Shown: piece after piece, positions 1 through 64,000 of the stretch
Position numbering within the stretch: the stretch's first letter is position 1
Layout: each line of letters begins with the position of its first letter
Source: Peronospora farinosa
Taxonomy: Eukaryota > Oomycota > Peronosporomycetes > Peronosporales > Peronosporaceae
Assembly (NCBI GenBank): GCA_947646735.1
Contig: CANTFK010000164.1
Coordinates: 1-64,000, forward strand
Length of the DNA: 64,000 nt
Direction of reading: 5' to 3'
Made by a program: the position numbers and the translations under genes
The notes under the pieces: model-generated
Databases searched by the model: none
The model's input: only the letters and a program-made list of their open reading frames with translations
Told to the model about the DNA's origin: nothing

Positions 1-176
1 TGTTTGAGGCGTGACTGGATAGTGGGTACGAGTTTGAGCAGACGAGAGGGTACTCCGAGCAGGATGATATGGCAGGCGAATCGCTTCGTGTACGGAGAAG
101 CGGTGTTTGTTTGCGCGTGTGTGTGCTTGGGCGTATATGGAGTTGTGTGCGGGGAGTGTCGGACGACGTGTTTGCT

Positions 177-250
177 TCTCCTATAGCCTCGGTTAGTGAA
201 GGCGTGCGGCTGTTAACCTCAAGGTCATGGTTCAAACCCGGCTGGGAGAG
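177..250 (+). pseudogene. tRNA-Asn(GTT)-like sequence, degenerate copy in unit 1
   Basis: It aligns base by base with the better copies at 972 and 1754. The acceptor stem TCTCCTA/TGGGAGA and the GTT anticodon region remain, but the D arm is altered (AGCCTCGGTTAGTGAAGG in place of GCTC-loop-GAGC), and a T-arm pair has also changed. It is likely non-functional. Confidence 0.6.
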
Positions 251-971
251 CTATTTTACACACCACGCATGCACAACCAAGCCCCGACCGATAAGACTCG
301 CACACGGCCTGTTTACTCGTACACGGTCTGTTTACTCGTCCACGGTCTGTTTACTCGCTCACGGCTTTTAGATGCACTACCGCACTCCACCCTCGCTGCA
401 GTCTAGCCTTGCGAGTATGTTGTTCCGAGCGACATGTACGCTACTATCGAATCGCTGGCTAGCTCACCTTGCTACTCGCGATGATGTTATGTTCGCTCGG
501 CCTCTTTTTCACTACAGATCGGTGTCATTATTCTAAACGCCCAATACATATCGACGGCGTGACAACCGTATCTACGGCGTGACAATTGTAGCTGGTCGAG
601 CACCAGATGTCAGGTATGAACAGTGACCATCGGCATAGAAATATCGTTTTGTAGACGCGTGGTGCGAGCGGGAGTGGCAATCTTAGTCGTGGCAGTATTG
701 AAAGACGTGGTTGCTAGACTGGATACGTCGCTGGTGAACGTTTCCGTGTGTTGCTAGTTAAGGGTGAGATGGATGTCAGTAGTGTTTGAGGTCAATGTTT
801 GAGGCGTGACTGGATAGTGGTGCGAGTTTGAGCAGACGAGAGGGTACTCCGAGCAGGATGATATGGCAGGCGAATCGCTTCGTGTACGGAGAAGCGGTGT
901 TTGTTTGCGCGTGTGTGTGCTTGGGCGTATGTAGATTTGTGTACGGGGAGTGTCGGACGACGTGTCGTGCT

Positions 972-1044
972 TCTCCTATAGCTCAGTTGGTAGAGCGTGC
1001 TGCTGTTAACCTCAAGGTCGCTGGTTCAAACCCAGCTGGGAGAG
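972..1044 (+). tRNA. tRNA-Asn(GTT)-like, unit 2
   Basis: The 73-nt sequence folds as a cloverleaf: acceptor TCTCCTA with TGGGAGA (one G-T pair), D stem GCTC/GAGC, anticodon loop CTGTTAA with GTT at 1005-1007, T stem GCTGG/CCAGC with loop TTCAAAC, and discriminator G. A TTTT run follows about 6 nt downstream, a plausible Pol III stop. The anticodon stem TGCTG/CCTCA has two mismatches, so the copy may be a pseudogene or may need editing to function. The B box GGTTCAAACCC is intact and the A box is recognisable. Confidence 0.6.
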
Positions 1045-1753
1045 CTTCTTTTACACACACCACGCATGCACAACCAAGCCCGACCGATAAGACTCGCACA
1101 CGGCTTCTGTTTACTCGTCCACGGTCTGTTTACTCGCTCACGGCTTTTAGATGCACTACCGCACTCCACCCTCGCTGCAGTCTAGCCTTGCGAGCATGTT
1201 GTTCCGAGCGACATGTACGCTACTATCGAATCGCTGGCTAGCTCACCTTGCTACTCGCGATGATGTTATGTTCGCTCGGCCTCTTTTTCACTACAGATCG
1301 GTGTCATTATTCTAAACGCCCAATACATATCGACGGCGTGACAACCGTATCTACGGCGTGACAATTGTAGCTGGTCGAGCACCAGATGTCAGGTATGAAC
1401 AGTGACCATCGGCATAGAAATATCGTTTTGTAGACGCGTGGTGCGAGCGGGAGTGGCAATCTTAGTCGTGGCAGTATTGAAAGACGTGGTTACTGAACTG
1501 GATACGTCGCTGGTGAACGTTTCCGTGTTTTGCTAGTTAAGGGTGAGATGGATGTCAGTAGTGTTTGAGGGTCAATGTTTGAGGCGTGACTGGATAGTGG
1601 TGCGAGTTTGAGCAGACGAGAGGGTACTCCGAGCAGGATGATATGGCAGGCGAATCGCTGTCGTGTACGGAGAAGCGGTGTTTGTTTGCGCGTGTGTGTG
1701 CTTGGGCGTATGTAGATTTGTGTGCGGGGAGTGTCCGGACGACGTGTCGTGCT

Positions 1754-1826
1754 ACTCCTATAGCTCAGTTGGTAGAGCGTGCGGCTGTTAACCTCCAGGT
1801 CGCTGGTTCAAACCCAGCTGGGAGAG
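1754..1826 (+). tRNA. tRNA-Asn(GTT)-like, unit 3
   Basis: This 73-nt copy has the same fold as the one at 972-1044. The D and T arms are perfect. The anticodon stem TGCGG/CCTCC has two mismatches at different positions from the unit 2 copy, and base 1 is A where the other copies have T, losing the terminal acceptor pair. A TTTT tract follows. It could be a decaying gene or a tRNA-derived promoter module of the repeat. Confidence 0.55.
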
Positions 1827-2532
1827 CTTCTTTTACACACACCACGCATGCACAACCAAGCCCGACCGATAAGACTCGCACACGGCCTGTTTACTCGTCC
1901 ACGGTCTGTTTACTCGCTCACGGCTTTTAGATGCACTACCGCACTCCACCCTCGCTGCAGTCTAGCCTTGCGAGCATGTTGTTCCGAGCGACATATGCGC
2001 TACTATCGAATCGCTGGCTAGCTCACCTTGCTACTCGCGATGATGTTATGTTCGCTCGGCCTCTTTTCACTACGGATCGGTGTCATTATTCTAAACGCCC
2101 AATACATATCGACGGCGTGACAACCGTATCTACGGCGTGACAATTATAGTGGTCGAGCACCAGATGTCAGGTATGAACAGTGACCATCGGCATAGAAATA
2201 TCGTTTTGTAGACGCGTGGTGCGAGCGGGAGTGGCAATCTTAGTCGTGGCAGTATTGAAAGACGTGGTTGCTGAACTGGAAACGTCGCTGGTGAACGTTT
2301 CCGTGTGTTGCTAGTTAAGGGTGAGCTGGATATCAGTGATGTTTGAGGTCAATGTTTGAGGCGTGACTGGATAGTGGTGCGAGTTTGAGCAGACGAGAGG
2401 GTACTCGAGCAGGATGATATGGCAGGCGAATCGCTTCGTGTACGGAGAAGCGGTGTTTGTTTGCGCGTGTGTGTGCTTGGGCGTATGTAGATTTGTGTGC
2501 GGGGAGTGTCAGGACGACGTGTCGTGCTTCTC

Positions 2533-3139
2533 CCAGCAATACGTAAAACAATCAGCGTACTTCGTTCAGTTACGTATTATAGTCAGGCTCGGGTGCAAGC
2601 GCACAATGAAGGGGTACTCGGCCACGGATCGACAGCCGAGGTCCCGAGTAGGGCTATACTTAGACCGGGTGAAAGAGGGCTATGCCAAAAAATTGGCCCA
2701 CCTATGGCACGGACCGTTCCGAGTCCGGGGATTAGTCGGAGATCATGCAGTACGTCTGGAGTTACGAGGTACCGAATACAGACTATTCCCAATCGTGCAC
2801 ATCTCCAAGCTCAGAGAGTTCCCCGATCGACCGAACAGCGAGCTGTAAGTGGATGGAACAGATCGAGTCGACTTCGATGAATGTCTGTTACCAGAAGACA
2901 GCTGGGTGCGGGAATTGGAAGAGGGCGAGTATGAAGTCGAAGAAATTTTAGAGAGTCGTACAGGCAAGAAGACTCGGTATGGGAGGCAACAACGAGAATT
3001 CCTCGTGCAATGGAAGGGGTACCCTGACCCCTCGTGGGTGGACGAAGTGGATCTGAATTGCGGAGCTTTACTCCGGGACTTCGAGCGTAAGAAGACAAGC
3101 CATAACCGCTTCGAAGTAATGCAAAGCCATGAAAACTAG
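2533..3139 (+). pseudogene. Family C pol 3' fragment: integrase C-terminus and chromodomain
   Basis: One reading frame covers the integrase C-terminal module (LYLDRVKEG, LAHLWHGPFRV, LFPIVHISKL) and a chromodomain (FLVQWKGYPDPSWVDE). A single TAA at 2846-2848 interrupts it; the family A homologue at 30068-30826 reads through the same place. The chromodomain would tether the integration complex to modified histones. The integrase catalytic core, RT and gag are missing because the element starts here. Confidence 0.85.
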
Positions 3140-3413
3140 CAGACGGTAGCAAGTTTCTTGGAAGGTAGACCGAGTCCCTCATTGATAGACCTGGTCCCTC
3201 ATTGGTCGGCCCAGCCCCTCATTGGAAGACTTGGGTCGCCTGCGGGGCGACCTCGAACTTCCAGGAGTTAGGAGTATAGGAGAATGGAGAACAAAGGAGG
3301 AAGATTACCAAGATCAATTAGAACAGAGGAAAACATGGAAAGAGGAGATAGAAGATGGACAAGCACACAAAATAGGATCGAAGAGAAAAGAAGATTCATG
3401 GTCAAGGGAAGAC
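3140..3413. other. Family C spacer between pol and the antisense gene
   Basis: This 274-bp stretch lies between the pol stop and the antisense-gene stop, which converge here. It includes a few of the family C CCCTCATTGGT-type repeats near 3175-3225. I see no convincing gene. The matching spacer in family A is 30827-31035. A convergent pair of polyadenylation signals might be expected here, but I cannot identify one confidently. Confidence 0.5.
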
Positions 3414-3865
3414 CTAAACGGGTGGCCCAAACTTGCCTTTGAGGCGTAGAACTAGAGCGCCAGGATGGGCCACAGAAGACAACCGATACTGGGTGAGCCA
3501 CGGCCACGCGGAATCCGACACCCGAAGGGCCTCAAGCAGGTCTACTGGGTCCGACCCCTCTTCACAACCAGGGAACCAATAAACCACACGGCGGGATCGA
3601 GGGAGATGACGGAAGAGGGGGTCCAGGAAAATGTCGAGATCGCAGTGGCCATTGCTCATCTCAATGAAGATAAGGTCTACCACCTCCCGCCACGCTCGAG
3701 TTGCTCAACTCCGACGCTTCTTCAGCGCGTTGTAGTAGGACGCGAGGAAAGAGTTCGCGCGCGCTTGATCCTTGGAGATCCACAGGCAGTGGGTCGCCTC
3801 CCAAAGTGCTTGGCTATGCTCTTCGTCAAATTGGATGTAGGCCGCTTCCAACTGGGCGAACCAGC
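3414..3865 (-). pseudogene. Family C antisense gene, C-terminal part
   Basis: Read on the minus strand, the frame opens with SWFAQLEAAY at the solo-LTR boundary and ends at the stop at 3414. It contains QALWEATHCLW, a basic YNARKKRR segment, the signature GHCDLDIFLDP (about 3615-3650), and a W-F-P-G stretch. The same order occurs antisense to pol in family A (31036-31690), and the first half recurs in family B (40209-40445). One TGA (3705-3707) interrupts the frame; it is also present in the inverted copy at 63550-64000. The function is unknown and I recognise no known domain. Confidence 0.7.
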
Positions 3866-4923
3866 TGTGGTGAAGTGCTAATTTTGTGATGTGGAGGTCC
3901 CAGACTCCAGTTGGATTCGGAGTGTAGGCCGTGGGTCAGGGACAGGGGACCAGAGAGACAGGGGCCTCGAAGGAGAGCGACCGTTGGTGGAGGACAATCC
4001 GCAGGATCCACCGAAGAAAAATCAGTATCAGGGTACCGGTTAACCGCTACCAAAGGGAGTTGATCATGGCCGCTCATTGATCGACCTGGCTCCTCGTTGG
4101 TAGACCCGGGTCCCTCATAGGTCGACCTGGGTCCCTCATTGGTTGACCTGGGTCCCTCATCGGTCGACCCGGTCCCTCATCGGTAGACCCGATCCTTCAT
4201 CAGTCGACCTCGGCCCCTCGGGGTTCATCTACTCCGGACCTGTTAATACAAGGATCAGATTAGTCGACGCAAGGAATCAGAGCTTCAGGCAAGGATAGAG
4301 TAAAGGAGTTAAAAGGATAGGACTATATTAAATAATACTCAATTTGCGATCTACGTGGAACGACTCCGTCACCCAAGAAGAACTTGTTCTAAGTTACTCA
4401 CTGTTCCGAAAAGGGATATATTTTGGCCCCCCGTCAAAGACAGTTGTGTAGCGAGGTTCAGTGCAAAAAGAGCTCCAGGATATATTTGGCCTGCAACCTC
4501 GTTCGAGTAGCAACACCCCCCAAGACCCGCTATCGGAAGCGGTCTCCCTTAACTCACGGTACGGGAGCAAAGTAAATGTCAGGTGGTTGATACCCCTAAA
4601 ACAAGAAGGAAAAGGCCAGGGACGACAAGCGCCCCTGAAGAATTTGGCTCGAAGTCCACTCTCGACAAGGTCGATCGAGTGGCCACCTACCGGCCCACCG
4701 AGTAAAGCATATCCACTCGAGGTCCCCCAGGTCTACCTCCCTCAAGGCAGACGTCTACATCCTCACCAAGTCCTCCGAAGAATGCAACTCGCCAGCCGAC
4801 GGGTACACAAGGTGAGAGAAGGTTCATACGCGGCATCGGGGTACCCCCTCCGACAGTCGGCAGTCCGGCACAGTGAGTGGTTTGGGGTCTCATCATACAA
4901 TTTTGAGAGCCCACTCCACCACA
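3866..4923 (+). mobile_element. Solo LTR of family C, inserted in the antisense gene
   Basis: It starts TGTGGTGAAGTG and ends CACTCCACCACA, an imperfect terminal inverted repeat, and is 1058 bp long. The flanks share CAGC (3862-3865 and 4924-4927), consistent with a 4-bp target duplication. Removing the LTR and one CAGC joins the antisense frame on both sides without a shift, which supports insertion into a formerly continuous gene. A plus-strand open frame of about 165 codons from 4461 recurs in all three full-length family C LTRs here; whether it is translated is unknown. Confidence 0.8.
4075..4215 (+). repeat. ~20-bp minisatellite inside the family C LTR
   Basis: About seven degenerate copies of a unit like GGTCGACCTGGGTCCCTCAT. 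The copy number differs between family C LTRs: similar at 14090-14250 and far larger at 61870-62345. Confidence 0.8.
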
Positions 4924-5557
4924 CAGCTAACAGGTCTGAAGGAAACGGGCTGCATGGGAACACGAGCTTCCACCCAAGGCTCCGGCGCCAGAAATCTCTG
5001 GATCATTGGAGGGTTCACCAACGACCTCTTTCATTTGGGAGGACGGTCGAGGTTTTTCGTCCGGAGGACCGAACCAACTTTAAGGTAGATCCAGCTGGTC
5101 GGCCAAGTCTGAGGAAGACAATATTACAATGCACCAAGAATTGACCAGGTCGACCGGCCAAGGTGTCACTTCCGCGGCGGAGAAGGTCTTCGACTGCATG
5201 TGCCCGGGGATCATGGCGTCTTTGGAAAGCAAGCAGGAGTCGGCCGAAGGGGCGAAGTGTTGTCCGCGACAGTAGGCGCACTCTTGTTTTTCTCCGCAGA
5301 CGACTCGGTCTCCGAGTCCGATGTCCCGAACATCGCCCGTTTCAACGAGAGGCCGGTAGCCGAGGTGGTCCTCAATGGAGGAGCGGACGTCGGCGGAAGA
5401 CGTACAGGGTTCGTACTGGCAGGGCGCCTACTAGCAGAACGAGACTTGGCCAGGGCCGCCCGAAGGGTCTCGCTGTCGTCGCTGAGGTCGTCGTCCAAAG
5501 ACTTCAGAACGACAGGAGAACGACCACCAGAGACTGCCGACAGCGGTATAACAGAGG
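4924..5557 (-). pseudogene. Family C antisense gene, middle part
   Basis: This lies on the minus strand between the family E insertion (right) and the solo LTR (left). The upstream section reads a Ser/Arg/Pro-rich linker containing DDDLSDDSETLRAALAKS. After a stop near 5208 another frame gives AAEVTPWPVDLV and a following LP-SW segment, resembling EDVAPWSVSQVGAL and LPLSW in family B (40533-41009). So at least one frameshift lies near 5200. The segment enters the C-terminal part in frame once the solo LTR is removed. Confidence 0.6.
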
Positions 5558-5876
5558 TGCAACGTGCTAAGGACCCGTTACCGTCTTACAATAAAAGGGC
5601 GTTGAGGAAGCGCTCTTAATTAACTCGTAAATATCACTCTGTTTTATTTTTGTTTTAGTTTTAATTCGCAGTAAGTGCGAATATGTTCCCTAGCTCATGG
5701 AAACCACTCAATATGGAAGTCAATTTATTATTGGCTAATTATTGGGTCTGGCACCCCAATAATAAACCAATAATAAATTGACGCGCAGTATCCGCTAATC
5801 GGATACTGCCCTATGCCTACTTATTTAATTATGTATTAATCCTATAACTACTTATGTAATAGGTAGACCCATGACA
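5558..5876 (-). repeat. Family E 3' LTR
   Basis: On the plus strand it reads TGCAACGTGC...ACCCATGACA. It matches 12722-13040 except at about six sites. In element orientation this is the downstream LTR. Confidence 0.9.
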
Positions 5877-5893
5877 TCACTCCCTTCTTTAAG
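5877..5893 (-). other. Family E polypurine tract
   Basis: On the minus strand, AAAGAAGGGAGTGA directly precedes the 3' LTR, the expected place and composition for the plus-strand DNA primer of reverse transcription. Confidence 0.65.
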
Positions 5894-5988
5894 TTGCGCT
5901 TACCTCAACGTAAGCGCGAATCGCAGAAAGTTTCTTCTCGACCAACGGCGTAACTCCGAACCTGCTCAGTTAGACTTAACTGAGCAGC

Positions 5989-6879
5989 ATGGACCCTAGG
6001 CGTCCACGAAACAATGTCTCTGACATCCAGAACTGGGAACACCAAGAGACAATCCGTAGAGAGCAGGCGCCGCAGGTCATGGATGGGGACTTGAAACCGT
6101 GGCGCTTGAATGGTCTTGAAGGTGCTGTCGAACCCGAGCCACTGGAGGTCATGAAGGACCTTTTCACGCGATACCGTACAGTGAGAGGCAAGGCAACGAA
6201 CAACGTATATACCGACGATGCGTTGCAGAGGTCTTGGTGTGCCTTCATCGGGCGCTGGAACGCGATCCGACGTGAAGGAACGTCCTTCACGTCCCTGTTA
6301 GACGGTCGCGAGGGAACGCGTGATAGATACGATAATGACGACCTACGCCGGCGCATCTATCGTATGACGTGTGACGAGTATCACCTTTGTTACGTCCACA
6401 TTCGTGAGGGATGTCCAACGTGCAACGTGGGCAGATCGCGACCGGTCTGGCAGGAATGGGACGACTTAGTGTGTGCGCGAGGCATGCCTGACCATATTCG
6501 TCCATGGATTGCCCGTTATGAGAGAAGCCTTTCGGAGATACAGGTGTCCGAGCTACGGCGAGTGAGAGCGCGTCCTTACGATCGCCGAGGGCTTTCACGT
6601 AGCCGAGGTCGTCAATTGTATCATCCATATGCTCCCGAGCCTCGTAATAGGTCTCGGTCTCGGAGTCGCTCGGGAGGTCGTCGCGGTTTCGTTGCTCGCG
6701 TGCATTACGGCTCACGAGATCGGGGATGGAACCGTCAGCGTCGGACGCGATCACCGTCTTTCTACGGGACTCGTAGTCGTCGACCACGTCCGGGACATCT
6801 TGGGACAGCGTACTTGATGGCTCCCATGTATCGTCCGCCGGGGAATATCCCAACCAGCGAACCCTGTAATGTTTCTTGA
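5989..6879 (+). CDS. Family E antisense gene, first open frame (296 aa), unknown function
   Basis: It starts with ATG 112 bp from the 3' LTR and runs opposite to gag-pol. Residues 1-200 look globular, with conserved-looking Trp and a Cys cluster (CDEYHLCYVH...GCPTC around residues 127-145). Residues 205-285 are rich in Arg-Ser (RSRSRSRS, RTRSPS), like RS domains of RNA-binding proteins. Its last ~200 codons lie antisense to the pol tail and chromodomain. The RS run is partly the complement of an acidic run in pol, so that part could be a by-product. The first ~100 codons have no overlapping gene, and the frame is unbroken while gag-pol is not. No family recognised. Confidence 0.55.
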   Translation: MDPRRPRNNVSDIQNWEHQETIRREQAPQVMDGDLKPWRLNGLEGAVEPEPLEVMKDLFTRYRTVRGKATNNVYTDDALQRSWCAFIGRWNAIRREGTSFTSLLDGREGTRDRYDNDDLRRRIYRMTCDEYHLCYVHIREGCPTCNVGRSRPVWQEWDDLVCARGMPDHIRPWIARYERSLSEIQVSELRRVRARPYDRRGLSRSRGRQLYHPYAPEPRNRSRSRSRSGGRRGFVARVHYGSRDRGWNRQRRTRSPSFYGTRSRRPRPGHLGTAYLMAPMYRPPGNIPTSEPCNVS

Positions 6880-6975
6880 CATGCTTCTTCATGGGCGCCG
6901 AGTTATTAGTCGGCGCCTGGGACTTGTGATCCTCTTGATCGACAATCCGGTCGACAATCCAGCGTCGCGCACTCG
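6287..6975 (-). pseudogene. Family E pol C-terminus: chromodomain and tail
   Basis: The minus-strand frame reads WIVDRIVDQ, then YRVRWLGYSPADDTWEP, a canonical chromodomain, followed by an acidic Ser-rich tail (LPSDSETETYYEA). The frame remains open to 6287, but past about residue 120 the sequence no longer looks like a conserved protein, and the plus-strand antisense gene is the better candidate there. Chromodomains guide Ty3-type integrases to chromatin marks. Confidence 0.7.
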
Positions 6976-7395
6976 ATGCATCGACTAATGGAGGAGGAGC
7001 ATCACGACGGAAGGCCTCTGGCGATGAGCGCCGATTCTCGTAATCGGGCGCCTGTACAGTCGAATGATGAGCTGCGCCTACTCCGCACTGAAGCCGAGGA
7101 GTCGAAGAATGCCCTACTTGATGCTCGCGAGATGGCTGAGAGAGCTCAAGATCGTGCGGATGCTGCGACTGAGGCTGCTGAGCGGACTCGACGTGAGCAG
7201 CTGGTACTGGTTGAGCGCCTACGTCAACTTGAGACGACTACGTTCGGAGGGCCCCAGCAGATCGAGTCTGCACGCGTTCGGGCAGGACTTGGTCCCAGTC
7301 GTCGTCAAAGTCGTCGTCAAGGGATGTCGGATTTCGAGCCGGCACAGAAGAGCGGGGAAGATTCAAAGAGAGATCCGCCGGTAGGTAATCCTTGA
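6976..7395 (+). CDS. Family E antisense gene, second open frame (coiled coil, 139 aa)
   Basis: It opens about 95 bp after the 296-codon frame. It encodes a long heptad-rich helix (NDELRLLRTEAEESKNALL then REMAERAQDRADAATEAAER), followed by a basic tail. It lies antisense to the linker between integrase and chromodomain, exactly where the family D antisense coiled coil lies, and its stop falls just past the antisense of FYVGRLK, as in family D. It may be the C-terminal half of one gene with the upstream frame, split by a shift, stops or an intron. Confidence 0.45.
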   Translation: MHRLMEEEHHDGRPLAMSADSRNRAPVQSNDELRLLRTEAEESKNALLDAREMAERAQDRADAATEAAERTRREQLVLVERLRQLETTTFGGPQQIESARVRAGLGPSRRQSRRQGMSDFEPAQKSGEDSKRDPPVGNP

Positions 7396-8640
7396 GGCGC
7401 CCGACGTAGAACGTCGGGTGCAAACGCATAGATGTAGGTATTTCTAGCGTGTAAGCGTCACCATGCACCTTAACAACCCAAAATGGGCCAATATATCTTG
7501 GCGCTAACTTTTTAGCGCCCAAATTCGTCACTGAGGTGTTCGGTAATCCACTTGTTAATAACAATACTCTGTCACCTTCTCGAAATAACAACATATTCTT
7601 TCGACCTCTTCTGTCTGCATTCTCCTTTTGCTTATCGACTGTCTCTTGTAATGCATCACGCACAAAACGCGTGATTCCTTGTCGTAATAGTAGAAATTCG
7701 GTTACTGCAGCCAAACTTACAGGCGACGTATTCTCTTTTGGAGCAAAATTGGCAACGGGAGACGCGATGGAAAGCATCGCGTCAGGAGTCGATATGCCGT
7801 CGGCCACGAAATTACCAGTAGTAGGTGCATTGGTAGCAACCTTATGCGCATCGTAATCACTCAGCAATAGTTTTGGCGCAATTCCATCCGTAGATACTCC
7901 CCCACCAAGCTTGGAGACAGGGTGTTCTGAAGCTGAGAGAGCAAGCAGCGCCGGAACGCGAGGATGCCTCGAGTTGATAACGAAAAGGGAGTCAATCCGG
8001 TTGACGCATGGACAGCATTGTTGATTGCAAACTCTGCAAGTGGAAGAAATGAACTCCATGAAGAGAACGATGTTGCATAACTGCGCAAGACATCTTCGAG
8101 CACTCTGTTCACACGCTCCGTTTGCCCATCCGTCTCTGGATGGGCCGCCGTAGACATAAGCAACCGCGTGCCTAATAGCTGGAATAATTCGGCCCAGAAA
8201 GACGAAGTGAAACGCGGGTCACGGTCCGAAACAATAGATTCTGGCAAGCCGTGATGCCTAAAGATAATATCAATGAAGATCTTCGCTGTCGTCTCCGCCG
8301 TAATGTTGGCGGAGACCGGAGCAAATGCACCATTTTGCTGAATCGATCCACTAGAACCAATACGCCCGTGCGTTTCTGTTCATCCGGTGGAAGGCCAAAG
8401 ATAAAATCCATGCTGACCGAGCGCCAGGCTTCCGTAGCAATCGGAAGCGGACGCAATGGGGCTTGTGAAGACGGCGCGGGCTTCACACGCTGACAGGTTT
8501 TACAGGAGCGCACCCATTTCTGGATGTACTTACACATTCGCGGCCAGAAAAATACGCGAGAAATAGCTGCAAACGTCTTGTCGCGGCCCAGGTGTCCGCC
8601 AGATGGGCTGTCGTGAAACTCATGAACCAATCGGGCTCGA
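7238..8640 (-). pseudogene. Family E integrase, broken by frameshifts
   Basis: In order on the minus strand: the zinc-binding HHCC module (HEFHDSPSGGHLGRDKTF, SCKTCQRVKPAP), the catalytic core with Asp in SMDFIFGLPPD, Asp in IVSDRDPRF and Glu in TDGQTERVNRV, then the C-terminal module (ENADRRGRKN, PRYIGPFWVV, FYVGRLKDYLP). All DDE residues are present, but at least two frameshifts (near 8330 and 7990) split the frame. Confidence 0.85.
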
Positions 8641-10466
8641 AGGTCGTCATCAGAAGGGATTACGACACGCGGGGAATCAAAGACGTCAATAGTGTACGTC
8701 AGCAACGGAACGTCAAGCGCGTAACGCTTGATGTTGTCGCGTGTTGGTTTCGTCAACTTCGCGAGTAATTTTTCGCTCTGGTCCCTGAGATAGTTGATGA
8801 TTCCTGGATAACAGGAATCATTCGCGTAGGATTCAGCGATCTCAGTTCGGATCAAAAGCGCGGGGGTCGAAATCATCGCATTAAGCCCCAGGTCAATACA
8901 ACACACACAGATATCTTCGTCGTCATCAACATACTCCGTTTGATGACCCATATCCCGCCGAGGATCGTAATCAGGACGGCGAGAAAGCGCGTCAGCGAGA
9001 ATGTTATTCTTGCCAGGCTTGTAATGCACCACAAAATTATACTCGGCAAAAAATGACAACCACCGTGCCATACGCTGGGACAAGTGAGGACTCTTGACGA
9101 CGCAATGATGCGTGATCTGTGTAGATAGAAAACATCTTTTCGCCGAGCAAATATACTCTAAACTTGATTAGCGCGTAACGCATAGCCAGAAGTTCCTTGT
9201 CGTGTACCGGATAATTTTTCTCGGCAGGTTTCATCTGTCGTAATTAAAAACTCACGACGCGCTCTCGACCCTCGTCATCAAATTGCATGAGGGCACATCC
9301 TATAGCGAAAATTCTCGCGTCACATACGACGTGGAATGGCTTGGAGTCATCAGGTAGCATCAGCACCGTTGCCTCGGACAAGCTCTTCTTTACGGAGTCG
9401 AAGGTAGATTGATGTTCTGCCGTCCATAACCATACTGCATCTTTCTTGAGCAAAGTCGATAATGGCTGAATTAGCTCAGCATAGTTCTTCTTATACTTAT
9501 GCAAGTAATTCGCCAGACCGAGCCATTGACGTAATTCCGTTTGGTTCCTGGGTGTTGTCCAGGAACAGATCGATGAGATCTTCTCAGGATCATCGCGGAC
9601 ACCTTCCTTGCTGACGTAACAACCGAGTACTGGAATCTCGGGAGCGCAGAAGACACATTTCTTCAAATTCGCATACAATTTGTTCTCGCGCATAGCTTGA
9701 AACACCTGCTTCAAGTGTCGAAGGTGTACTTCCGTAGCGCTGAGCTTTTGCTCAGCGCGGCTGTGAACAAAAATGTCGTCAAAGTAGCTAGGTGCAAAGT
9801 CGCGAAGTGGGCGAAGTACTTGTGTCACCATCCGATTGAACGTAGCTGGAGCATTCTTAAGACCTTGTGGCATGACTAACCACTCCCAAAGAGTCCCGCT
9901 TGGGGTTCTGACCGCATTGAACGGAATGTCACTGTTCCTCACGAGGATCTGATAGAGCCCGTCTGTCAGATCTATGGAGCTGTAGATCTCGCTCCCGGAC
10001 ATGTATTTAATACCATGTCTTTTCGAGGGATAGGCGTTTGAGCCGGTATCGTGGCGTCATTCAGCTTGTTGAAGGCGTGCACAATGCGCCAACCGCCGGT
10101 GGCTTTCTTCACACAGAAAGTCGGACTCGAATGTGGTGAGATACTCTCGCGGACATGGCCAGCCTTGCGGCGACCCTCGAAAAATTCATCAATAGCGATG
10201 ACTTGGTCGCGCGGTAACGGCCACTGCCGTGTCACGCAATATTTCGATCCTGGCACGAGATCTATCTCGTGCCGCACACCACGATCCGCCGGAAGCTCAG
10301 CTGGAATTTTCTCCAGGAAAATATCGGCGTACTCACGGGCGATATTGTATACAGGGTTGCCCGAAGCACGAAGAGCATCCCAAGACTGTGCCGCGAAGCG
10401 TTCTTCGCGCGCTGATTTAGACTCGGCGCTCTTCGGGCGAGCCTCCAGAACTTCTTCACTGGCTGC
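8641..10466 (-). pseudogene. Family E reverse transcriptase and RNase H
   Basis: The minus strand reads RHEIDLVPGSKYCVTRQWPLP, then WEWLVMPQGLKNAPATFNRM, the catalytic YFDD (SYFDDIFVH), VLGCYVSKEGV, and RNase H motifs (VVCDARIFAIGCAL, YPVHDKELLAMRYAL, TDHASL, YKPGKNNILADALSRR). The YFDD motif is intact. A frameshift near 10000, a TAA at 9244-9246 and a frameshift near 9120 inactivate it. An upstream TAA at 10467-10469 separates it from protease. Confidence 0.85.
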
Positions 10467-11717
10467 TTAGGTCGCTGAAACGATGCACACTTGCTCGATG
10501 TCGCCGGCCTTAAGGCCATGGAGGAAGTCTTTCCATGTAAGGTCTGGCAGAGATGTGATATCTGCAGCAGTGCACGGTGGACTCGCTACCTCAATGTAGC
10601 GGCCACGATGTGGGGATCCCTCCACATATTCAAGCGCGAATACGGATTCCGTCACTTCGGAATCAAATGCATCAGCATGTTGACGTGAATTTCGTCGTCT
10701 CGATGATCGGCGTGCTCCTTTCTTGCGTTTTCTCTTTCGTCTCGAGCCCCTGCTCGAGCCTGGCACGTCGCTATCACAAGAGGATGATGTACCCCCCTCT
10801 AGACGTGGGAGCTTTGTCTCCACCACGTCGGTCTCATGCGGATCCGTAGTCCGCCCATTCTCGTCAATCAAAAGCGGTAGCTCGTCTTCGACCGATTCAC
10901 TTGTTTGCGGGAGCCTCTGCTCGACCGCCTCGATATTTATCGGGAGCCTCTGCTCGTCCGATGTGCTTTTATGCGGGAGCCTCTGCTCGACCGCCACGTT
11001 GAGAATCGGGAACCTCTGTTCGACCGATATCTGTGTGTGTGGGAACCGCTGTTCAACCGCCTCGTTGTGAATTAGGAACCCCTGTTTGACCGATGTCTTT
11101 GTATGCGGGAACCGCTGTTCGACCGCTTCGTTCTGTGGCTCCGTCAGTGTAACGGAACATACTGCGCACAGAAGGCCATCGCTCTCTCTGTGTTGACTAC
11201 TAGTCGTGGCGAGTTCGTTCACGACCCTGACGTGGGGCCAATCGGATGAAGCGACCAACAAATGAGTAAACACTTCACTGACGTCATATCCGCTTCGTCG
11301 TTTGACGGACCGAGATAGCCAATCTATCTTCGGCTGATACCGTGACAGCCACGGTATCCTAAGTATGCAATCGAATGCATAGTTCATCTCGTACACCAAA
11401 AATTCGTCGTTGCTCTGGAAACCGTCGAAAGTGTACGGTAAAACCACTGTTTTACGCGGGACACGTTTTGGGTGTCCATCGGCAAGTTTGACAACGATGT
11501 CACCTGGACCTTCTCGAACCGTGACAGTCGACGGGAGAAGGGACAAACAGGATGCACGAAAGAAGTTGTTGGAAGCGCCAGAATCCAACAAAGCTCGAAG
11601 TGGTCGCTTCACTCCAGCGACGATGAGACTGATGAAAATCAGTCTCGAATCATCGCGCATGGTGGTGGTATTGAAGTGGGTATGAATCACTTTGGCGCTA
11701 GGAGCCCGAGCTGCCAC
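10467..11717 (-). CDS. Family E protease and repeat-rich linker (open, ~416 codons)
   Basis: The retroviral-type aspartic protease site is intact (ALLDSGASNNFF), followed by the flap/second-half region (YEMNYAFDCILRIPWL). After it comes a linker built from eight or so degenerate repeats around EAVEQRLP (about 10810-11140), then a basic KRKRKKGARRSSRRR run, then the approach to RT (DLTWKDFLHGLKAGDIEQV). The frame ends at a TAA in what should continue as RT. Confidence 0.8.
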   Translation of the reverse strand: MAARAPSAKVIHTHFNTTTMRDDSRLIFISLIVAGVKRPLRALLDSGASNNFFRASCLSLLPSTVTVREGPGDIVVKLADGHPKRVPRKTVVLPYTFDGFQSNDEFLVYEMNYAFDCILRIPWLSRYQPKIDWLSRSVKRRSGYDVSEVFTHLLVASSDWPHVRVVNELATTSSQHRESDGLLCAVCSVTLTEPQNEAVEQRFPHTKTSVKQGFLIHNEAVEQRFPHTQISVEQRFPILNVAVEQRLPHKSTSDEQRLPINIEAVEQRLPQTSESVEDELPLLIDENGRTTDPHETDVVETKLPRLEGGTSSSCDSDVPGSSRGSRRKRKRKKGARRSSRRRNSRQHADAFDSEVTESVFALEYVEGSPHRGRYIEVASPPCTAADITSLPDLTWKDFLHGLKAGDIEQVCIVSAT

Positions 11718-12695
11718 CTGAGTACTCGGTCACCGGCGCAGGTGTACGACAGACAGCCGCACGATGGTCTGTCTTACCACAGCGAAAACACTTCAACGTA
11801 TTAGGATTGCGAATGTCGCGGCTTATGACTTTCCGCGACCACGAGAGGACTCGATTGCATCAATTTCCATTGGCTCTGGGCCAGACGTCCGGGAATTTTG
11901 TGACGCTGCGTGCAGGTACGACGACGCGACACTGTAATCCTCACGAAGCGCGAGGGCAATTGCCTCCTCGAGGGACTTTGACTCAGCACGTGTGAGGCAG
12001 TAACGCGTCATGCCCTCTTGCATACCAAAAATAAAGACATGGACTTATGAAGCCATGTCAATTGGCTGCGTGGTAATGCACGAAGCAAGATGACGTGTCT
12101 TCTGCACGTAGTCACGCATCGACAGCTTGCCCTGTCGGAGTGAGAAGAAATCTGCACGCAAGCGAGATTCATCTTGAGGAGGCTCGAAAGCCAGTCGTAA
12201 GTCACACTGGATATCGTCCAGCGTAGGAAACGCAGACTCATCTACGACGAGCTTTCCGAGAGTCCATTCCTTGGCTTTGCCGGCAAGACGAGACAACAGG
12301 AAATTGACCTTCGCCGTCGGAGCGTCAATTAATCTTGACGCTATTGCAATATCCACATCGCGAAACCAGCGATTGAGGGGGAGACGATCCGGACCATCAC
12401 CGGAGTACGTTGACGTCTCCATCTTGATAGCGTCATGGTGCGAAGTGCGCGAGGGAGTCAATACTCGCCGATTCGCTTCGGCGAGCTCGCGCACCATAAA
12501 GTCTTGGATGGCGGCACGTTGATCATCAGGCGTCGCTGTGCTCAGCAGCGACGTCACAATGGTTTCACCAGACACCGCCGCGAGGCGATGTAGTTCCTGC
12601 CACTCTACCGAGGTGAGATGTGGAAAAACAGAATGCTCCAGCGAGACAGCTGGAGCCACCGAAGACTCGCCCATGTTCATCTCGAATATGGTCAT
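11718..12695 (-). pseudogene. Family E gag with zinc knuckle
   Basis: It starts [11 protein letters not shown] on the minus strand. A capsid-like core follows ([43 protein letters not shown]) and a CCHC knuckle CFRCGKTDHRAAVC near 11765. A TAA at 12045-12047 and a 1-nt shift just before the knuckle break the frame. Gag would package element RNA in the cytoplasm. Confidence 0.82.
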
Positions 12696-12701
12696 TGGAA
12701 G

Positions 12702-12719
12702 GACTACGAAGTGCTACCA
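12702..12719 (-). other. Family E primer-binding site
   Basis: Two bases inside the 5' LTR, the minus strand reads TGGTAGCACTTCGTAGTC, beginning with the TGG expected opposite a tRNA CCA end. The first ten bases match family D at 53229. Confidence 0.65.
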
Positions 12720-12721
12720 GG

Positions 12722-13040
12722 TGTAACGGGCTAAGGACCCGTTACCGTCTTACACTAAAAGGGCGTTGAGGAAGCGCTCTTAATTAACTCGTAAATATCA
12801 CTCTGTTTTATTTTTGTTTTAGTTTTAATTCGCAGTAAGTGCGAATATGTTCCCTAGCTCATGCAAACCACACAATATGGAAGTCAATTTATTATTGGCT
12901 AATTATTGGGTCTGGCACCCCAATAATAAACCAATAATAAATTGACGCGCAGTATCCGCTAATCGGATACTGCCCTATGCCTACTTATTTAATTATGTAT
13001 TAATCCTATAACTACTTATGTAATAGGTAGACCCATTACA
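12722..13040 (-). repeat. Family E 5' LTR
   Basis: It starts TGTAACGGGC and ends ACCCATTACA on the plus strand; the ends form a TGTAA/TTACA inverted repeat. It is 319 bp, like its partner at 5558-5876. Confidence 0.92.
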
Positions 13041-13829
13041 AGAGGCGTCGGGCCTCGGAGGTTTGGAGGCTTTGGCGGGTACACGGGGTGACGGCCGCCT
13101 GGTCCGCTTACCAAGTGCTTTCGCCGGCCTCGAAGGGGAACCTGCGACCGGGGGCGAAGTCGCTGAAGGAGGAGCTGGTCTCGGAGGTGGCCCGTCGGAG
13201 AAGTCGACGTGGTCGAGCTCTGCGGCGAGAAGCGAGTACCGGCTTCGGATGTGATCGACCTTCCATCGCAGACGATCCACCAGTGCAGTCTCGCGCTGAA
13301 GAGCTTCGCGGAGTTGGGCCACCAGCCGAGAAGTGTCGCGCAACGTCTCTTCCAGACGCTCACAACGAGTGGACAATAAGGTGGCCGAAGGGGGAAGGAC
13401 ACCTAGCCGATCCTCTCAGTCTTCGATGCGGCGGGAATGAGCGTCCGCAAGAGCTTGCAATTCCCGCAGAGCTGCCCGTACGTTGACGGGTACGGAAGAC
13501 GAACGGTCAACCATGGAGGCCGGCGTGACAGGAGGATCTGCCGTCTCGGCAGGAGGCAAAGCGGTGGAAACAGGAGAGCTGTTAAGGACAACAGTTTTAG
13601 CAGCACTCAACGGTGAAGACAACGGCCCGGGAAGGTCGGCCAAGGACGCCTCTCCACATGGAGAGTCAACCGAAGGTGCGACGATGATCGAGGTCGGCTC
13701 TTCAGACGGTGGATCAGCGGACGGTGGGTCAGAACCAGGGGGAGACATGGCTGAACAGGCACGAGTTAGAGATGGATGAGCAACAAAGGGGACAGTAAAG
13801 GACCTACGTGACGAAGGAAGTGAAGACAT
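13041..13829 (-). pseudogene. Family C antisense gene, N-terminal part
   Basis: It begins ATG at 13829 (MSSLPSSRRS), 46 bp inside the 3' LTR, on the strand opposite to pol. Ser/Pro-rich residues are followed by a coiled coil (ALRELQALADAHSRRIED; then CERLEETLRDTSRLVAQL), then a basic Pro-rich linker (GKRTRRPSPRVPAKASK). One in-frame TGA (13416-13418) interrupts the coil. The family E insertion cuts it at 13041; beyond the insertion the frame continues at 5552. The family A gene also starts MSS, with the same order of parts. Confidence 0.65.
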
Positions 13830-13875
13830 GCGCGTGCTCAATCCGTTGTACGGTTCCGCAAGTTTAGGGGGCGGC

Positions 13876-14960
13876 TGTGGTGAAGTGCTAATTCTGTGAT
13901 GTGGAGGTCCCAGACTCCAGTTGGATTCGGAGTATAGGCCGTGGGTCAGGGACAGGGGACCAGAGAGACAGGGGCCTCGAAGGGGAACGACCGTTGGTGG
14001 AGAACAATCCGCAGGACCCACAGAAGAAAAATCAGTATCAGGGTACTGGTTAACCGGTTAACCGGTACCAAAGGGAGTTGGTCATGGCCCTTCATTGATC
14101 GACCTGGCTCCTCATTGATCGACCTGGCTCCTCATCGGTAGACCCGATCCCTCATAGGTAGACCTGGGTCCCTCGTCGGTAGACCTGGGTCCCTCATTGG
14201 TCGACCCGGTCCCTCATCGGTAGACCCGATCCCTCATCAGTCGACCTCGGCCCCTCGGGGTTCAGCCACTCTGGACCGATTAATACAAGGATCAGATTAG
14301 TCGACGCAAGGAATCAGAGCTTCAGGCAAGGATAGAGTAAAGGAGTTAAAAGGATAGGACTATATTAAATAATACTCAATTTGCGATCTACGTGGAACGA
14401 CTCCGTCACCCAAGAAGAACTTGTTCTAAGTTACTCACTGTTCCGAAAAGGGATATATTTTGGCCCCCCGTCAAAGACAGTTGTGTAGCGAGGTTCAGTG
14501 CAAAAAGAGCTCCAGGATATATTTGGCCTGCAACCTCGTTCGAGTAGCAACACCCCCCAAGACCCGCTATCGGAAGCGGTCTCCCTTAACTCACGGTACG
14601 GGAGCAAAGTAAATGTCAGGTGGTTGATACCCCTAAAACAAGAAGGAAAAGGCCAGGGACGACAAGCGCCCCTGAAGAATTTGGCTCGAAGTCCACTCTC
14701 GACAAGGTCGATCGAGTGGCCACCTACCGGCCCACCGAGTAAAGCATATCCACTCGAAGTCCCCCAGGTCTACCTCCCTCAAGGCAGACGTCTACATCCT
14801 CACCAAGTCCTCCGAAGAATGCAACTCGCCAGCCGACGGGTACACAAGGTGAGAGAATGTTCATACGCGGCATCGGGGTACCCCCTCCGACAGTCGGCAG
14901 TCCGGCACAGTCAGTGGTTTGGGGTCTCATCATACAATTTTGAGAACCCACTCCACCACA
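13876..14960 (+). repeat. Family C 3' LTR
   Basis: It is 1085 bp, TGTGGTGAAGTG to CACTCCACCACA, and similar throughout to 3866-4923. The ~20-bp minisatellite at about 14090-14250 has a couple more units than in that LTR. The plus-strand 165-codon frame from 14498 is again open. Confidence 0.9.
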
Positions 14961-15037
14961 AACAACTCGTTCGTAGGTCCGTCTTCTTGGACCGAGACTG
15001 ATCCAAGGGTCACTCGTTTCGACGTGCCCTTGATCGT

Positions 15038-15780
15038 CTAAATGTGTCTGGTAATCGTTCTTAGAGTCACCACAACCTTTGACCTGGAATAAGGTGTCGT
15101 TGCTGCCTCAGCTAACGCACTCCTTCTAACCGCACCAGGCTCATGGCTCTGTGCCGGTTCTTGTGGCGCTTGACTTCCTATCAGCCCACCATCAACTGCC
15201 ACAGGCTCTCGGCACTGTGCAGGACTATTGGACGCATGACTATCTGTCATCGCCCCATTCACTACTCCAGTCTTTTTGACCTGGGTAGGAATATGTGTCA
15301 CCTGGCTTTCTGCCAGTGCACTTCCAACTACACCACTCCTTTTGAGCTGGGTAGATCCTGGTGTCGATTGACATACCGTCAACGCAATCTCGACTGTGTA
15401 GGACACATCATCAGTCACATAATCCTCTCGCAAGAGCACATCCTTTCCGTTGTCTTGCGTAGAGCTAGCGACTGTGCGTGTACACCAATCTATCCATGGT
15501 TGATGTTTAGCCAACCAAGGCATGCCTAGGATGACGTTATACGGACTCTCCATACCTAGCACTGTGAACTTCTCTTTACAAAAGAAGTCACTGAAACTGA
15601 AGGTGAGTCCAACTTGAGCTCCCTCCGATTTTACTAGCGCGCCGTTCGCTAAACGAACGATCGCCTCTTCTCGCTTGCCATCCTGGCAAAGCGACTCATA
15701 ACTCGCCGGACTCTTTTTCAGAGCGAGTTTCACAAGTTTTGTGATGCATTCGAATCCACGAGTAGGGTCACCACTTGGTC
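15038..15780 (-). pseudogene. Family D1 protease and repeat linker
   Basis: The minus strand reads KKSPASYESLCQDGK, VLGMESPYNVILGMPWLAKHQ (protease second half), then a linker with repeats of the type GVV..ALAESQVTHIPTQVKK. The catalytic triplet reads DSN instead of DSG near 15751, followed by a 1-nt deletion; D2 shares both lesions. The frame is open from 15733 to 15038. Confidence 0.75.
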
Positions 15781-15917
15781 ATAGCCTCGTACTCGGCGCT
15801 ATAGACCAAAAGGGTTGAGGTCCGACCTTCGGAACCTCAGGGACTATGCTACCCATTTGTTCGATCACTCTGAACTTAGGGGTAGCTCCAGAGTCCGCGA
15901 CAGTAGGGCATCCCGCC

Positions 15918-16999
15918 CTACTGTGCTCCCGCATTTTTTCCCGACCCATCTTGGGCAGGTGCTGAATCCGTGCGTCGTGCACGCTGGTTTTTCGCACCTC
16001 CCTTCGGGTTGGGAGACCTTTTTCTGGCTTCCTTAGCACCAGCAGCTACTTTGGCATAGCAGCAAGCCATCATATGCCCTCGCTTGCCGCACTTGTAGCA
16101 GATCACATCTGCATTGCCTAACTCCATAGGAGTGGCATCAGACTTCTCAGTCGACGGCCTGTAATAGGCTGCTGCCGAGGTGCTGTTGTAGGATTGCTCC
16201 TCAACAAGGCAATGTCAATTGCCTTTTCCATCGTCTTTGGCACTTTTCTAAAAAGGGCCTGACGCGATGGGCCGTGCCTAAGTCCATTTATGAACGTGAC
16301 CACCTGGATACGCTCTGGTATCGGCTCCCCATAAATGGACGCCAACAGCGAACGCATCTCCTGCACAAATTCTTGCAGAGAGCGTTTCGCCTGTCGTGTT
16401 CCAAAGAAGCGCGCCATAAGCAACACTTCGTTGTTAGGCGGCTGATACATGGCGCGAATCTTTGCCTTAAAGATCGCCCATGATGGAAATGCATCAGCAT
16501 TTGCCATCAGCGCAGAGTATGCCCACTCTGACGCTTTGCCACGCAAGTTGGACATGGCATACGACACCATTCTGGTGTCGTCTTCGATGAGCGCGCCACT
16601 CTACATCGCTCAACTGCTAATAGCCAGTGAAAAATCGTGTGAGGGCTAGTTCCATCGAACTTCGGAGGGTCCATCCGAATGGGCCTCGGTTGAGTAGGCC
16701 GGGCAGAGAGTGTCATCAGTTCTGTTGAGCGCCTCATTACGTGCCTTCTCAAGCCTAAGCTCATCCTGAGTCTTAGTGATGGACTCAGCGGTGTATTGGC
16801 TGTTTACCTCGGACGCGTTTCTACGCTGTCCGAGCACAAACGCCTCAAATTGCTCCAACTGAGCAACATGTTGCTCAGGAGGACAATGCAAGTGGTTGAC
16901 CAGGGCTTGTTCACCAAGTCCCTGCGCCATATGCTCTGCCAACTCCCTATGATGTTGGGAGAGGTGAGGGAAGTCACTCCAGTCCATACTAAGTACCAT
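15918..16999 (-). pseudogene. Family D1 gag with zinc knuckle
   Basis: It starts ATG at 16999 (MVLSMDWSDFPHL). An N-terminal coiled coil follows (AQLEQFEAFVLGQRR, TKTQDELRLEKARNEAL), then capsid (MDPPKFDGTSPHT, ASEWAYSALMANADAFPSW, KRSLQEFVQEMRSL) and the knuckle CYKCGKRGHMMACC. Here the fourth ligand region reads MMACC where D3 has MMARC. Codon 26 is CAG, whereas D2, D3 and D4 have TAG, so D1 lacks that shared lesion. Shifts near 16700 and 16570 break the frame. Confidence 0.8.
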
Positions 17000-17038
17000 C
17001 TTAACCGCACGCACGCTCAGAGAGACGGGTCGTGGGAA

Positions 17039-17056
17039 GGACTACAAGTGCTACCA
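17039..17056 (-). other. Family D1 primer-binding site
   Basis: The minus strand reads TGGTAGCACTTGTAGTCC two bases inside the LTR. It agrees with family E in 14 of the first 15 bases once one C is skipped. Confidence 0.6.
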
Positions 17057-17058
17057 AG

Positions 17059-17600
17059 TGTAGACGGGCACTTCTATGAAGTTGCCTCGTACAACGAGCA
17101 CACACCTTATGCACAAGCGAGGAAGCGGTTATACCGTCTTACCTTCGCGTGCGAGGGTGGTTGGGAGGTTGGTCGACTGCTTAAGCAGTCGTACCACCAG
17201 TTGCCTCTCGCTTAAGTGAGAGTGCAACGAACTTCTTAACGCTTACAACAACGACGTCACGCAGAAGTTTCTCAACTTTTCGTGCGTGGTGTGTTTGTTT
17301 AAGTAAATTCAAGACTGAGCTATATTTAATTAATCATAACTGTTTAGAAGCGTATCCTGTCGCATGATCTTAAATCTAGATTTAAGATCGCAACTGACGT
17401 CCTTCTGAGACGTCGTGATGCCTAGCTTCAGCTTGCGTCATCCCTTCCCATGTGAATCCATCAATGGATATCACATTCACGAGGGTGGATCACATTTGTG
17501 TATCGCACCCAAGTGAAAGGTCAGAAGTAATCATGGATACTTTTAGACCAAACATTAAGTATATTAATAATGTTTACGTGTAAGTAGATACCCTGTTACA
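17059..17600 (-). repeat. Family D LTR shared by D1 and D5
   Basis: On the plus strand it reads TGTAGACGGG...CCCTGTTACA. At 542 bp it lacks an AT-rich stretch of about 55 bp present in the D2 LTR (44920-45515). Confidence 0.85.
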
Positions 17601-17705
17601 CCATCCCTCGTTTTAGAACAATTTTTACATTTTGTAAAACATCGCCTAGGAGACAGAGAGACTTGCGAGCCGTAAAAACGCGCCGCTTTAGTCTGCTCAA
17701 TTCTC

Positions 17706-19149
17706 ATGCCACCGAAACGTGGTAAGGCTGATGGGTCGCCTGCAAAGGGACCCATGCAGTCCATGCATTCCAGCACTAAGCGCACGCGCCGCGATTTATC
17801 GCAGCCGTCGCAAAGCGCGTCAGGCACTGAGGTGAATCTTCCATCTCACGATAATGTGGATGAAGATCCATCTCTCATTGTAGACTACAATGAGACTACG
17901 CGATTGCCATCACCCCAAAGTGGCGATGAGCAAAGCGCATTGATGGGACATATGTCCCCATCATTTGAGGCACCCGTCCTTGAGGAAGCATCTATGCTTC
18001 CTACAAGCGAAGGTAAAACCTCGTCGCCTGCGCCTACGAGCGCAGCGACTAAGACTGAGCACGCTACTTCGAAAGGAGTAGTCGCGACTCAGTCAGATGT
18101 AACTTCTCAGGCTGATGTCTTGACGATCCATAATGGAGAGTCAGACTCAGGTGAGTGTGAGCTGAAAGCTCCACCAAGTACACCTTCGGCCTCACTAGCC
18201 CGCCGTCGCGAGGGCGTGGTGGCTTGCCACCAATGACACCTCCATTCGAGTGGATAAACTCGGATGGTTCTAGTGCAGCGCTTTTGCAGCGTGCAACTAT
18301 AGACGCTCATAGATTCTATAGCGTCTTTTCCTTGTGGAAAAAGCAGGACAAAGCACTTGGTCGTGCTTTCCCAATTCCAGTCGTGCTGCGTTCTAACGAA
18401 AAATCCGACGAATATGAAGCTGAACTTCGGCGCCGTGTTACCTTGCATGTAGATGCAACGAAACAGCGTTGCAGCGAATCAGCTTCGCCATGAAGCGTGC
18501 GCATGAAATTATGGGCGGTAAACGAACCCCAATTAATTCTCGCCACGCTTCTTCTGCTAGTCCATCCGGACCTAGCAGAAAGAAGACAGCTGGTGCTGCT
18601 TCACATAAGCAGCCACCAGCCCAGGCACGTCAACGCCCAAAGCGCCCACAGGCTCCCACGAGTCAAAGCTCGTTGGGTAACCCTTCCACTGGACAAGGAT
18701 TTGGAGCTTTCGCTTCACAAACCGGTGGGCCAACAGCCTTCCAACAAGGAAGCGCGTATTCCCTTCCGTGTCCACCAACACAGGTGGCGCCCGATAGGAG
18801 CGGCGATTACGCCCACCTGCTCGCGGCTGCCTACCCTGCTGCTGTTCAGTCGCAGGCTGAGTCTGCTGCGCTGAAGAGGCAGGTGACAGATCTCGAGAGT
18901 CAAGTCTCGCGACTGACCTCAGATCTGCGCGATGTGAGGGCGAGGGATCGTCAGGGGTATGACCGCCTGAAGACCCGTTTGGACATCTTAGAGCGACTGG
19001 TGATGAGAGACCCGCGTCAAGCGCGGATTCCTCCTCGATCGCCGAGTCCTCTATCGCCTCGTTCATACACGGGAAGCCTCTCGGCTTCCTCGTCGCCTGA
19101 TCGGTCGCGACGCTCGACTCACAGTCGACGTCACCATCGGTCCCGTTAG
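17706..19149 (+). pseudogene. Family D5 antisense gene
   Basis: It starts ATG (MPPKRGKADG) 105 bp from the LTR, opposite to gag-pol. Part 1 (17706-18493) is Ser/Thr-rich, then has a compact segment (RATIDAHRFYSVFSLWKKQ, RAFPIPVVLRSNEK). Part 2 (18469-19149) is basic and Pro/Gln-rich, then coiled coil (ALKRQVTDLESQVSRLTSDL), then an RS tail (SSSPDRSRRSTHSRRHH). Part 2 overlaps part 1 in the -1 frame; copy D3 has the same arrangement. A ~10-nt deletion near 18216 specific to this copy shifts part 1. The last 578 bp are antisense to pol. No known family recognised. Confidence 0.6.
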
Positions 19150-20290
19150 ACCGATGTGGATATGTGATCTCTTCTCGATCAACATACCGTTTCAGACGAC
19201 TCACGTAAAATACGGGGTGCGTCTTCATATACGGTGGGAAAGTGAGCCTATAATTTAGGTCTCCAACTTCTTCAACCACTGTAAAGGGTCCAATGAACCG
19301 GGGTAGCTTAGTAGTACCACCAGGTAGTACAGAAATTGCATGTTTAGGTAGGGTAGCAGTACTTAATAGCACTTTGTCCCCACACTAAAGTGTTCATTGT
19401 TTTTGCGACCATGCTGGTCTGCATATTGTTTTTGCTTGTCTTGTGCGCTTGCCATCGCGTCACGGACTTTACGTGTGATGGCTTATCGCTCATCCACAAA
19501 GCGCTGAGCTTCGCTCACGCTTTTAGCATCCAGCTCGCCGATGACGCCTCCAAGAGGTCGTTCATGGGTCGACGCTGTTGATAACACTCTAGTGTCATCG
19601 TCAAGAGCATTGGCATTTCTTGCAGTGCCTCCTCTGTGACACCTATAGGTGTCGTGAACACTGCTAAATTAGCAGTGTCACTAGGCAACCTTGGCCCTTT
19701 TTGGCGTTTGCACCGAGCGAAGTGAGGGGCCCTCCCCCACTAAGACTCGGGCTGCGTACAAACGAGACTGGCGTTCAAGGATGACGCAGTCCGTTAATGT
19801 AAAACGGTGTTTTACCCGTACTGGCGTGAACACTGTTATTAATAGCGAACTCCACGAATGGCAATTTCTTGCTCCATTCTTCAGGAGTCGCTACTGTACG
19901 CAATACATACGCTACACTCGATTGGCACGTTCTGTTTGGCCATCGGTCTGGGGATGATCAGCGGTTGACATGTGGAGCTTGCTACCCAGCAACTCGAACA
20001 CGTGTCGCCAAAAACCCGACGTAAAACTCGGATCCCGGTCCGATACTATGGACTCGGGCATCCCGTGTAGTCGATACACATGCTCCAGGAACAAGAGGGC
20101 AGCCTCTTTTCCTGAGATCTTGATGCTACATGTGCCAAATGCACCATCTTGCTCATTCTGTCTACAACGACGACGAGCCCCGTCCTGCCTTCATGGTCAG
20201 GCGGTAAGCCAAACATGAAGTCCAAACTGACCGAAATCCAACAATTCGTTGGTATCGGCAGTGACTTCAGTTGTGCACTTTTCGAAGGTG
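18572..20290 (-). pseudogene. Family D5 integrase and chromodomain
   Basis: On the minus strand, integrase core motifs are present (SLDFMFGLPPD, IVSDRDPSF, TDGQTERANRV), with several shifts. From 19372 an open frame covers the integrase C-terminal module (PRFIGPFTVVEEV, FYVSRLKRYVD), a linker and the chromodomain (LQILVQWKGYPTSFDSWEP), ending at 18572. It is truncated at 20290, just after the zinc module (cf. D3 at 57460). Confidence 0.8.
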
Positions 20291-20680
20291 TAGTACAATC
20301 CTCCGGTCTTAATGGAAGACTAGGAAGGTGGGCTGCATTGTTATCGACTTGGACATTGGAGATTAAGAAATGCGAGAAAGGAGAGGACGAAATACTTGGA
20401 GCTTTGGCGGCAATTATAACGCCCCGTGAAGAAGTCGATGAGGTACTAATCGCGATCGTCCCCCTAATACAGCCAAGAAGGCCTATAAGTGTGCCGGCTC
20501 CTACGGTGGGAAAAAATGAATGTATCATGGTCGTCAGTTTCGATGGATCGGCACGAGTAAAACGTAAAGGTGGAGCTTATAGTGCTTTTGTGTGCCAATT
20601 ACCAGAGTGGACAATTTTGGAGGCAATGTCTAAATATTTAACGGATCTAACTGTGAATGAAGCAGAATATTATATCTGCC
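20291..20680 (+). mobile_element. Stray family A-type pol piece: RNase H end and second RNase H start
   Basis: The frame reads LGRWAALLSTWTLEIKKCEKG and EDEILGALAAIITPREEVDE, then VVSFDGSARVKRKGGAYSA and LTVNEAEY. The last two motifs match the first half of the added plant/archaeal-type RNase H seen in some oomycete Ty3 elements (Asp in FDGSAR, Glu in NEAEY). Family A at 28760-28990 holds the second half (VVICGDLNLVLRQMRGEI) and lacks this part. It sits between family D5 (minus) and D6 (plus). Confidence 0.65.
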
Positions 20681-22465
20681 GAGGAGATAGTAATTTCTCG
20701 GATATGACGTGGGATCTGTTCCTGTCCGGACTAAAGGAAGGTAAGATCCACGAGATAGTCGCACCAGTTCCAGAAGAGAACGTGGTGGACTGTTGCTCTT
20801 CATCCACAATGGATGAGAGCGTCTTGGAGACCGACAAAAAGAAACGGTTCGATGCTCAAGTCTGGGATGCCTTGAAGGACAGCCCGTTCTATGATGTTCT
20901 GTGGAAACACCGTGATGTGTTTCCAGCAGAAGTGTCTAGCCGCCTACCGGCCGATAGGGGCATCAGGCACAAGATTGACCTGGAGCCTGGCACCAAGTAT
21001 TGCGTGACCAGGCAATGGCCGTTGCCGAAGGAACAAGTCGATTACATCGATGAGTTCTTCGACAAGCGAGCTAAGGCGGGACATGTACGTGAGAGCAAGT
21101 CGACTCACTGCAGCCCGAACTTCTGTGTGCGTAAAGCAACAGGTGGATGGCGCGTGGCTCATGCTTATAATAAGCTGAACACGACCATAATTCCGGCTCA
21201 AACGCCGATCCCGCGGAAAGATGTATTGTTGAATTCCATGGGAAAGTCAACAATCTTTTCCGCGTTGGATCTGAAGGTTGGCTACTATCAAGTTCTCGTG
21301 AAGATACTGATGTAGCCAAAACGACAGTAAGCACCCCAAGCGATATGCTGTGGGAGTGGCTTGCTATACCACAAGGGTTGAAAAATGATCCGGCAACATT
21401 CAACCGAGTGGTGACTCAAGTGATGCGTCAGCACCGTGCCTACGCACCCCATTACTTTGACAATTTATTCGTGCATAGTAGGGCGGAGGACGGTCTGAGC
21501 GCGATAGATTCGCACAAGCTTCATTTAGACGCTGTGTTGCAGACTCTGGGTGACGCCCAATTATACGTGAACTTGCACAAGTGCGTAAAAGGGGTCCCCG
21601 AGATACCTGTACTGGGCTGCATCGTAGGTGCACACGGTGTACGAGCAGACCCAGAAAAGTTTAAGGCTATCAAGAAATGGCCAGTCCCACGACACGCGAA
21701 GGATCTGCGCCAATTCCTTGGGATCGCTAATTACTAGCATAAGTACAGCAAGAATTATGCGGAGCAGACCAAGCCATTGTCTGAACTTTAAAAAAAGGAT
21801 ACAGAATGGACTTGGTCGAAGGAACAAGAAGATGCGTTCACATCAGTGAAGAAATCTCTTGTAGAGGCACAGGTCTTGGCATTGCCAGACGCGGATAAGC
21901 CCTTTAGCGTCGTCTGCGATGCAAGCAATTTTGCCATCGGCAGCGCGCTCATGCAGAAGGATGACAACGGCGTTGACCGTGTCATTTCTTATCAGTCTCG
22001 GCTTTTAAAAGCTGCCGAGCTGAATTACCCTGTGCATGACAAGGAGCTACTTTCAATGAAGTATGCCCTTGTGAAGTTTCGGGTGCACCTCTTGGGCACC
22101 GAACCTTGTGTGGTTTATACGGATCACGCATCACTGCGGACCGCTATCAATTCACCGCACCTCTCGCCGAAAATGGCGAGACGGCTAACATTCTTCTCTG
22201 AATTTAATTTTAAAGTTGAATATAAGCCGGGTAAGTCGAATGTCTTGGCTGACGCGTTGTCGCGCAGACTAGACTTCGAGGCAAGACACCAGGATAGTGT
22301 GTCTCGTGCGAAAGCACAAGGTAAGTCGTCAACATTGGCAGCCATGAGGGCCTACCATGTGACGAGCTCAATGGCCTCCGATATCAAGGAGTGTACCACT
22401 CAGGACGAACATTGTCGCCTGCTGTTGGATCATTTTGGTGGACGAAAGGTTACCCTTCCGTCGCA
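20681..22465 (+). pseudogene. Family D6 RT and RNase H fragment
   Basis: The plus strand reads FSDMTWDLFLSGLKEGKIH, RHKIDLEPGTKYCVTRQWPLP, WEWLAIPQGLKNDPATFNRV, then YFDN where the catalytic YFDD should be (about 21460). RNase H follows (VVCDASNFAIGSALMQ, YPVHDKELLSMKYALVKF, TDHASLRTAI, KPGKSNVLADALSRR). Stops at 21313-21315, 21735-21737 and 21789-21791 break it; the last (SEL then TAA) is shared with D3. It is cut at 22465 by the family A LTR. Confidence 0.85.
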
Positions 22466-23271
22466 TGTACCATCTCTCATGACCTGAGAAACGGTGAAGA
22501 GTACAAGTCGTGATCCGGCGGACCGCGATCCGATACTAAGTATTAGTACCGCGATCCGATATTAAGATGTTTTTAGATCCAAGCGAGGTAGCGATTCAGA
22601 TCGCGGCGATATTGGAGTGGACCACGTTACAAGATCTGATTTTTCCTAAAGGGTGATACGTGGCAATAGATCCTGAGATACAGATAGTCAAGATCATAGG
22701 GGTTGGTATTTGATTGGTTAACATTAAACATAGTTCAATTTGCTTCTAAGTACACGTGTCGACTTCTCTTCCGGGCTGGATTCTTTGGCCTCCCGACGTC
22801 TCAAGGAAGTCTACATACTACGCAAGTCATATCCCTGGATTGTTTGGCCAGGGATTGCAAGAATTTTCAACAAAACAAATCAAGCTGCGATTGGACGCAG
22901 AGGACTAAGAAGTCCAGATACAAGATCGCGAGACGGCTCAAGTGGTCAGAAGGCAAGCGGATCAAGTATCTACATTTTTGGACAAGGCGATCTCAAGGGA
23001 GATCAGGGCGACTCAAATAGAGCACCCCAAGAACAACTGCGATCGTGTGAGGAATTCCACGCGATCGCCCCCCCCACCTATCCCTAACACAATCAAGTTC
23101 AACATCGACTCAAGTCTACCGAGAAGAGAGCAACCCGCCCTACCGACGGGTACACAAGGTGAGGAAGGAAAGTTACACGGATACGGGGTACCCCCTCCGT
23201 TAGTCGGTCGTCCGGGCGCCAGTGGAGAGTTGGAATCGCTTCAGCAATTTTGCGAATCCCACTCCACCACA
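22466..23271 (+). repeat. Family A 5' LTR, upstream part uncertain
   Basis: From about 22600 to 23271 it matches the 3' LTR, ending CCCACTCCACCACA. The first ~130 bp differ from the 3' LTR start and lack its 18-bp repeats, so the 5' end is either diverged or truncated at the junction with family D6 (22465/22466). Confidence 0.7.
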
Positions 23272-23272
23272 A

Positions 23273-23290
23273 TGGTGCGCGTGCCCGGAT
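23273..23290 (+). other. Family A primer-binding site
   Basis: TGGTGCGCGTGCCCGGAT follows the LTR by one base. The identical site follows the LTR at 34424, and family B has it at 39114-39131 on the minus strand. Confidence 0.7.
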
Positions 23291-23443
23291 CTTCTGGTGA
23301 CTCGGGATTTCACCGTGAGTCCCTGAGAGAAGATGTAAAGGTCAAAATTGAACCTGGGATTGAAGCGTCAGCGGCAAAGGGATCACCGCAGACGTGTGAA
23401 GAAAAAAGATCCCCGGATCATCAGCGTTTTGGGAGGGGCGCAG

Positions 23444-24073
23444 ATGAGCAGAAAAAAAGAGGAAGATCGATCACTCGATCTGGAAGAAAAACCTCTATCC
23501 CCTCCCCAGGTCCTTTCGAGGACCCCTGCGGATCGCGTTGCAAAACGCGATCCGCTGGATGAAAATCCTACGGTTAAAACCGAAGGAAATTTATCCAAAA
23601 CCACTCCGAATTCGAAGAAGAAGAAGAAGAATTCGAAGCCATCTCGAGTGAAGATGAAGGCGCCTGAGTCGGATCATGATGATATCGACGTGAAGCCAGC
23701 GCATGAGGAAGACAAGGCGAAAGGATGGCAACTGGATCAGCTGGAATGGTGTTTTCATTGGAAGGCGCTTAAAGATCTGTTGTCAAGCGATCCCGTTCTA
23801 AAGATTTTGAAACCGAAGTTGATTGGATCGCTACGAGGACCAATTTCAGCTCCCATTCCGACACCGAACCAGTTGGAAGCGATCCGTCGGCTTATGGAGT
23901 TGCTCCAGAACGCTGGATTCACCGCTGGAGCTTTTGACGCGCAGGTGCTGTTGGAATGCGATCATGATCGAGTGATCCAAGCAGGGCGATCTCTTTTTTC
24001 GAAGCAAGTTCTGCTGATTGGGGAACGCGATCCGGTGGATCAGACGATCCAGCCGATTGCAGATATTTCATAA
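23444..24073 (+). pseudogene. Family A gag, matrix-like first part
   Basis: It starts ATG at 23444 (MSRKKEEDRS). A highly charged region with KKKKK is followed by a helical domain (FHWKALKDLLSSDPVLKIL, AIRRLMELLQNAGF) homologous to family B at about 38430-38640. The frame ends with a stop at 24071-24073, before the capsid part. An upstream in-frame extension to 23348 lacks an ATG. Confidence 0.7.
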
Positions 24074-24149
24074 GGATATCATACTGGATTGTCACAATAT
24101 ATGTCAGCAGAATCCGAAGGGAGTCAGATGACTCGATTAATATGCATCG

Positions 24150-25053
24150 AATGTCACTTGGACCGGCTGGTGCAGCACTCGTTCGCTAACGACTTGTGCC
24201 GACCAAGGCCGAAGTACGTCGGCGTTCTTTTGCGATCAAGCCCCAGATGATGAAAAAATGTCTAGTATTTGGTGATTTACTCACGGGGCCGGCACGAAAT
24301 TGGTATAGCCAGTTAAGTCGATACACTCGGAACTCATGGAAGTCGTTGCTGGAAACCTTCATGATCCAGTATTGTAGATATAGTATGTCTGTCGGGAGAA
24401 AATACTATCATGCGAAGAAGCGGTCCGATGAAACGCCATTGAAATATTTGTATCGGCTGAATGTAGCCGCGATCCGAGCAAAAATTCCCATTCGGGAGGG
24501 ATCACCCTCGATTCGCCGAGAACATGTGGAACATTTCAGTGGTACACTGGATGATCGCGATCTGGCTAAGCAGTTGACGTTGTTACGCCTTGGAGACGCC
24601 GATGATATGGAAGAAACTCTGCGAACATATCAACGCATGGAGGGAAGACAGTATCCGAGTGCAATGGGATCGAGAAAATTTCGTCAGCGATCTGCGTCGG
24701 CATCCACTCCGGCACCCTCGAAACCAACTCGTGCTGTGAGAGCGATTCGTCTGGAAGGCAGTAGCAGTGAGTCAGACTCGGATATTAGTGGATCAGACGC
24801 CGAAATAGATCGACGCAACTTATGTGTGGCCACAGTACCAGATCGCGTGAAGAAATATAGTGATCAACGCGCGGGATCAGACCATTTGGATCAAGATCGC
24901 GGTCCAGATCGCGTGGTGAATCAGAAGGCTTGTACTCATTGTGGGTCGAAGAAACACGATGATCGTGGATGCTGGAAAAGACTAACGTGTCAGAAGTGTG
25001 GTCGTAAGGGACATCCTTCGGACAACCTGTACTGCCTGCGGAGATATCCATGA
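24150..25053 (+). pseudogene. Family A gag, capsid and nucleocapsid
   Basis: The frame is open from about 24196. The capsid core reads FGDLLTGPARNWYSQLSRY and RSDETPLKYLYRLNVAAIR; an acidic Ser-rich spacer follows, then two zinc-knuckle-like motifs (CTHCGSKKHDDRGC and CQKCGRKGHPSDNLYC). The next block reaches GYWKYHTRGKWFKQAK (about 25390-25430), the approach to protease, with further stops. Confidence 0.8.
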
Positions 25054-25487
25054 GCATGGAAAATGTCGAATGGAAGAATTCTACAACATGATACGCAAGT
25101 GGAATGTTCCAACCAAGCATGCTGGAATGCTTCCGCCGAAGGCTGAAGAAATGTTAAACTAGGATGCTCGCCAGGTTGGAATCTGGTACGAGCCGAGCGT
25201 TCTAGGCTCTGCATTTATGCATTTGTGGAAAGAAGATCGACAGATCAGGGCGTTAACACTCAGATCGCCCCGAATAATACATGTGAAGATTCAAAATTTC
25301 TGCGTTCATTATCAAGCGTCGTAAGAGTTGATAAATATGCCCGATCGCCAGCCAAAAAGAGCTCGACTTAGCACCAGGTAAATCACGGGATATTGGAAAT
25401 ATCATACCCGAGGAAAATGGTTCAAGCAAGCAAAGACAACGGGCAAGATCAACAATGAAAAGGCGACTGTGTTGTTTGATTCTGAAG

Positions 25488-26091
25488 ATCCCCAAACTGA
25501 TGGCCAAACAGAACGTGCCAATCGAGTGTAGCGTATGTATTGCGTACAGTAGCGACTCCTGAAGAATGGAGCAAGAAATTGCCATTCGTGGAGTTCGCTA
25601 TTAATAACAGTGTTCACGCCAGTACGGGTAAAACACCGTTTTACATTAACGGACTGCGTCATCCTTGAACGCCAGTCTCGTTTGTACGCAGCCCGAGTCT
25701 TAGTGGGGGAGGGCCCCTCACTTCGCTCGGTGCAAACGCCAAAAAGGGCCAAGGTTGCCTAGTGACACTGCTAATTTAGCAGTGTTCACGACACCTATAG
25801 GTGTCACAGAGGAGGCACTGCAAGAAATGCCAGTGCTCTTGACGATGACACTAGAGTGTTATCAACAGCGTCGACCCATGAACGACCTCTTGGAGGCGTC
25901 ATCGGCGAGCTGAATGCTAAAAGCGTGAGCGAAGCTCAGCGCTTTGTGGATGAGCGATAAGCCATCACACGTAAAGTCCGTGACGCGATGGCAAGCACAC
26001 AGGACAAGCAAAAACAATATGCTTACCAGCATGGTCACAAAAACAATGAAAACTTTATTGTTAGGAACAAAGTGCTATTAAGTACTGCTAC
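25488..26091 (+). mobile_element. Family D integrase fragment lodged in family A protease
   Basis: This matches D3 from about 57787 to 58390 (TDGQTERANRV onwards, then the linker to the integrase C-terminal module) and is in the same orientation as the host element. On the left, family A breaks off at ATVLFDS, that is inside the protease DSG triplet. Protease resumes at about 26350. No LTR is present, so this is not a normal retrotransposition product. Confidence 0.8.
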
Positions 26092-26345
26092 TGTGGCGAA
26101 GCCAAAGAGCCAATTTGGCAAAGTGTGATCGCATATTTTCGATTAAGTCCGAAATGGCCAATATTGATGAATCGCAATCCAGCAGAAGAATTTTCGAGTT
26201 GATGGCAAATGGGATGGAAAACAGTATATGGTGGAGTTCGCAGTTCAATGTGGAGTGAACTATGGCCTTGAAACTTTGCAATTGCGATTTTCGGTATTTT
26301 TTGATGGTGATCTGCGTGAACGCGATTGCTAACAAGGAGGATTGG
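26092..26345. other. Unassigned 254-bp stretch inside family A protease
   Basis: It lies between the family D fragment and the resumption of protease. It contains GATCGC-type words like the rest of family A, and one plus-strand reading gives VEFAVQCGVNYGLETLQL. That might derive from the family A RNase H region, but I cannot place it. I see no intact gene. Confidence 0.4.
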
Positions 26346-27002
26346 TAAGTCCAAAATCTCGATCGTCGACACTACTTTGCGCGTAAGTTAGGATGTGTCA
26401 TTGACGAGAATCAGAGGCAAGAATGTGTTGGGATTGGTGAGAACACATACATGACGGACGGTCGTACAAGAATCAAGATCACGCTGAATGGATCGCTAGT
26501 CTATTATTTCGATGCTTGGGTAGGAGATCATGTAGGTCAAGGCGCGATCCTAGGAATGGATTTCATGGTCCCAGCTGGAATACGCCTGGATTTAGCCGAT
26601 GGAACACTTTGTTTGCCTGATGAGGTCAGGATACTTCTGAATGGACGAAGACCCCCTTACCGGGCGACCATACAAGCGATCACAATTCCAGATCAATATG
26701 TGGTGATTCCCGTGGGCAAATCGACCGAAGTGAAGATCGGAGTTAGTCCTCCTAAAGCCAAGATCTGGGTGAGGCGCGATCCGAAGTGGGTACCTACAGT
26801 AACTACGGGACCAGGTCAGATCAAGTATCTACAGCTGACTAATTTCGGCGATCAAGAAGTGACTTTAAGTCATGGATCGCCATTAGGTTGGTGGATGGTT
26901 GCTGATATGATACCTCGGTCCCCAGGATATGTCTCGGTGGGATCGCGTCGGTATAACGAATGGCAGACATTAGCGTTCGAAGCGACAACGGATCGGGAAT
27001 AA
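26346..27002 (+). pseudogene. Family A protease, 3' part
   Basis: After the interruption the frame reads QECVGIGENTYMTDGRTRIKI, then GAILGMDFMVPAGIRLDLAD, the conserved second half of the aspartic protease, and PGYVSVGSRRYNEWQTLAFE. The catalytic DSG is lost to the insertion at 25488. The homologous intact stretch in family B is 35389-36193. Confidence 0.75.
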
Positions 27003-27349
27003 AAACCACCGGAAGAATATACTGGATCGCTAGTGGATACCCTACGCCCAAGAGTATCTTAACACGTTCAAAGAAGGAAGCATAGAAAAGACCACGGAAA
27101 CAGTGAAACCCACGTCACGATCCAATGATGAACGTAGTAGAATAAGTGGCTTCGATGATGAAATTGTAGAAGATAAGAGGATCAAGGATGAACATCAACA
27201 ATCAGCACGTTCGCCGTTTATGATTATTGTGATCAAAGGGACGCCAGAAGTAGATCAAGTAAAGGATGCGCCACTCAAGGAAGCTCGCACCAACGAGGGC
27301 CTCGATTCAGAATTTATTGATCACTATATGAATTTTGTTAATCGTGATT

Positions 27350-27730
27350 ATGGAGATCGCGATCCGAAAATTATAGATCGCGATCCAGCATCGTTGATAG
27401 TGTAGATCGCGATCCCGCAATTATTGAAAGTGTTTCTGTGGATCGCGATCCTGCAAGTATTGATGGTGTAAATCGCGACCCAGCAATTATGGAAAGTATT
27501 TCTGTGGATCGCGATCCTGCGATTATTGATGGTGTAAATCGCGATCTAACAATTATTGAAAGTATTTTTGTGGATCGCGATCCTGCGATTATTGATGTTG
27601 TGGATCGCGATCTAGCAATTCTCGATTGTGATTCTGGGATCGTGATCTGGCAATTATTGAGTTTAATTCTGTGGGTCGCGATCCGGCAATTATCGATGTG
27701 TGTGGATCGCGATCCAGCAATAGAGAATCG
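27350..27730 (+). repeat. GATCGCGATCC-bearing coding repeats in the family A protease-RT linker
   Basis: About eleven copies of a GATCGCGATC-type word, spaced ~25-60 bp, encode repeats of VDRDPAIID followed by IESI or GVNRDL. The palindromic core can be read on both strands. It lies between protease and RT, as do the unrelated peptide repeats of families D and E. Confidence 0.85.
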
Positions 27731-28990
27731 CGATCTACAATCCCGAAAGATGTACATTGAGTCCGATGTGGAAAACGAGGGGGAATTATCTACGAAAAGT
27801 GACGAGGTGATGCTGGACATTCCAACATACTATCATGAAAGTGGCGAGTTGTATGCCGAAGACGTAGATCAACACATGGTAGTTTTGCCAGAAATTGGTT
27901 CATCTACAGCCGAAGTCACAATTGATGATATACAAGTGGGCGATCCGGGAGTTCTTCTAACTGAAGACCAAGAAGGATTACGACAACTGATTTGGAAGAG
28001 TCTTCATTTGCTTATTGGCAAAGGAAATGCCTTACCTCCAGCAGCACGTAGAGCTGTATGTGATATAGATATTGGTGGAGCACATCCGATCGCACAACGA
28101 TTACGACCAGTCGCGCCTAAATTTCGTGAGAAGTTAGCTGACCTAATCAAGGGATTATTATCAGCTAAAATCATTCGACCATCGACTTCACCATGGGCCT
28201 CGCCAATTTTTGTGATCATTAAGAAGAACGGTGTCGACATCCGTTTGTGTATCGACTATCGACGGGTGAACCAACTGACGAGACTAATGGTTTATCCCAT
28301 GCCTTTGATAAGCGAACTGCTACAAGACATGGACAAGGCGATGTGGTATTGCTCTCTGGACATGGCGGCGGTTTTGGGTCGTGGAAATGACGGAGCGGGT
28401 AAGAATGATTTCGGCTTTTATTACACCGTCGGGTTTGTTTGAATGGTTGCGGATGCCGTTTGGACTAAAAAACGATCCACAGATTTATCAGCGACTTATA
28501 GACAATGCGTTGTATGGCTATCTCAAAATCGGCAAGAGTACAACTACGATCGGTGCAGAATAAACAGATTCGAGATTCCCAAATGCTGGATCGCCAAGAT
28601 TGATTGACGTGTTTTCGGAGGGAGAACCGGATACCAGCCAGATTCCTTCTGTGCTTGGTAGAAGATCATATATCGATGAGATACTGATTTTAGCTACGTC
28701 GTAAACTTCCTTATATGATAAGGTGAAACGATTGCTAGAGGCATGCAATGAATATAATCTTTCGATAAGCCATGGCATGTTAGTGGGTTTTGAATTACTC
28801 GCAAACCCGAACAGGGGACGAGTCGTAATTTGTGGAGACCTGAATTTGGTGTTACGACAAATGCGTGGTGAGATTAAATTAAAGCACCAGGTCTACAATT
28901 TTTGCGACATAAAGCGTTGGAGAAATTGCGGTTGTGGCCTGCTCATGAGTTTCTACATATGAAACTCAATTGGAATCAGAGCGCGGATTG
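27731..28990 (+). pseudogene. Family A reverse transcriptase, joined to half of a second RNase H
   Basis: The frame from 27438 continues through PSTSPWASPIFVIIKKNGVDI and RLCIDYRRVNQLTRLMVYPMP, then shifts near 28370 to WLRMPFGLKNDPQIYQRLID. The catalytic motif reads YIDE (about 28670) where YIDD is expected. After KRLLEACNEYNLSIS it jumps to VVICGDLNLVLRQMRGEI, the second half of the added RNase H, ending near NQSADWLASIALQRE. RT thumb, the classical RNase H and the start of the added one are deleted. Confidence 0.75.
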
Positions 28991-30826
28991 ATTGGCTAGT
29001 ATCGCATTGCAACGAGAAGAGGAGGCGAGTGTGACTACGGATGAGGATCGTCGAGATTTAATCACGCTTAATCGGTTAAATGAATTGCTAAAGCCTCAAG
29101 AAACCAAGTCAGTGGTTAAAGTAGCGGCGATCGCTCGATCACCACGAACAAAACGTCAACAACCACAGACTTTGCAGGAAGAAATGGTGCAGCAGATGAG
29201 AAGTGATCGCATACAGCGTGCCCAAGACGAAGAATGTTGGATCGCTAATTCTTAAGACATATTTGGTCGGTGACATCTCGACATTGAAGGTCGAGGAAGC
29301 GAAATCATGTGCCAAGATGGCTGATGATTATGAAGTGGACGAAGATAATTTGTTACATTTGTGCCCTGGAACCACAACGAAATCCGAAGATCGGGACGAA
29401 ATCGCTCGTCTGGTGGTACCCGAAAATCTGCAGGAAGATTTTCTGCATCACTATCATTCTAGTTTGAAAGGGGGTCACCAGGGAATTGGGTGAACCTACC
29501 AGCGAGTTATAGCGCATTTTTACTGTAGAAGTCTATACCAAGTGTACAGCGCTATGTGAATCCGTGCACAAATTGTGAGACTGGAAATGGTCGTCCCGTG
29601 ATTGATTGAGAATCACCGGGGAATCTACAGTCTACCTATCCTTTTCAAATAATCGCCATGGATCACATACCATCTCTGCCTAAATCATTCAAAGGAAATA
29701 CCAAGTTACTTATCTGGGTGGATTTATTTTCTGGCTACGTGATCGCCAAAGCAAGTTTGTCGCGAACAGCCCAAACTATCGCTGAAAATTATGAAGAGTG
29801 TGTTTTCCGTCGTTTTGGTGTTAGTGAAGCAATACGTCATGACCGAGAGCCCGGGTTTATGTCGGATTTTTTTCGTGCGTTTAACCGAATTATTGGACAG
29901 AAGCAAAGGGCAACGATGGCATATCGCCCTCAAGCGAATGGTACTGCGGAACGTATGGTGCAAACTCTGACTCGTGCATTAAAGATGTATGTCTCTGACG
30001 TTAATCAACAAGACTGGGATGAGTATGCCGAACGTCTAACTTTCGCGATCAATACCGCCAAGATCGGGTGCGCGGCGAAACGCCGTTTTTCTTGATTCAT
30101 GGTTGGGACCCGAGATCTACGTTGGAAGCCACATTACCATTAGGGAGTACTAGGCGTCGGGATCGCGATCCACGTAGGTGGCGATATCATGTGCAGCGGC
30201 ATTATCAGCAGGCGAGAGAAGCAGTAAATGAGAGACTCAGGACTGCGATCCAAACACGTGCTGATCGCCACAATGAAAATCTCAAGCCTCACGAAAATGA
30301 ACCAGGGGTGCAAGTCTGGTTATATTTGGATCGTGTGAAAGAAGGGCACGCTCGAAAGCTAGCACATATGTGGCATGGACCTTTTCGAGTAAAAGAAATG
30401 TGTGGAGATCACGCTGTCCGCCTGGAGATTGCTGGTACGCCATATCGATTATTTCCCGTCGTACATATATCTAAGTTGAAGAGAATAAAAACGTTCCCCG
30501 ATCGTCCAAAAAATTTGCTGACGATCGAAGAAGAATATCGATTCGATTTTGATAAAGCACTTTTGCCGGAAGATAGTTTTGAAGGTAATCTGGGAGACGA
30601 TGAATTCGAAGTGGAAAAGATTGTGATTGTACGATCTGATAGAAAGAAACGTTTTGGACGAGTACATAGATAGTTTAAAGTCTACTGGAAAGGTCATGCT
30701 AAACCATCCTGGGTGGATGAAGCCGACTTAAATTGTGGTGCCCTATTGCGAGATTTTGAACGTGGCGAGATTAGCCGGAATCGTTTTGAAGTGATGCAAT
30801 CACATGAAGAGGGATCTGGTGGCTAA
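28991..30826 (+). pseudogene. Family A integrase and chromodomain
   Basis: A linker (28992-29255) precedes the zinc module (HHYHSSLKGGHQGIG; C-terminal Cys pair near 29560). The core (29658-30095) has Asp in LLIWVDLFSGYV, Asp in IRHDREPGF and Glu in ANGTAERMVQ. The C-terminal module (LYLDRVKEGHARKLAHMW) and chromodomain follow (FKVYWKGHAKPSWVDEADL). Stops at 29491-29493 and 30671-30673 and a shift near 30080 break the frame. Confidence 0.85.
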
Positions 30827-31035
30827 CGGAGATCGAGTGTTGGGAATGGTATGATATGCAAGAAGGTTGCATATGGTGGTGAAAAGGAAATTTGTGTATT
30901 ATGAGTATGGCGATCGAAGGTCTGGGAGACTGGATCGCGGCTGAGGAAGCCTAACAAAGAAGACCATTTTAACGAAAAGGAGAAACAAAATGAAATTGTA
31001 TTGAACGGTCAAGAAGTGTTATCGGATCATGAATA

Positions 31036-33281
31036 CTATTTGGGAAAAAAATTACTGGATAAACGGGCGAGAGATGAACCGGGGTGATCCGCGATAGAGG
31101 ATCGATATTGGTTCCGCCAAGGCTCCGCAGAATCCAATAACGACAGTGCAGTAATCAGGTCGGGAATGTTTTTCTGCTTGCAATCCAAACCAGGATACCA
31201 TACTGGTATTTCGGAAGACTGAGGGAAATGGAGGAAAAATGGATCCAACAAGATATCCAGATCGCAGTGCCCAATGATTATTCCCCGAAGAACGAATCGA
31301 AGGACTGTTTACCAACGGGGCCAGATCGTAATCGACGTTGTTTAAGCTACCGGTAAAACTTCGCCAATTCTGGATCGTTTTCACGCTGCTCCTTCGATAG
31401 GTACAGCGGATGAGTCGATTCCCAAAGCGCTTGCCGGTGTCGATCTTCAAAATCAAGAAAAATAATGGACTTTTAGCTCGACGAATCACCCAGTCATCGG
31501 AATTAAAACTGGGGTGACCAAGGTATCAAGCGATTTCCATGGTTCCTGCTGCAATTTGCGCCATAGTGATCAGCCTGGGCGTCCAAAGAGAATCAGATGG
31601 ACGTAATCAATACGGGAAAAGGGTATCTTTTGGACTTGGAAAGATGTTTGTACAAAAAGTCTACTTCCAACTCGGCCACGCAGGTAGTGCTAATTTTTCG
31701 GGCTGACCATGGCGCAACCTGAGCTGACGATCGAGGAATTGTTTGCGATATCCAGGGGTCCATTGATTTCGCGACTTCTAAGTAGCCGGTAGATCGGCGT
31801 ACTCGTGTGGTAAGAGCAATATGTTGATCTTCTCACGGGATTCGCTGGTGAAACTGACAGCACCCTCAGAATCACTAGAAGGTTCTCCAAAAAGATCCAC
31901 TTTCGAAATTTTAGTCGAGGCGAATGGAGCAGGCGCACTGGGAGTAAATCAGACGTGGTACTGGAGGTGTCGACATTGATCATGGAACCAGGCGATCCAA
32001 CGTGCGGGAAAACCTCAGTTGCCGAGCCACGACGTTTAGAAGAAGAACGCGATCTAGATAGAGCTGCAAGCAAGGAATCTCCAGAATCAAAACATTCTTC
32101 GTCGTCACTCGACTCGGAGGAAGGGACGTAGGAATCGATTTCTTGTTTTTCCCTTTCGAAGGTGTGGGAAGTTTCTTCGTTTCTTTCGATTTCGAAGGGG
32201 TGGCAGATCTTTTCCGTGGGTTTGCTTGAACTTTGGAAGCATCCGGATCACGTTTTTTAAATCCGGCAGATCGGGCTGGTACATTATAACTAGCTGATTT
32301 AGCGGATCGTGCTGGGACATTTCTCTGAATCGATGGAATTTTGCCTTGGATGGAGGCAGGCGGGCCCGAAGAAGAAGAGCCTACGGCTCGAGGACGCTTG
32401 GGTGGAAGTCCGACCGCTGATGGGGACGAAGACCGTTTGCTTTTCCGGGACGCCGAGCTATCTGGTGCAGGAGGATCAACTTGGATGATTGGGAGTGATC
32501 CAGAAGCTAGCTGGGCTAAATGGGATCGAAGTGCATCCCGATCGTGGACGGCCTGATCGCGTTCCATTTCCCGATCCAAGATTTTTCGCCGTAGCTGATC
32601 CAAAGAGACATCTTAACGAAGATTCTCATTCAAAAGATCATCATGGGTGTCTTGGAGTGTATCAAGACGATCCTGTAAAGAAGCTAGCTGGATCTGAAAC
32701 TGATCCTTCAAGACTTGCTCAGTCACGGCCATTTCTCGTCGGTGTCTCTCCTGAGCATGCTGCTTCGCCGTGTTTGCTTTTAGTAAAGCGGTTTTCAAAC
32801 TTGCAATCTCTTAAGATTGATCCTCTCGCAGGCCCAGTTCATCTTTAAAGTCTTGGGCTTTCTGGATCGCAGTGTCGTAACGTTGATGAAGCCGCTTGTA
32901 GCGATCCAAGACGAATTTGGACAGAGGAGTTGCTAATTCCCGGTAGGATTGCAATGCACGTTCCAACCGATTAGAGCGCACTTCTTGCTCTCGTAGAGAA
33001 TCTTCCAAGGAACGATAAGTGTACACGACGGCAGTTTGGGCGTCCAAACGATTGTATAATGCCGCGATTGACGACTCCAAGATAGGACGATCCATCACGG
33101 GCGAAAATTCTACACGAGTAGAAGGAAGCAAAATCCGCGATCCGGAAGAATGTTTTATAGGCGTATCGGGAGTCAGGCAAGACTTTTCAGGTCTCGAAAC
33201 GGATGAAGAAATTGCAGATATGACGGAATCGTAACCATTCCGGCTAACAGGGGAAGCGGCCGCAGACGAATACGAAGACAT
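31036..33281 (-). pseudogene. Family A antisense gene
   Basis: It starts ATG at 33281 (MSSYSSAAASPVSR), 81 bp inside the 3' LTR and opposite to pol. A long coiled coil follows (LEDSLREQEVRSNRLERAL; LASLQDRLDTLQDTHDDLL; DREMERDQAVHDRDALRSHL), then a basic Ser/Pro/Lys linker (about 32150-32450), then the C-terminal domain with QALWESTHPLYLSKEQ, GHCDLDILLDP (31237-31272) and IPVWYPG. Stops at about 32812 and 32614 and shifts near 32070 and 31300 break the frame. The C-terminal domain matches family C in protein while the DNA has diverged. Function unknown. Confidence 0.65.
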
Positions 33282-33362
33282 GAGGACGACTGGGGCGATT
33301 ACTGTGGATGCGATGCATAGTCTGGCCAACACTGTATGCCGGCTAACGGTGCAGGGGGCGAT

Positions 33363-34424
33363 TGTGGAAGAGCGGATAAACAAATTTTGTGGAGTGTAGA
33401 TCACGATCCAAGTTATGTGGACCACGCACCCAGGATCGATCGCGATCCAATGTGCAGAAAGCGCGAATCCGACTCAGAACTGCGATCTGACTCAGAACCG
33501 CGATCTGGCTCAGAATTGCGATCCGACTCAGAACCGCGATCCGACTTGGAACCGCGTTCCGACTCAGAACTGCGATCCGATTCAGAAGTGCGATCCGACT
33601 TGGAACCGCGATCCGACTCAGCACCGCGATCCAACTTAGATCGCGATCCAGTTCACAAGGATCACGCATTATGAATCGAACGTGATTCTGATCTGATACG
33701 CGATCTGATTCGGATCGCGATCCAAGGATATGGCAAGATCGCGGATGGATCGGGATGGCAAAGGCAATTGGGGTGGACCACAGATCGAGATCTGATTTTT
33801 TTCTGAAAAGGTGACACGTGGTGATAGATCCTGGAATACAGATAGGCAGAATCGTAGGTTTCGAGTTTTGATTGGTTAACACTAAACAGAGTTCAATTTT
33901 ACTTCTAATACACGTGTCGACTTCTCTCCGGGCTGGATTCTTTGGCCACCCGACGTCTCGAGGAAGCCTACACACTGCGCAAGTCATATCCCTGGATTGT
34001 TTGGCCAGGGATTGCAAGAACTCTCAACACAACTCAACTGCGATCGGACGCAGATATAACAAGTAGGGCAAGGCGAAGCAAGTGCAGGACGGATCGAGTG
34101 GTCAGAAGGTTCTGCTTAAGTGGTCAGAAGATTCAAGCTTCGTTATATTGGATAACCGTGATCGATTGGGAAGACCACACCAAGTACTCGGTAGATCTTG
34201 TGAAGATTTCCACAAGATCACCAAAGCCCTCTATTACTAACCCAATTAGGATCAACATTGACTCAAGTCCACCGAGAAGATAGCAACCCGCCCTACCGAC
34301 GGGTACACAAGGCGAGGAAGGATATATACACGGAATCGGGGTTTCCCCTCCGTTAGTCGGTCGTCCGGGTGCCAGTGGAGAGTTGGGATCGCATCAGCAA
34401 TTTTGCGAATCCCACTCCACCACA
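33363..34424 (+). repeat. Family A LTR shared by A1 (3') and A2 (5')
   Basis: It runs from TGTGGAAGAG to CCCACTCCACCACA, 1062 bp. It is followed directly by a primer-binding site and gag of a second copy, so it serves both copies. Confidence 0.8.
33465..33652 (+). repeat. 18-bp minisatellite in the family A 3' LTR
   Basis: About ten copies of a unit like CCGACTCAGAACTGCGAT. The 5' LTR of the same element lacks this array. Confidence 0.85.
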
Positions 34425-34974
34425 ATGGTGCGCGTGCCCGGATCTTCTGGTGACTCGGGATTTGTCTGTGAGTCCCTGAGAGAAGATGTCAAGATCAAGA
34501 CTGAACCTGGGATTGAAGCGTCAGCGGCAAAGGGATCACCGCAGACGTGTGAAGAAAATAGATCCCCGGATCATCAGCGTTTTGGGAGGGGCGCAGATGA
34601 GCAGAAAAAAAAGAGGAAGATCGATCACTCGATCTGGAAGAAAAACCTCTACCCTCTCCCCAGGTTCCTTCGGGGACCCCTGCGGATCGCATTGCAAAAC
34701 GCGATCCGCTGGATATAAATCCTACGTTTACAACCGAAGGAATTTAATTCAAACCACTCCGAAGTCGAAGAAACAGAATTTAAAGACTTCACAAGAGCAG
34801 ACGAAGACGTCAAAATCGGCAATTCGCAATTATCAAGAGAAGAAATCAGCAAAAGGTCGTAAAGCGAAGTTTGAACTGTCGAACATAGAGGAAATGGAAC
34901 GATGTTTCCACCAGATGGAGTTGAAGACGTTATTGTCAAGCGACCCAGTTTTAAAAATCTTGAAGTCGAAGGGA
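34425..34974 (+). pseudogene. Family A2 partial copy: primer-binding site and gag start
   Basis: It repeats 23272-23820 closely: primer-binding site, the gag ATG at about 34597, and the helical domain (MERCFHQMELKTLLSSDPVLK). One extra A in the A-run after the ATG (eight where A1 has seven) shifts the frame at once. The copy stops at about 34974 where family B begins. Confidence 0.8.
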
Positions 34975-35008
34975 TAACAGACCAATTCCTGTCGATATCT
35001 TCGGCACA

Positions 35009-36193
35009 TTAATCTCCACTCTCGTGAACACAGACTTGGTCATCGGGAGTATTTACTTCAGCCTTGATGACCGGTGAACCCCCCCCCCCTCTCTCTAGGT
35101 GGACCCTCTCCATATCGGTCCTATCCTTAGATGAGACTTCCGTGCTCACACTAGCTCCTGCTGGTTGACCTCCATCGAAAGCCTCCACTCCAGACTTCTG
35201 ATCTGATGGTAATGACTCAGGGTCCCTCATGACAGACTCGTGCACCATGTTAACCACTGGCACTTGGGTCCCCGTCCGTAGCAACATCTTCTGTGGAGTC
35301 GTGTACTGAGGTTTCTCGACCATCGGACCTTGGTACACTTCTTCTTGAGTGGTTTCTTCATCCTCCTCGACGGTGGTTGCTTGGTAGGCTAAATTTTCCA
35401 TTCAGCGTACCTCCTAGAACCAACTGACACGAATCCTTGGGCCCGGGGAACCCGGTCCTTAAACAGCCAAATGCCCAGCTTGGTATCCTCGTGTAGGATC
35501 AGGTCCTTGTCACTCACATTGGTCACCCTCAAGAATTGGCGATGTCCATGTCCTTGGATCATCGTAGTTACCCATCTTTCTCCACGGGTCATCCATGATT
35601 TCCACTGGTCAGACGTAACCCTCTTCAGCGGAACCTCAACATATTTTGTCGCAGGTAAATTCACGTACTGGACCAATTTTACCCCAGAAAAATGGCCACT
35701 ATACAAGGTCTTGCGACCTGTCAACTGGATTCGAACTTTGTCTGGCAAGCAAATAGTTCCATCCGCCATGTCCAAACGAATTCCAGCTGGCACCATAAAG
35801 TCCATCCCTAGTAGCACATCCTGGCCGGTCATGGACCCGACCCACACATTGAAGAAGTATAATAATACACCATTCAGTGTTATCTTAATCTTCGTTCGCC
35901 CTTCCGTGGTGTAAACTGCTTCTCCAATGCCCACGCACTCTTGTTTTTTCGCTTGTGTTAATCTGGTATCCTGCCTTACGAGCAAAGGCGATATCCAAAA
36001 TAGATATCTCGGCACCAGAATAAATCAGCAGATTCGCACGAATATTGTTAACTTTCCCCGAGGCCTTGGCTTGCTTAAACCACTTTCCTGAGGCATGGTG
36101 TTTCCAGTATCCTCTTGACTCTCCCGGCAATAAATCCAATGTCATCATAGTCTCTCCTCGGGGATAAACGTGAGGTATACATGCATTGGCCAC
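35009..36193 (-). pseudogene. Family B1 protease and linker
   Basis: The minus strand reads GYWKHHASGKWFKQAK, then IYSGAEISI where the catalytic Asp of DSG is Tyr, then DVLLGMDFMVPAGIRLDMAD and FVSVGSRRYAEWKI. A linker without peptide repeats continues in another frame (35401-35009). A shift near 35990 splits the protease. Confidence 0.75.
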
Positions 36194-36283
36194 AGCAGCA
36201 ACAGAATTAATTCAAAAGCCCGATGTATTTCCAATCAATTCATCCAACTTATTGACCTTCTCCATGGGGTGTTTCTCCACAAA

Positions 36284-36625
36284 TGTAACGGGGCTAGAAC
36301 GTACCGTCACTAGCTTACACGTGCGCTTGAGGAAGACTCAAGCCCGAGTATTAGGTATTGAGTAAATTTAACTCTGATTTTTATTTTGGTTTTAATTCGT
36401 ACTAATTACGAAGATTTTAGTCGTAATAAATACGACAGTGTTCCCGCCTTTCGGGAACCACACAATTTCATTTTGATTTATCATTGGTCCATATTGGGGA
36501 CTTTAGGCCCAATAATAAACCAATAATAAATTACCACGCTGTGCCCGCTATACGGGCCCAGCACCTGCCTACACATATAATTGTTTATTTGTGTTAATGC
36601 TATATGTGTAATGTAGCCCATTACA
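36284..36625. mobile_element. Solo LTR related to family E, with target duplication
   Basis: It is 342 bp, TGTAACGGGG to CCCATTACA, and related to the family E LTR in ends and in internal AATAATAAACCAATAATAAATT. ACAAA occurs on both sides (36279-36283 and 36626-36630), a perfect 5-bp duplication. It interrupts family B between nucleocapsid and protease. By analogy with the family E element its orientation would be minus. Confidence 0.9.
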
Positions 36626-36689
36626 ACAAATGCCTAAATGCAACAATTAGAACGCTCGGCTCGTACCAGATTCAAACCTGGCGAGCGTT

Positions 36690-38028
36690 CTAATTTTACA
36701 TCTTCTCCGCCGCCTCGGGCCGCTGCCCCGCTTGCTTAGTCGAGTTGTACCACTGGCGAATTAGGTTGTAGAACTCTTCCATCGGGCACTTGCCGACGTC
36801 ATGAACCTTGCCACAACCGCGACACACAAACAGGCAGTGGTCGGCTGGGTGATTCTTCCTTCCACAGCACTCGCAAACGAGTCGCTTCCAACAGTCCAGA
36901 TCCCCATGCTTCCTAGATCCACAATGGGTACATTTTGTCCAGGTCCCTCTGCCATGCGTCGACTTCGGTCTGGGTCTGGGTCCTGATGATCCCGGGGGTC
37001 ATCTGCGTTCCTCGCCCTGCCATTGTAGGGCTTACTCGCCGCCGCATAAATTCTTCTGAGGTCACCTTCTCCCTCAGACCCACTGAAGCTGGACCCTTGG
37101 TCATTTTCACTTTCAGAAGTGGCTCGGATGACCTGGACGGGTCTTCTCAGCTGGCACTTCGTGTGGTCTGGAGTGGTTGGGGCCTTCTGGCGAAACTTGC
37201 TGGAACCGAACAAGACCCTTCTCTGACGCGTCTTCGCTCTCTGACGAGCCAGCAGGACTTCCTCCAGGTCTTCTGCATCAGAAAGTCTGAGCAATGTAAG
37301 CTGGTCCGCTTATTCTCGATCATCCAAGGTTTTTACGTAATGGTCCACGTGTTCACGCTTTACACTGGGGGGTCCAATCTTTGGCCCTGAGCCCTGCCAC
37401 GTTCAAACGGTACAGATATTCCAAGGGTGACTCGTCGGTCCTCTTTCTGACGTGATAATATTGTCGGGCCACCGACACCCCCAAGCCGCAGAAGTGGGCT
37501 TGGAACTCTCGCAAAAGCAGCTTCCAATCAACGCGTACCGTTCGACCCAGCTGTCGATCACCAATTCTGAGCTGGACCTGTGAGCAGGGACCAAAAAATG
37601 AGACACTTCTCGCTGTCTGGTTCCTGGTCTCGGAGGAAAGCCGTCTTTACCTTAGTGCTCCAGCTTCTGGCACGATCTTCATCGTGGTCCCTTCCGCTAA
37701 ATTCCTTCAGATCCGACGAGGCCGATACCCTAATGTGTGGAACAACAGTAGGGGGTCCTCCTGCCGTAGCCGTGGCCACAGTCGCTCGCGCTGAGGTCAA
37801 CGGAAACGTCAAATCATCTGGGTCGTATTCATCATGGGTTGACCCCACAGATTTCATGTCTACATCAGGGATATCGCCTAGTGGTCCTAGGCGCTCAATT
37901 CGCTGGGAGGACCTGGGATGAACTGGTCCTTGACCCTTCGTGGTGTGTCCCCTGTCCACTGCAACTTTTGTGGAGCCTTGCTCTTCAAGGAACTTGGTCA
38001 TCGCCTTATCAAAGTACGACTGAAGCAC
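36690..38028 (-). pseudogene. Family B1 gag, capsid and nucleocapsid
   Basis: Capsid motifs (SASSDLKEFSGRDHDEDRA, FWSLLTGPAQNW, YYHVRKRTDESPLEYLYRL) are followed by two zinc-knuckle-like motifs (CTHCGSRKHGDLDC; CECCGRKNHPADHC) and a further Cys-rich CRGCGKVHDVGKC. Frameshifts near 37558 and 37300 and in the acidic spacer break it. Confidence 0.75.
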
Positions 38029-38044
38029 GCTAGGGGAAACTGAC

Positions 38045-39058
38045 TCAGTCTTTGTTTCCTGGTCCGTTTTTTTCGATCAACCTTGGCTCCACTTTGCACC
38101 GGGCTTCCGTCTCCTCCTGTGCTTGGCGCTGGACCCATGGGGTTTCTGTGTCCACATGGCCAGCTTCGCGAATTCGTGCTTCTAACAACGCTGCACCAGC
38201 TGGACCCAGTTGCATTCGGTCCACCGTATCCATCAGGTTCGACATCATAGTTGAGGTGGCCGATTCATATTGAGACCTTGGTGACGATTCAACGAGTGAC
38301 GCAGCAGGAGAGCCTACACCAGGATCCACTGCTCCTCCATCTTGACGGGGTACTTCCTTCGGGGGGAACTCCCCCACTAACGTCTTGAGGTGACCATGCA
38401 GGGTCACTAAGGTCTTCTTCAAGGTCTCGAACCCGAAATCGAAGAGGGTCTCAGCGGTAAAGTTCCCAGCATCCATCCCAGCTTCATGTAGCAGATTCAT
38501 TACGGCCTTGACGACCTCCAGGTATGTGGTAGTGGTGGGAAGGGCCGTTATCGGACCGTGGACCTGGTCCATAAGCTTGACCTTGAGCGCCTTCATCACC
38601 GGTTCCTTTCGGAGAAACTTCTTCAATTTATTCCGATGGTAGGCTTCTTCCAAATCTTCTTCTGTCCAGTCCTTACTGGCCACGCCTTGGCTCTCTCCCG
38701 ACTCGTCCGTCGTATCTCCGCCTCTCGGTGACTTCAACTTGGTATGCTTCTGCTTCTTTTGCTTGTTCTTGGGCACCTTTGGCTCTTGAGTGGTAGGTTG
38801 GGAGACTTGCTTCGGGGTCCCTTGTTTTTTAGCTTTCGCTGTCAAACTTGGGACCCCTATACCATAATATATATTTGGCCTAAGTTGTCTCTTTAAATGA
38901 AGAGGAAAGGGGGAGGATTTGGTGGTTTTTCTTAATATTCCACCTTGAACTCGATAGCAGATCTTCTCCACGGGCTCTGCAGGTCCTCCAATCCTTTTCC
39001 TTCTTTATCACTGGCGATCCGGGTTCTAGTGTCTTAGTCGTTTCTTTGATCCATCATG
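38045..39058 (-). pseudogene. Family B1 gag, matrix-like first part
   Basis: A possible ATG pair lies at 39053-39058, with stops soon after. The frame from 38971 to 38045 is open for about 300 codons: a Lys-rich stretch, the helical domain shared with family A (NKLKKFLRKEPVMKALKVK, VVKAVMNLLHEAGMDAG), and an amphipathic C-terminus. The stop at 38045 precedes the capsid part. Confidence 0.65.
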
Positions 39059-39113
39059 ACAGTTGTCTTTTCTTCTTCGTGGGATTAATGGTGAAATCCC
39101 GCGTCTCCCAAAG

Positions 39114-39131
39114 ATCCGGGCACGCGCACCA
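39114..39131 (-). other. Family B1 primer-binding site
   Basis: TGGTGCGCGTGCCCGGAT on the minus strand, one base inside the LTR and identical to family A. Confidence 0.7.
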
Positions 39132-39132
39132 T

Positions 39133-40208
39133 TGTGGTGGGGTGGATTCTCAAACAGCGTAGGAGATCCACAAACACACACAGCGCCGGACTGCCGACTT
39201 ACGGAGGGGGTACCCCGATACCATGTCGTGCCAAATTTGGGTCTCACCTTGTGTACCCGTCGGCTTGGCTGGTCTTGCTCCTCGTTAGACGCAGAGGACT
39301 TAAAGACTTGATCCTTGTATGGAGGGACTTGGTGGTCCTCGAGTGGATATACTTCACTTGGGGGTTTCTTGTGCTCAATCGACTGTGTCGAGAGCAATGC
39401 ATCTGGTACTACGTACCCCTTTTGTGTCTGACTGTTCTTGGACCCCTTTGTGTTCTTCCCCGTAGGAAAACCGCTTCCTATAGCGGGTCTTGAATGGGTA
39501 TGAACCCACAGGCCAAAATACTTCCTGGGGTTCGTTCGAGCTTGAATCTTACCAAACGACTGTCTTCAACGAGGGGGGGGCAAACAAATCCCTTCCTCGG
39601 AACAGGTGGGTAGATCGAAACAAGTTCGCACTTGAGTCTTGACACCTCAGGCCAACTATCCTGAGGTTCAACTTGCATAGCTTGAGCCGTCTAACACCTG
39701 CTGGACGTCGGGGGCCAAAGGGTATCCCGCCCGGAAGAGGTGAAGCGACGTAGAGTCTATGAGGAGGCGCTTAGAGCTGCCACGTGTAAAGCAAATTCGA
39801 GTGTGTGTATTTATCTTATGCTTTGTATGTTTTTTCTTGCCTAACCTTAACCCTTTGATCTAGATAGTGCCCCGTGTCGACTCTTGGAAGAAGAATTGGC
39901 TCCTTGGCACCCGTACTTTCTGTACTCTTCGATATTCTGTGTACCGATTCTGCACCCTCGGAAATTACCCCTGGGCCCCGGTGCCCTGGGCCCTGTTACC
40001 CTGGTATCTTGGAACCTGTTTCCGGGGCCTGGGGCCTGTGCTGGCTCTGCACTTCTGGGTCCTTATTTTCTTAATAAGGCGGGGCCTGGTCTGTGGTTGT
40101 AAATCCGCGGGGCCGGGTCGTGGTCACTCTCTCGGGGAAATGACAAGAAATTATCTTGTCCTCTGTTCCATTTCCTTAAGCTCTAACTTTTCCTGGCACT
40201 TCACCACA
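39133..40208 (-). repeat. Family B 5' LTR, minus orientation
   Basis: On the minus strand it runs from TGTGGTGAAGTG to CACCCCACCACA, 1076 bp. It is an inverted relative of the LTR at 42166-43071; the ~1.96 kb between them is family B antisense gene. Confidence 0.85.
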
Positions 40209-42165
40209 GAAGTAAGGGTCAAGAAGAATGTCAAGGTCACAGTGACCGGACTTCATCACTTCCGAGATCTTCTCAAGCACTTCCATATAAGCCCTCGCAG
40301 CCTTGGCCCGCCGTTTCTTCCTCGCATTGAAAAGCCGAGAGACGTATCGGCACTTCGTACGAAGTTCAGCAGAGAGAGGAAGGCGATGTCGATCTTCCAA
40401 TAGACTCTGACGTGATGCGTCGACATAAGCATCATGGAGCTTCACGAAGTCACTGAATCAGCCGGACACTGAGAAAGAAATAGGGTTTACAATCACGACC
40501 CCCTGGGCCCAAGGACGCGAATTCATCAAAAGTTAAAGTTGAGAGTCCTTCATGAGCTCCTCGCTCCAGACTGGGGGGCCTCGAGACTTCTGGTCATCGG
40601 AAGCAGCAATCCAAGACAGTGGAAGCGATACCTTGAACCAAAGATCCTCTGACGTCAGCTGGGTGATAATGAGGGCCCCTACCTGGGAAACTGACCAGGG
40701 GGCAACGTCTTCCGCGTCGAACGCGCTGGGTGTCGAAGAACCAGGAATGGAGGAGCTCTGGATGTTATGGTATGGAGGATCTTCACGGACAGTATCCTTA
40801 TGGATGGAACCTTCGGATGTTGGTGCGGGACCCTTTCCGGCTAAACCCTTGCTGCTGGGACCCTTGGATGTTGATGCGGCACCCTTTCGGCGGGGACCTT
40901 TAGGCGCCGAAGTATTATCCTTGCTAGTGGGACCTTTGGCCGGTGGCTTCCTCTTGTCGTAGCTAGACTCGTCACTATCAGTCTCAGAGACCGGACCAAC
41001 CATTTTCAAGAATTAGTCTGAGTACGCTGTACGAGCCTTCTTTTTATTTGACGAACTAGAAGCTGCGTGGGAGGTACGAGGTGACGGAGACTTCGAGGAT
41101 CGAGTGGGAGTCTTGTACTTGGCCTTGTTTGACAGGTCTATGACCTCTGGGCCGAACTCTGCAGTAGAGGGTACGGGGCCGGAGCGAAAACTGGAAGCCC
41201 GCGACCTAGCCATTGCGGGGAATCAACGAGTCGTCACTACTGCTATACTCTGTCCCAGATGATCTCGGAGGATACGTGGCTTTTCGCTTAGGAGGGGACC
41301 GAAACTTGGCTGAAGGCTAACACGATCTTTTCGTCGTTCTGGAGCTCCGGGCGCTGGTCGTGGCTGTAGTCGATTAGGCCGCCGTGCCTCAAGCCACCGG
41401 CAGCTGTTTCTGCAGCTGGTCACGTTCCCGGAAGAGGGACTTCACGCGACTCTTGTAGTTGGCAACCTCTCTTTGGAGTACCGACACTTGTTTCGACAGT
41501 GCTTGAGGACTGCGAAGTGCGTCCAACTTAGACTCCAGCGACCGAATCTCAGCCGAAGACTTTTGACAGCCTCGTTGTACTGGTCCTTCCAGTACTTGAT
41601 CTGGAATCGGAATTCTTCCACTTTCCGAGAATTGTCCACCCGTTGGGCGAGTGCATCCCAGTACTCGGCAATAGCCAGCTTGTCCACTTCATGCTCGTGG
41701 ACCAGATTCCGGACCCAAGACTGTATCCGGGGCGCATGGGTCACCTCTAATTCCGTGAGGTCGTCTACGCGACGCTGTAATTCCGCGGTTCGGCGATGTT
41801 CTATCTGGTAGGCCCGTTGGAGGACCCTGTGTTCTTCAGCGAGGGTCTTCACAGACTGGGCCCGTTCCACCGCTACACGTAAGACTTCCCAAGCTTGAGA
41901 GACCTCCAGATAATTGAAGGCTCCCCGAAAAGTTCTACGTTCGGGGCGACCTCGTCAGGTTCAGGTCCAGAAAGCGCGGAGAAAGACCAACGGTCAGGTG
42001 CTTGGGACCCGGTGAAAGGAATACGAGAAGTCACTGGCGAGTACAAGACTTGTGAGTTGGTGAACACACAATCAACACAGAGCCACTTACTGTTAATTCG
42101 AGGAGTTTGAACAAGGGTGCACGGGGTCTTGCCGCAGATTGGAAGACCAGCGCGCAGGGGACAGC
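40209..42165 (-). pseudogene. Family B antisense gene (B2), cut at its C-terminus
   Basis: Read on the minus strand from the plus-oriented LTR at 42166. The N-terminal frame (to 41873) contains FSALSGPEPDEVAPN. A coiled coil follows (KTLAEEHRVLQRAYQIEHRR, AELQRRVDDLTELEV), then a Ser/Lys/Gly-rich linker (KGPSSKGLAGKGP), EDVAPWSVSQVGAL, and the C-terminal domain FNARKKRRAKAARAY with GHCDLDILLDP (40212-40247). Stops and shifts separate these pieces. The LTR at 40208 removes the end. It belongs to a plus-strand element different from B1. Confidence 0.65.
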
Positions 42166-43071
42166 TATGATAAAGTGCCAAGGAAATCAAAGCTTGTGGC
42201 AAGAGAATTGCCAGTCACTAGTGACCACAACACGGCCTCGCAGATCCACACCCTCACACCAGGCCCCGCCTTATTAAGAAAATAAGGACCCAGAAGTGAA
42301 GAGCCAGTACAGGCCCCAAAGCCCCGAGGTCCGAGAGCCCAGGGTACAGGGCCTAATGCCCGAGGATGCAGAATCAGTACACAGAATATCGAAGAGTACA
42401 GAAAGTACGGGTGCCAAGGAGCCAATTCTTCTTCCAAGAGTCGACACGGGGCACTATCTAGATCAAAGGGTTAAGGTTAGGCAAGAAAAAATATACAAAG
42501 CATAAGATAAATACACACACTCGAATTTGCTTTACACGTGGCAGCTCTAAGCGCCTCCTCATAGACTCTACGTCACTTCACCTCTTCCGGGCGGGATACC
42601 CTTTGGCCCCCGACGTCCAGCAGGTGTTAGACGGCTCAAGCTATGCATGTTGAACCTCAGGATAGTTGGCCTGAGGTGTCAAGTAAGTGTCAAGACTCTA
42701 CGACCCGCTACAGAAAGCGGTTTCCCTACGGGGAAGAACACAAAGGGGTCCAAGGACCAAGAACAGTCAGCCACCAAAGGGGTACGCAGTACCAGGTGCA
42801 TCGATCTCGACTAAGTCGATTGAGCCCAAGAAAACCTCGGGCCTAAGTGAAGTATGTCCACTCGGGGACCACCAAGTCCCTCCATACAAGGATCAAGTCT
42901 TTAAGTCCTCTGCGTCTAACGAGGAGCAAGACCAGCCAAGCCGACGGGTACACAAGGTGAGACCCAAATTTGGCACGACATGGTATCGGGGAACCCCCTC
43001 TGTAAGTCGGAAGTCCGGCGCTGTGTGTGTTTGTGGATCTCCTACGTTGTTTGAAAATCCACTCCACCACA
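42166..43071 (+). repeat. Family B LTR, plus orientation
   Basis: It is 906 bp. The start is degenerate (TATGATAAAGTGCC against TGTGGTGAAGTGCC) and the end is CCACTCCACCACA. It is the 3' LTR of the element whose antisense gene lies at 40209-42165, and abuts family D at 43072. Confidence 0.8.
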
Positions 43072-44919
43072 GCTCTGTGCAGGACTATTGGACGCATGAC
43101 TATCTGTCATCGCCCCATTCACTACACCAGTCTTTTCGACCTGGGTAGGAATATGTGTCACCTGGCTTTCCGCCAGTGCACTTTTAACTACTTTAGGCTC
43201 AACAAGCTGCGTAGTACCTGGTGCCGAATGACATACTGTCATCGCAATCTCGACTGTGTAGGACGCAGCATCAGCCACATAAGCCTCTCGCAGGAGCACA
43301 TCATTTCCGGTTTCTTGCGTAGAGCTAGCGACTGTGCGTGTACGCCAGTCTATTCATGGTTGGTGTTTAGCCAACCCAGGCATGCCTAGGATGAGGTCAT
43401 ACGGACTCTCCATACCTAGCACTGTGAACTTCTCTTTACAAGAGAAGTCACTGAAACTGAAGGCGAGTTCAACTTGAACTCCCTCCGATTTAACGAGCGC
43501 GCCGTTCGCTAAACGAACGATCACCTCTTCTCACTTGCCATCCTGGCAAAGCGACTCATAACTCGCCGGACTCTTTTTCAGAGCGAGTTTCACAAGTTTT
43601 GTGATGCATTCGAATCCACGAGAAGGGACACCACTTGGTCATAGCCTCGTACTCGGCGCTATAGACCAAAAGGGTTGAGGTCCGACCTTTCGGAACCTCA
43701 GGGACTATGCTACCCATTTGTTCGATCACTCTGAACTTAGAGGTAGCTTCAGAGTCCGCGACAGTAGGGCATCCCGCTCTACTGCGCTCCCGCATTTCCC
43801 GACCCATCTTGTGCAGGTGCTGAACCCGTGCGTCGTGCAAGCTGGTTTTTCGCACCTCCCTTCGGGTTGGGAGACCTTTTTCTGGCTTCCTTAGCACCAG
43901 CAGCTACTTTGGCATAGCAGCAAGCCATCATATGCCCTCGCTTGCCGCACTTGTAGCAGATCACATCTGCATTGCCTAACTCCATAGGAGTGGCATCAGA
44001 CTTCTCGGTCGACGGCCTGTAATAGGCTGCTGCCGAGGCGCTGTTGTAGGATTGCTCCTCAACAAGGCAATGTCAATTGCCTTTCCATCGTCTTTGGCAC
44101 TTTTCTAAAAAGGGTCTGACGCAATTGACCGTGCCTAAGTCCATTTATGAACGTGACCACCTTGATACGTTCCGGTATCGGTTCCACATTGATGGACGCC
44201 GTCAGCGAACGCATCTCCTGCACAAATTCTTGCAGAGAGCGTTTCGCCTGTCGTGTTCCAAAGAAGCGCGCCATAAGCAACACTTCGTTGTTAGGCGGCT
44301 GATACATGGCGCGAATCTTTGCCTTAAAGATCGCCCATGATGGAAATGCATCAGCATTTGCCATCAGCGCAGAGTATGCCCACTCTGACGCTTTGCCACG
44401 CAAGTAAGTTCGACATGGCATACGACACCATTCTGGTGTCGTCTTCGATGAGCTGCGCCACTCCACATTGCTCCACTGCTAATAGCCAGTGAACAATCGT
44501 GTGAGGGCTAGTTCCATCGAACTTCGGAGGGTCCATCCGAATGGGCCTCGGTTGAGCAGCCGGGCAGAGAGCGTCTCAACAGTTCTGTTGAGCGCCTCAT
44601 TACGTGCCTGCTCAAGCCTAAGCTCATCCTGAGTCTTAGTGATGGACTTAGCGGTGGATTGGCTGTTTACCTCGGACGCGTTTCTACGCTGTCCGAGCAC
44701 AAACGCCTCAAATTGCTCCAACTGAGCAACATGTTGCTCAGCAGGACAATGCAAGAGGTTGACCAGTTTGTTCACCAAGTCCCTACGCCATATAATCTGC
44801 CAACTCCCTATGGTGTTGGGTGAGGTGAGGGAAGTCACTCCAGTCCATATTAAGGACCATCTTAACCGCACGCACGCTCAGAGAGACGAATCGTGGGAAG
44901 TACTACCAGTGCTACCAAG
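43072..44919 (-). pseudogene. Family D2 gag and protease, partial copy
   Basis: Leftward from its LTR: gag (QLEQFEAFVLGQRRN, KRSLQEFVQEMRSL), zinc knuckle CYKCGKRGHMMACC, protease and repeat linker, cut at 43072. It carries the TAG at gag codon 26 (44783-44785, shared with D3 and D4), the TGA in protease (43531-43533, shared with D3), and the DSN change plus 1-nt deletion (shared with D1), so it looks like a mosaic of the other copies. Confidence 0.8.
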
Positions 44920-45515
44920 TGTAGACGGGCACTTCTACGAAGTTGCCTCGTACTACTAGCACACAACTTCAGCACAAGCGAGAAAGCAGTTAGAACGTCT
45001 TACCTTCGCGTGCGAGGGTGGTTGGGAGGTTGGTCGACTGCTTAAGCAGTCGTACCACCAGTTGCCTCTCGCTTAAGTGAGAGTGCAACGAACTTCTTAA
45101 CGCTTACAACACCGACGTCACGCAGAAGTTTCTCAACTTCTCGTGCGTGGTGTGTTTGTTTAAGTAAATTCAAGACTGAGCTATATTTAATTAATTATAA
45201 CTAAATATATACTTAACTACTGATTGTCTTATATATATATATAGATCGGATACGCGACTGTTTAGAAGCGTATCCTGTCGCATGATCTTAAATCTAGATT
45301 TAAGATCGCAACTGACGTCCTTCTGAGACGTCGTGATGCCTAGCTTCAGCTAGCGTCATCCCTTCCCATGTGAATCCATCAATGGATATCACATTCACGA
45401 GGGTGGATCACATTTGTGTATCGCACCCAAGTGACAGGTCAAAAGTAATCATGGATACTTTTAGACCAAACATTAAGTATATTAATTATTGTTTACGTGT
45501 AATTGCCCTGTTACA
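44920..45515 (-). repeat. Family D2 5' LTR
   Basis: TGTAGACGGG to CCCTGTTACA on the plus strand, 596 bp. It contains an 18-bp palindrome-like CTCTCGCTTAAGTGAGAG and an AT-rich (TA)n stretch near 45230. Confidence 0.88.
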
Positions 45516-45660
45516 AATTTCGTGTAAGGATCAGCTCGAAAACATTTTGTGCTCGACGCTAATGCCTTAATAAAGCCTGCAGAATTACAAGTTGTCGTGC
45601 AGTCCAATGTCGCCTTACCCGGGGTTATCGAGCAGCGCGACGACGAGTTCTGGTTTTAAG
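45516..45660 (+). pseudogene. Possible Ty1/copia pol end
   Basis: One frame reads CKDQLENILCSTLMP, resembling the KDQLADILTKAL motif at the end of copia RNase H regions. It is short and followed by stops. The assignment rests on this motif alone. Confidence 0.35.
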
Positions 45661-47039
45661 TACGAAAACAAATCGCAGGATTGATCTTTGGTGCAGTGGA
45701 GCTGGACACCTCTTTAGCCAGAGGAAGACTTATAGGCTGAAAGCCTCTTAGTACTACAGAACAATTGAAGTTGACGGCTAAAAGCCACTTAGTTCTAAGG
45801 AACGAATTAAAGGACAACAAAGTCACCATGTTCTAAGGAACTAGGAGAGAGACTTTAGTCAGTCAAGCAATAAGCTTCAGGTTCAGAGAACCAACGCACA
45901 GTGTGCAAGAATAAGCTAGGAGCTTAAAGGTTCTGAGAACCAACGCACGAAGTGCACAAGAGAACAAGTCAGAGCGACTTGCGATCTTAAACTCAAAATG
46001 AGAACTGATTTTTTTTATGCTTTAAGATTTTATGAATAGTCCTACTCTAAGTACCCTACACTAGATTAATTACTATAACAGTAATTATAATATGTAGACT
46101 TCGTTATTGGACGACATGTCGTCCACACATCACTTAGTACAGCAGTATCGATTATCGAATCCTAATAGATAGGATACGGTATTACCGAATACCGTATCTT
46201 AACGCTTATACTTGATACCTCTCTAAAGAGAAGTATCGAGAATACATTATATGCAATATAGAAACTTCAACCGTAAACTTTCGGAATGACGTTACAACCG
46301 TCGTGTGACCCCGTTACATATGACGAACTACAGAAACACGTTCGTTAGAAGGTTCAAGAACCAAGAGAAACACGTGCAAACGATGCTTGTGGAAATTGCT
46401 AACTACCAGTAGGATTAAAAAGCAAGACGAATTGGCCGACTGGTGCGTAAACTTCAACTCGCCGATATGCTCTCGAGTTTCGACGATTGGCATTTTCATG
46501 GGAGCTTACAAGAAATGCTGAGCGCTCAATGTATGGAAACGAAACGCGGCAGGAGAAACTTGAAGATTGCTTGGAAAATGGCTGGGCCGCTTATAATATC
46601 GAAAGTTAGACAGGTATCAGCTATGAGCCTGGCATATCTATTGCTTTTTTGTCTGACGCGAAAAGTAAGTACACTAAGGACTCGGAGAGACTTTAAATGT
46701 AGGTTGTCGGTCTATGAAGCACTGTTTGCTTTTGTAGAGAAACCAACTTTACTTTCGAACGGTGTTTATTGCCTACGATAGCAAATGCCACGCGCTTTCC
46801 ATACCAAACTACATTTTCTTTTGTCAGTTCATAGCCCACCCGCGGAAGTTAATCAGGTGACCAAAAATGCAGCTGTTAAACTCTGCAAAAGCTGTCGCTG
46901 TAAAAATGAGTCTAACACCTGCGTTCTCAAGACCTGACAGTTAATATGTTTAAAAAGGTATATATGCAGAAAGATTTTTATATTTCAAACGCGCACGTCT
47001 TGATTATGGAGTAATGACCTTGTAACCATTGGACTAAAG
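45661..47039. other. Degenerate region left of the GH10-like gene
   Basis: 45830-46000 has two imperfect repeats of the type GGTTC.GAGAACCAACGCAC. 46150-46260 is AT-rich with inverted repeats (ATACGGTATTACCGAATACCG). This could be the 3' end and LTR of a copia element. A plus-strand frame at 46443-46781 (112 codons, hydrophobic middle) has no recognisable family, and I do not call it a gene. Confidence 0.4.
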
Positions 47040-48248
47040 TTACGCCATAATCCAGCCAGATGTGATGGCGTCATACGCTGCCTTGCGCACGAGCCGTGTG
47101 TTAGCTCCATCAGGCTGGTAAAATAGCAGCGGGGCGGACAACTTGGTCGTAGAGTACGTATCCACGAAGTCCGACATGGTCACGCCGGCGCATCGCTTAG
47201 TCTTTTTGCAAGCTGCAATCACGTTGGTGTAGATTACAACCTGATTCTGCTGTTCAATCACAGTGGGGTTGGCCTTGCTTGTCACTACATCAAGCTCTGT
47301 GATCGCGATGTCCATATTCACTCTAGCAAAACGACGAAAATTGTTAAAAATGTCGGCGCCCGCCACCGAATCGCTGTCTTTGTAGTGCAACTTGAACCCG
47401 ACGCCTTCCACCCCAAATCTTATAAAAGATTTTACCATCTCCAGTACTGCATCTGACTTTTTGTTGACAACACTTATTTTGTAGTCACTGTAGTATAGTC
47501 GAGTCTTGAGATTAAGCTTTACTTTCACGGCATGGGCGGTCTCGAACGCGGTAGAGATGTAGTCCTTGCCCGTCTTCTTAAACCAGAAGGACTGGCAGTA
47601 CGATCCATCATCTTCGATTACGTCGCTGACGACATCCCAAGCGGAGCACACGTCTCCAAAGTGCGTCATGACCTTGGTGATATGATTAGACATTGCTTTA
47701 AGGAGCTCTGCTTTCTCCAGACTTTGTACCCATTTCGGTACTTGCTTGTGCTGCAAAAATATGTAGTAAACACATCAGTCGTAGTTTAGTAAAGCAAGTA
47801 TTTATCAGAAAATACTTACCGAGACCAAAGTCTGGCAGCGGACTTGGGCCCCCGATTTACTGGCAAAAGCGACAATTGCATCGGCATCCTCGAACGTAAA
47901 GACGCCCTGTACTGCCTCCGTTGCATCCCACTACAGCAAAAACAGAATCAAAGTGAACGACAGCTCCATTAATCGTAGACGTATGCAGTTTAAGATGTTC
48001 ACCTGCATAGAATTTAGTGGAGTAATCATTCCGAAATCCCGACTATTTTTAAGCTCTTCAGCGTAGTACTTGTCGCTCAGTTGGATAGTGTCCGTGGTCG
48101 TGCCCATGTATCTGTTTGCGAGAGACTTAGCCAAGTCGTTTAGCCCCTTTACGCCCGTGTATGTGGACCCAATCATCAAATGTGGCTGGGCGATAGTTAC
48201 AGCCACCGAGCTGGCACCAAGCGCAAACGCGATAGCAGCGTTCATCAT
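47040..48248 (-). CDS. Secreted GH10 xylanase-like protein with altered active site
   Basis: Three exons (48248-48003, 47930-47820, 47750-47040) with GT-AG introns of 72 and 69 bp, all in phase 0, give 355 residues. Residues 1-20 form a signal peptide (MMNAAIAFALGASSVAVTIA). The rest aligns with the GH10 barrel: TPLNSMQWDATE, QVRCQTLVSHKQVPKW, AWDVVSDVIEDDGS, GVGFKLHY, ITELDVV, GVTMSDFVD. In active family members these read TPEN-MKWD, RGHTLVWH, WDVVNE and T-WG. So the acid/base Glu is Asp (D162) and its Asn neighbour Ser; the substrate-site Glu, Lys, His and Trp are Leu78, Gln82, Gln115 and Ser119. The nucleophile Glu (E271) and His241 remain. The frame has no stop. GH10 enzymes cut plant xylan in the apoplast; this one probably has little or no activity. 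Naming is firm, activity inferred. Confidence 0.88.
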
Positions 48249-48274
48249 TTTCGAGGAGGGGCGAAGTGCGTAGA

Positions 48275-48281
48275 AGAATGA
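48275..48281 (-). promoter_or_regulatory. Oomycete-type initiator of the GH10-like gene
   Basis: On the minus strand TCATTCT (in TTATTCATTCTTCTACG) lies 27 bp upstream of the ATG. It matches the oomycete initiator consensus TCAYTYY, and the short distance is typical of oomycete 5' leaders. Confidence 0.55.
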
Positions 48282-50798
48282 ATAATCGGAACTGGCCTGG
48301 AACAAACTTCAGCACATCCCCATCGCAATATACCTTCTCACCGTTCAGTCGACGTAGCTACAGTGCACTATTGTTTGTTGAACCTATCATCGTTAATCCC
48401 AGTGCATCTTACGTCTTACGACCTCTTTTCTCCCTTTTCATTTATCAAACATATGTCGCACGATCTAAGACATTTTTGCTCAAAAAGCAGGTGGCACAAG
48501 CTCGGATGGTAGCAGAGGTTTGCTGTGAGCATGTCGTAGCGCCCAAGCAAGACTGGCTCCACACACTGTGCTGATAGAGAATACTGATTTGAGAGACAAG
48601 TTGCTGCCGCAAATCTTTGTCATGCAGCTGCGATGTGCCATCAACCAACTTTTGCATGGTAGGGAGTAATATGGAATTTGAGGCATATTGGACAGCAAAT
48701 ATCATTTGAGTTTGTGCCTTATACTTTCTATCGATTCAAAGGTATATGCAAACACTTTTCGACCCGATGCGTGCACAAAGGTATCTATTTATCCTTTCGC
48801 GTTTTGCCCTAATGAACAGGTGCCGAGACCAATTACAACAGGTATCGACTTAGGTACTTATATAACCATTAGGAAACATGCCATCCATCCAGGCGGCAGT
48901 TTCGCACAATTGTCGTGCTCAAATAAAGACGACACCATTTATGGCGTGTACTCACAAAACGGCCGCATGAGGCAGCAGATGGGGGAAATGCAGTCAGAGA
49001 GAAAAATGCTCTTGCGACAGCGAGTGCGGCTAAATCATATGCTGATCAAGGAAGTAGAGTTACGAAACATGTGACCATTTGACATGCTCACAGTCGGTCC
49101 AAAAACACTACTATGCAGCAACTGAGTGAGGGGCACGCTCAAAAGGTGCAACAGAATTTGACTTTTATGCTTTATGTAGCGACAAGTTTTAGGACGAGGC
49201 GAAGGATGAAGATGCTGATGGCACATGTGCATGAGGGAGATAAAGAGAAGCGAACTGAAACTAATGCAGAAGAATAGGTAGACGCTAAAAAGGAATAAAG
49301 GGCGGAGTATGACCCTTACCACGCCAAGAAGAAGCGTTCACTTAAAGAGGTGAATACGAATATGTTGATCTACGTTCTGACTCTTCAGCAGAGCACGAAG
49401 ACAAGAGCAGGGTCAGCACATGGCGGAGACTCGCCAGGTGTTCGTCGTGAAGGAGGCGATTGACGCTGCTTATACAGCACATTTCGTGCAGACAACACTC
49501 GCAGAATAGGTAAGCGTTTGTGCGGACGGCACGCCTGCCATACACATTAGGTTAAACGACAACTTTGTACAAGTCGGACGTACATGCGGCTTCGTGTGAG
49601 GGAATTGTTTGAAGTGGCAGCTACTGCACTGGCGAATGCGATCGTACAAAACAGATGCGATGGGTACATATCCAGCTTGGTCCTGGCTTGATATAAATGC
49701 GAAATTGACCAAGTCACAGTGCCATGTGCACCAACCCTTTGAATAAAGACTAAGGGTGGATGGATACTTTCAGATGTAATAATACAAAGATGCAAATTTT
49801 AGCAAACAGTGACACACATCAGACAGCGGAGTCTAGGAGCGGCTAACAGCCCAGAGAACAACGCGCGATGCAGTGCACAAATATATGGCTAGTTCAATGG
49901 CCATCGCCGTCATGGCGACTTCATTTTTAGATTGCTCTGTCTTGATCGAGTTGAGTAGCAACGACGGTCTGCTTTCGGATGATCAGACTGAGTTTATATA
50001 TATTAAATAAAAAGGAATTGGTTTGCTTATTGACGTCTCTCTCACCAGAACGCCAGTATATGTAAGTAGTGTTCGAATAACTCATGACCATTCATCGCCC
50101 CTTCCTGTCAGTGCCGTGTTGCACGCCTTCAACCCCACGACAATTTTTTTTTAGCAAATTTGGTACATTTAAGTGCTGCGTAGTGATTCGGCAATTTGCA
50201 AGTTGCGAAATTGCAACAAGCATCGAGTACACGTATTTTAGAAACTATCGTTTTTGACAGGTCGAAAAGGTTTTGAGGATACAGTGCAACACCTATTACA
50301 GGTAAAACACAACCTCAACTGATGGGCTAGTGATGTGACAACTTGACAGATGGGACCAGGCGACGAGACCGTCACGTGGGACCATCGGATGATGATGGAC
50401 GGGATAGACGGGCGCTATAAGAAACAAGACGTGGTCTACTTACAGTGCCGTTGAAGTGCATGTTGTAGTGTTGACAGGAAAGAAAAAGATGCTCGCCATG
50501 CTTGGCGACTTGTTGGAACGAATGAACAGGATGGAATCCTCGCAGGCCGGAAAAGCCGAGCAACAACGCAAAGACTCTGTGGAGTCAAGCATTTTTAGTT
50601 CGTTTTTGGAAACAAGGGCAAGTATTAACCTGCAGGCTCTAAAGCGAACCCCTCCTTACAAACGCTCACCGAATCTTTTGCCGGTCACCTACTTTGGTGC
50701 TCAACGACCAGCTTATGCTGGGGATGACATAGTTGATGCGCCGACTCAGGTCAATGACAACTTTTGAATGGGCCAGAAGCTTGATCCAGGACACTTTG
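48282..50798. other. Region with no supportable gene
   Basis: Short frames on both strands (for example 48688-49074 plus, 49547-49795 minus, 50456-50767 plus) show no recognisable domain or internal conservation. 49900-50060 is AT-rich and could be an old LTR. 50456-50767 opens with an amphipathic MLGDLLERMNRMESSQ and might be a gag remnant. I see no tRNA or rRNA. Confidence 0.45.
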
Positions 50799-51400
50799 TG
50801 TAGAAGGTCACTTCGAAAGAAGCTGTCACGTGCTACGCTAAAACACACCTTCAAGCACGCGAGGAAGCAGTTTAACCGTCTAACTTCTGTGCGCGGTGTT
50901 GGGGTGTATGGTCGACCGCTTAAACAGTCGCACCAACGGTTGCCAGTGCAGAAGCGAATTGTGCAACAACAAAATCTTTTAGCTAAAAGCTTCACTAACG
51001 ACACGCAAATAAATATTCAGCTTCTCGTACGTAGTGAGCTTAGTTTAGCAAATTAGGACTGATTTATATATAATAGAAAGTAATTAAATGTAAATCTAAC
51101 TGCTGATTGATTAATTATGCAAAGATTAAATACGCGTCTCTTTAGAAGCGTATCCCTACGTGCAAGCTTTAAATATATTAAAGCTCGCTGATGGCGTCCA
51201 TCTGTGACGTCATCACGACGCCTAGTCCCAACAGGACGTCATCCCCATCAAATGTGAATTCATCGATGGATATCACATTCACGAGGGTGGGTCACGTTGA
51301 TGTGCCTCACCCAAGTGGCAGGTCTAAGGTACATCGTATCCTTTAATGCCTGTCCGTTAAGTATCATATACTTAACGGACTCGTTTTATTACTGTTGAAC
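50799..51400 (-). repeat. Diverged solo LTR related to family D
   Basis: It follows the family D LTR in order: TGTAGAAGGTCACTTCGAA, the cttaaac/gcttaa region, TTTAGAAGCGTATCC, GTGACGTCATCACGACGCC, and GGATATCACATTCACGAGGG. Divergence is much greater than among D1-D4, so it is an older insertion or a sister family. The right end is approximate and no internal sequence is attached. Confidence 0.65.
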
Positions 51401-52636
51401 TATAAAGGTTAAATCTAGGCAAACGGGGTTAAGTCTTCGATCGGCGAAGAATGCAAATATGTGGATTTTCAAGAGTCTAAAATGATGTTCGCAACGGCTG
51501 GATCTGGAATACTGAGTGTCAAAACTTCTCAATCTTCTGATCTACATGGTGGCTGTAAGGGACGCACCCGGAGGCGCAGAATTGATTGTTCTGTGCAATA
51601 TTGTCCATCACGCGTCGCCTGGGCTAATGAACGTCATGCGCGCCAAGTACGACCAGACGCGTGTCCACTTCCTGTGCCATGCCGAAGAGCTGACGCACTT
51701 TGCGTATTCGATTGAGCTCGGCTGCAGTGCAGTTGGACGCTAAGTATTTGCTGGAACACGTCGACAACAAGTGAAATAGACACGTACCTGCTGCGGCATC
51801 GGCAAGGCCGGACACGTGCAAGCTGACTGCCGCTTAATAGAAAAAAAGGTGGCTGCAAATCGGACTATGGTAGCAACGGTGGTAGCATTACCCTCACGCT
51901 ATACGAGAAGAAGACAAGAGAGAGGGCGATACACGCCCAGCGCAGCAAAAAGGGGATACATGAGATGGTCTTCACTGTCAGCGACACGGGCGATACCGTT
52001 CGTGGCAACTGGATCCTCGTCAGCGGGGCGAGTCAGCATCTCGTAAATGATGAGACGTTGTTGATTGACTTGGGCCCATGCGACCACGAGATCTTAATGG
52101 CTGAGGGCGAGTCTCTGCACTTGACGTAAGTCGGCAGTGGGTGACTGGAGGTTACAGCGCGCGGTGGCGAAAGTATCGTGATCACGGACGAGTATCTGGC
52201 GCCGCGACTGGTGAAAAAATTTCTCGTGTATGGCAATCTAGAAAGGAAAGGTCTATACAAGTGATAAGCGCTCTTGCTGGGAAACGCGACGGTGCCATCG
52301 CATTTGACATCTTAATGGGCAGCAATGTGCCGTACGTCGGCGTGATAGCAACACAAGGAAGGCACGGTGTAGGAGAGGCCATCATGGAGGCTCTTGAAGT
52401 GGGTGCAACCACGGACGTGGCAAGCGACGTGCAGGAAGAGCACGCTGCTGCCCTTCCATCAGTGCTTTGGGCATTTGGCGTTCGATACCGTCGAGCGCGA
52501 AATCATGCATCCGCACTGACAAGCAACAAGCACATGTCGCGCGTCTCGTGCATCTACGGTAAGCAAGCACGCAACAAAGAGCCACAGCATGACATGAGCA
52601 CCAACGCGCCCATCATCAGATTCGGCAGTGTAATCG
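51401..52636 (+). pseudogene. Ty1/copia remnant: gag end, zinc knuckle, protease, pre-integrase
   Basis: In order on the plus strand, across several frames: gag-like VRDAPGGAELIVLC (51550-51720), a knuckle-like CGIGKAGHVQADC (51793-51831), protease NWILVSGASQHLVND (about 52007-52052, catalytic Asp of DSG replaced by Val) with ILMAEGESLHLT and YLAPRLVKKFLVYG, then a pre-integrase HMSRVSCIYGKQARN (52532-52580). It is cut at 52636 by the family D3 LTR. The copia assignment rests on the protease and GKQ-type pre-integrase motifs. Confidence 0.65.
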
Positions 52637-53226
52637 TGTAACAGGGTATCTAGTTACACGTAACCATTAAGTAATATACTTAATGTTTGGTCTAAAAGTA
52701 TCCATGATTACTTTTGACCTGTCACTTGGGTGCGATACACAAATGTGATCCACCTGATATCCATTGATGGATTCACATGGGAAGGGATGACGCTAGCTGA
52801 AGCTAGGCATCGCGACGTCTCAGAAGGACGTCATTAGCGAGCTCAAATCTAGATTTAAGATCATGCGACAGGATACGCTTCTAAACAGTCGCGTATCCGA
52901 TCTATATACATATATAGCCAATCAGTAGTTAAGTTTTATATGTAATTATAATTCATTTAATATAGCTCAGTCTTGAATTTGCCAAGCACCGAAGCACCAC
53001 GCACGAGAAGCTGAAAAGCTTCTGCGTGACGTCGGTGCTTTAGTGTTAAGAAGCTCGTTGCACTCTCGCTTAAGCGAGAGGCAACTGGTGGTACGGCTTC
53101 TTAAGCAGTCGACCAACCTCCCAACCACCCTCGCACGCGAAGGTAAGACGTTCTAACTGCTTTCTCGCTTGTGCTGAAGTTGTGTGCTAGTAGTACGAGG
53201 CAACTTCGTAGAAGTGCCCGTCTACA
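52637..53226 (+). repeat. Family D3 5' LTR
   Basis: TGTAACAGGG to CCCGTCTACA. It contains the 18-bp perfect palindrome CTCTCGCTTAAGCGAGAG. Confidence 0.9.
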
Positions 53227-53228
53227 CT

Positions 53229-53246
53229 TGGTAGCACTGGTAGTAC
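53229..53246 (+). other. Family D3 primer-binding site
   Basis: TGGTAGCACTGGTAGTAC two bases after the LTR. The same site follows the LTR of D4 at 60739. Confidence 0.65.
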
Positions 53247-53285
53247 TTCCCACGATTCGTCTCTCTGAGCGTGCGTGCGGTTAAG

Positions 53286-54363
53286 ATGGTCCTTAATATG
53301 GACTGGAGTGACTTCCCTCACCTCACCCAACACCATAGGGAGTTGGCAGATTATATGGCGTAGGGACTTGGTGAACAAACTGGTCAACCTCTTGCATTGT
53401 CCTGCTGAGCAACATGTTGCTCAGTTGGAGCAATTTGAGGCGTTTGTGCTCGGACAGCGTAGAAACGCGTCCGAGGTAAACAGCCAATCCACCGCTAAGT
53501 CCATCACTAAGACTCAGGATGAGCTTAGGCTTGAGCAGGCACGTAATGAGGCGCTCAACAGAACTGTTGAGACGCTCTCTGCCCGGCTGCTCAACCGAGG
53601 CCCATTCGGATGGACCCTCCGAAGTTCGATGGAACTAACCCTCACACGATTGTTCACTGGCTATTAGCAGTGGAGCAATGTGGAGTGGCACAGCTCATCG
53701 AAGACGAAACCAGAATGGTGTCGTATGCCATGTCCAACTTACGTGGCAAAGCGTCAGAGTGGTCATACTCTGCGCTGATGGCTAATGCTGATGCATTTCC
53801 ATCATGGGCGATCTTTAAAACAAAGATTCGCGCCATGTATGAGCCGCCTAACAACGAAGTGTTGCTTATGGCGCGCTTCTTTGGAACACGACAGGCGAAA
53901 CGCTCTCTGCAAGAATTTGTGCAGGAGATGCGTTCGCTGTCGGCGTCCATCAATGGGGAACCGATACCAGAGCGTATCAAGGTAGCCACGTTCATGAATG
54001 GACTTAGGCATGGCCCATCGCGTCAGGCCCTTTTTAGAAAAGTGCCAAAGACGATGGAAAGGCAATTGACATTGCCTTGTTAAGGGGCAATCCTACAACA
54101 GCGCCTCGGCGACAGCCTATTACAGGCCGTCGTCCGAGAAGTCTGATGCCACTCCTATGGAGTTAGGCAATGCAGATGTGATCTGCTACAAGTGCGGCAA
54201 GCGAGGCCATATGATGGCTCGCTGCTACGCCAAGGTAGCTGCTGGTGCTAAGGAAGCCAGAAAAAGGTCACCCAACCCGAAGGGAGGTGCGAAAAACCAG
54301 CGTGCACGACGCACGGGTTCAGCACCTGCACAAGATGGGTCGGGAAATGCGGGAGCGCAGTAG
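53286..54363 (+). pseudogene. Family D3 gag
   Basis: It starts ATG at 53286 (MVLNMDWSDFPHL). TAG at 53361-53363 and a following shift interrupt it. Downstream: coiled coil (QLEQFEAFVLGQRRN), capsid (MDPPKFDGTNPHT, SEWSYSALMANADAFPSW, KRSLQEFVQEMRSL) and the zinc knuckle CYKCGKRGHMMARC with all ligands, then a basic tail. Another shift near 54080 precedes the knuckle. Confidence 0.82.
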
Positions 54364-55440
54364 GGGCGGGATGCCCTACTGTCGCGGACTCTGAAGCTAC
54401 CCCTAAGTTCAGAGTGATCGAACAAATGGGTAGCATAGTCCCTGAGGTTCCGAAAGGTCGGATCTCAACCCTTTTGGTCTATAGCGCTCGAGTACGAGGC
54501 TATGACCAAGTGATGTCCCTTCTCGTGGATTCGGGTGCATCACAAAACTTTGTGAAACTCACGGCTCTGAAAAAGAGTCCGGCGAGCTATGAGTCGCTTT
54601 GCCAGGATGGCAAGTGAGAAGAGGTGATCGTTCGTTTAGCGAACGGCGCGCTCGTTATATTGGAGGGAGTTCAAGTTGAACTCACCTTCAGTTTCAGTGA
54701 CTTCTCTTGTAAAGAGAAGTTCACAGTGCTAGGTATGGAGAGTCCGTATGACCTCATCCTAGGCATGCCTTGGTTGGCTAAACACCAACCATGAATAGAC
54801 TGGCGTACACGCACAGTCACTAGCTCTACGCAAGAAACCGGAAAGGATGTGCTCCTGAGAGAGGCTTATGTGGCTGATGCTGCGCCCTACACAGTCGAGA
54901 TTGCGATGACATTATGTCATTCGGCACCAGGTACTACGCAGCTTGTTGAGCCTAAAGTAGTTGGAAGTGCACTGGCGGAAAGCCAGGTGGCACATATTCC
55001 TACCCAGGTCGAAAAGACTGGTGTAGTGAATGGGGCAATGACAGGTAGTCATGCGTTTAATAGTCCTGCACAGAGCCGAGAGCCTGTGACAGTTGATGGT
55101 GGGCTGACAGGAAGTCAAGCTCCACAAGAACCGGCACAGAGCCATGAGCCTGGTGCGGTTAGAAGGAGTGCGTTAGCTGAGGCAGCAACGACACCTTATT
55201 CCAGGTCAAAGGTTGTGGTGACTCTAAGAACGATAACCAGACATATTAAGACGATCAAGGGCACGTCGAAACGATTGACCCTTGGATCAGTCTCGGTCCA
55301 AGAGGACGGACCTACGAACGAGTTGTTCGAGGCCGTCGAAGACAAAATGCCGAAGTCATCCTCAGTTGAGGTGCTCCAATTTGTTTCAGCATCTCCCCAG
55401 AAGATGATAGATCTCTCGGAGATGACGTGGGATCTGTTCT
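54364..55440 (+). pseudogene. Family D3 protease and repeat linker
   Basis: The catalytic triplet is intact (LLVDSGASQNFVKL), unlike D1 and D2. TGA at 54615-54617 and TGA at 54793-54795 interrupt the protease. The linker (54849-55440) contains repeats around GSALAESQVAHIPTQVEKTGV, a diverged peptide repeat as in families A and E. Confidence 0.78.
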
Positions 55441-57265
55441 GTCCGAACTAAAGGAAGGAAAGATCCACGAGATAGTCGCACCAGTTCCAGAAGAGAACGT
55501 GGTGGACTGTTGCTCTTCATCCACAATGGATGAGAGCGTCTTGGAGACCGACAAAAAGAAACGGTTCGCTGCTCAAGGCTGGGATGCCTTGAAGGACAGC
55601 CCGTTCTATGATGTTCTGTGGAACACCGTGATGTGTTTCCAGCAGAAGTGCCGAGCCGCCTACCGGCCGATAAGGGCATCAGGCACGAGATTAACCTGGA
55701 GCCTGGCATCAAGTATTGTGTGACCAGGCAATGGCCGTTCGAAGGAACAAGTCAATTACATCGATGCGTTCTTCGACAAGGGAGCTAATGCGGGACATGT
55801 ACGTGAGATCAAGTCGCCTCACTGCAGCCCGACCTTCTGTGTGCGTAAAGCCACGGGTGGATGGCGCGTGGTTCATGCTTATAATAAGCGGAACACGGCC
55901 ACCATTCCGGCTCAAACGCCGATCCCGTTGAAAAGATGTCTTGCTGAACTCTATAAGAAAGTCAACTATCGTTTCCGCGTTGGATCTGAAGGATGGCTAC
56001 TATCAGGTTCTCATGAGAGATACCGATGTAGCCAAAACGGCAGTAAGCACCCCAAGCGGTATGCTGTGGGAGTGGCTTGTGATGCCACAAGGGTTGAAAA
56101 ATGCTCAGGCAACATTCAACCGAGTGGTGGCTCACGTGATGCGTCAGCACCGTGCCTACGCGCCTCATTACTTTGACGATGTATTCGTGCATAGTAGGGC
56201 GAAGGACGGTCTGAGCGCGATAGAGTCGCACAAGCTTCATTTAGACGCTGTATTGCAGACTCTGGGTGACGCCCAATTATACGTGAACTTGCAAAAGTGC
56301 GTAATAGGGGTCCCCGAGATACCGGTACTGGGCTGCATCGTAGGTGCACATGGTGTACGAGCAGACCCAGAAAAGTTTAAGGCTATCAAGAAATGGCCAG
56401 TCCCACGACACGCGAAGGATCTGCGCCAATTCCTTGGGATCGCTAATTACTTGCATAAGTACAGCAAGAATTATGCGGAGCAGACCAAGCCATTGTCTGA
56501 ACTTTAAAAAAAGGATACAGAATGGACTTGGTCGAAGGAACAAGAAGATGCGTTCACATCAGTGAAGAAATCTCTTGTAGAGGCACAGGTCTTGGCATTG
56601 CCAGACGCGGATAAGCCCTTTAGCGTCGTCTGCGATGCAAGCAATTTTGCCATCGGCAGCGCGCTCATGCAGATAGATGACAACGGCGTTGACCGTGTCA
56701 TTTCTTATCAGTCTTGGCTTTTAAAGCTGCAGAGCTGAATTACCCTGTGCATGACAAGGAGCTACTTTCAATTAAGTATGCCCTTGTGAAGTTTCGGGTG
56801 CACCTCTTGGGCACCGAACCTTGTGTGGTTTATACGGATATCGCATCACTGCGGACCGCTATCAATTCACCGCACCTCTCGCCGAGAATGGAAAGATGGC
56901 TAACATTCTTCTCTGAATTTAATTTCAAAGTTGAATATAAGCCGGGTAAGTCGAATGTCTTGGCTGACGCGTTGTCGCGCAGACTAGACTTCGAGGCAAG
57001 ACACCAGGATAGTGTGTCTCGTGCGAAAGCACAAGTTGAGTCGTCAACATTGGCAGCCATGAGGGCCTACCATGTGACGAGCTCAATGGCCTCCGATATC
57101 AAGGAGTGTACCACTCAGGACGAACATTGTCGCCTGCTTTTGGATCATTTTGGTGGACGAAAGGTTACCCTTCCGTCGCACCTCAAAGCGAAACTAAATC
57201 ACTTTAGTTACAGTGATGGCCTGTTATGGCATCAACTGTCAGCCTGTGATCCCTTGAGAATCTAA
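55441..57265 (+). pseudogene. Family D3 RT and RNase H
   Basis: From YDVLWNTVMCFQQKC the frame shifts several times to STIVSALDLKDGYYQVLMRD, then WEWLVMPQGLKNAQATFNRV and the intact catalytic YFDD (about 56169-56180), then VLGCIVGAHGVRADPEKFKAI. TAA at 56505-56507 is shared with D6. RNase H follows (VVCDASNFAIGSALMQ; YPVHDKELLSIKYALVKF; KPGKSNVLADALSRR). Confidence 0.82.
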
Positions 57266-58080
57266 GTCCCTCATGACACAGATCTCAAGCTGATGATACT
57301 TCACGAGTGCCATGATGCGCCATCTAGTGGGCATCTGGGCCGTGAGAAGACATTCTTACGAGTGTCAGAGGAATTTTGGTGGCCCCACCTATATCGGTGG
57401 GTGGCCAACTATATTTGCTCTTGCGAAGAGTGTCAGCGCATAAAGCCTGCACCTTCGAAAAGTGCACCACTGAAGTCACTGCCGTACCAACGGATTGTTG
57501 GAATTCGGTCAGTTTGGACTTCATGTTTGGCTTACCGCCTGACCATAAAGGCAGGACGGGGCTCGTCGTCGTTGTAGACAGAATGAGCAAGATGGTGCAT
57601 TTGGCACCATGTAGCATCAAGATCTCAGGAAAAGAGGCTGCCCTCTTTTTCCTGGAGCATGTGTATCGACTACACGGGATGCCCGAGTCCATAGTATCGG
57701 ACCGGGATTCGCGTTTTACGTCGGGTTTTTGGCGACATGTGTTTGAGCTGCTGGGTAGCAAGCTCCACATGTCAACTGCTGATCATCCCCAGACCGATGG
57801 CCAAACAGAACGTGCCAATCGAGTCGTGGCGGATGTGTTGCGTACAATAGCGACTCCTAAGGAATGGAGCAAGCAATTGTCATTCGTGGAGTTCGCTATT
57901 AATAACAGTGTTCACGCCAGTACGGGTAAAACACCGTTTTACATTAACGGACTGCGTCATCCTTGAACGCCAGTCTCGTTTGTACGCAGCCCTAGTCTTA
58001 GTGGGGGAGGGCCCCTCACTTCGCTCGGTGCGAATGCCAAAGAGGGCCAAGGTTGCCCTAGTGACACTGCTAATTTAGCA
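57266..58080 (+). pseudogene. Family D3 integrase
   Basis: Zinc module (HECHDAPSSGHLGREKTF; CSCEECQRIKPAP), then core with Asp in SLDFMFGLPPD, Asp in IVSDRDSRF and Glu in TDGQTERANRV. A shift near 57480 and the stop at 57964 interrupt the frame. Confidence 0.85.
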
Positions 58081-59172
58081 GTGGTCACGTCACCTATAGG
58101 TGTCACAGAGGAGGCGCGGCAAGAAATGCCAGTGCTCCTTGACGATGACACTATAGTGTTATCAACAGCGTCGACCCATGAACGACCTCTTGGAGGCTTC
58201 ATAGGCGATCTGTATGCTAAAAGCGTGAGCGAAGTTCAGCGCTTTGTGGATAGGCGATTAGCCATCACACGTAAAGTCCGTGACGCAATGGCAAGCGCAC
58301 AAGACAAGCAAAAACAATATGCAGACCAGCATGGTCGCAAAAACAATGAACACTTTAGTGCGGGGGACAAAGTGCTATTAAGTACTGCTACCCTACCTAA
58401 ACATGCAATTTCTGTACTACCTGGTGGTACTACTAAGCTACCCCGGTTCATTGGGCCCTTTACAGTGGTTGAAGAAGTTGGAGACCTAAATTATAGGCTC
58501 ACTTTCCCACCGTATATGAAGTCGCACCCCGTATTTTACGTGGGTCGTCTGAAACGGTATGTTGATCCAGAAGAGATCACATATCCACATCGGTCTAACG
58601 AGACCGATGGTGACGCCGACTGTGAGTCGAGCGTCGCGACCGATCAGGCGACGAGGAAGCCGAGAGGCTCCCCGTATCCGAACGAGGCGATAGAGGACTC
58701 GGCGATCGAGGAGGAATCCGCGCTTGACGCGGGTCTCTCATCACCAGTCGCTCTAAGATGTCCAAACGGGTCTTCAGGCGGTCATACCCCTGACGATCCC
58801 TCGCCCTCACATCGCGCAGATCTGAGGTCAGTCGCGAGACTTGACTCTCGAGATCTGTCACCTGCCTCTTCAGCGCAGCAGACTCAGCCTGCGACTGAAC
58901 AGCAGCAGGGTAGGCAGCCGCGAGCAGGTGGGCGTAATCGCCGCTCCTATCGGGCGCCACCTGTGTTGGTGGACACGGAAGGGAATACGCGCTTCCTTGT
59001 TGGAAGGCTGTTGGCCCACCGGTTTGTGAAGCGAAAGCTCCAAATCCTTGTCCAGTGGAAGGGTTACCCAACGAGCTTTGACTCGTGGGAGCCTGTGGGC
59101 GCTTTGGGCGTTGACGTGCCTGGGCTGGTGGCTGCTTATGTGAAGCAGCACCAGCTGTCTTCTTTCTGCTAG
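58081..59172 (+). CDS. Family D3 pol C-terminus: integrase end, linker, chromodomain (open, 363 codons)
   Basis: An unbroken frame: QKQYADQHGRKNNEHFSAGD and PRFIGPFTVVEEVGDLNYRL (integrase C-terminal module), FYVGRLKRYVD, an acidic then Gln/Ser-rich linker of about 130 residues, and a chromodomain (LQILVQWKGYPTSFDSWEP). From 58595 on it lies antisense to the open second part of the antisense gene, so both strands are open for 578 bp. D5 shows the same. Confidence 0.82.
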   Translation: MVTSPIGVTEEARQEMPVLLDDDTIVLSTASTHERPLGGFIGDLYAKSVSEVQRFVDRRLAITRKVRDAMASAQDKQKQYADQHGRKNNEHFSAGDKVLLSTATLPKHAISVLPGGTTKLPRFIGPFTVVEEVGDLNYRLTFPPYMKSHPVFYVGRLKRYVDPEEITYPHRSNETDGDADCESSVATDQATRKPRGSPYPNEAIEDSAIEEESALDAGLSSPVALRCPNGSSGGHTPDDPSPSHRADLRSVARLDSRDLSPASSAQQTQPATEQQQGRQPRAGGRNRRSYRAPPVLVDTEGNTRFLVGRLLAHRFVKRKLQILVQWKGYPTSFDSWEPVGALGVDVPGLVAAYVKQHQLSSFC

Positions 59173-60029
59173 GTCCGGAAGGACTAGAAGAAGAAGCGTG
59201 GCGAGAATTAATTGTGGATCGCTTACCACCCAATATTTCATGCGCACGCTTCATGGCGAAGCTGATTCGCTGCAACGCTGTTTCGTTGCATCTACATGCA
59301 AGGTAACACGGCGCCGAAGTTCAGCTTCATATTCGTCGGATTTTTCGTTAGAACGCAGCACGACTGGAATTGGGAAAGCACGACCAAGTGCTTTGTCCTG
59401 GTTTTTCCACAAGGAAAAGACGCTATAGAATCTATGAGCGTCTATAGTTGCACGCTGCAAAAGCGCTGTACTAGACCCATCCGAGTTCATCCACTCAGAT
59501 GGAGGTTGCATTGGTGGCAAGCCACCACATACGTAGCCGCCCTCGCGACGGCGGGCTATTGAGGCCAAAGGGTTACTTGGTGGAGCTTTAAGCTCACACT
59601 CACCTGAGTCTGACTCTCCATTATGAATTGTCAAGACATCATCACATCTGACTGAGTCGCGACTACTCCTTTCGAAGTAGCGTGCTCAGTCTTAGTCGCT
59701 GCGCTCGTAGGCGCAGACGACGGGGGTTTTCCTTCGCTTGTAGGAAGCATAGATGCTTCCTCAAGGATGGGTGCCTCAAATGTTGGGGACATATGTCCCA
59801 TCAATGCACTTTGCTTATCGCCACTTTGGGGTGATGGCAATCGCGTAGTCTCATTGTAATCTATAATGAGAGATGGATCTTCATCCACATTATCGTGAGA
59901 TGGAAGATTCACCTCAGTGCCTGAAGCACTTTGAGACGGCTGCGATAAATCGCGGCGCGTGCGCTTAGTGCTGGACTGCATGGGTGCCTTTGCAGGCGAC
60001 CCGTCAGCCTTACCACGTTTCGGTGGCAT
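58595..60029 (-). pseudogene. Family D3 antisense gene
   Basis: It starts ATG at 60029 (MPPKRGKADG), 106 bp inside the 3' LTR. Part 1 runs to 59251 with one copy-specific shift near 59632; part 2 (59275-58595) is open and overlaps part 1 by 25 nt in the -1 frame, as in D5. An in-frame 9-nt length difference from D5 lies near the start. Part 2 has a coiled coil (ALKRQVTDLESQVSRLTSDL) and an RS tail. Base differences from D5 in the last ~100 bp are mostly silent in this frame but change pol. Function unknown; the charged, coiled-coil protein could bind nucleic acid or self-assemble. Confidence 0.62.
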
Positions 60030-60135
60030 GAGAGTTGAGTAGACTAAAGCAGCGCGTTTATAAACGGCTCGCAAGTCTCCTATCTCTTAGGCGATGTTTT
60101 ACAAAATGTAAAAATCGCTCTAAAACGGGGGATGG

Positions 60136-60736
60136 TGTAACAGGGCATCTAGTTACACGTAACCATTAAGTGATATATTTAATGTTTGGTCTAAAAGTAT
60201 CCATGATTACTTTTGACCTGTCACTTGAGTGCGATACACAAATGTGATCCACCCTCGTGAATGTGATATCCATTGATGGATTTACATGAGAAGGGATGAC
60301 GCTAGTTGAAGCTAGGCATCACGACGTATCAGAAGGACGTCAGTTAGCGAGCTCAAATCTAGATTTAAGCTCATGCGTCAGGACACACTTCTAAAGAGTC
60401 GCGTATCCGATCTATATACATATATAGCCAATCAGTAGTTAAGTTTTATATGTAATTATAATTCATTTAATATAGCTCAGTCTTGAATTAGCCAAGCACC
60501 GAAGCACCACGCACGAGAAGCTGAAAAGCTTCTGCGTGACGTCGGTGCTTTAGTGTTAAGAAGTTCGTTGCACTCTCGCTTAAGCGAGAGGCAACTGGTG
60601 GTACGGCTTCTTAAGCAGTCGACCAACCTCCCAACCACCCTCGCACGCGAAGGTAAGACGTTCTAACTGCTTTCTCGCTTGTGGTGAAGTTGTGTGCTAG
60701 TAGTACGAGGCAACTTCGTAGAAGTGCCCGTCTACA
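60136..60736 (+). repeat. Family D LTR shared by D3 (3') and D4 (5')
   Basis: TGTAACAGGG to CCCGTCTACA, 601 bp. A primer-binding site and gag follow at once. Confidence 0.88.
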
Positions 60737-61651
60737 CTTGGTAGCACTGGTAGTACTTCCCACGATTCGTCTCTCTGAGCGTGCGTGCGGTTAAGATGGT
60801 CCTTAATATGGACTGGAGTGACTTCCCTCACCTCACCCAACACCATAGGGAGTTGGCAGATTATATGGCGTAGGGACTTGGTGAACAAACTGGTCAACCT
60901 CTTGCATTGTCCTGCTGAGCAACATATTGCTCAGTTGGAGCAATTTGAGGCGTTTGTGCTCGGACAGCGTAGAAACGCGTCCGAGGTAAACAGCCAATCC
61001 ACCGCTGAGTCCATCACTAAGACTCAGGATGAGCTTAGGCTTGAGCAGGCACGTAATGAGGCGCTCAACAGAACTGTTGAGACGCTCTCTGCCCGGCTGC
61101 TCAACTGAGGTCCATTCGGATGGACCCTCCGAAGTTCGATGGAACTAGCCCTCACACGATTGTTCACTGGCTATTAGTAGTGGAGCAATGTGGAGTGGCG
61201 CAGCTCATCGAAGACGACACCAGAATGGTGTCGTATGCCATGTCCAACTTGCGTGGCAAAGCGTCAGAGTGGGCATACTCTGCGCTGATGGCAAATGCTG
61301 ATGCATTTCCATCATGGGCGATCTTTAAAACAAAGATTCGCGCCATGTATCAGCCGCCTAACAACGAAGTGTTGCTTATGGCGCGCTTCTTTGGAACACG
61401 ACAGGCGAAACGCTCTCTGCAAGAATTTGTGCAGGAGATGCGTTCGCTGACGGCGTCCATCAATGTGGAACCGATACCGGAACGTATCAAGGTGGTCACG
61501 TTCATAAATGGACTTAGGCACGGTCCATTGCGTCAGACCCTTTTTAGAAAAGTGCCAAAGACGATGGAAAGGCAATTGACATTGCCTTGTTGAGGAGCAA
61601 TCCTACAACAGCGCCTCGGCGACAGCCTACTACAGGTCGTCGTCCGAGAAG
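60737..61651 (+). pseudogene. Family D4 gag, partial copy
   Basis: It starts ATG at 60796 with the same TAG at codon 26 (60871-60873). Coiled coil and capsid motifs are as in D3; it ends at GTCGTCCGAGAAG where the family C-type LTR begins (61652). Confidence 0.85.
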
Positions 61652-62491
61652 TGTGGTGAAGTGCTTTCCTAAATTGTGAAGAACCCAGGGGCCATTTGGA
61701 TTGAAGGGACAAGGGGCCGTGGACTAGGGAGAAGGGACCACGCACTAGAGAGAAAAGGGACCGGAGATAAAGGGAACCTCGGAGTGAAGCGACCGTTGGC
61801 TCATAATTTGAAAGTCAAACAAAGGAGAGGTCATTAACAGGGTACTGTTTAAATGTTACCGAAGGGAGTCGACCATGGCCCTCATTGGTCGACCCGGTCC
61901 ATCATTGGTCGAACAGGTCCCTCATCGGTAGCCCTGGGTCCCTCATCGGTAGACCTCGGCTCCTCGTCGGTAGACCCGGTCCCTCATTGGTCGACCCGGT
62001 TCCTCATCGGTAGACCTGGGTCCCTCGTCGGTCGACCTGGTCCCTCATCGGTCGACCCGGTCCCTCGTTGGTAGACCTGGGTCCTTCATTGGTCAACCCG
62101 GTCCCTCATTGGTCGACCCGGTCCCTCATCGGTAGACCTGGGTCCCTCGTCGGTCGACCTGGTCCCTCATCGGTCGACCTGGTCCCTCATCAGTCGACCT
62201 GGTCCCTCATCGGTCGACCCGGTCCCTCGTTGGTAGACCTGGGTCCCTCATTGGTCGACCCGGTCCCTCATTGGTCGACCCGGTCCCTCATTGGTCGACC
62301 GGGATCCTCGCTGGTAGAACTGGGTCCCTCATTGGTCGACCTCGGCCCCTCTGGGTTCAGCCACTCCGGACCAATTAATACAAGGATCACACCAGTAGAC
62401 GCAAGGAATCAGAGCTTCAGGCAAGGATATAGTAAAGAAGTTAAAAGGATAGGACTATATTAAATACTACTCAATTTGGCGATGTACTTGG
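61652..62491 (+). repeat. Family C-type LTR, plus orientation, 3' truncated
   Basis: It starts TGTGGTGAAGTGC, but the next ~200 bp differ from the other C LTRs, so it is a subfamily. It shares the minisatellite and the CAAGGATCA...AAGGATAGGACTATATTAAAT region, and ends where the inverted LTR begins. Confidence 0.8.
61870..62345 (+). repeat. Expanded ~20-bp minisatellite in the family C-type LTR
   Basis: Roughly 23 degenerate copies of GGTCGACCCGGTCCCTCATT. Two plus-strand frames across it (61853-62074, 62068-62463) are products of the repeat, not genes. Confidence 0.9.
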
Positions 62492-63549
62492 TGTGGTGGG
62501 GTGGATTCTCAAAATTGTATGATGAGACCTCAAACCACTCACTGTGCCGGACTGCCGACTGTCGGAGGGGGTACCCCGATGCCGCGTATGAACCTTCTCT
62601 CACCTTGTGTACCCGTCGGCTGGCGAGTTGCATTCTTCGGAGGACTTGGTGAGGATGTAGACGTCTGCCTTGAGGGAGGTAGACCTGGGGGACCTCGAGT
62701 GGATATGCTTTACTCGGTGGGCCGGTAGGTGGCCACTCGATCGACCTTGTCGAGAGTGGACTTAGAGCCAAATTCTTCAGGGGCGCTTGTCGTCCCTGGC
62801 CTTTTCCTTCTTGTTTTAGGGGTATCAACCACCTGACATTTACTTTGCTCCCGTACCGTGAGTTAAGGGAGACCGCTTCCGATAGCGGGTCTTGGGGGGT
62901 GTTGCTACTCGAACGAGGTTGCAGGCCAAATATATCCTGGAGCTCTTTTTGCACTGAACCTCGCTACACAACTGTCTTCGACGGGGGGGCAAAATATATC
63001 CCTTTTCGGAACAGTGAGTAACTTAGAACAAGTTCTTCTTGGGTGACGGAGTCGTTCCACGTAGATCGCAAATTGAGTATTATTTAATATAGTCCTATCC
63101 TTTTAACTCCTTTACTCTATCCTTGCCTGAAGCTCTGATTCCTTGCGTCGACTAATCTGATCCTTGTATTAACAGGTCCGGAGTAGATGAACCCCGAGGG
63201 GCCGAGGTCGACTGATGAGGGATCGGGTCTACCGATGAGGGACCGGGTCGACCAATGAGGGACCCAGGTCAACCAATGAGGGACCCAGGTCGACCTATGA
63301 GGGACCCGGGTCTACCAACGAGGAGCCAGGTCGATCAATGAGCGGCCATGATCAACTCCCTTTGGTAGCGGTTAACCGGTACCCTGATACTGATTTTTCT
63401 TCGGTGGATCCTGCGGATTGTCCTCCACCAACGGTCGCTCTCCTTCGAGGCCCCTGTCTCTCTGGTCCCCTGTCCCTGACCCACGGCCTACACTCCGAAT
63501 CCAACTGGAGTCTGGGACCTCCACATCACAAAATTAGCACTTCACCACA
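62492..63549 (-). repeat. Family C LTR, minus orientation
   Basis: An inverted, near-identical copy of 3866-4923, 1058 bp, tail to tail with the preceding LTR. The LTR and what follows map to the left copy by position p to 67415-p with almost no length change. Confidence 0.9.
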
Positions 63550-64000
63550 GCTGGTTCGCCCAGTTGGAAGCGGCCTACATCCAATTTGACGAAGAGCATA
63601 GCCAAGCACTTTGGGAGGCGACCCACTGCCTGTGGATCTCCAAGGATCAAGCGCGCGCGAACTCTTTCCTCGCGTCCTACTACAACGCGCGGAAGAAGCG
63701 TCGGAGTTGAGCAACTCGAGCGTGGCGGGAGGTGGTAGACCTTATCTTCATTGAGATGAGCAATGGCCACTGCGATCTCGACATTTTCCTGGACCCCCTC
63801 TTCCGTCACCTCCCTCGATCCCGCCGTGTGGTTTATTGGTTCCCTGGTTGTGAAGAGGGGTCGGACCCAGTAGACCTGCTTGAGGCCCTTCGGGTGTCGG
63901 ATTCCGCGTGGCCGTGGCTCACCCAGTATCGGTTGTCTTCTGTGGCCCATCCTGGCGCTCTAGTTCTACGCCTCAAAGGCAAGTTTGGGCCACCCGTTTA
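63550..64000 (+). pseudogene. Family C antisense gene, C-terminal part (inverted second copy)
   Basis: The same sequence as 3415-3865 in inverse orientation, with a handful of base differences. It reads SWFAQLEAAY, QALWEATHCLW, the shared TGA at 63708-63710, then GHCDLDIFLDP (63765-63797) to the window edge. The duplicate probably continues beyond the window. Confidence 0.75.

Follow-up and report, generated by a model that had tools for sequence, protein, structure and literature searches.

A Conserved Antisense Reading Frame under Purifying Selection between pol and the 3' LTR of Chronos-Like Ty3/gypsy Elements in Peronospora farinosa

Introduction

What is the open reading frame that lies on the strand opposite to gag-pol in several Ty3/gypsy retrotransposons of the oomycete Peronospora farinosa, and is it a gene? 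The question is raised by a 64,000-nucleotide stretch of this genome (assembly GCA_947646735.1, contig CANTFK010000164.1, positions 1–64,000), which is called the window below. An earlier note on the window had proposed that three families of such elements, A, B and C, share an antisense gene between pol and the 3' LTR that is conserved as a protein. Most antisense accessory genes described so far in LTR retrotransposons come from plants.

Results

Copies of the Antisense Gene in the Window

An antisense gene does lie opposite gag-pol in families A, B and C; the window copies are decayed, and long open frames are found elsewhere in the genome (Table 1). The family A gene, which the earlier note had placed at 31036–33281, is real on the minus strand at about 31039–33281, but the copy is broken: counting from the MSS start, an in-frame stop follows residue 156 and another residue 222, and the frame changes further on. 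The words QALWESTH..LSKEQ, GHCDLDILLDP and WYPG, quoted for the protein match, are readable on that strand. The span of 40209–42165 given for family B does hold an antisense match on the minus strand, but at 40206–41870 and in decayed form; no pol end was found beside it within the window. Family C had been described as one gene in pieces (3414–13829). Antisense C sequence is present there, but there are three copies, C1, C2 and C3, rather than one. The C-terminal domain that had been quoted for family C is real, but it belongs to C1 and not to C2. The element that splits C2 is another Ty3 element, at about 5555–13018 (element E below). The first 71 residues of the open frame, retained in C1, would be leader if the start proposed here (MSSLPSS) holds.

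The protein match between families A, B and C exceeds by far what chance would give. Queries taken from the C-terminal domain find members of the other families at E values of about 1e-11 to 1e-20, and the last 90 residues of A, searched against their own genome, find themselves at 8e-59 and the next best of at least 150 matches at 1.4e-57.

The short copies C1 and C3 lie within an inverted pair, 3415–4924 and 62491–64000, of 1510 bp and 99% alike. In the region 39133–43071, the B copy is flanked by inverted arms at 39133–39362/42842–43071 and 39638–39994/42327–42683, which are 95–96% alike. These arms look like LTR-like sequence in opposite orientations, and no pol end was detected alongside.

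Table 1. Coordinates in the window of the antisense copies, their upstream blocks and the parts of the host elements.
Feature	Positions	Strand	Basis or remark
Antisense ORF, family A, decayed copy	31039–33281	−	MSS start, coiled coil, Ser/Pro/basic linker, C-terminal domain
Last 90 aa of A, conserved C-terminal domain (GHCDLDILLDP ... WYPG)	31039–31308	−	Genome search
Antisense ORF, family B, decayed	40206–41870	−	Alignment match
C2 part 1, residues 11–384 of the P0002 open frame	13041–14057	−	Proposed MSSLPSS start inside, after the conserved block
C2 part 2, residues 384–603	4896–5555	−	Nested Ty3 element separates it from part 1
C1, residues 1–71 and 594–739 only of the open frame	3426–4077	−	Two ends, mutually out of frame
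C-terminal end of pol beside C1, convergent	2756–3136	+	Alignment match
C3, shaped like C1, right end of the window	63338–63998	+	Alignment match
Conserved block CCACARYYGYCCCCTGC, family A, putative core promoter	33351–33367	−	86 bp upstream of ORF start
Conserved upstream block of B, 2 mismatches	42154–42170	−	Pattern match
Conserved upstream block of C2, 2 mismatches	13864–13880	−	Pattern match
C-terminal end of pol, element A	30434–30823	+	Convergent with antisense ORF, 216 bp between match ends
Left terminal direct repeat, element A	22611–23625	+	LTR and probably some internal sequence; 83% identical to right copy
Right terminal direct repeat, element A	33767–34778	+	Direct-repeat comparison
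18-bp tandem repeats between conserved block and 3' LTR, element A	33450–33658		Repeat scan

The Host Elements

The boundaries of the terminal repeats of element A are approximate because the stretch shared by the two copies seems to extend beyond the LTR end. Since the shared sequence appears to continue past the right LTR, what seems to come next is the beginning of a further element of that family. Tandem repeats lie upstream of the antisense gene, with units of 18 bp in A, 27 bp in A2 and 20 bp in C.

The pol frames of four families encode, in order, reverse transcriptase (RT), gypsy RNase H, a second RNase H, integrase and a chromodomain. PF00078, PF17917, PF17919 and PF17921 score above cut-off in all four pol ORFs, as does the second RNase H (PF13456, RVT_3), which follows the gypsy RNase H. 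The integrase core (rve) is detected in all four, below its cut-off in each. The C-terminal chromodomain (PF00385) is found in four of four at E 3e-4 to 7e-7 and exceeds its curated cut-off in two. Chronos elements of the Peronosporales/Pythiales are described with RT, gypsy RNase H, second RNase H, integrase and chromodomain (PMC5348765). The elements studied here have this domain order, with the RT–RNase H–INT arrangement of Ty3/gypsy elements, the second RNase H, the chromodomain at the C-terminus and a host in the Peronosporales, so that we call them Chronos-type, a provisional assignment by domain layout. The main text of the Chronos paper makes no mention of an antisense gene (PMC5348765).

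Copies across the Genome

The genome searched comprises 46.85 Mb in 274 contigs. The queries were the last 90–96 residues of the A, C and B proteins, and each gave at least 150 matches (150 scored from 401, 396 and 357 candidates, respectively). Of the 150 places listed for the A query, 23 fall in frames that are open for 705–973 codons, stop to stop, and long open antisense frames of about 700–970 codons occur in at least four families of this one genome. The position is nearly constant. The end of pol lies tail-to-tail with the antisense gene, on the opposite strand, at 49 of 50 loci, or 44 of 45 distinct places once five places counted twice are merged, and the match ends are 189–315 bp apart. 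These loci are the 30 best matches of the A query (families A and A2) plus 20 stretches chosen across all families, and are not a random sample. At the lone exception (L045), a search of the 10 kb gave no pol end. The LTR side of the antisense gene is seen in element A.

The last ~50 residues of an A protein (L048:4147–5517) and an A2 protein (L031:2189–4807) are nearly identical by eye, and the whole domain is 67% alike. This suggests that recombination between families may have occurred near the pol junction.

Selection on the Antisense Frame

dN/dS was computed by the Nei–Gojobori count on pairs of long open antisense ORFs. The A2 pair gave 0.28, A2 against A 0.18, three C pairs 0.35, 0.27 and 0.33, and the B pair 0.25; C against B gave 0.33 at a dS of 2.4, which is nearly saturated. 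The D pair gave 0.66, a weak constraint that is not significant (Fisher p 0.15). The other four of the five pairs subjected to Fisher tests had p of 9e-13, 3e-14, 2e-6 and 1e-5. Two near-identical A2 pairs gave 1.04, on 4 and 12 changes, and are uninformative; three further pairs were saturated. When the same ORFs were aligned as DNA, the ratios were 0.20–0.35 except for L050 (0.43, with DNA 49% identical) and D (0.94, from a faulty alignment). For pol of the same elements the ratio was 0.11–0.60 over five pairs, three of them saturated.

The other five frames of the reference ORFs carry 10–38 stops each, the three sense frames 10–31. The one sense frame that mirrors the antisense frame has a lowered ratio too, as codon geometry predicts, but it has stops throughout. 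A ratio near 1 in the antisense frame, the outcome set beforehand as speaking against a coding gene, was not seen in the informative pairs, which except for D lie at 0.18–0.35. The antisense protein frame is under purifying selection. Constraint on the encoded protein, which the earlier note had offered as the explanation of the conservation, is thus supported, with Fisher p from 3e-14 to 1e-5 in four of five pairs.

Descent and Relatives

In trees of eight copies, the C-terminal domain of the antisense protein branches as pol does, with the unrooted topology ((A,A2),D,(B,C)). Since the two trees agree, the antisense gene was inherited with the element and was present in the ancestor of the families. 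It also follows from the congruent trees that A, B and C, as families of one element group, carry one old gene and do not represent three gains. Between A2 and C the identity is 65% in pol and 38% in the antisense C-terminal domain, and so the antisense protein evolves faster.

A set of 5.8 billion proteins, in a search that reaches only relatives sharing short exact words, holds 35 distinct related proteins (20, 20 and 7 rows), 29 from Phytophthora or Peronospora and 6 without an organism name. All 35 are entered as hypothetical, uncharacterised or unnamed proteins. A family C protein shares 98% identity, across its C-terminal 253 aa, with an unnamed protein of Peronospora effusa. A class of "hypothetical proteins" in the annotation of Phytophthora and Peronospora is explained in this way as transposon genes, which affects gene counts. 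One environmental relative (P0008, predicted 586 aa) has RT and RNase H domains fused to the antisense C-terminal domain and is probably a rearranged copy.

Features of the Antisense Protein

A structure model of an 871-aa relative, built with 23 sequences, has a mean pLDDT of 62 and a pTM of 0.41. It has a coiled coil at 118–354, a disordered stretch from 358 to about 600, and a helical C-terminal domain in a block with pLDDT mostly 60–91. A short helix at 517–524, within the low-confidence stretch, covers a conserved LAALSxSRSxxRR motif. Modelling the C-terminal domain by itself gave a poor result (pLDDT 53). Among the 23 sequences, ten columns never vary: W706, W743, H747, C796, D797, L802, D803, F806, H808 and P820. 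Short basic clusters occur in five of five proteins by a simple scan without a chance control, and the net charge of the family C protein is about zero.

No Pfam or NCBIfam family exceeded its cut-off in the antisense proteins scanned, among the matches listed. The C-terminal domain had no match in PHROGs and no sequence match in the PDB at E up to 10, and fold comparison gave no match; no DNA-binding family or fold was recognised. The view of the earlier note that no family with this domain is known agrees with the searches of Pfam, NCBIfam, PHROGs and PDB sequences. A crude scan found no strongly hydrophobic 19-residue window in five proteins. An Env-like product, which would be encoded in sense orientation and have a transmembrane segment, does not fit this result or the antisense orientation of the gene.

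A Conserved Block Upstream of the Frame

A conserved block, ACTTCNCCACARYYGYCCCCTGC on the strand of the antisense gene, lies upstream of the antisense ORF. Its CCACA core precedes the proposed ATG by 86 bp in A (window), 90 bp in A2 (L031), 89 bp in D (L035) and 75 bp in C (L036), placing it 75–90 bp before the start in four of five subfamilies. For family C the proposed ATG is the MSSLPSS start, and the open frame continues further upstream. In B (L039) the frame opens 100 bp after the core, and the first in-frame ATG follows the core at 310 bp. In this copy (region L039:2307–2617), that ATG is well inside the open frame, far from the block. Downstream of the block in the window B copy, a GTAAGT-like word seen by eye hints at an intron.

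A 26-mer of A2 recurs in A, D, C and B with 5, 5, 4 and 5 mismatches, while 300 shuffles per region never gave fewer than 8–9. The best shared 26-mer overlaps the block in all ten region pairs with 2–8 mismatches, the match of A to B (8) being weak. Genome-wide, 439 sites match the block with at most one mismatch, and the reversed pattern has none. The C-terminal domain lies 1.6–3.5 kb downstream on the same strand for at least 32 of 61 block sites on contigs C1–C50, for 0 with the strand flipped, and for a mean of 0.9 and at most 4 under random placement (400 kb per contig assumed). The 61 sites were drawn from the first 100 of the 439, and the domain lists came from the A, B and C queries, none from D. 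Because the domain matches were those listed, without a D query, 32 of 61 is a lower bound.

Transcription starts in P. infestans are reported 32–144 nt before the ATG, with a median of 50, for 121 genes (PMC3599244). The block is a putative core promoter by its location, which is the usual one for core promoters in oomycetes. In none of the five upstream regions did the older oomycete initiator consensus occur above shuffles, and A2 alone, among the families aligned, has a YTCANTYY-type site that overlaps the block. A sense-strand role for the block is possible.

Discussion

The Most Probable Reading and Its Rivals

We read the antisense ORF as a genuine protein-coding accessory gene of Chronos-type Ty3/gypsy elements, whose product would be a nuclear coiled-coil regulator expressed from its own promoter. 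We give this reading a probability of about 0.55. Under it stand the coding capacity, the position, the long open frames, the purifying selection, the joint descent with pol and the conserved upstream block, all shown from the DNA. Several results count against it: the older initiator consensus did not stand out upstream, no DNA-binding family or fold was recognised, the C-terminal domain modelled poorly by itself, the net charge in family C is near zero, and the D pair is weakly constrained. From these we infer the promoter, the nuclear location, the contact with DNA or chromatin and the regulation of the element. In this scheme a core promoter of the gene's own, just inside the 3' LTR, would drive its transcription, and the product would be a soluble nuclear protein that dimerises via its N-terminal coiled coil. 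The basic patches and the C-terminal helical domain would contact DNA or chromatin, and the protein may regulate the element's own expression or integration, as is proposed for plant antisense ORFs (aORFs) and reported for retroviral HBZ. A nuclear coiled-coil accessory regulator is the most likely product.

Two other protein functions have to be weighed. VANC proteins of plant VANDAL transposons counter host silencing, and a comparable factor acting against host chromatin silencing would, by this analogy, be expected to evolve in an arms race. The antisense domain does change faster than pol, and several A2 copies are about 98–99% identical in DNA and have therefore spread recently; but many accessory proteins evolve fast too, and we consider this role unlikely. 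We rate at the same low level a structural or particle component, that is, a second Gag-like protein in place of a regulator. The coiled coil and basic linker would suit assembly on RNA, and the gene is retained with pol across families, yet a separate antisense unit would uncouple its dosage from that of Gag, and no gag family appears among the Pfam matches listed.

Improbable by a wider margin is an antisense RNA as the functional product, pairing with the 3' end of the genomic RNA to feed or limit RNA silencing, with the ORF incidental. Convergent genes could yield overlapping transcripts, and a role of double-stranded RNA is discussed for plant aORFs (PMC7264820). However, it is the protein frame that is selected (0.18–0.35 in informative pairs except D), and the domain can be aligned between families, which makes RNA unlikely as the sole function. 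Least probable of all is an origin outside the element, as a host gene that was captured or as a piece of an unrelated nested transposon that is carried along. Insertions inside these elements are indeed present in the window, but the position is fixed in 44 of 45 places, the descent is congruent with that of pol, and the 35 relatives include no named protein.

Comparison with Known Systems

The earlier note had pointed to antisense ORFs at the same site in some plant Ty3/gypsy elements, and the literature agrees: the plant aORF-3R of Grande (gene23), RIRE2 and Retand, with TRP28 (PF04195), follows pol and precedes the 3' LTR, on the strand that does not encode gag-pol (PMC11963269, PMC7264820). 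The plant gene is reported to be retained in most copies, with tandem repeats there in about half of Retand; the Grande antisense protein is described as nuclear and its gene as having its own promoter, and the function of the plant antisense genes is called unknown (PMC11963269, PMC7264820). The oomycete gene has the same position between pol and 3' LTR, the antisense strand and the tandem repeats. It differs in its oomycete host, in the chromodomain of pol and, comparing the proteins by sequence, in its conserved domain. TRP28 was found in none of 10 pieces at E up to 1 and in none of 4 proteins at E up to 0.1.

Retand belongs to Tat. Tat elements carry two RNase H domains (PMC5348765), and Tat4-1 and Grande are among the Retand queries (PMC11963269). 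I read the layout shared by the oomycete and plant Tat/Retand elements, namely an antisense gene, a second RNase H and tandem repeats, as probable convergence. A second protein family of this kind, in another eukaryotic supergroup, provides an independent comparison, in which features common to both are likely to reflect function. More tentatively, and on balance doubtful, the second RNase H and the 3' antisense regulatory gene might be a linked module with two separate origins, one in plant Tat/Retand elements and one in oomycete Chronos. Its unrelated proteins would do the same job, as an HBZ-like nuclear switch made from the element's antisense promoter and balancing transcription, silencing and integration.

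HBZ and the APH proteins of the HTLVs are nuclear regulators, each made from a gene that lies antisense at the 3' end of its LTR element (PMC10186651). HBZ of HTLV-1 shows, as an analogy only, that such an antisense design can work as a regulator. The oomycete protein differs in being much larger and in belonging to an intracellular retrotransposon. No bZIP domain exceeded its cut-off in the antisense proteins; bZIP_1 appeared below threshold in one B piece (E 0.13). An antisense ORF of Boty from Botrytis, cited in PMC7264820, has by its description the same position and strand as the oomycete gene, in a host that is also not a plant.

An Antisense Frame in Element E

Element E, on the minus strand of the window, has a chromodomain and, in the pieces scanned, one RNase H. 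It carries an antisense ORF of its own (5989–7395, plus strand), in two pieces, that begins about 135 bp from the 3' LTR and is apparently unrelated to the gene described above. This suggests that an antisense ORF can occur without a second RNase H. The predicted product combines a C..C motif with an SR-rich stretch and a coiled coil. At least 154 places in the genome match a 171-aa piece of it; many of them are in frames open for 449–502 aa, and they include a subfamily at 42–43% identity. A 101-aa piece from its second part falls in the same 471-aa frames. The antisense ORF of element E overlaps the chromodomain ORF of pol.
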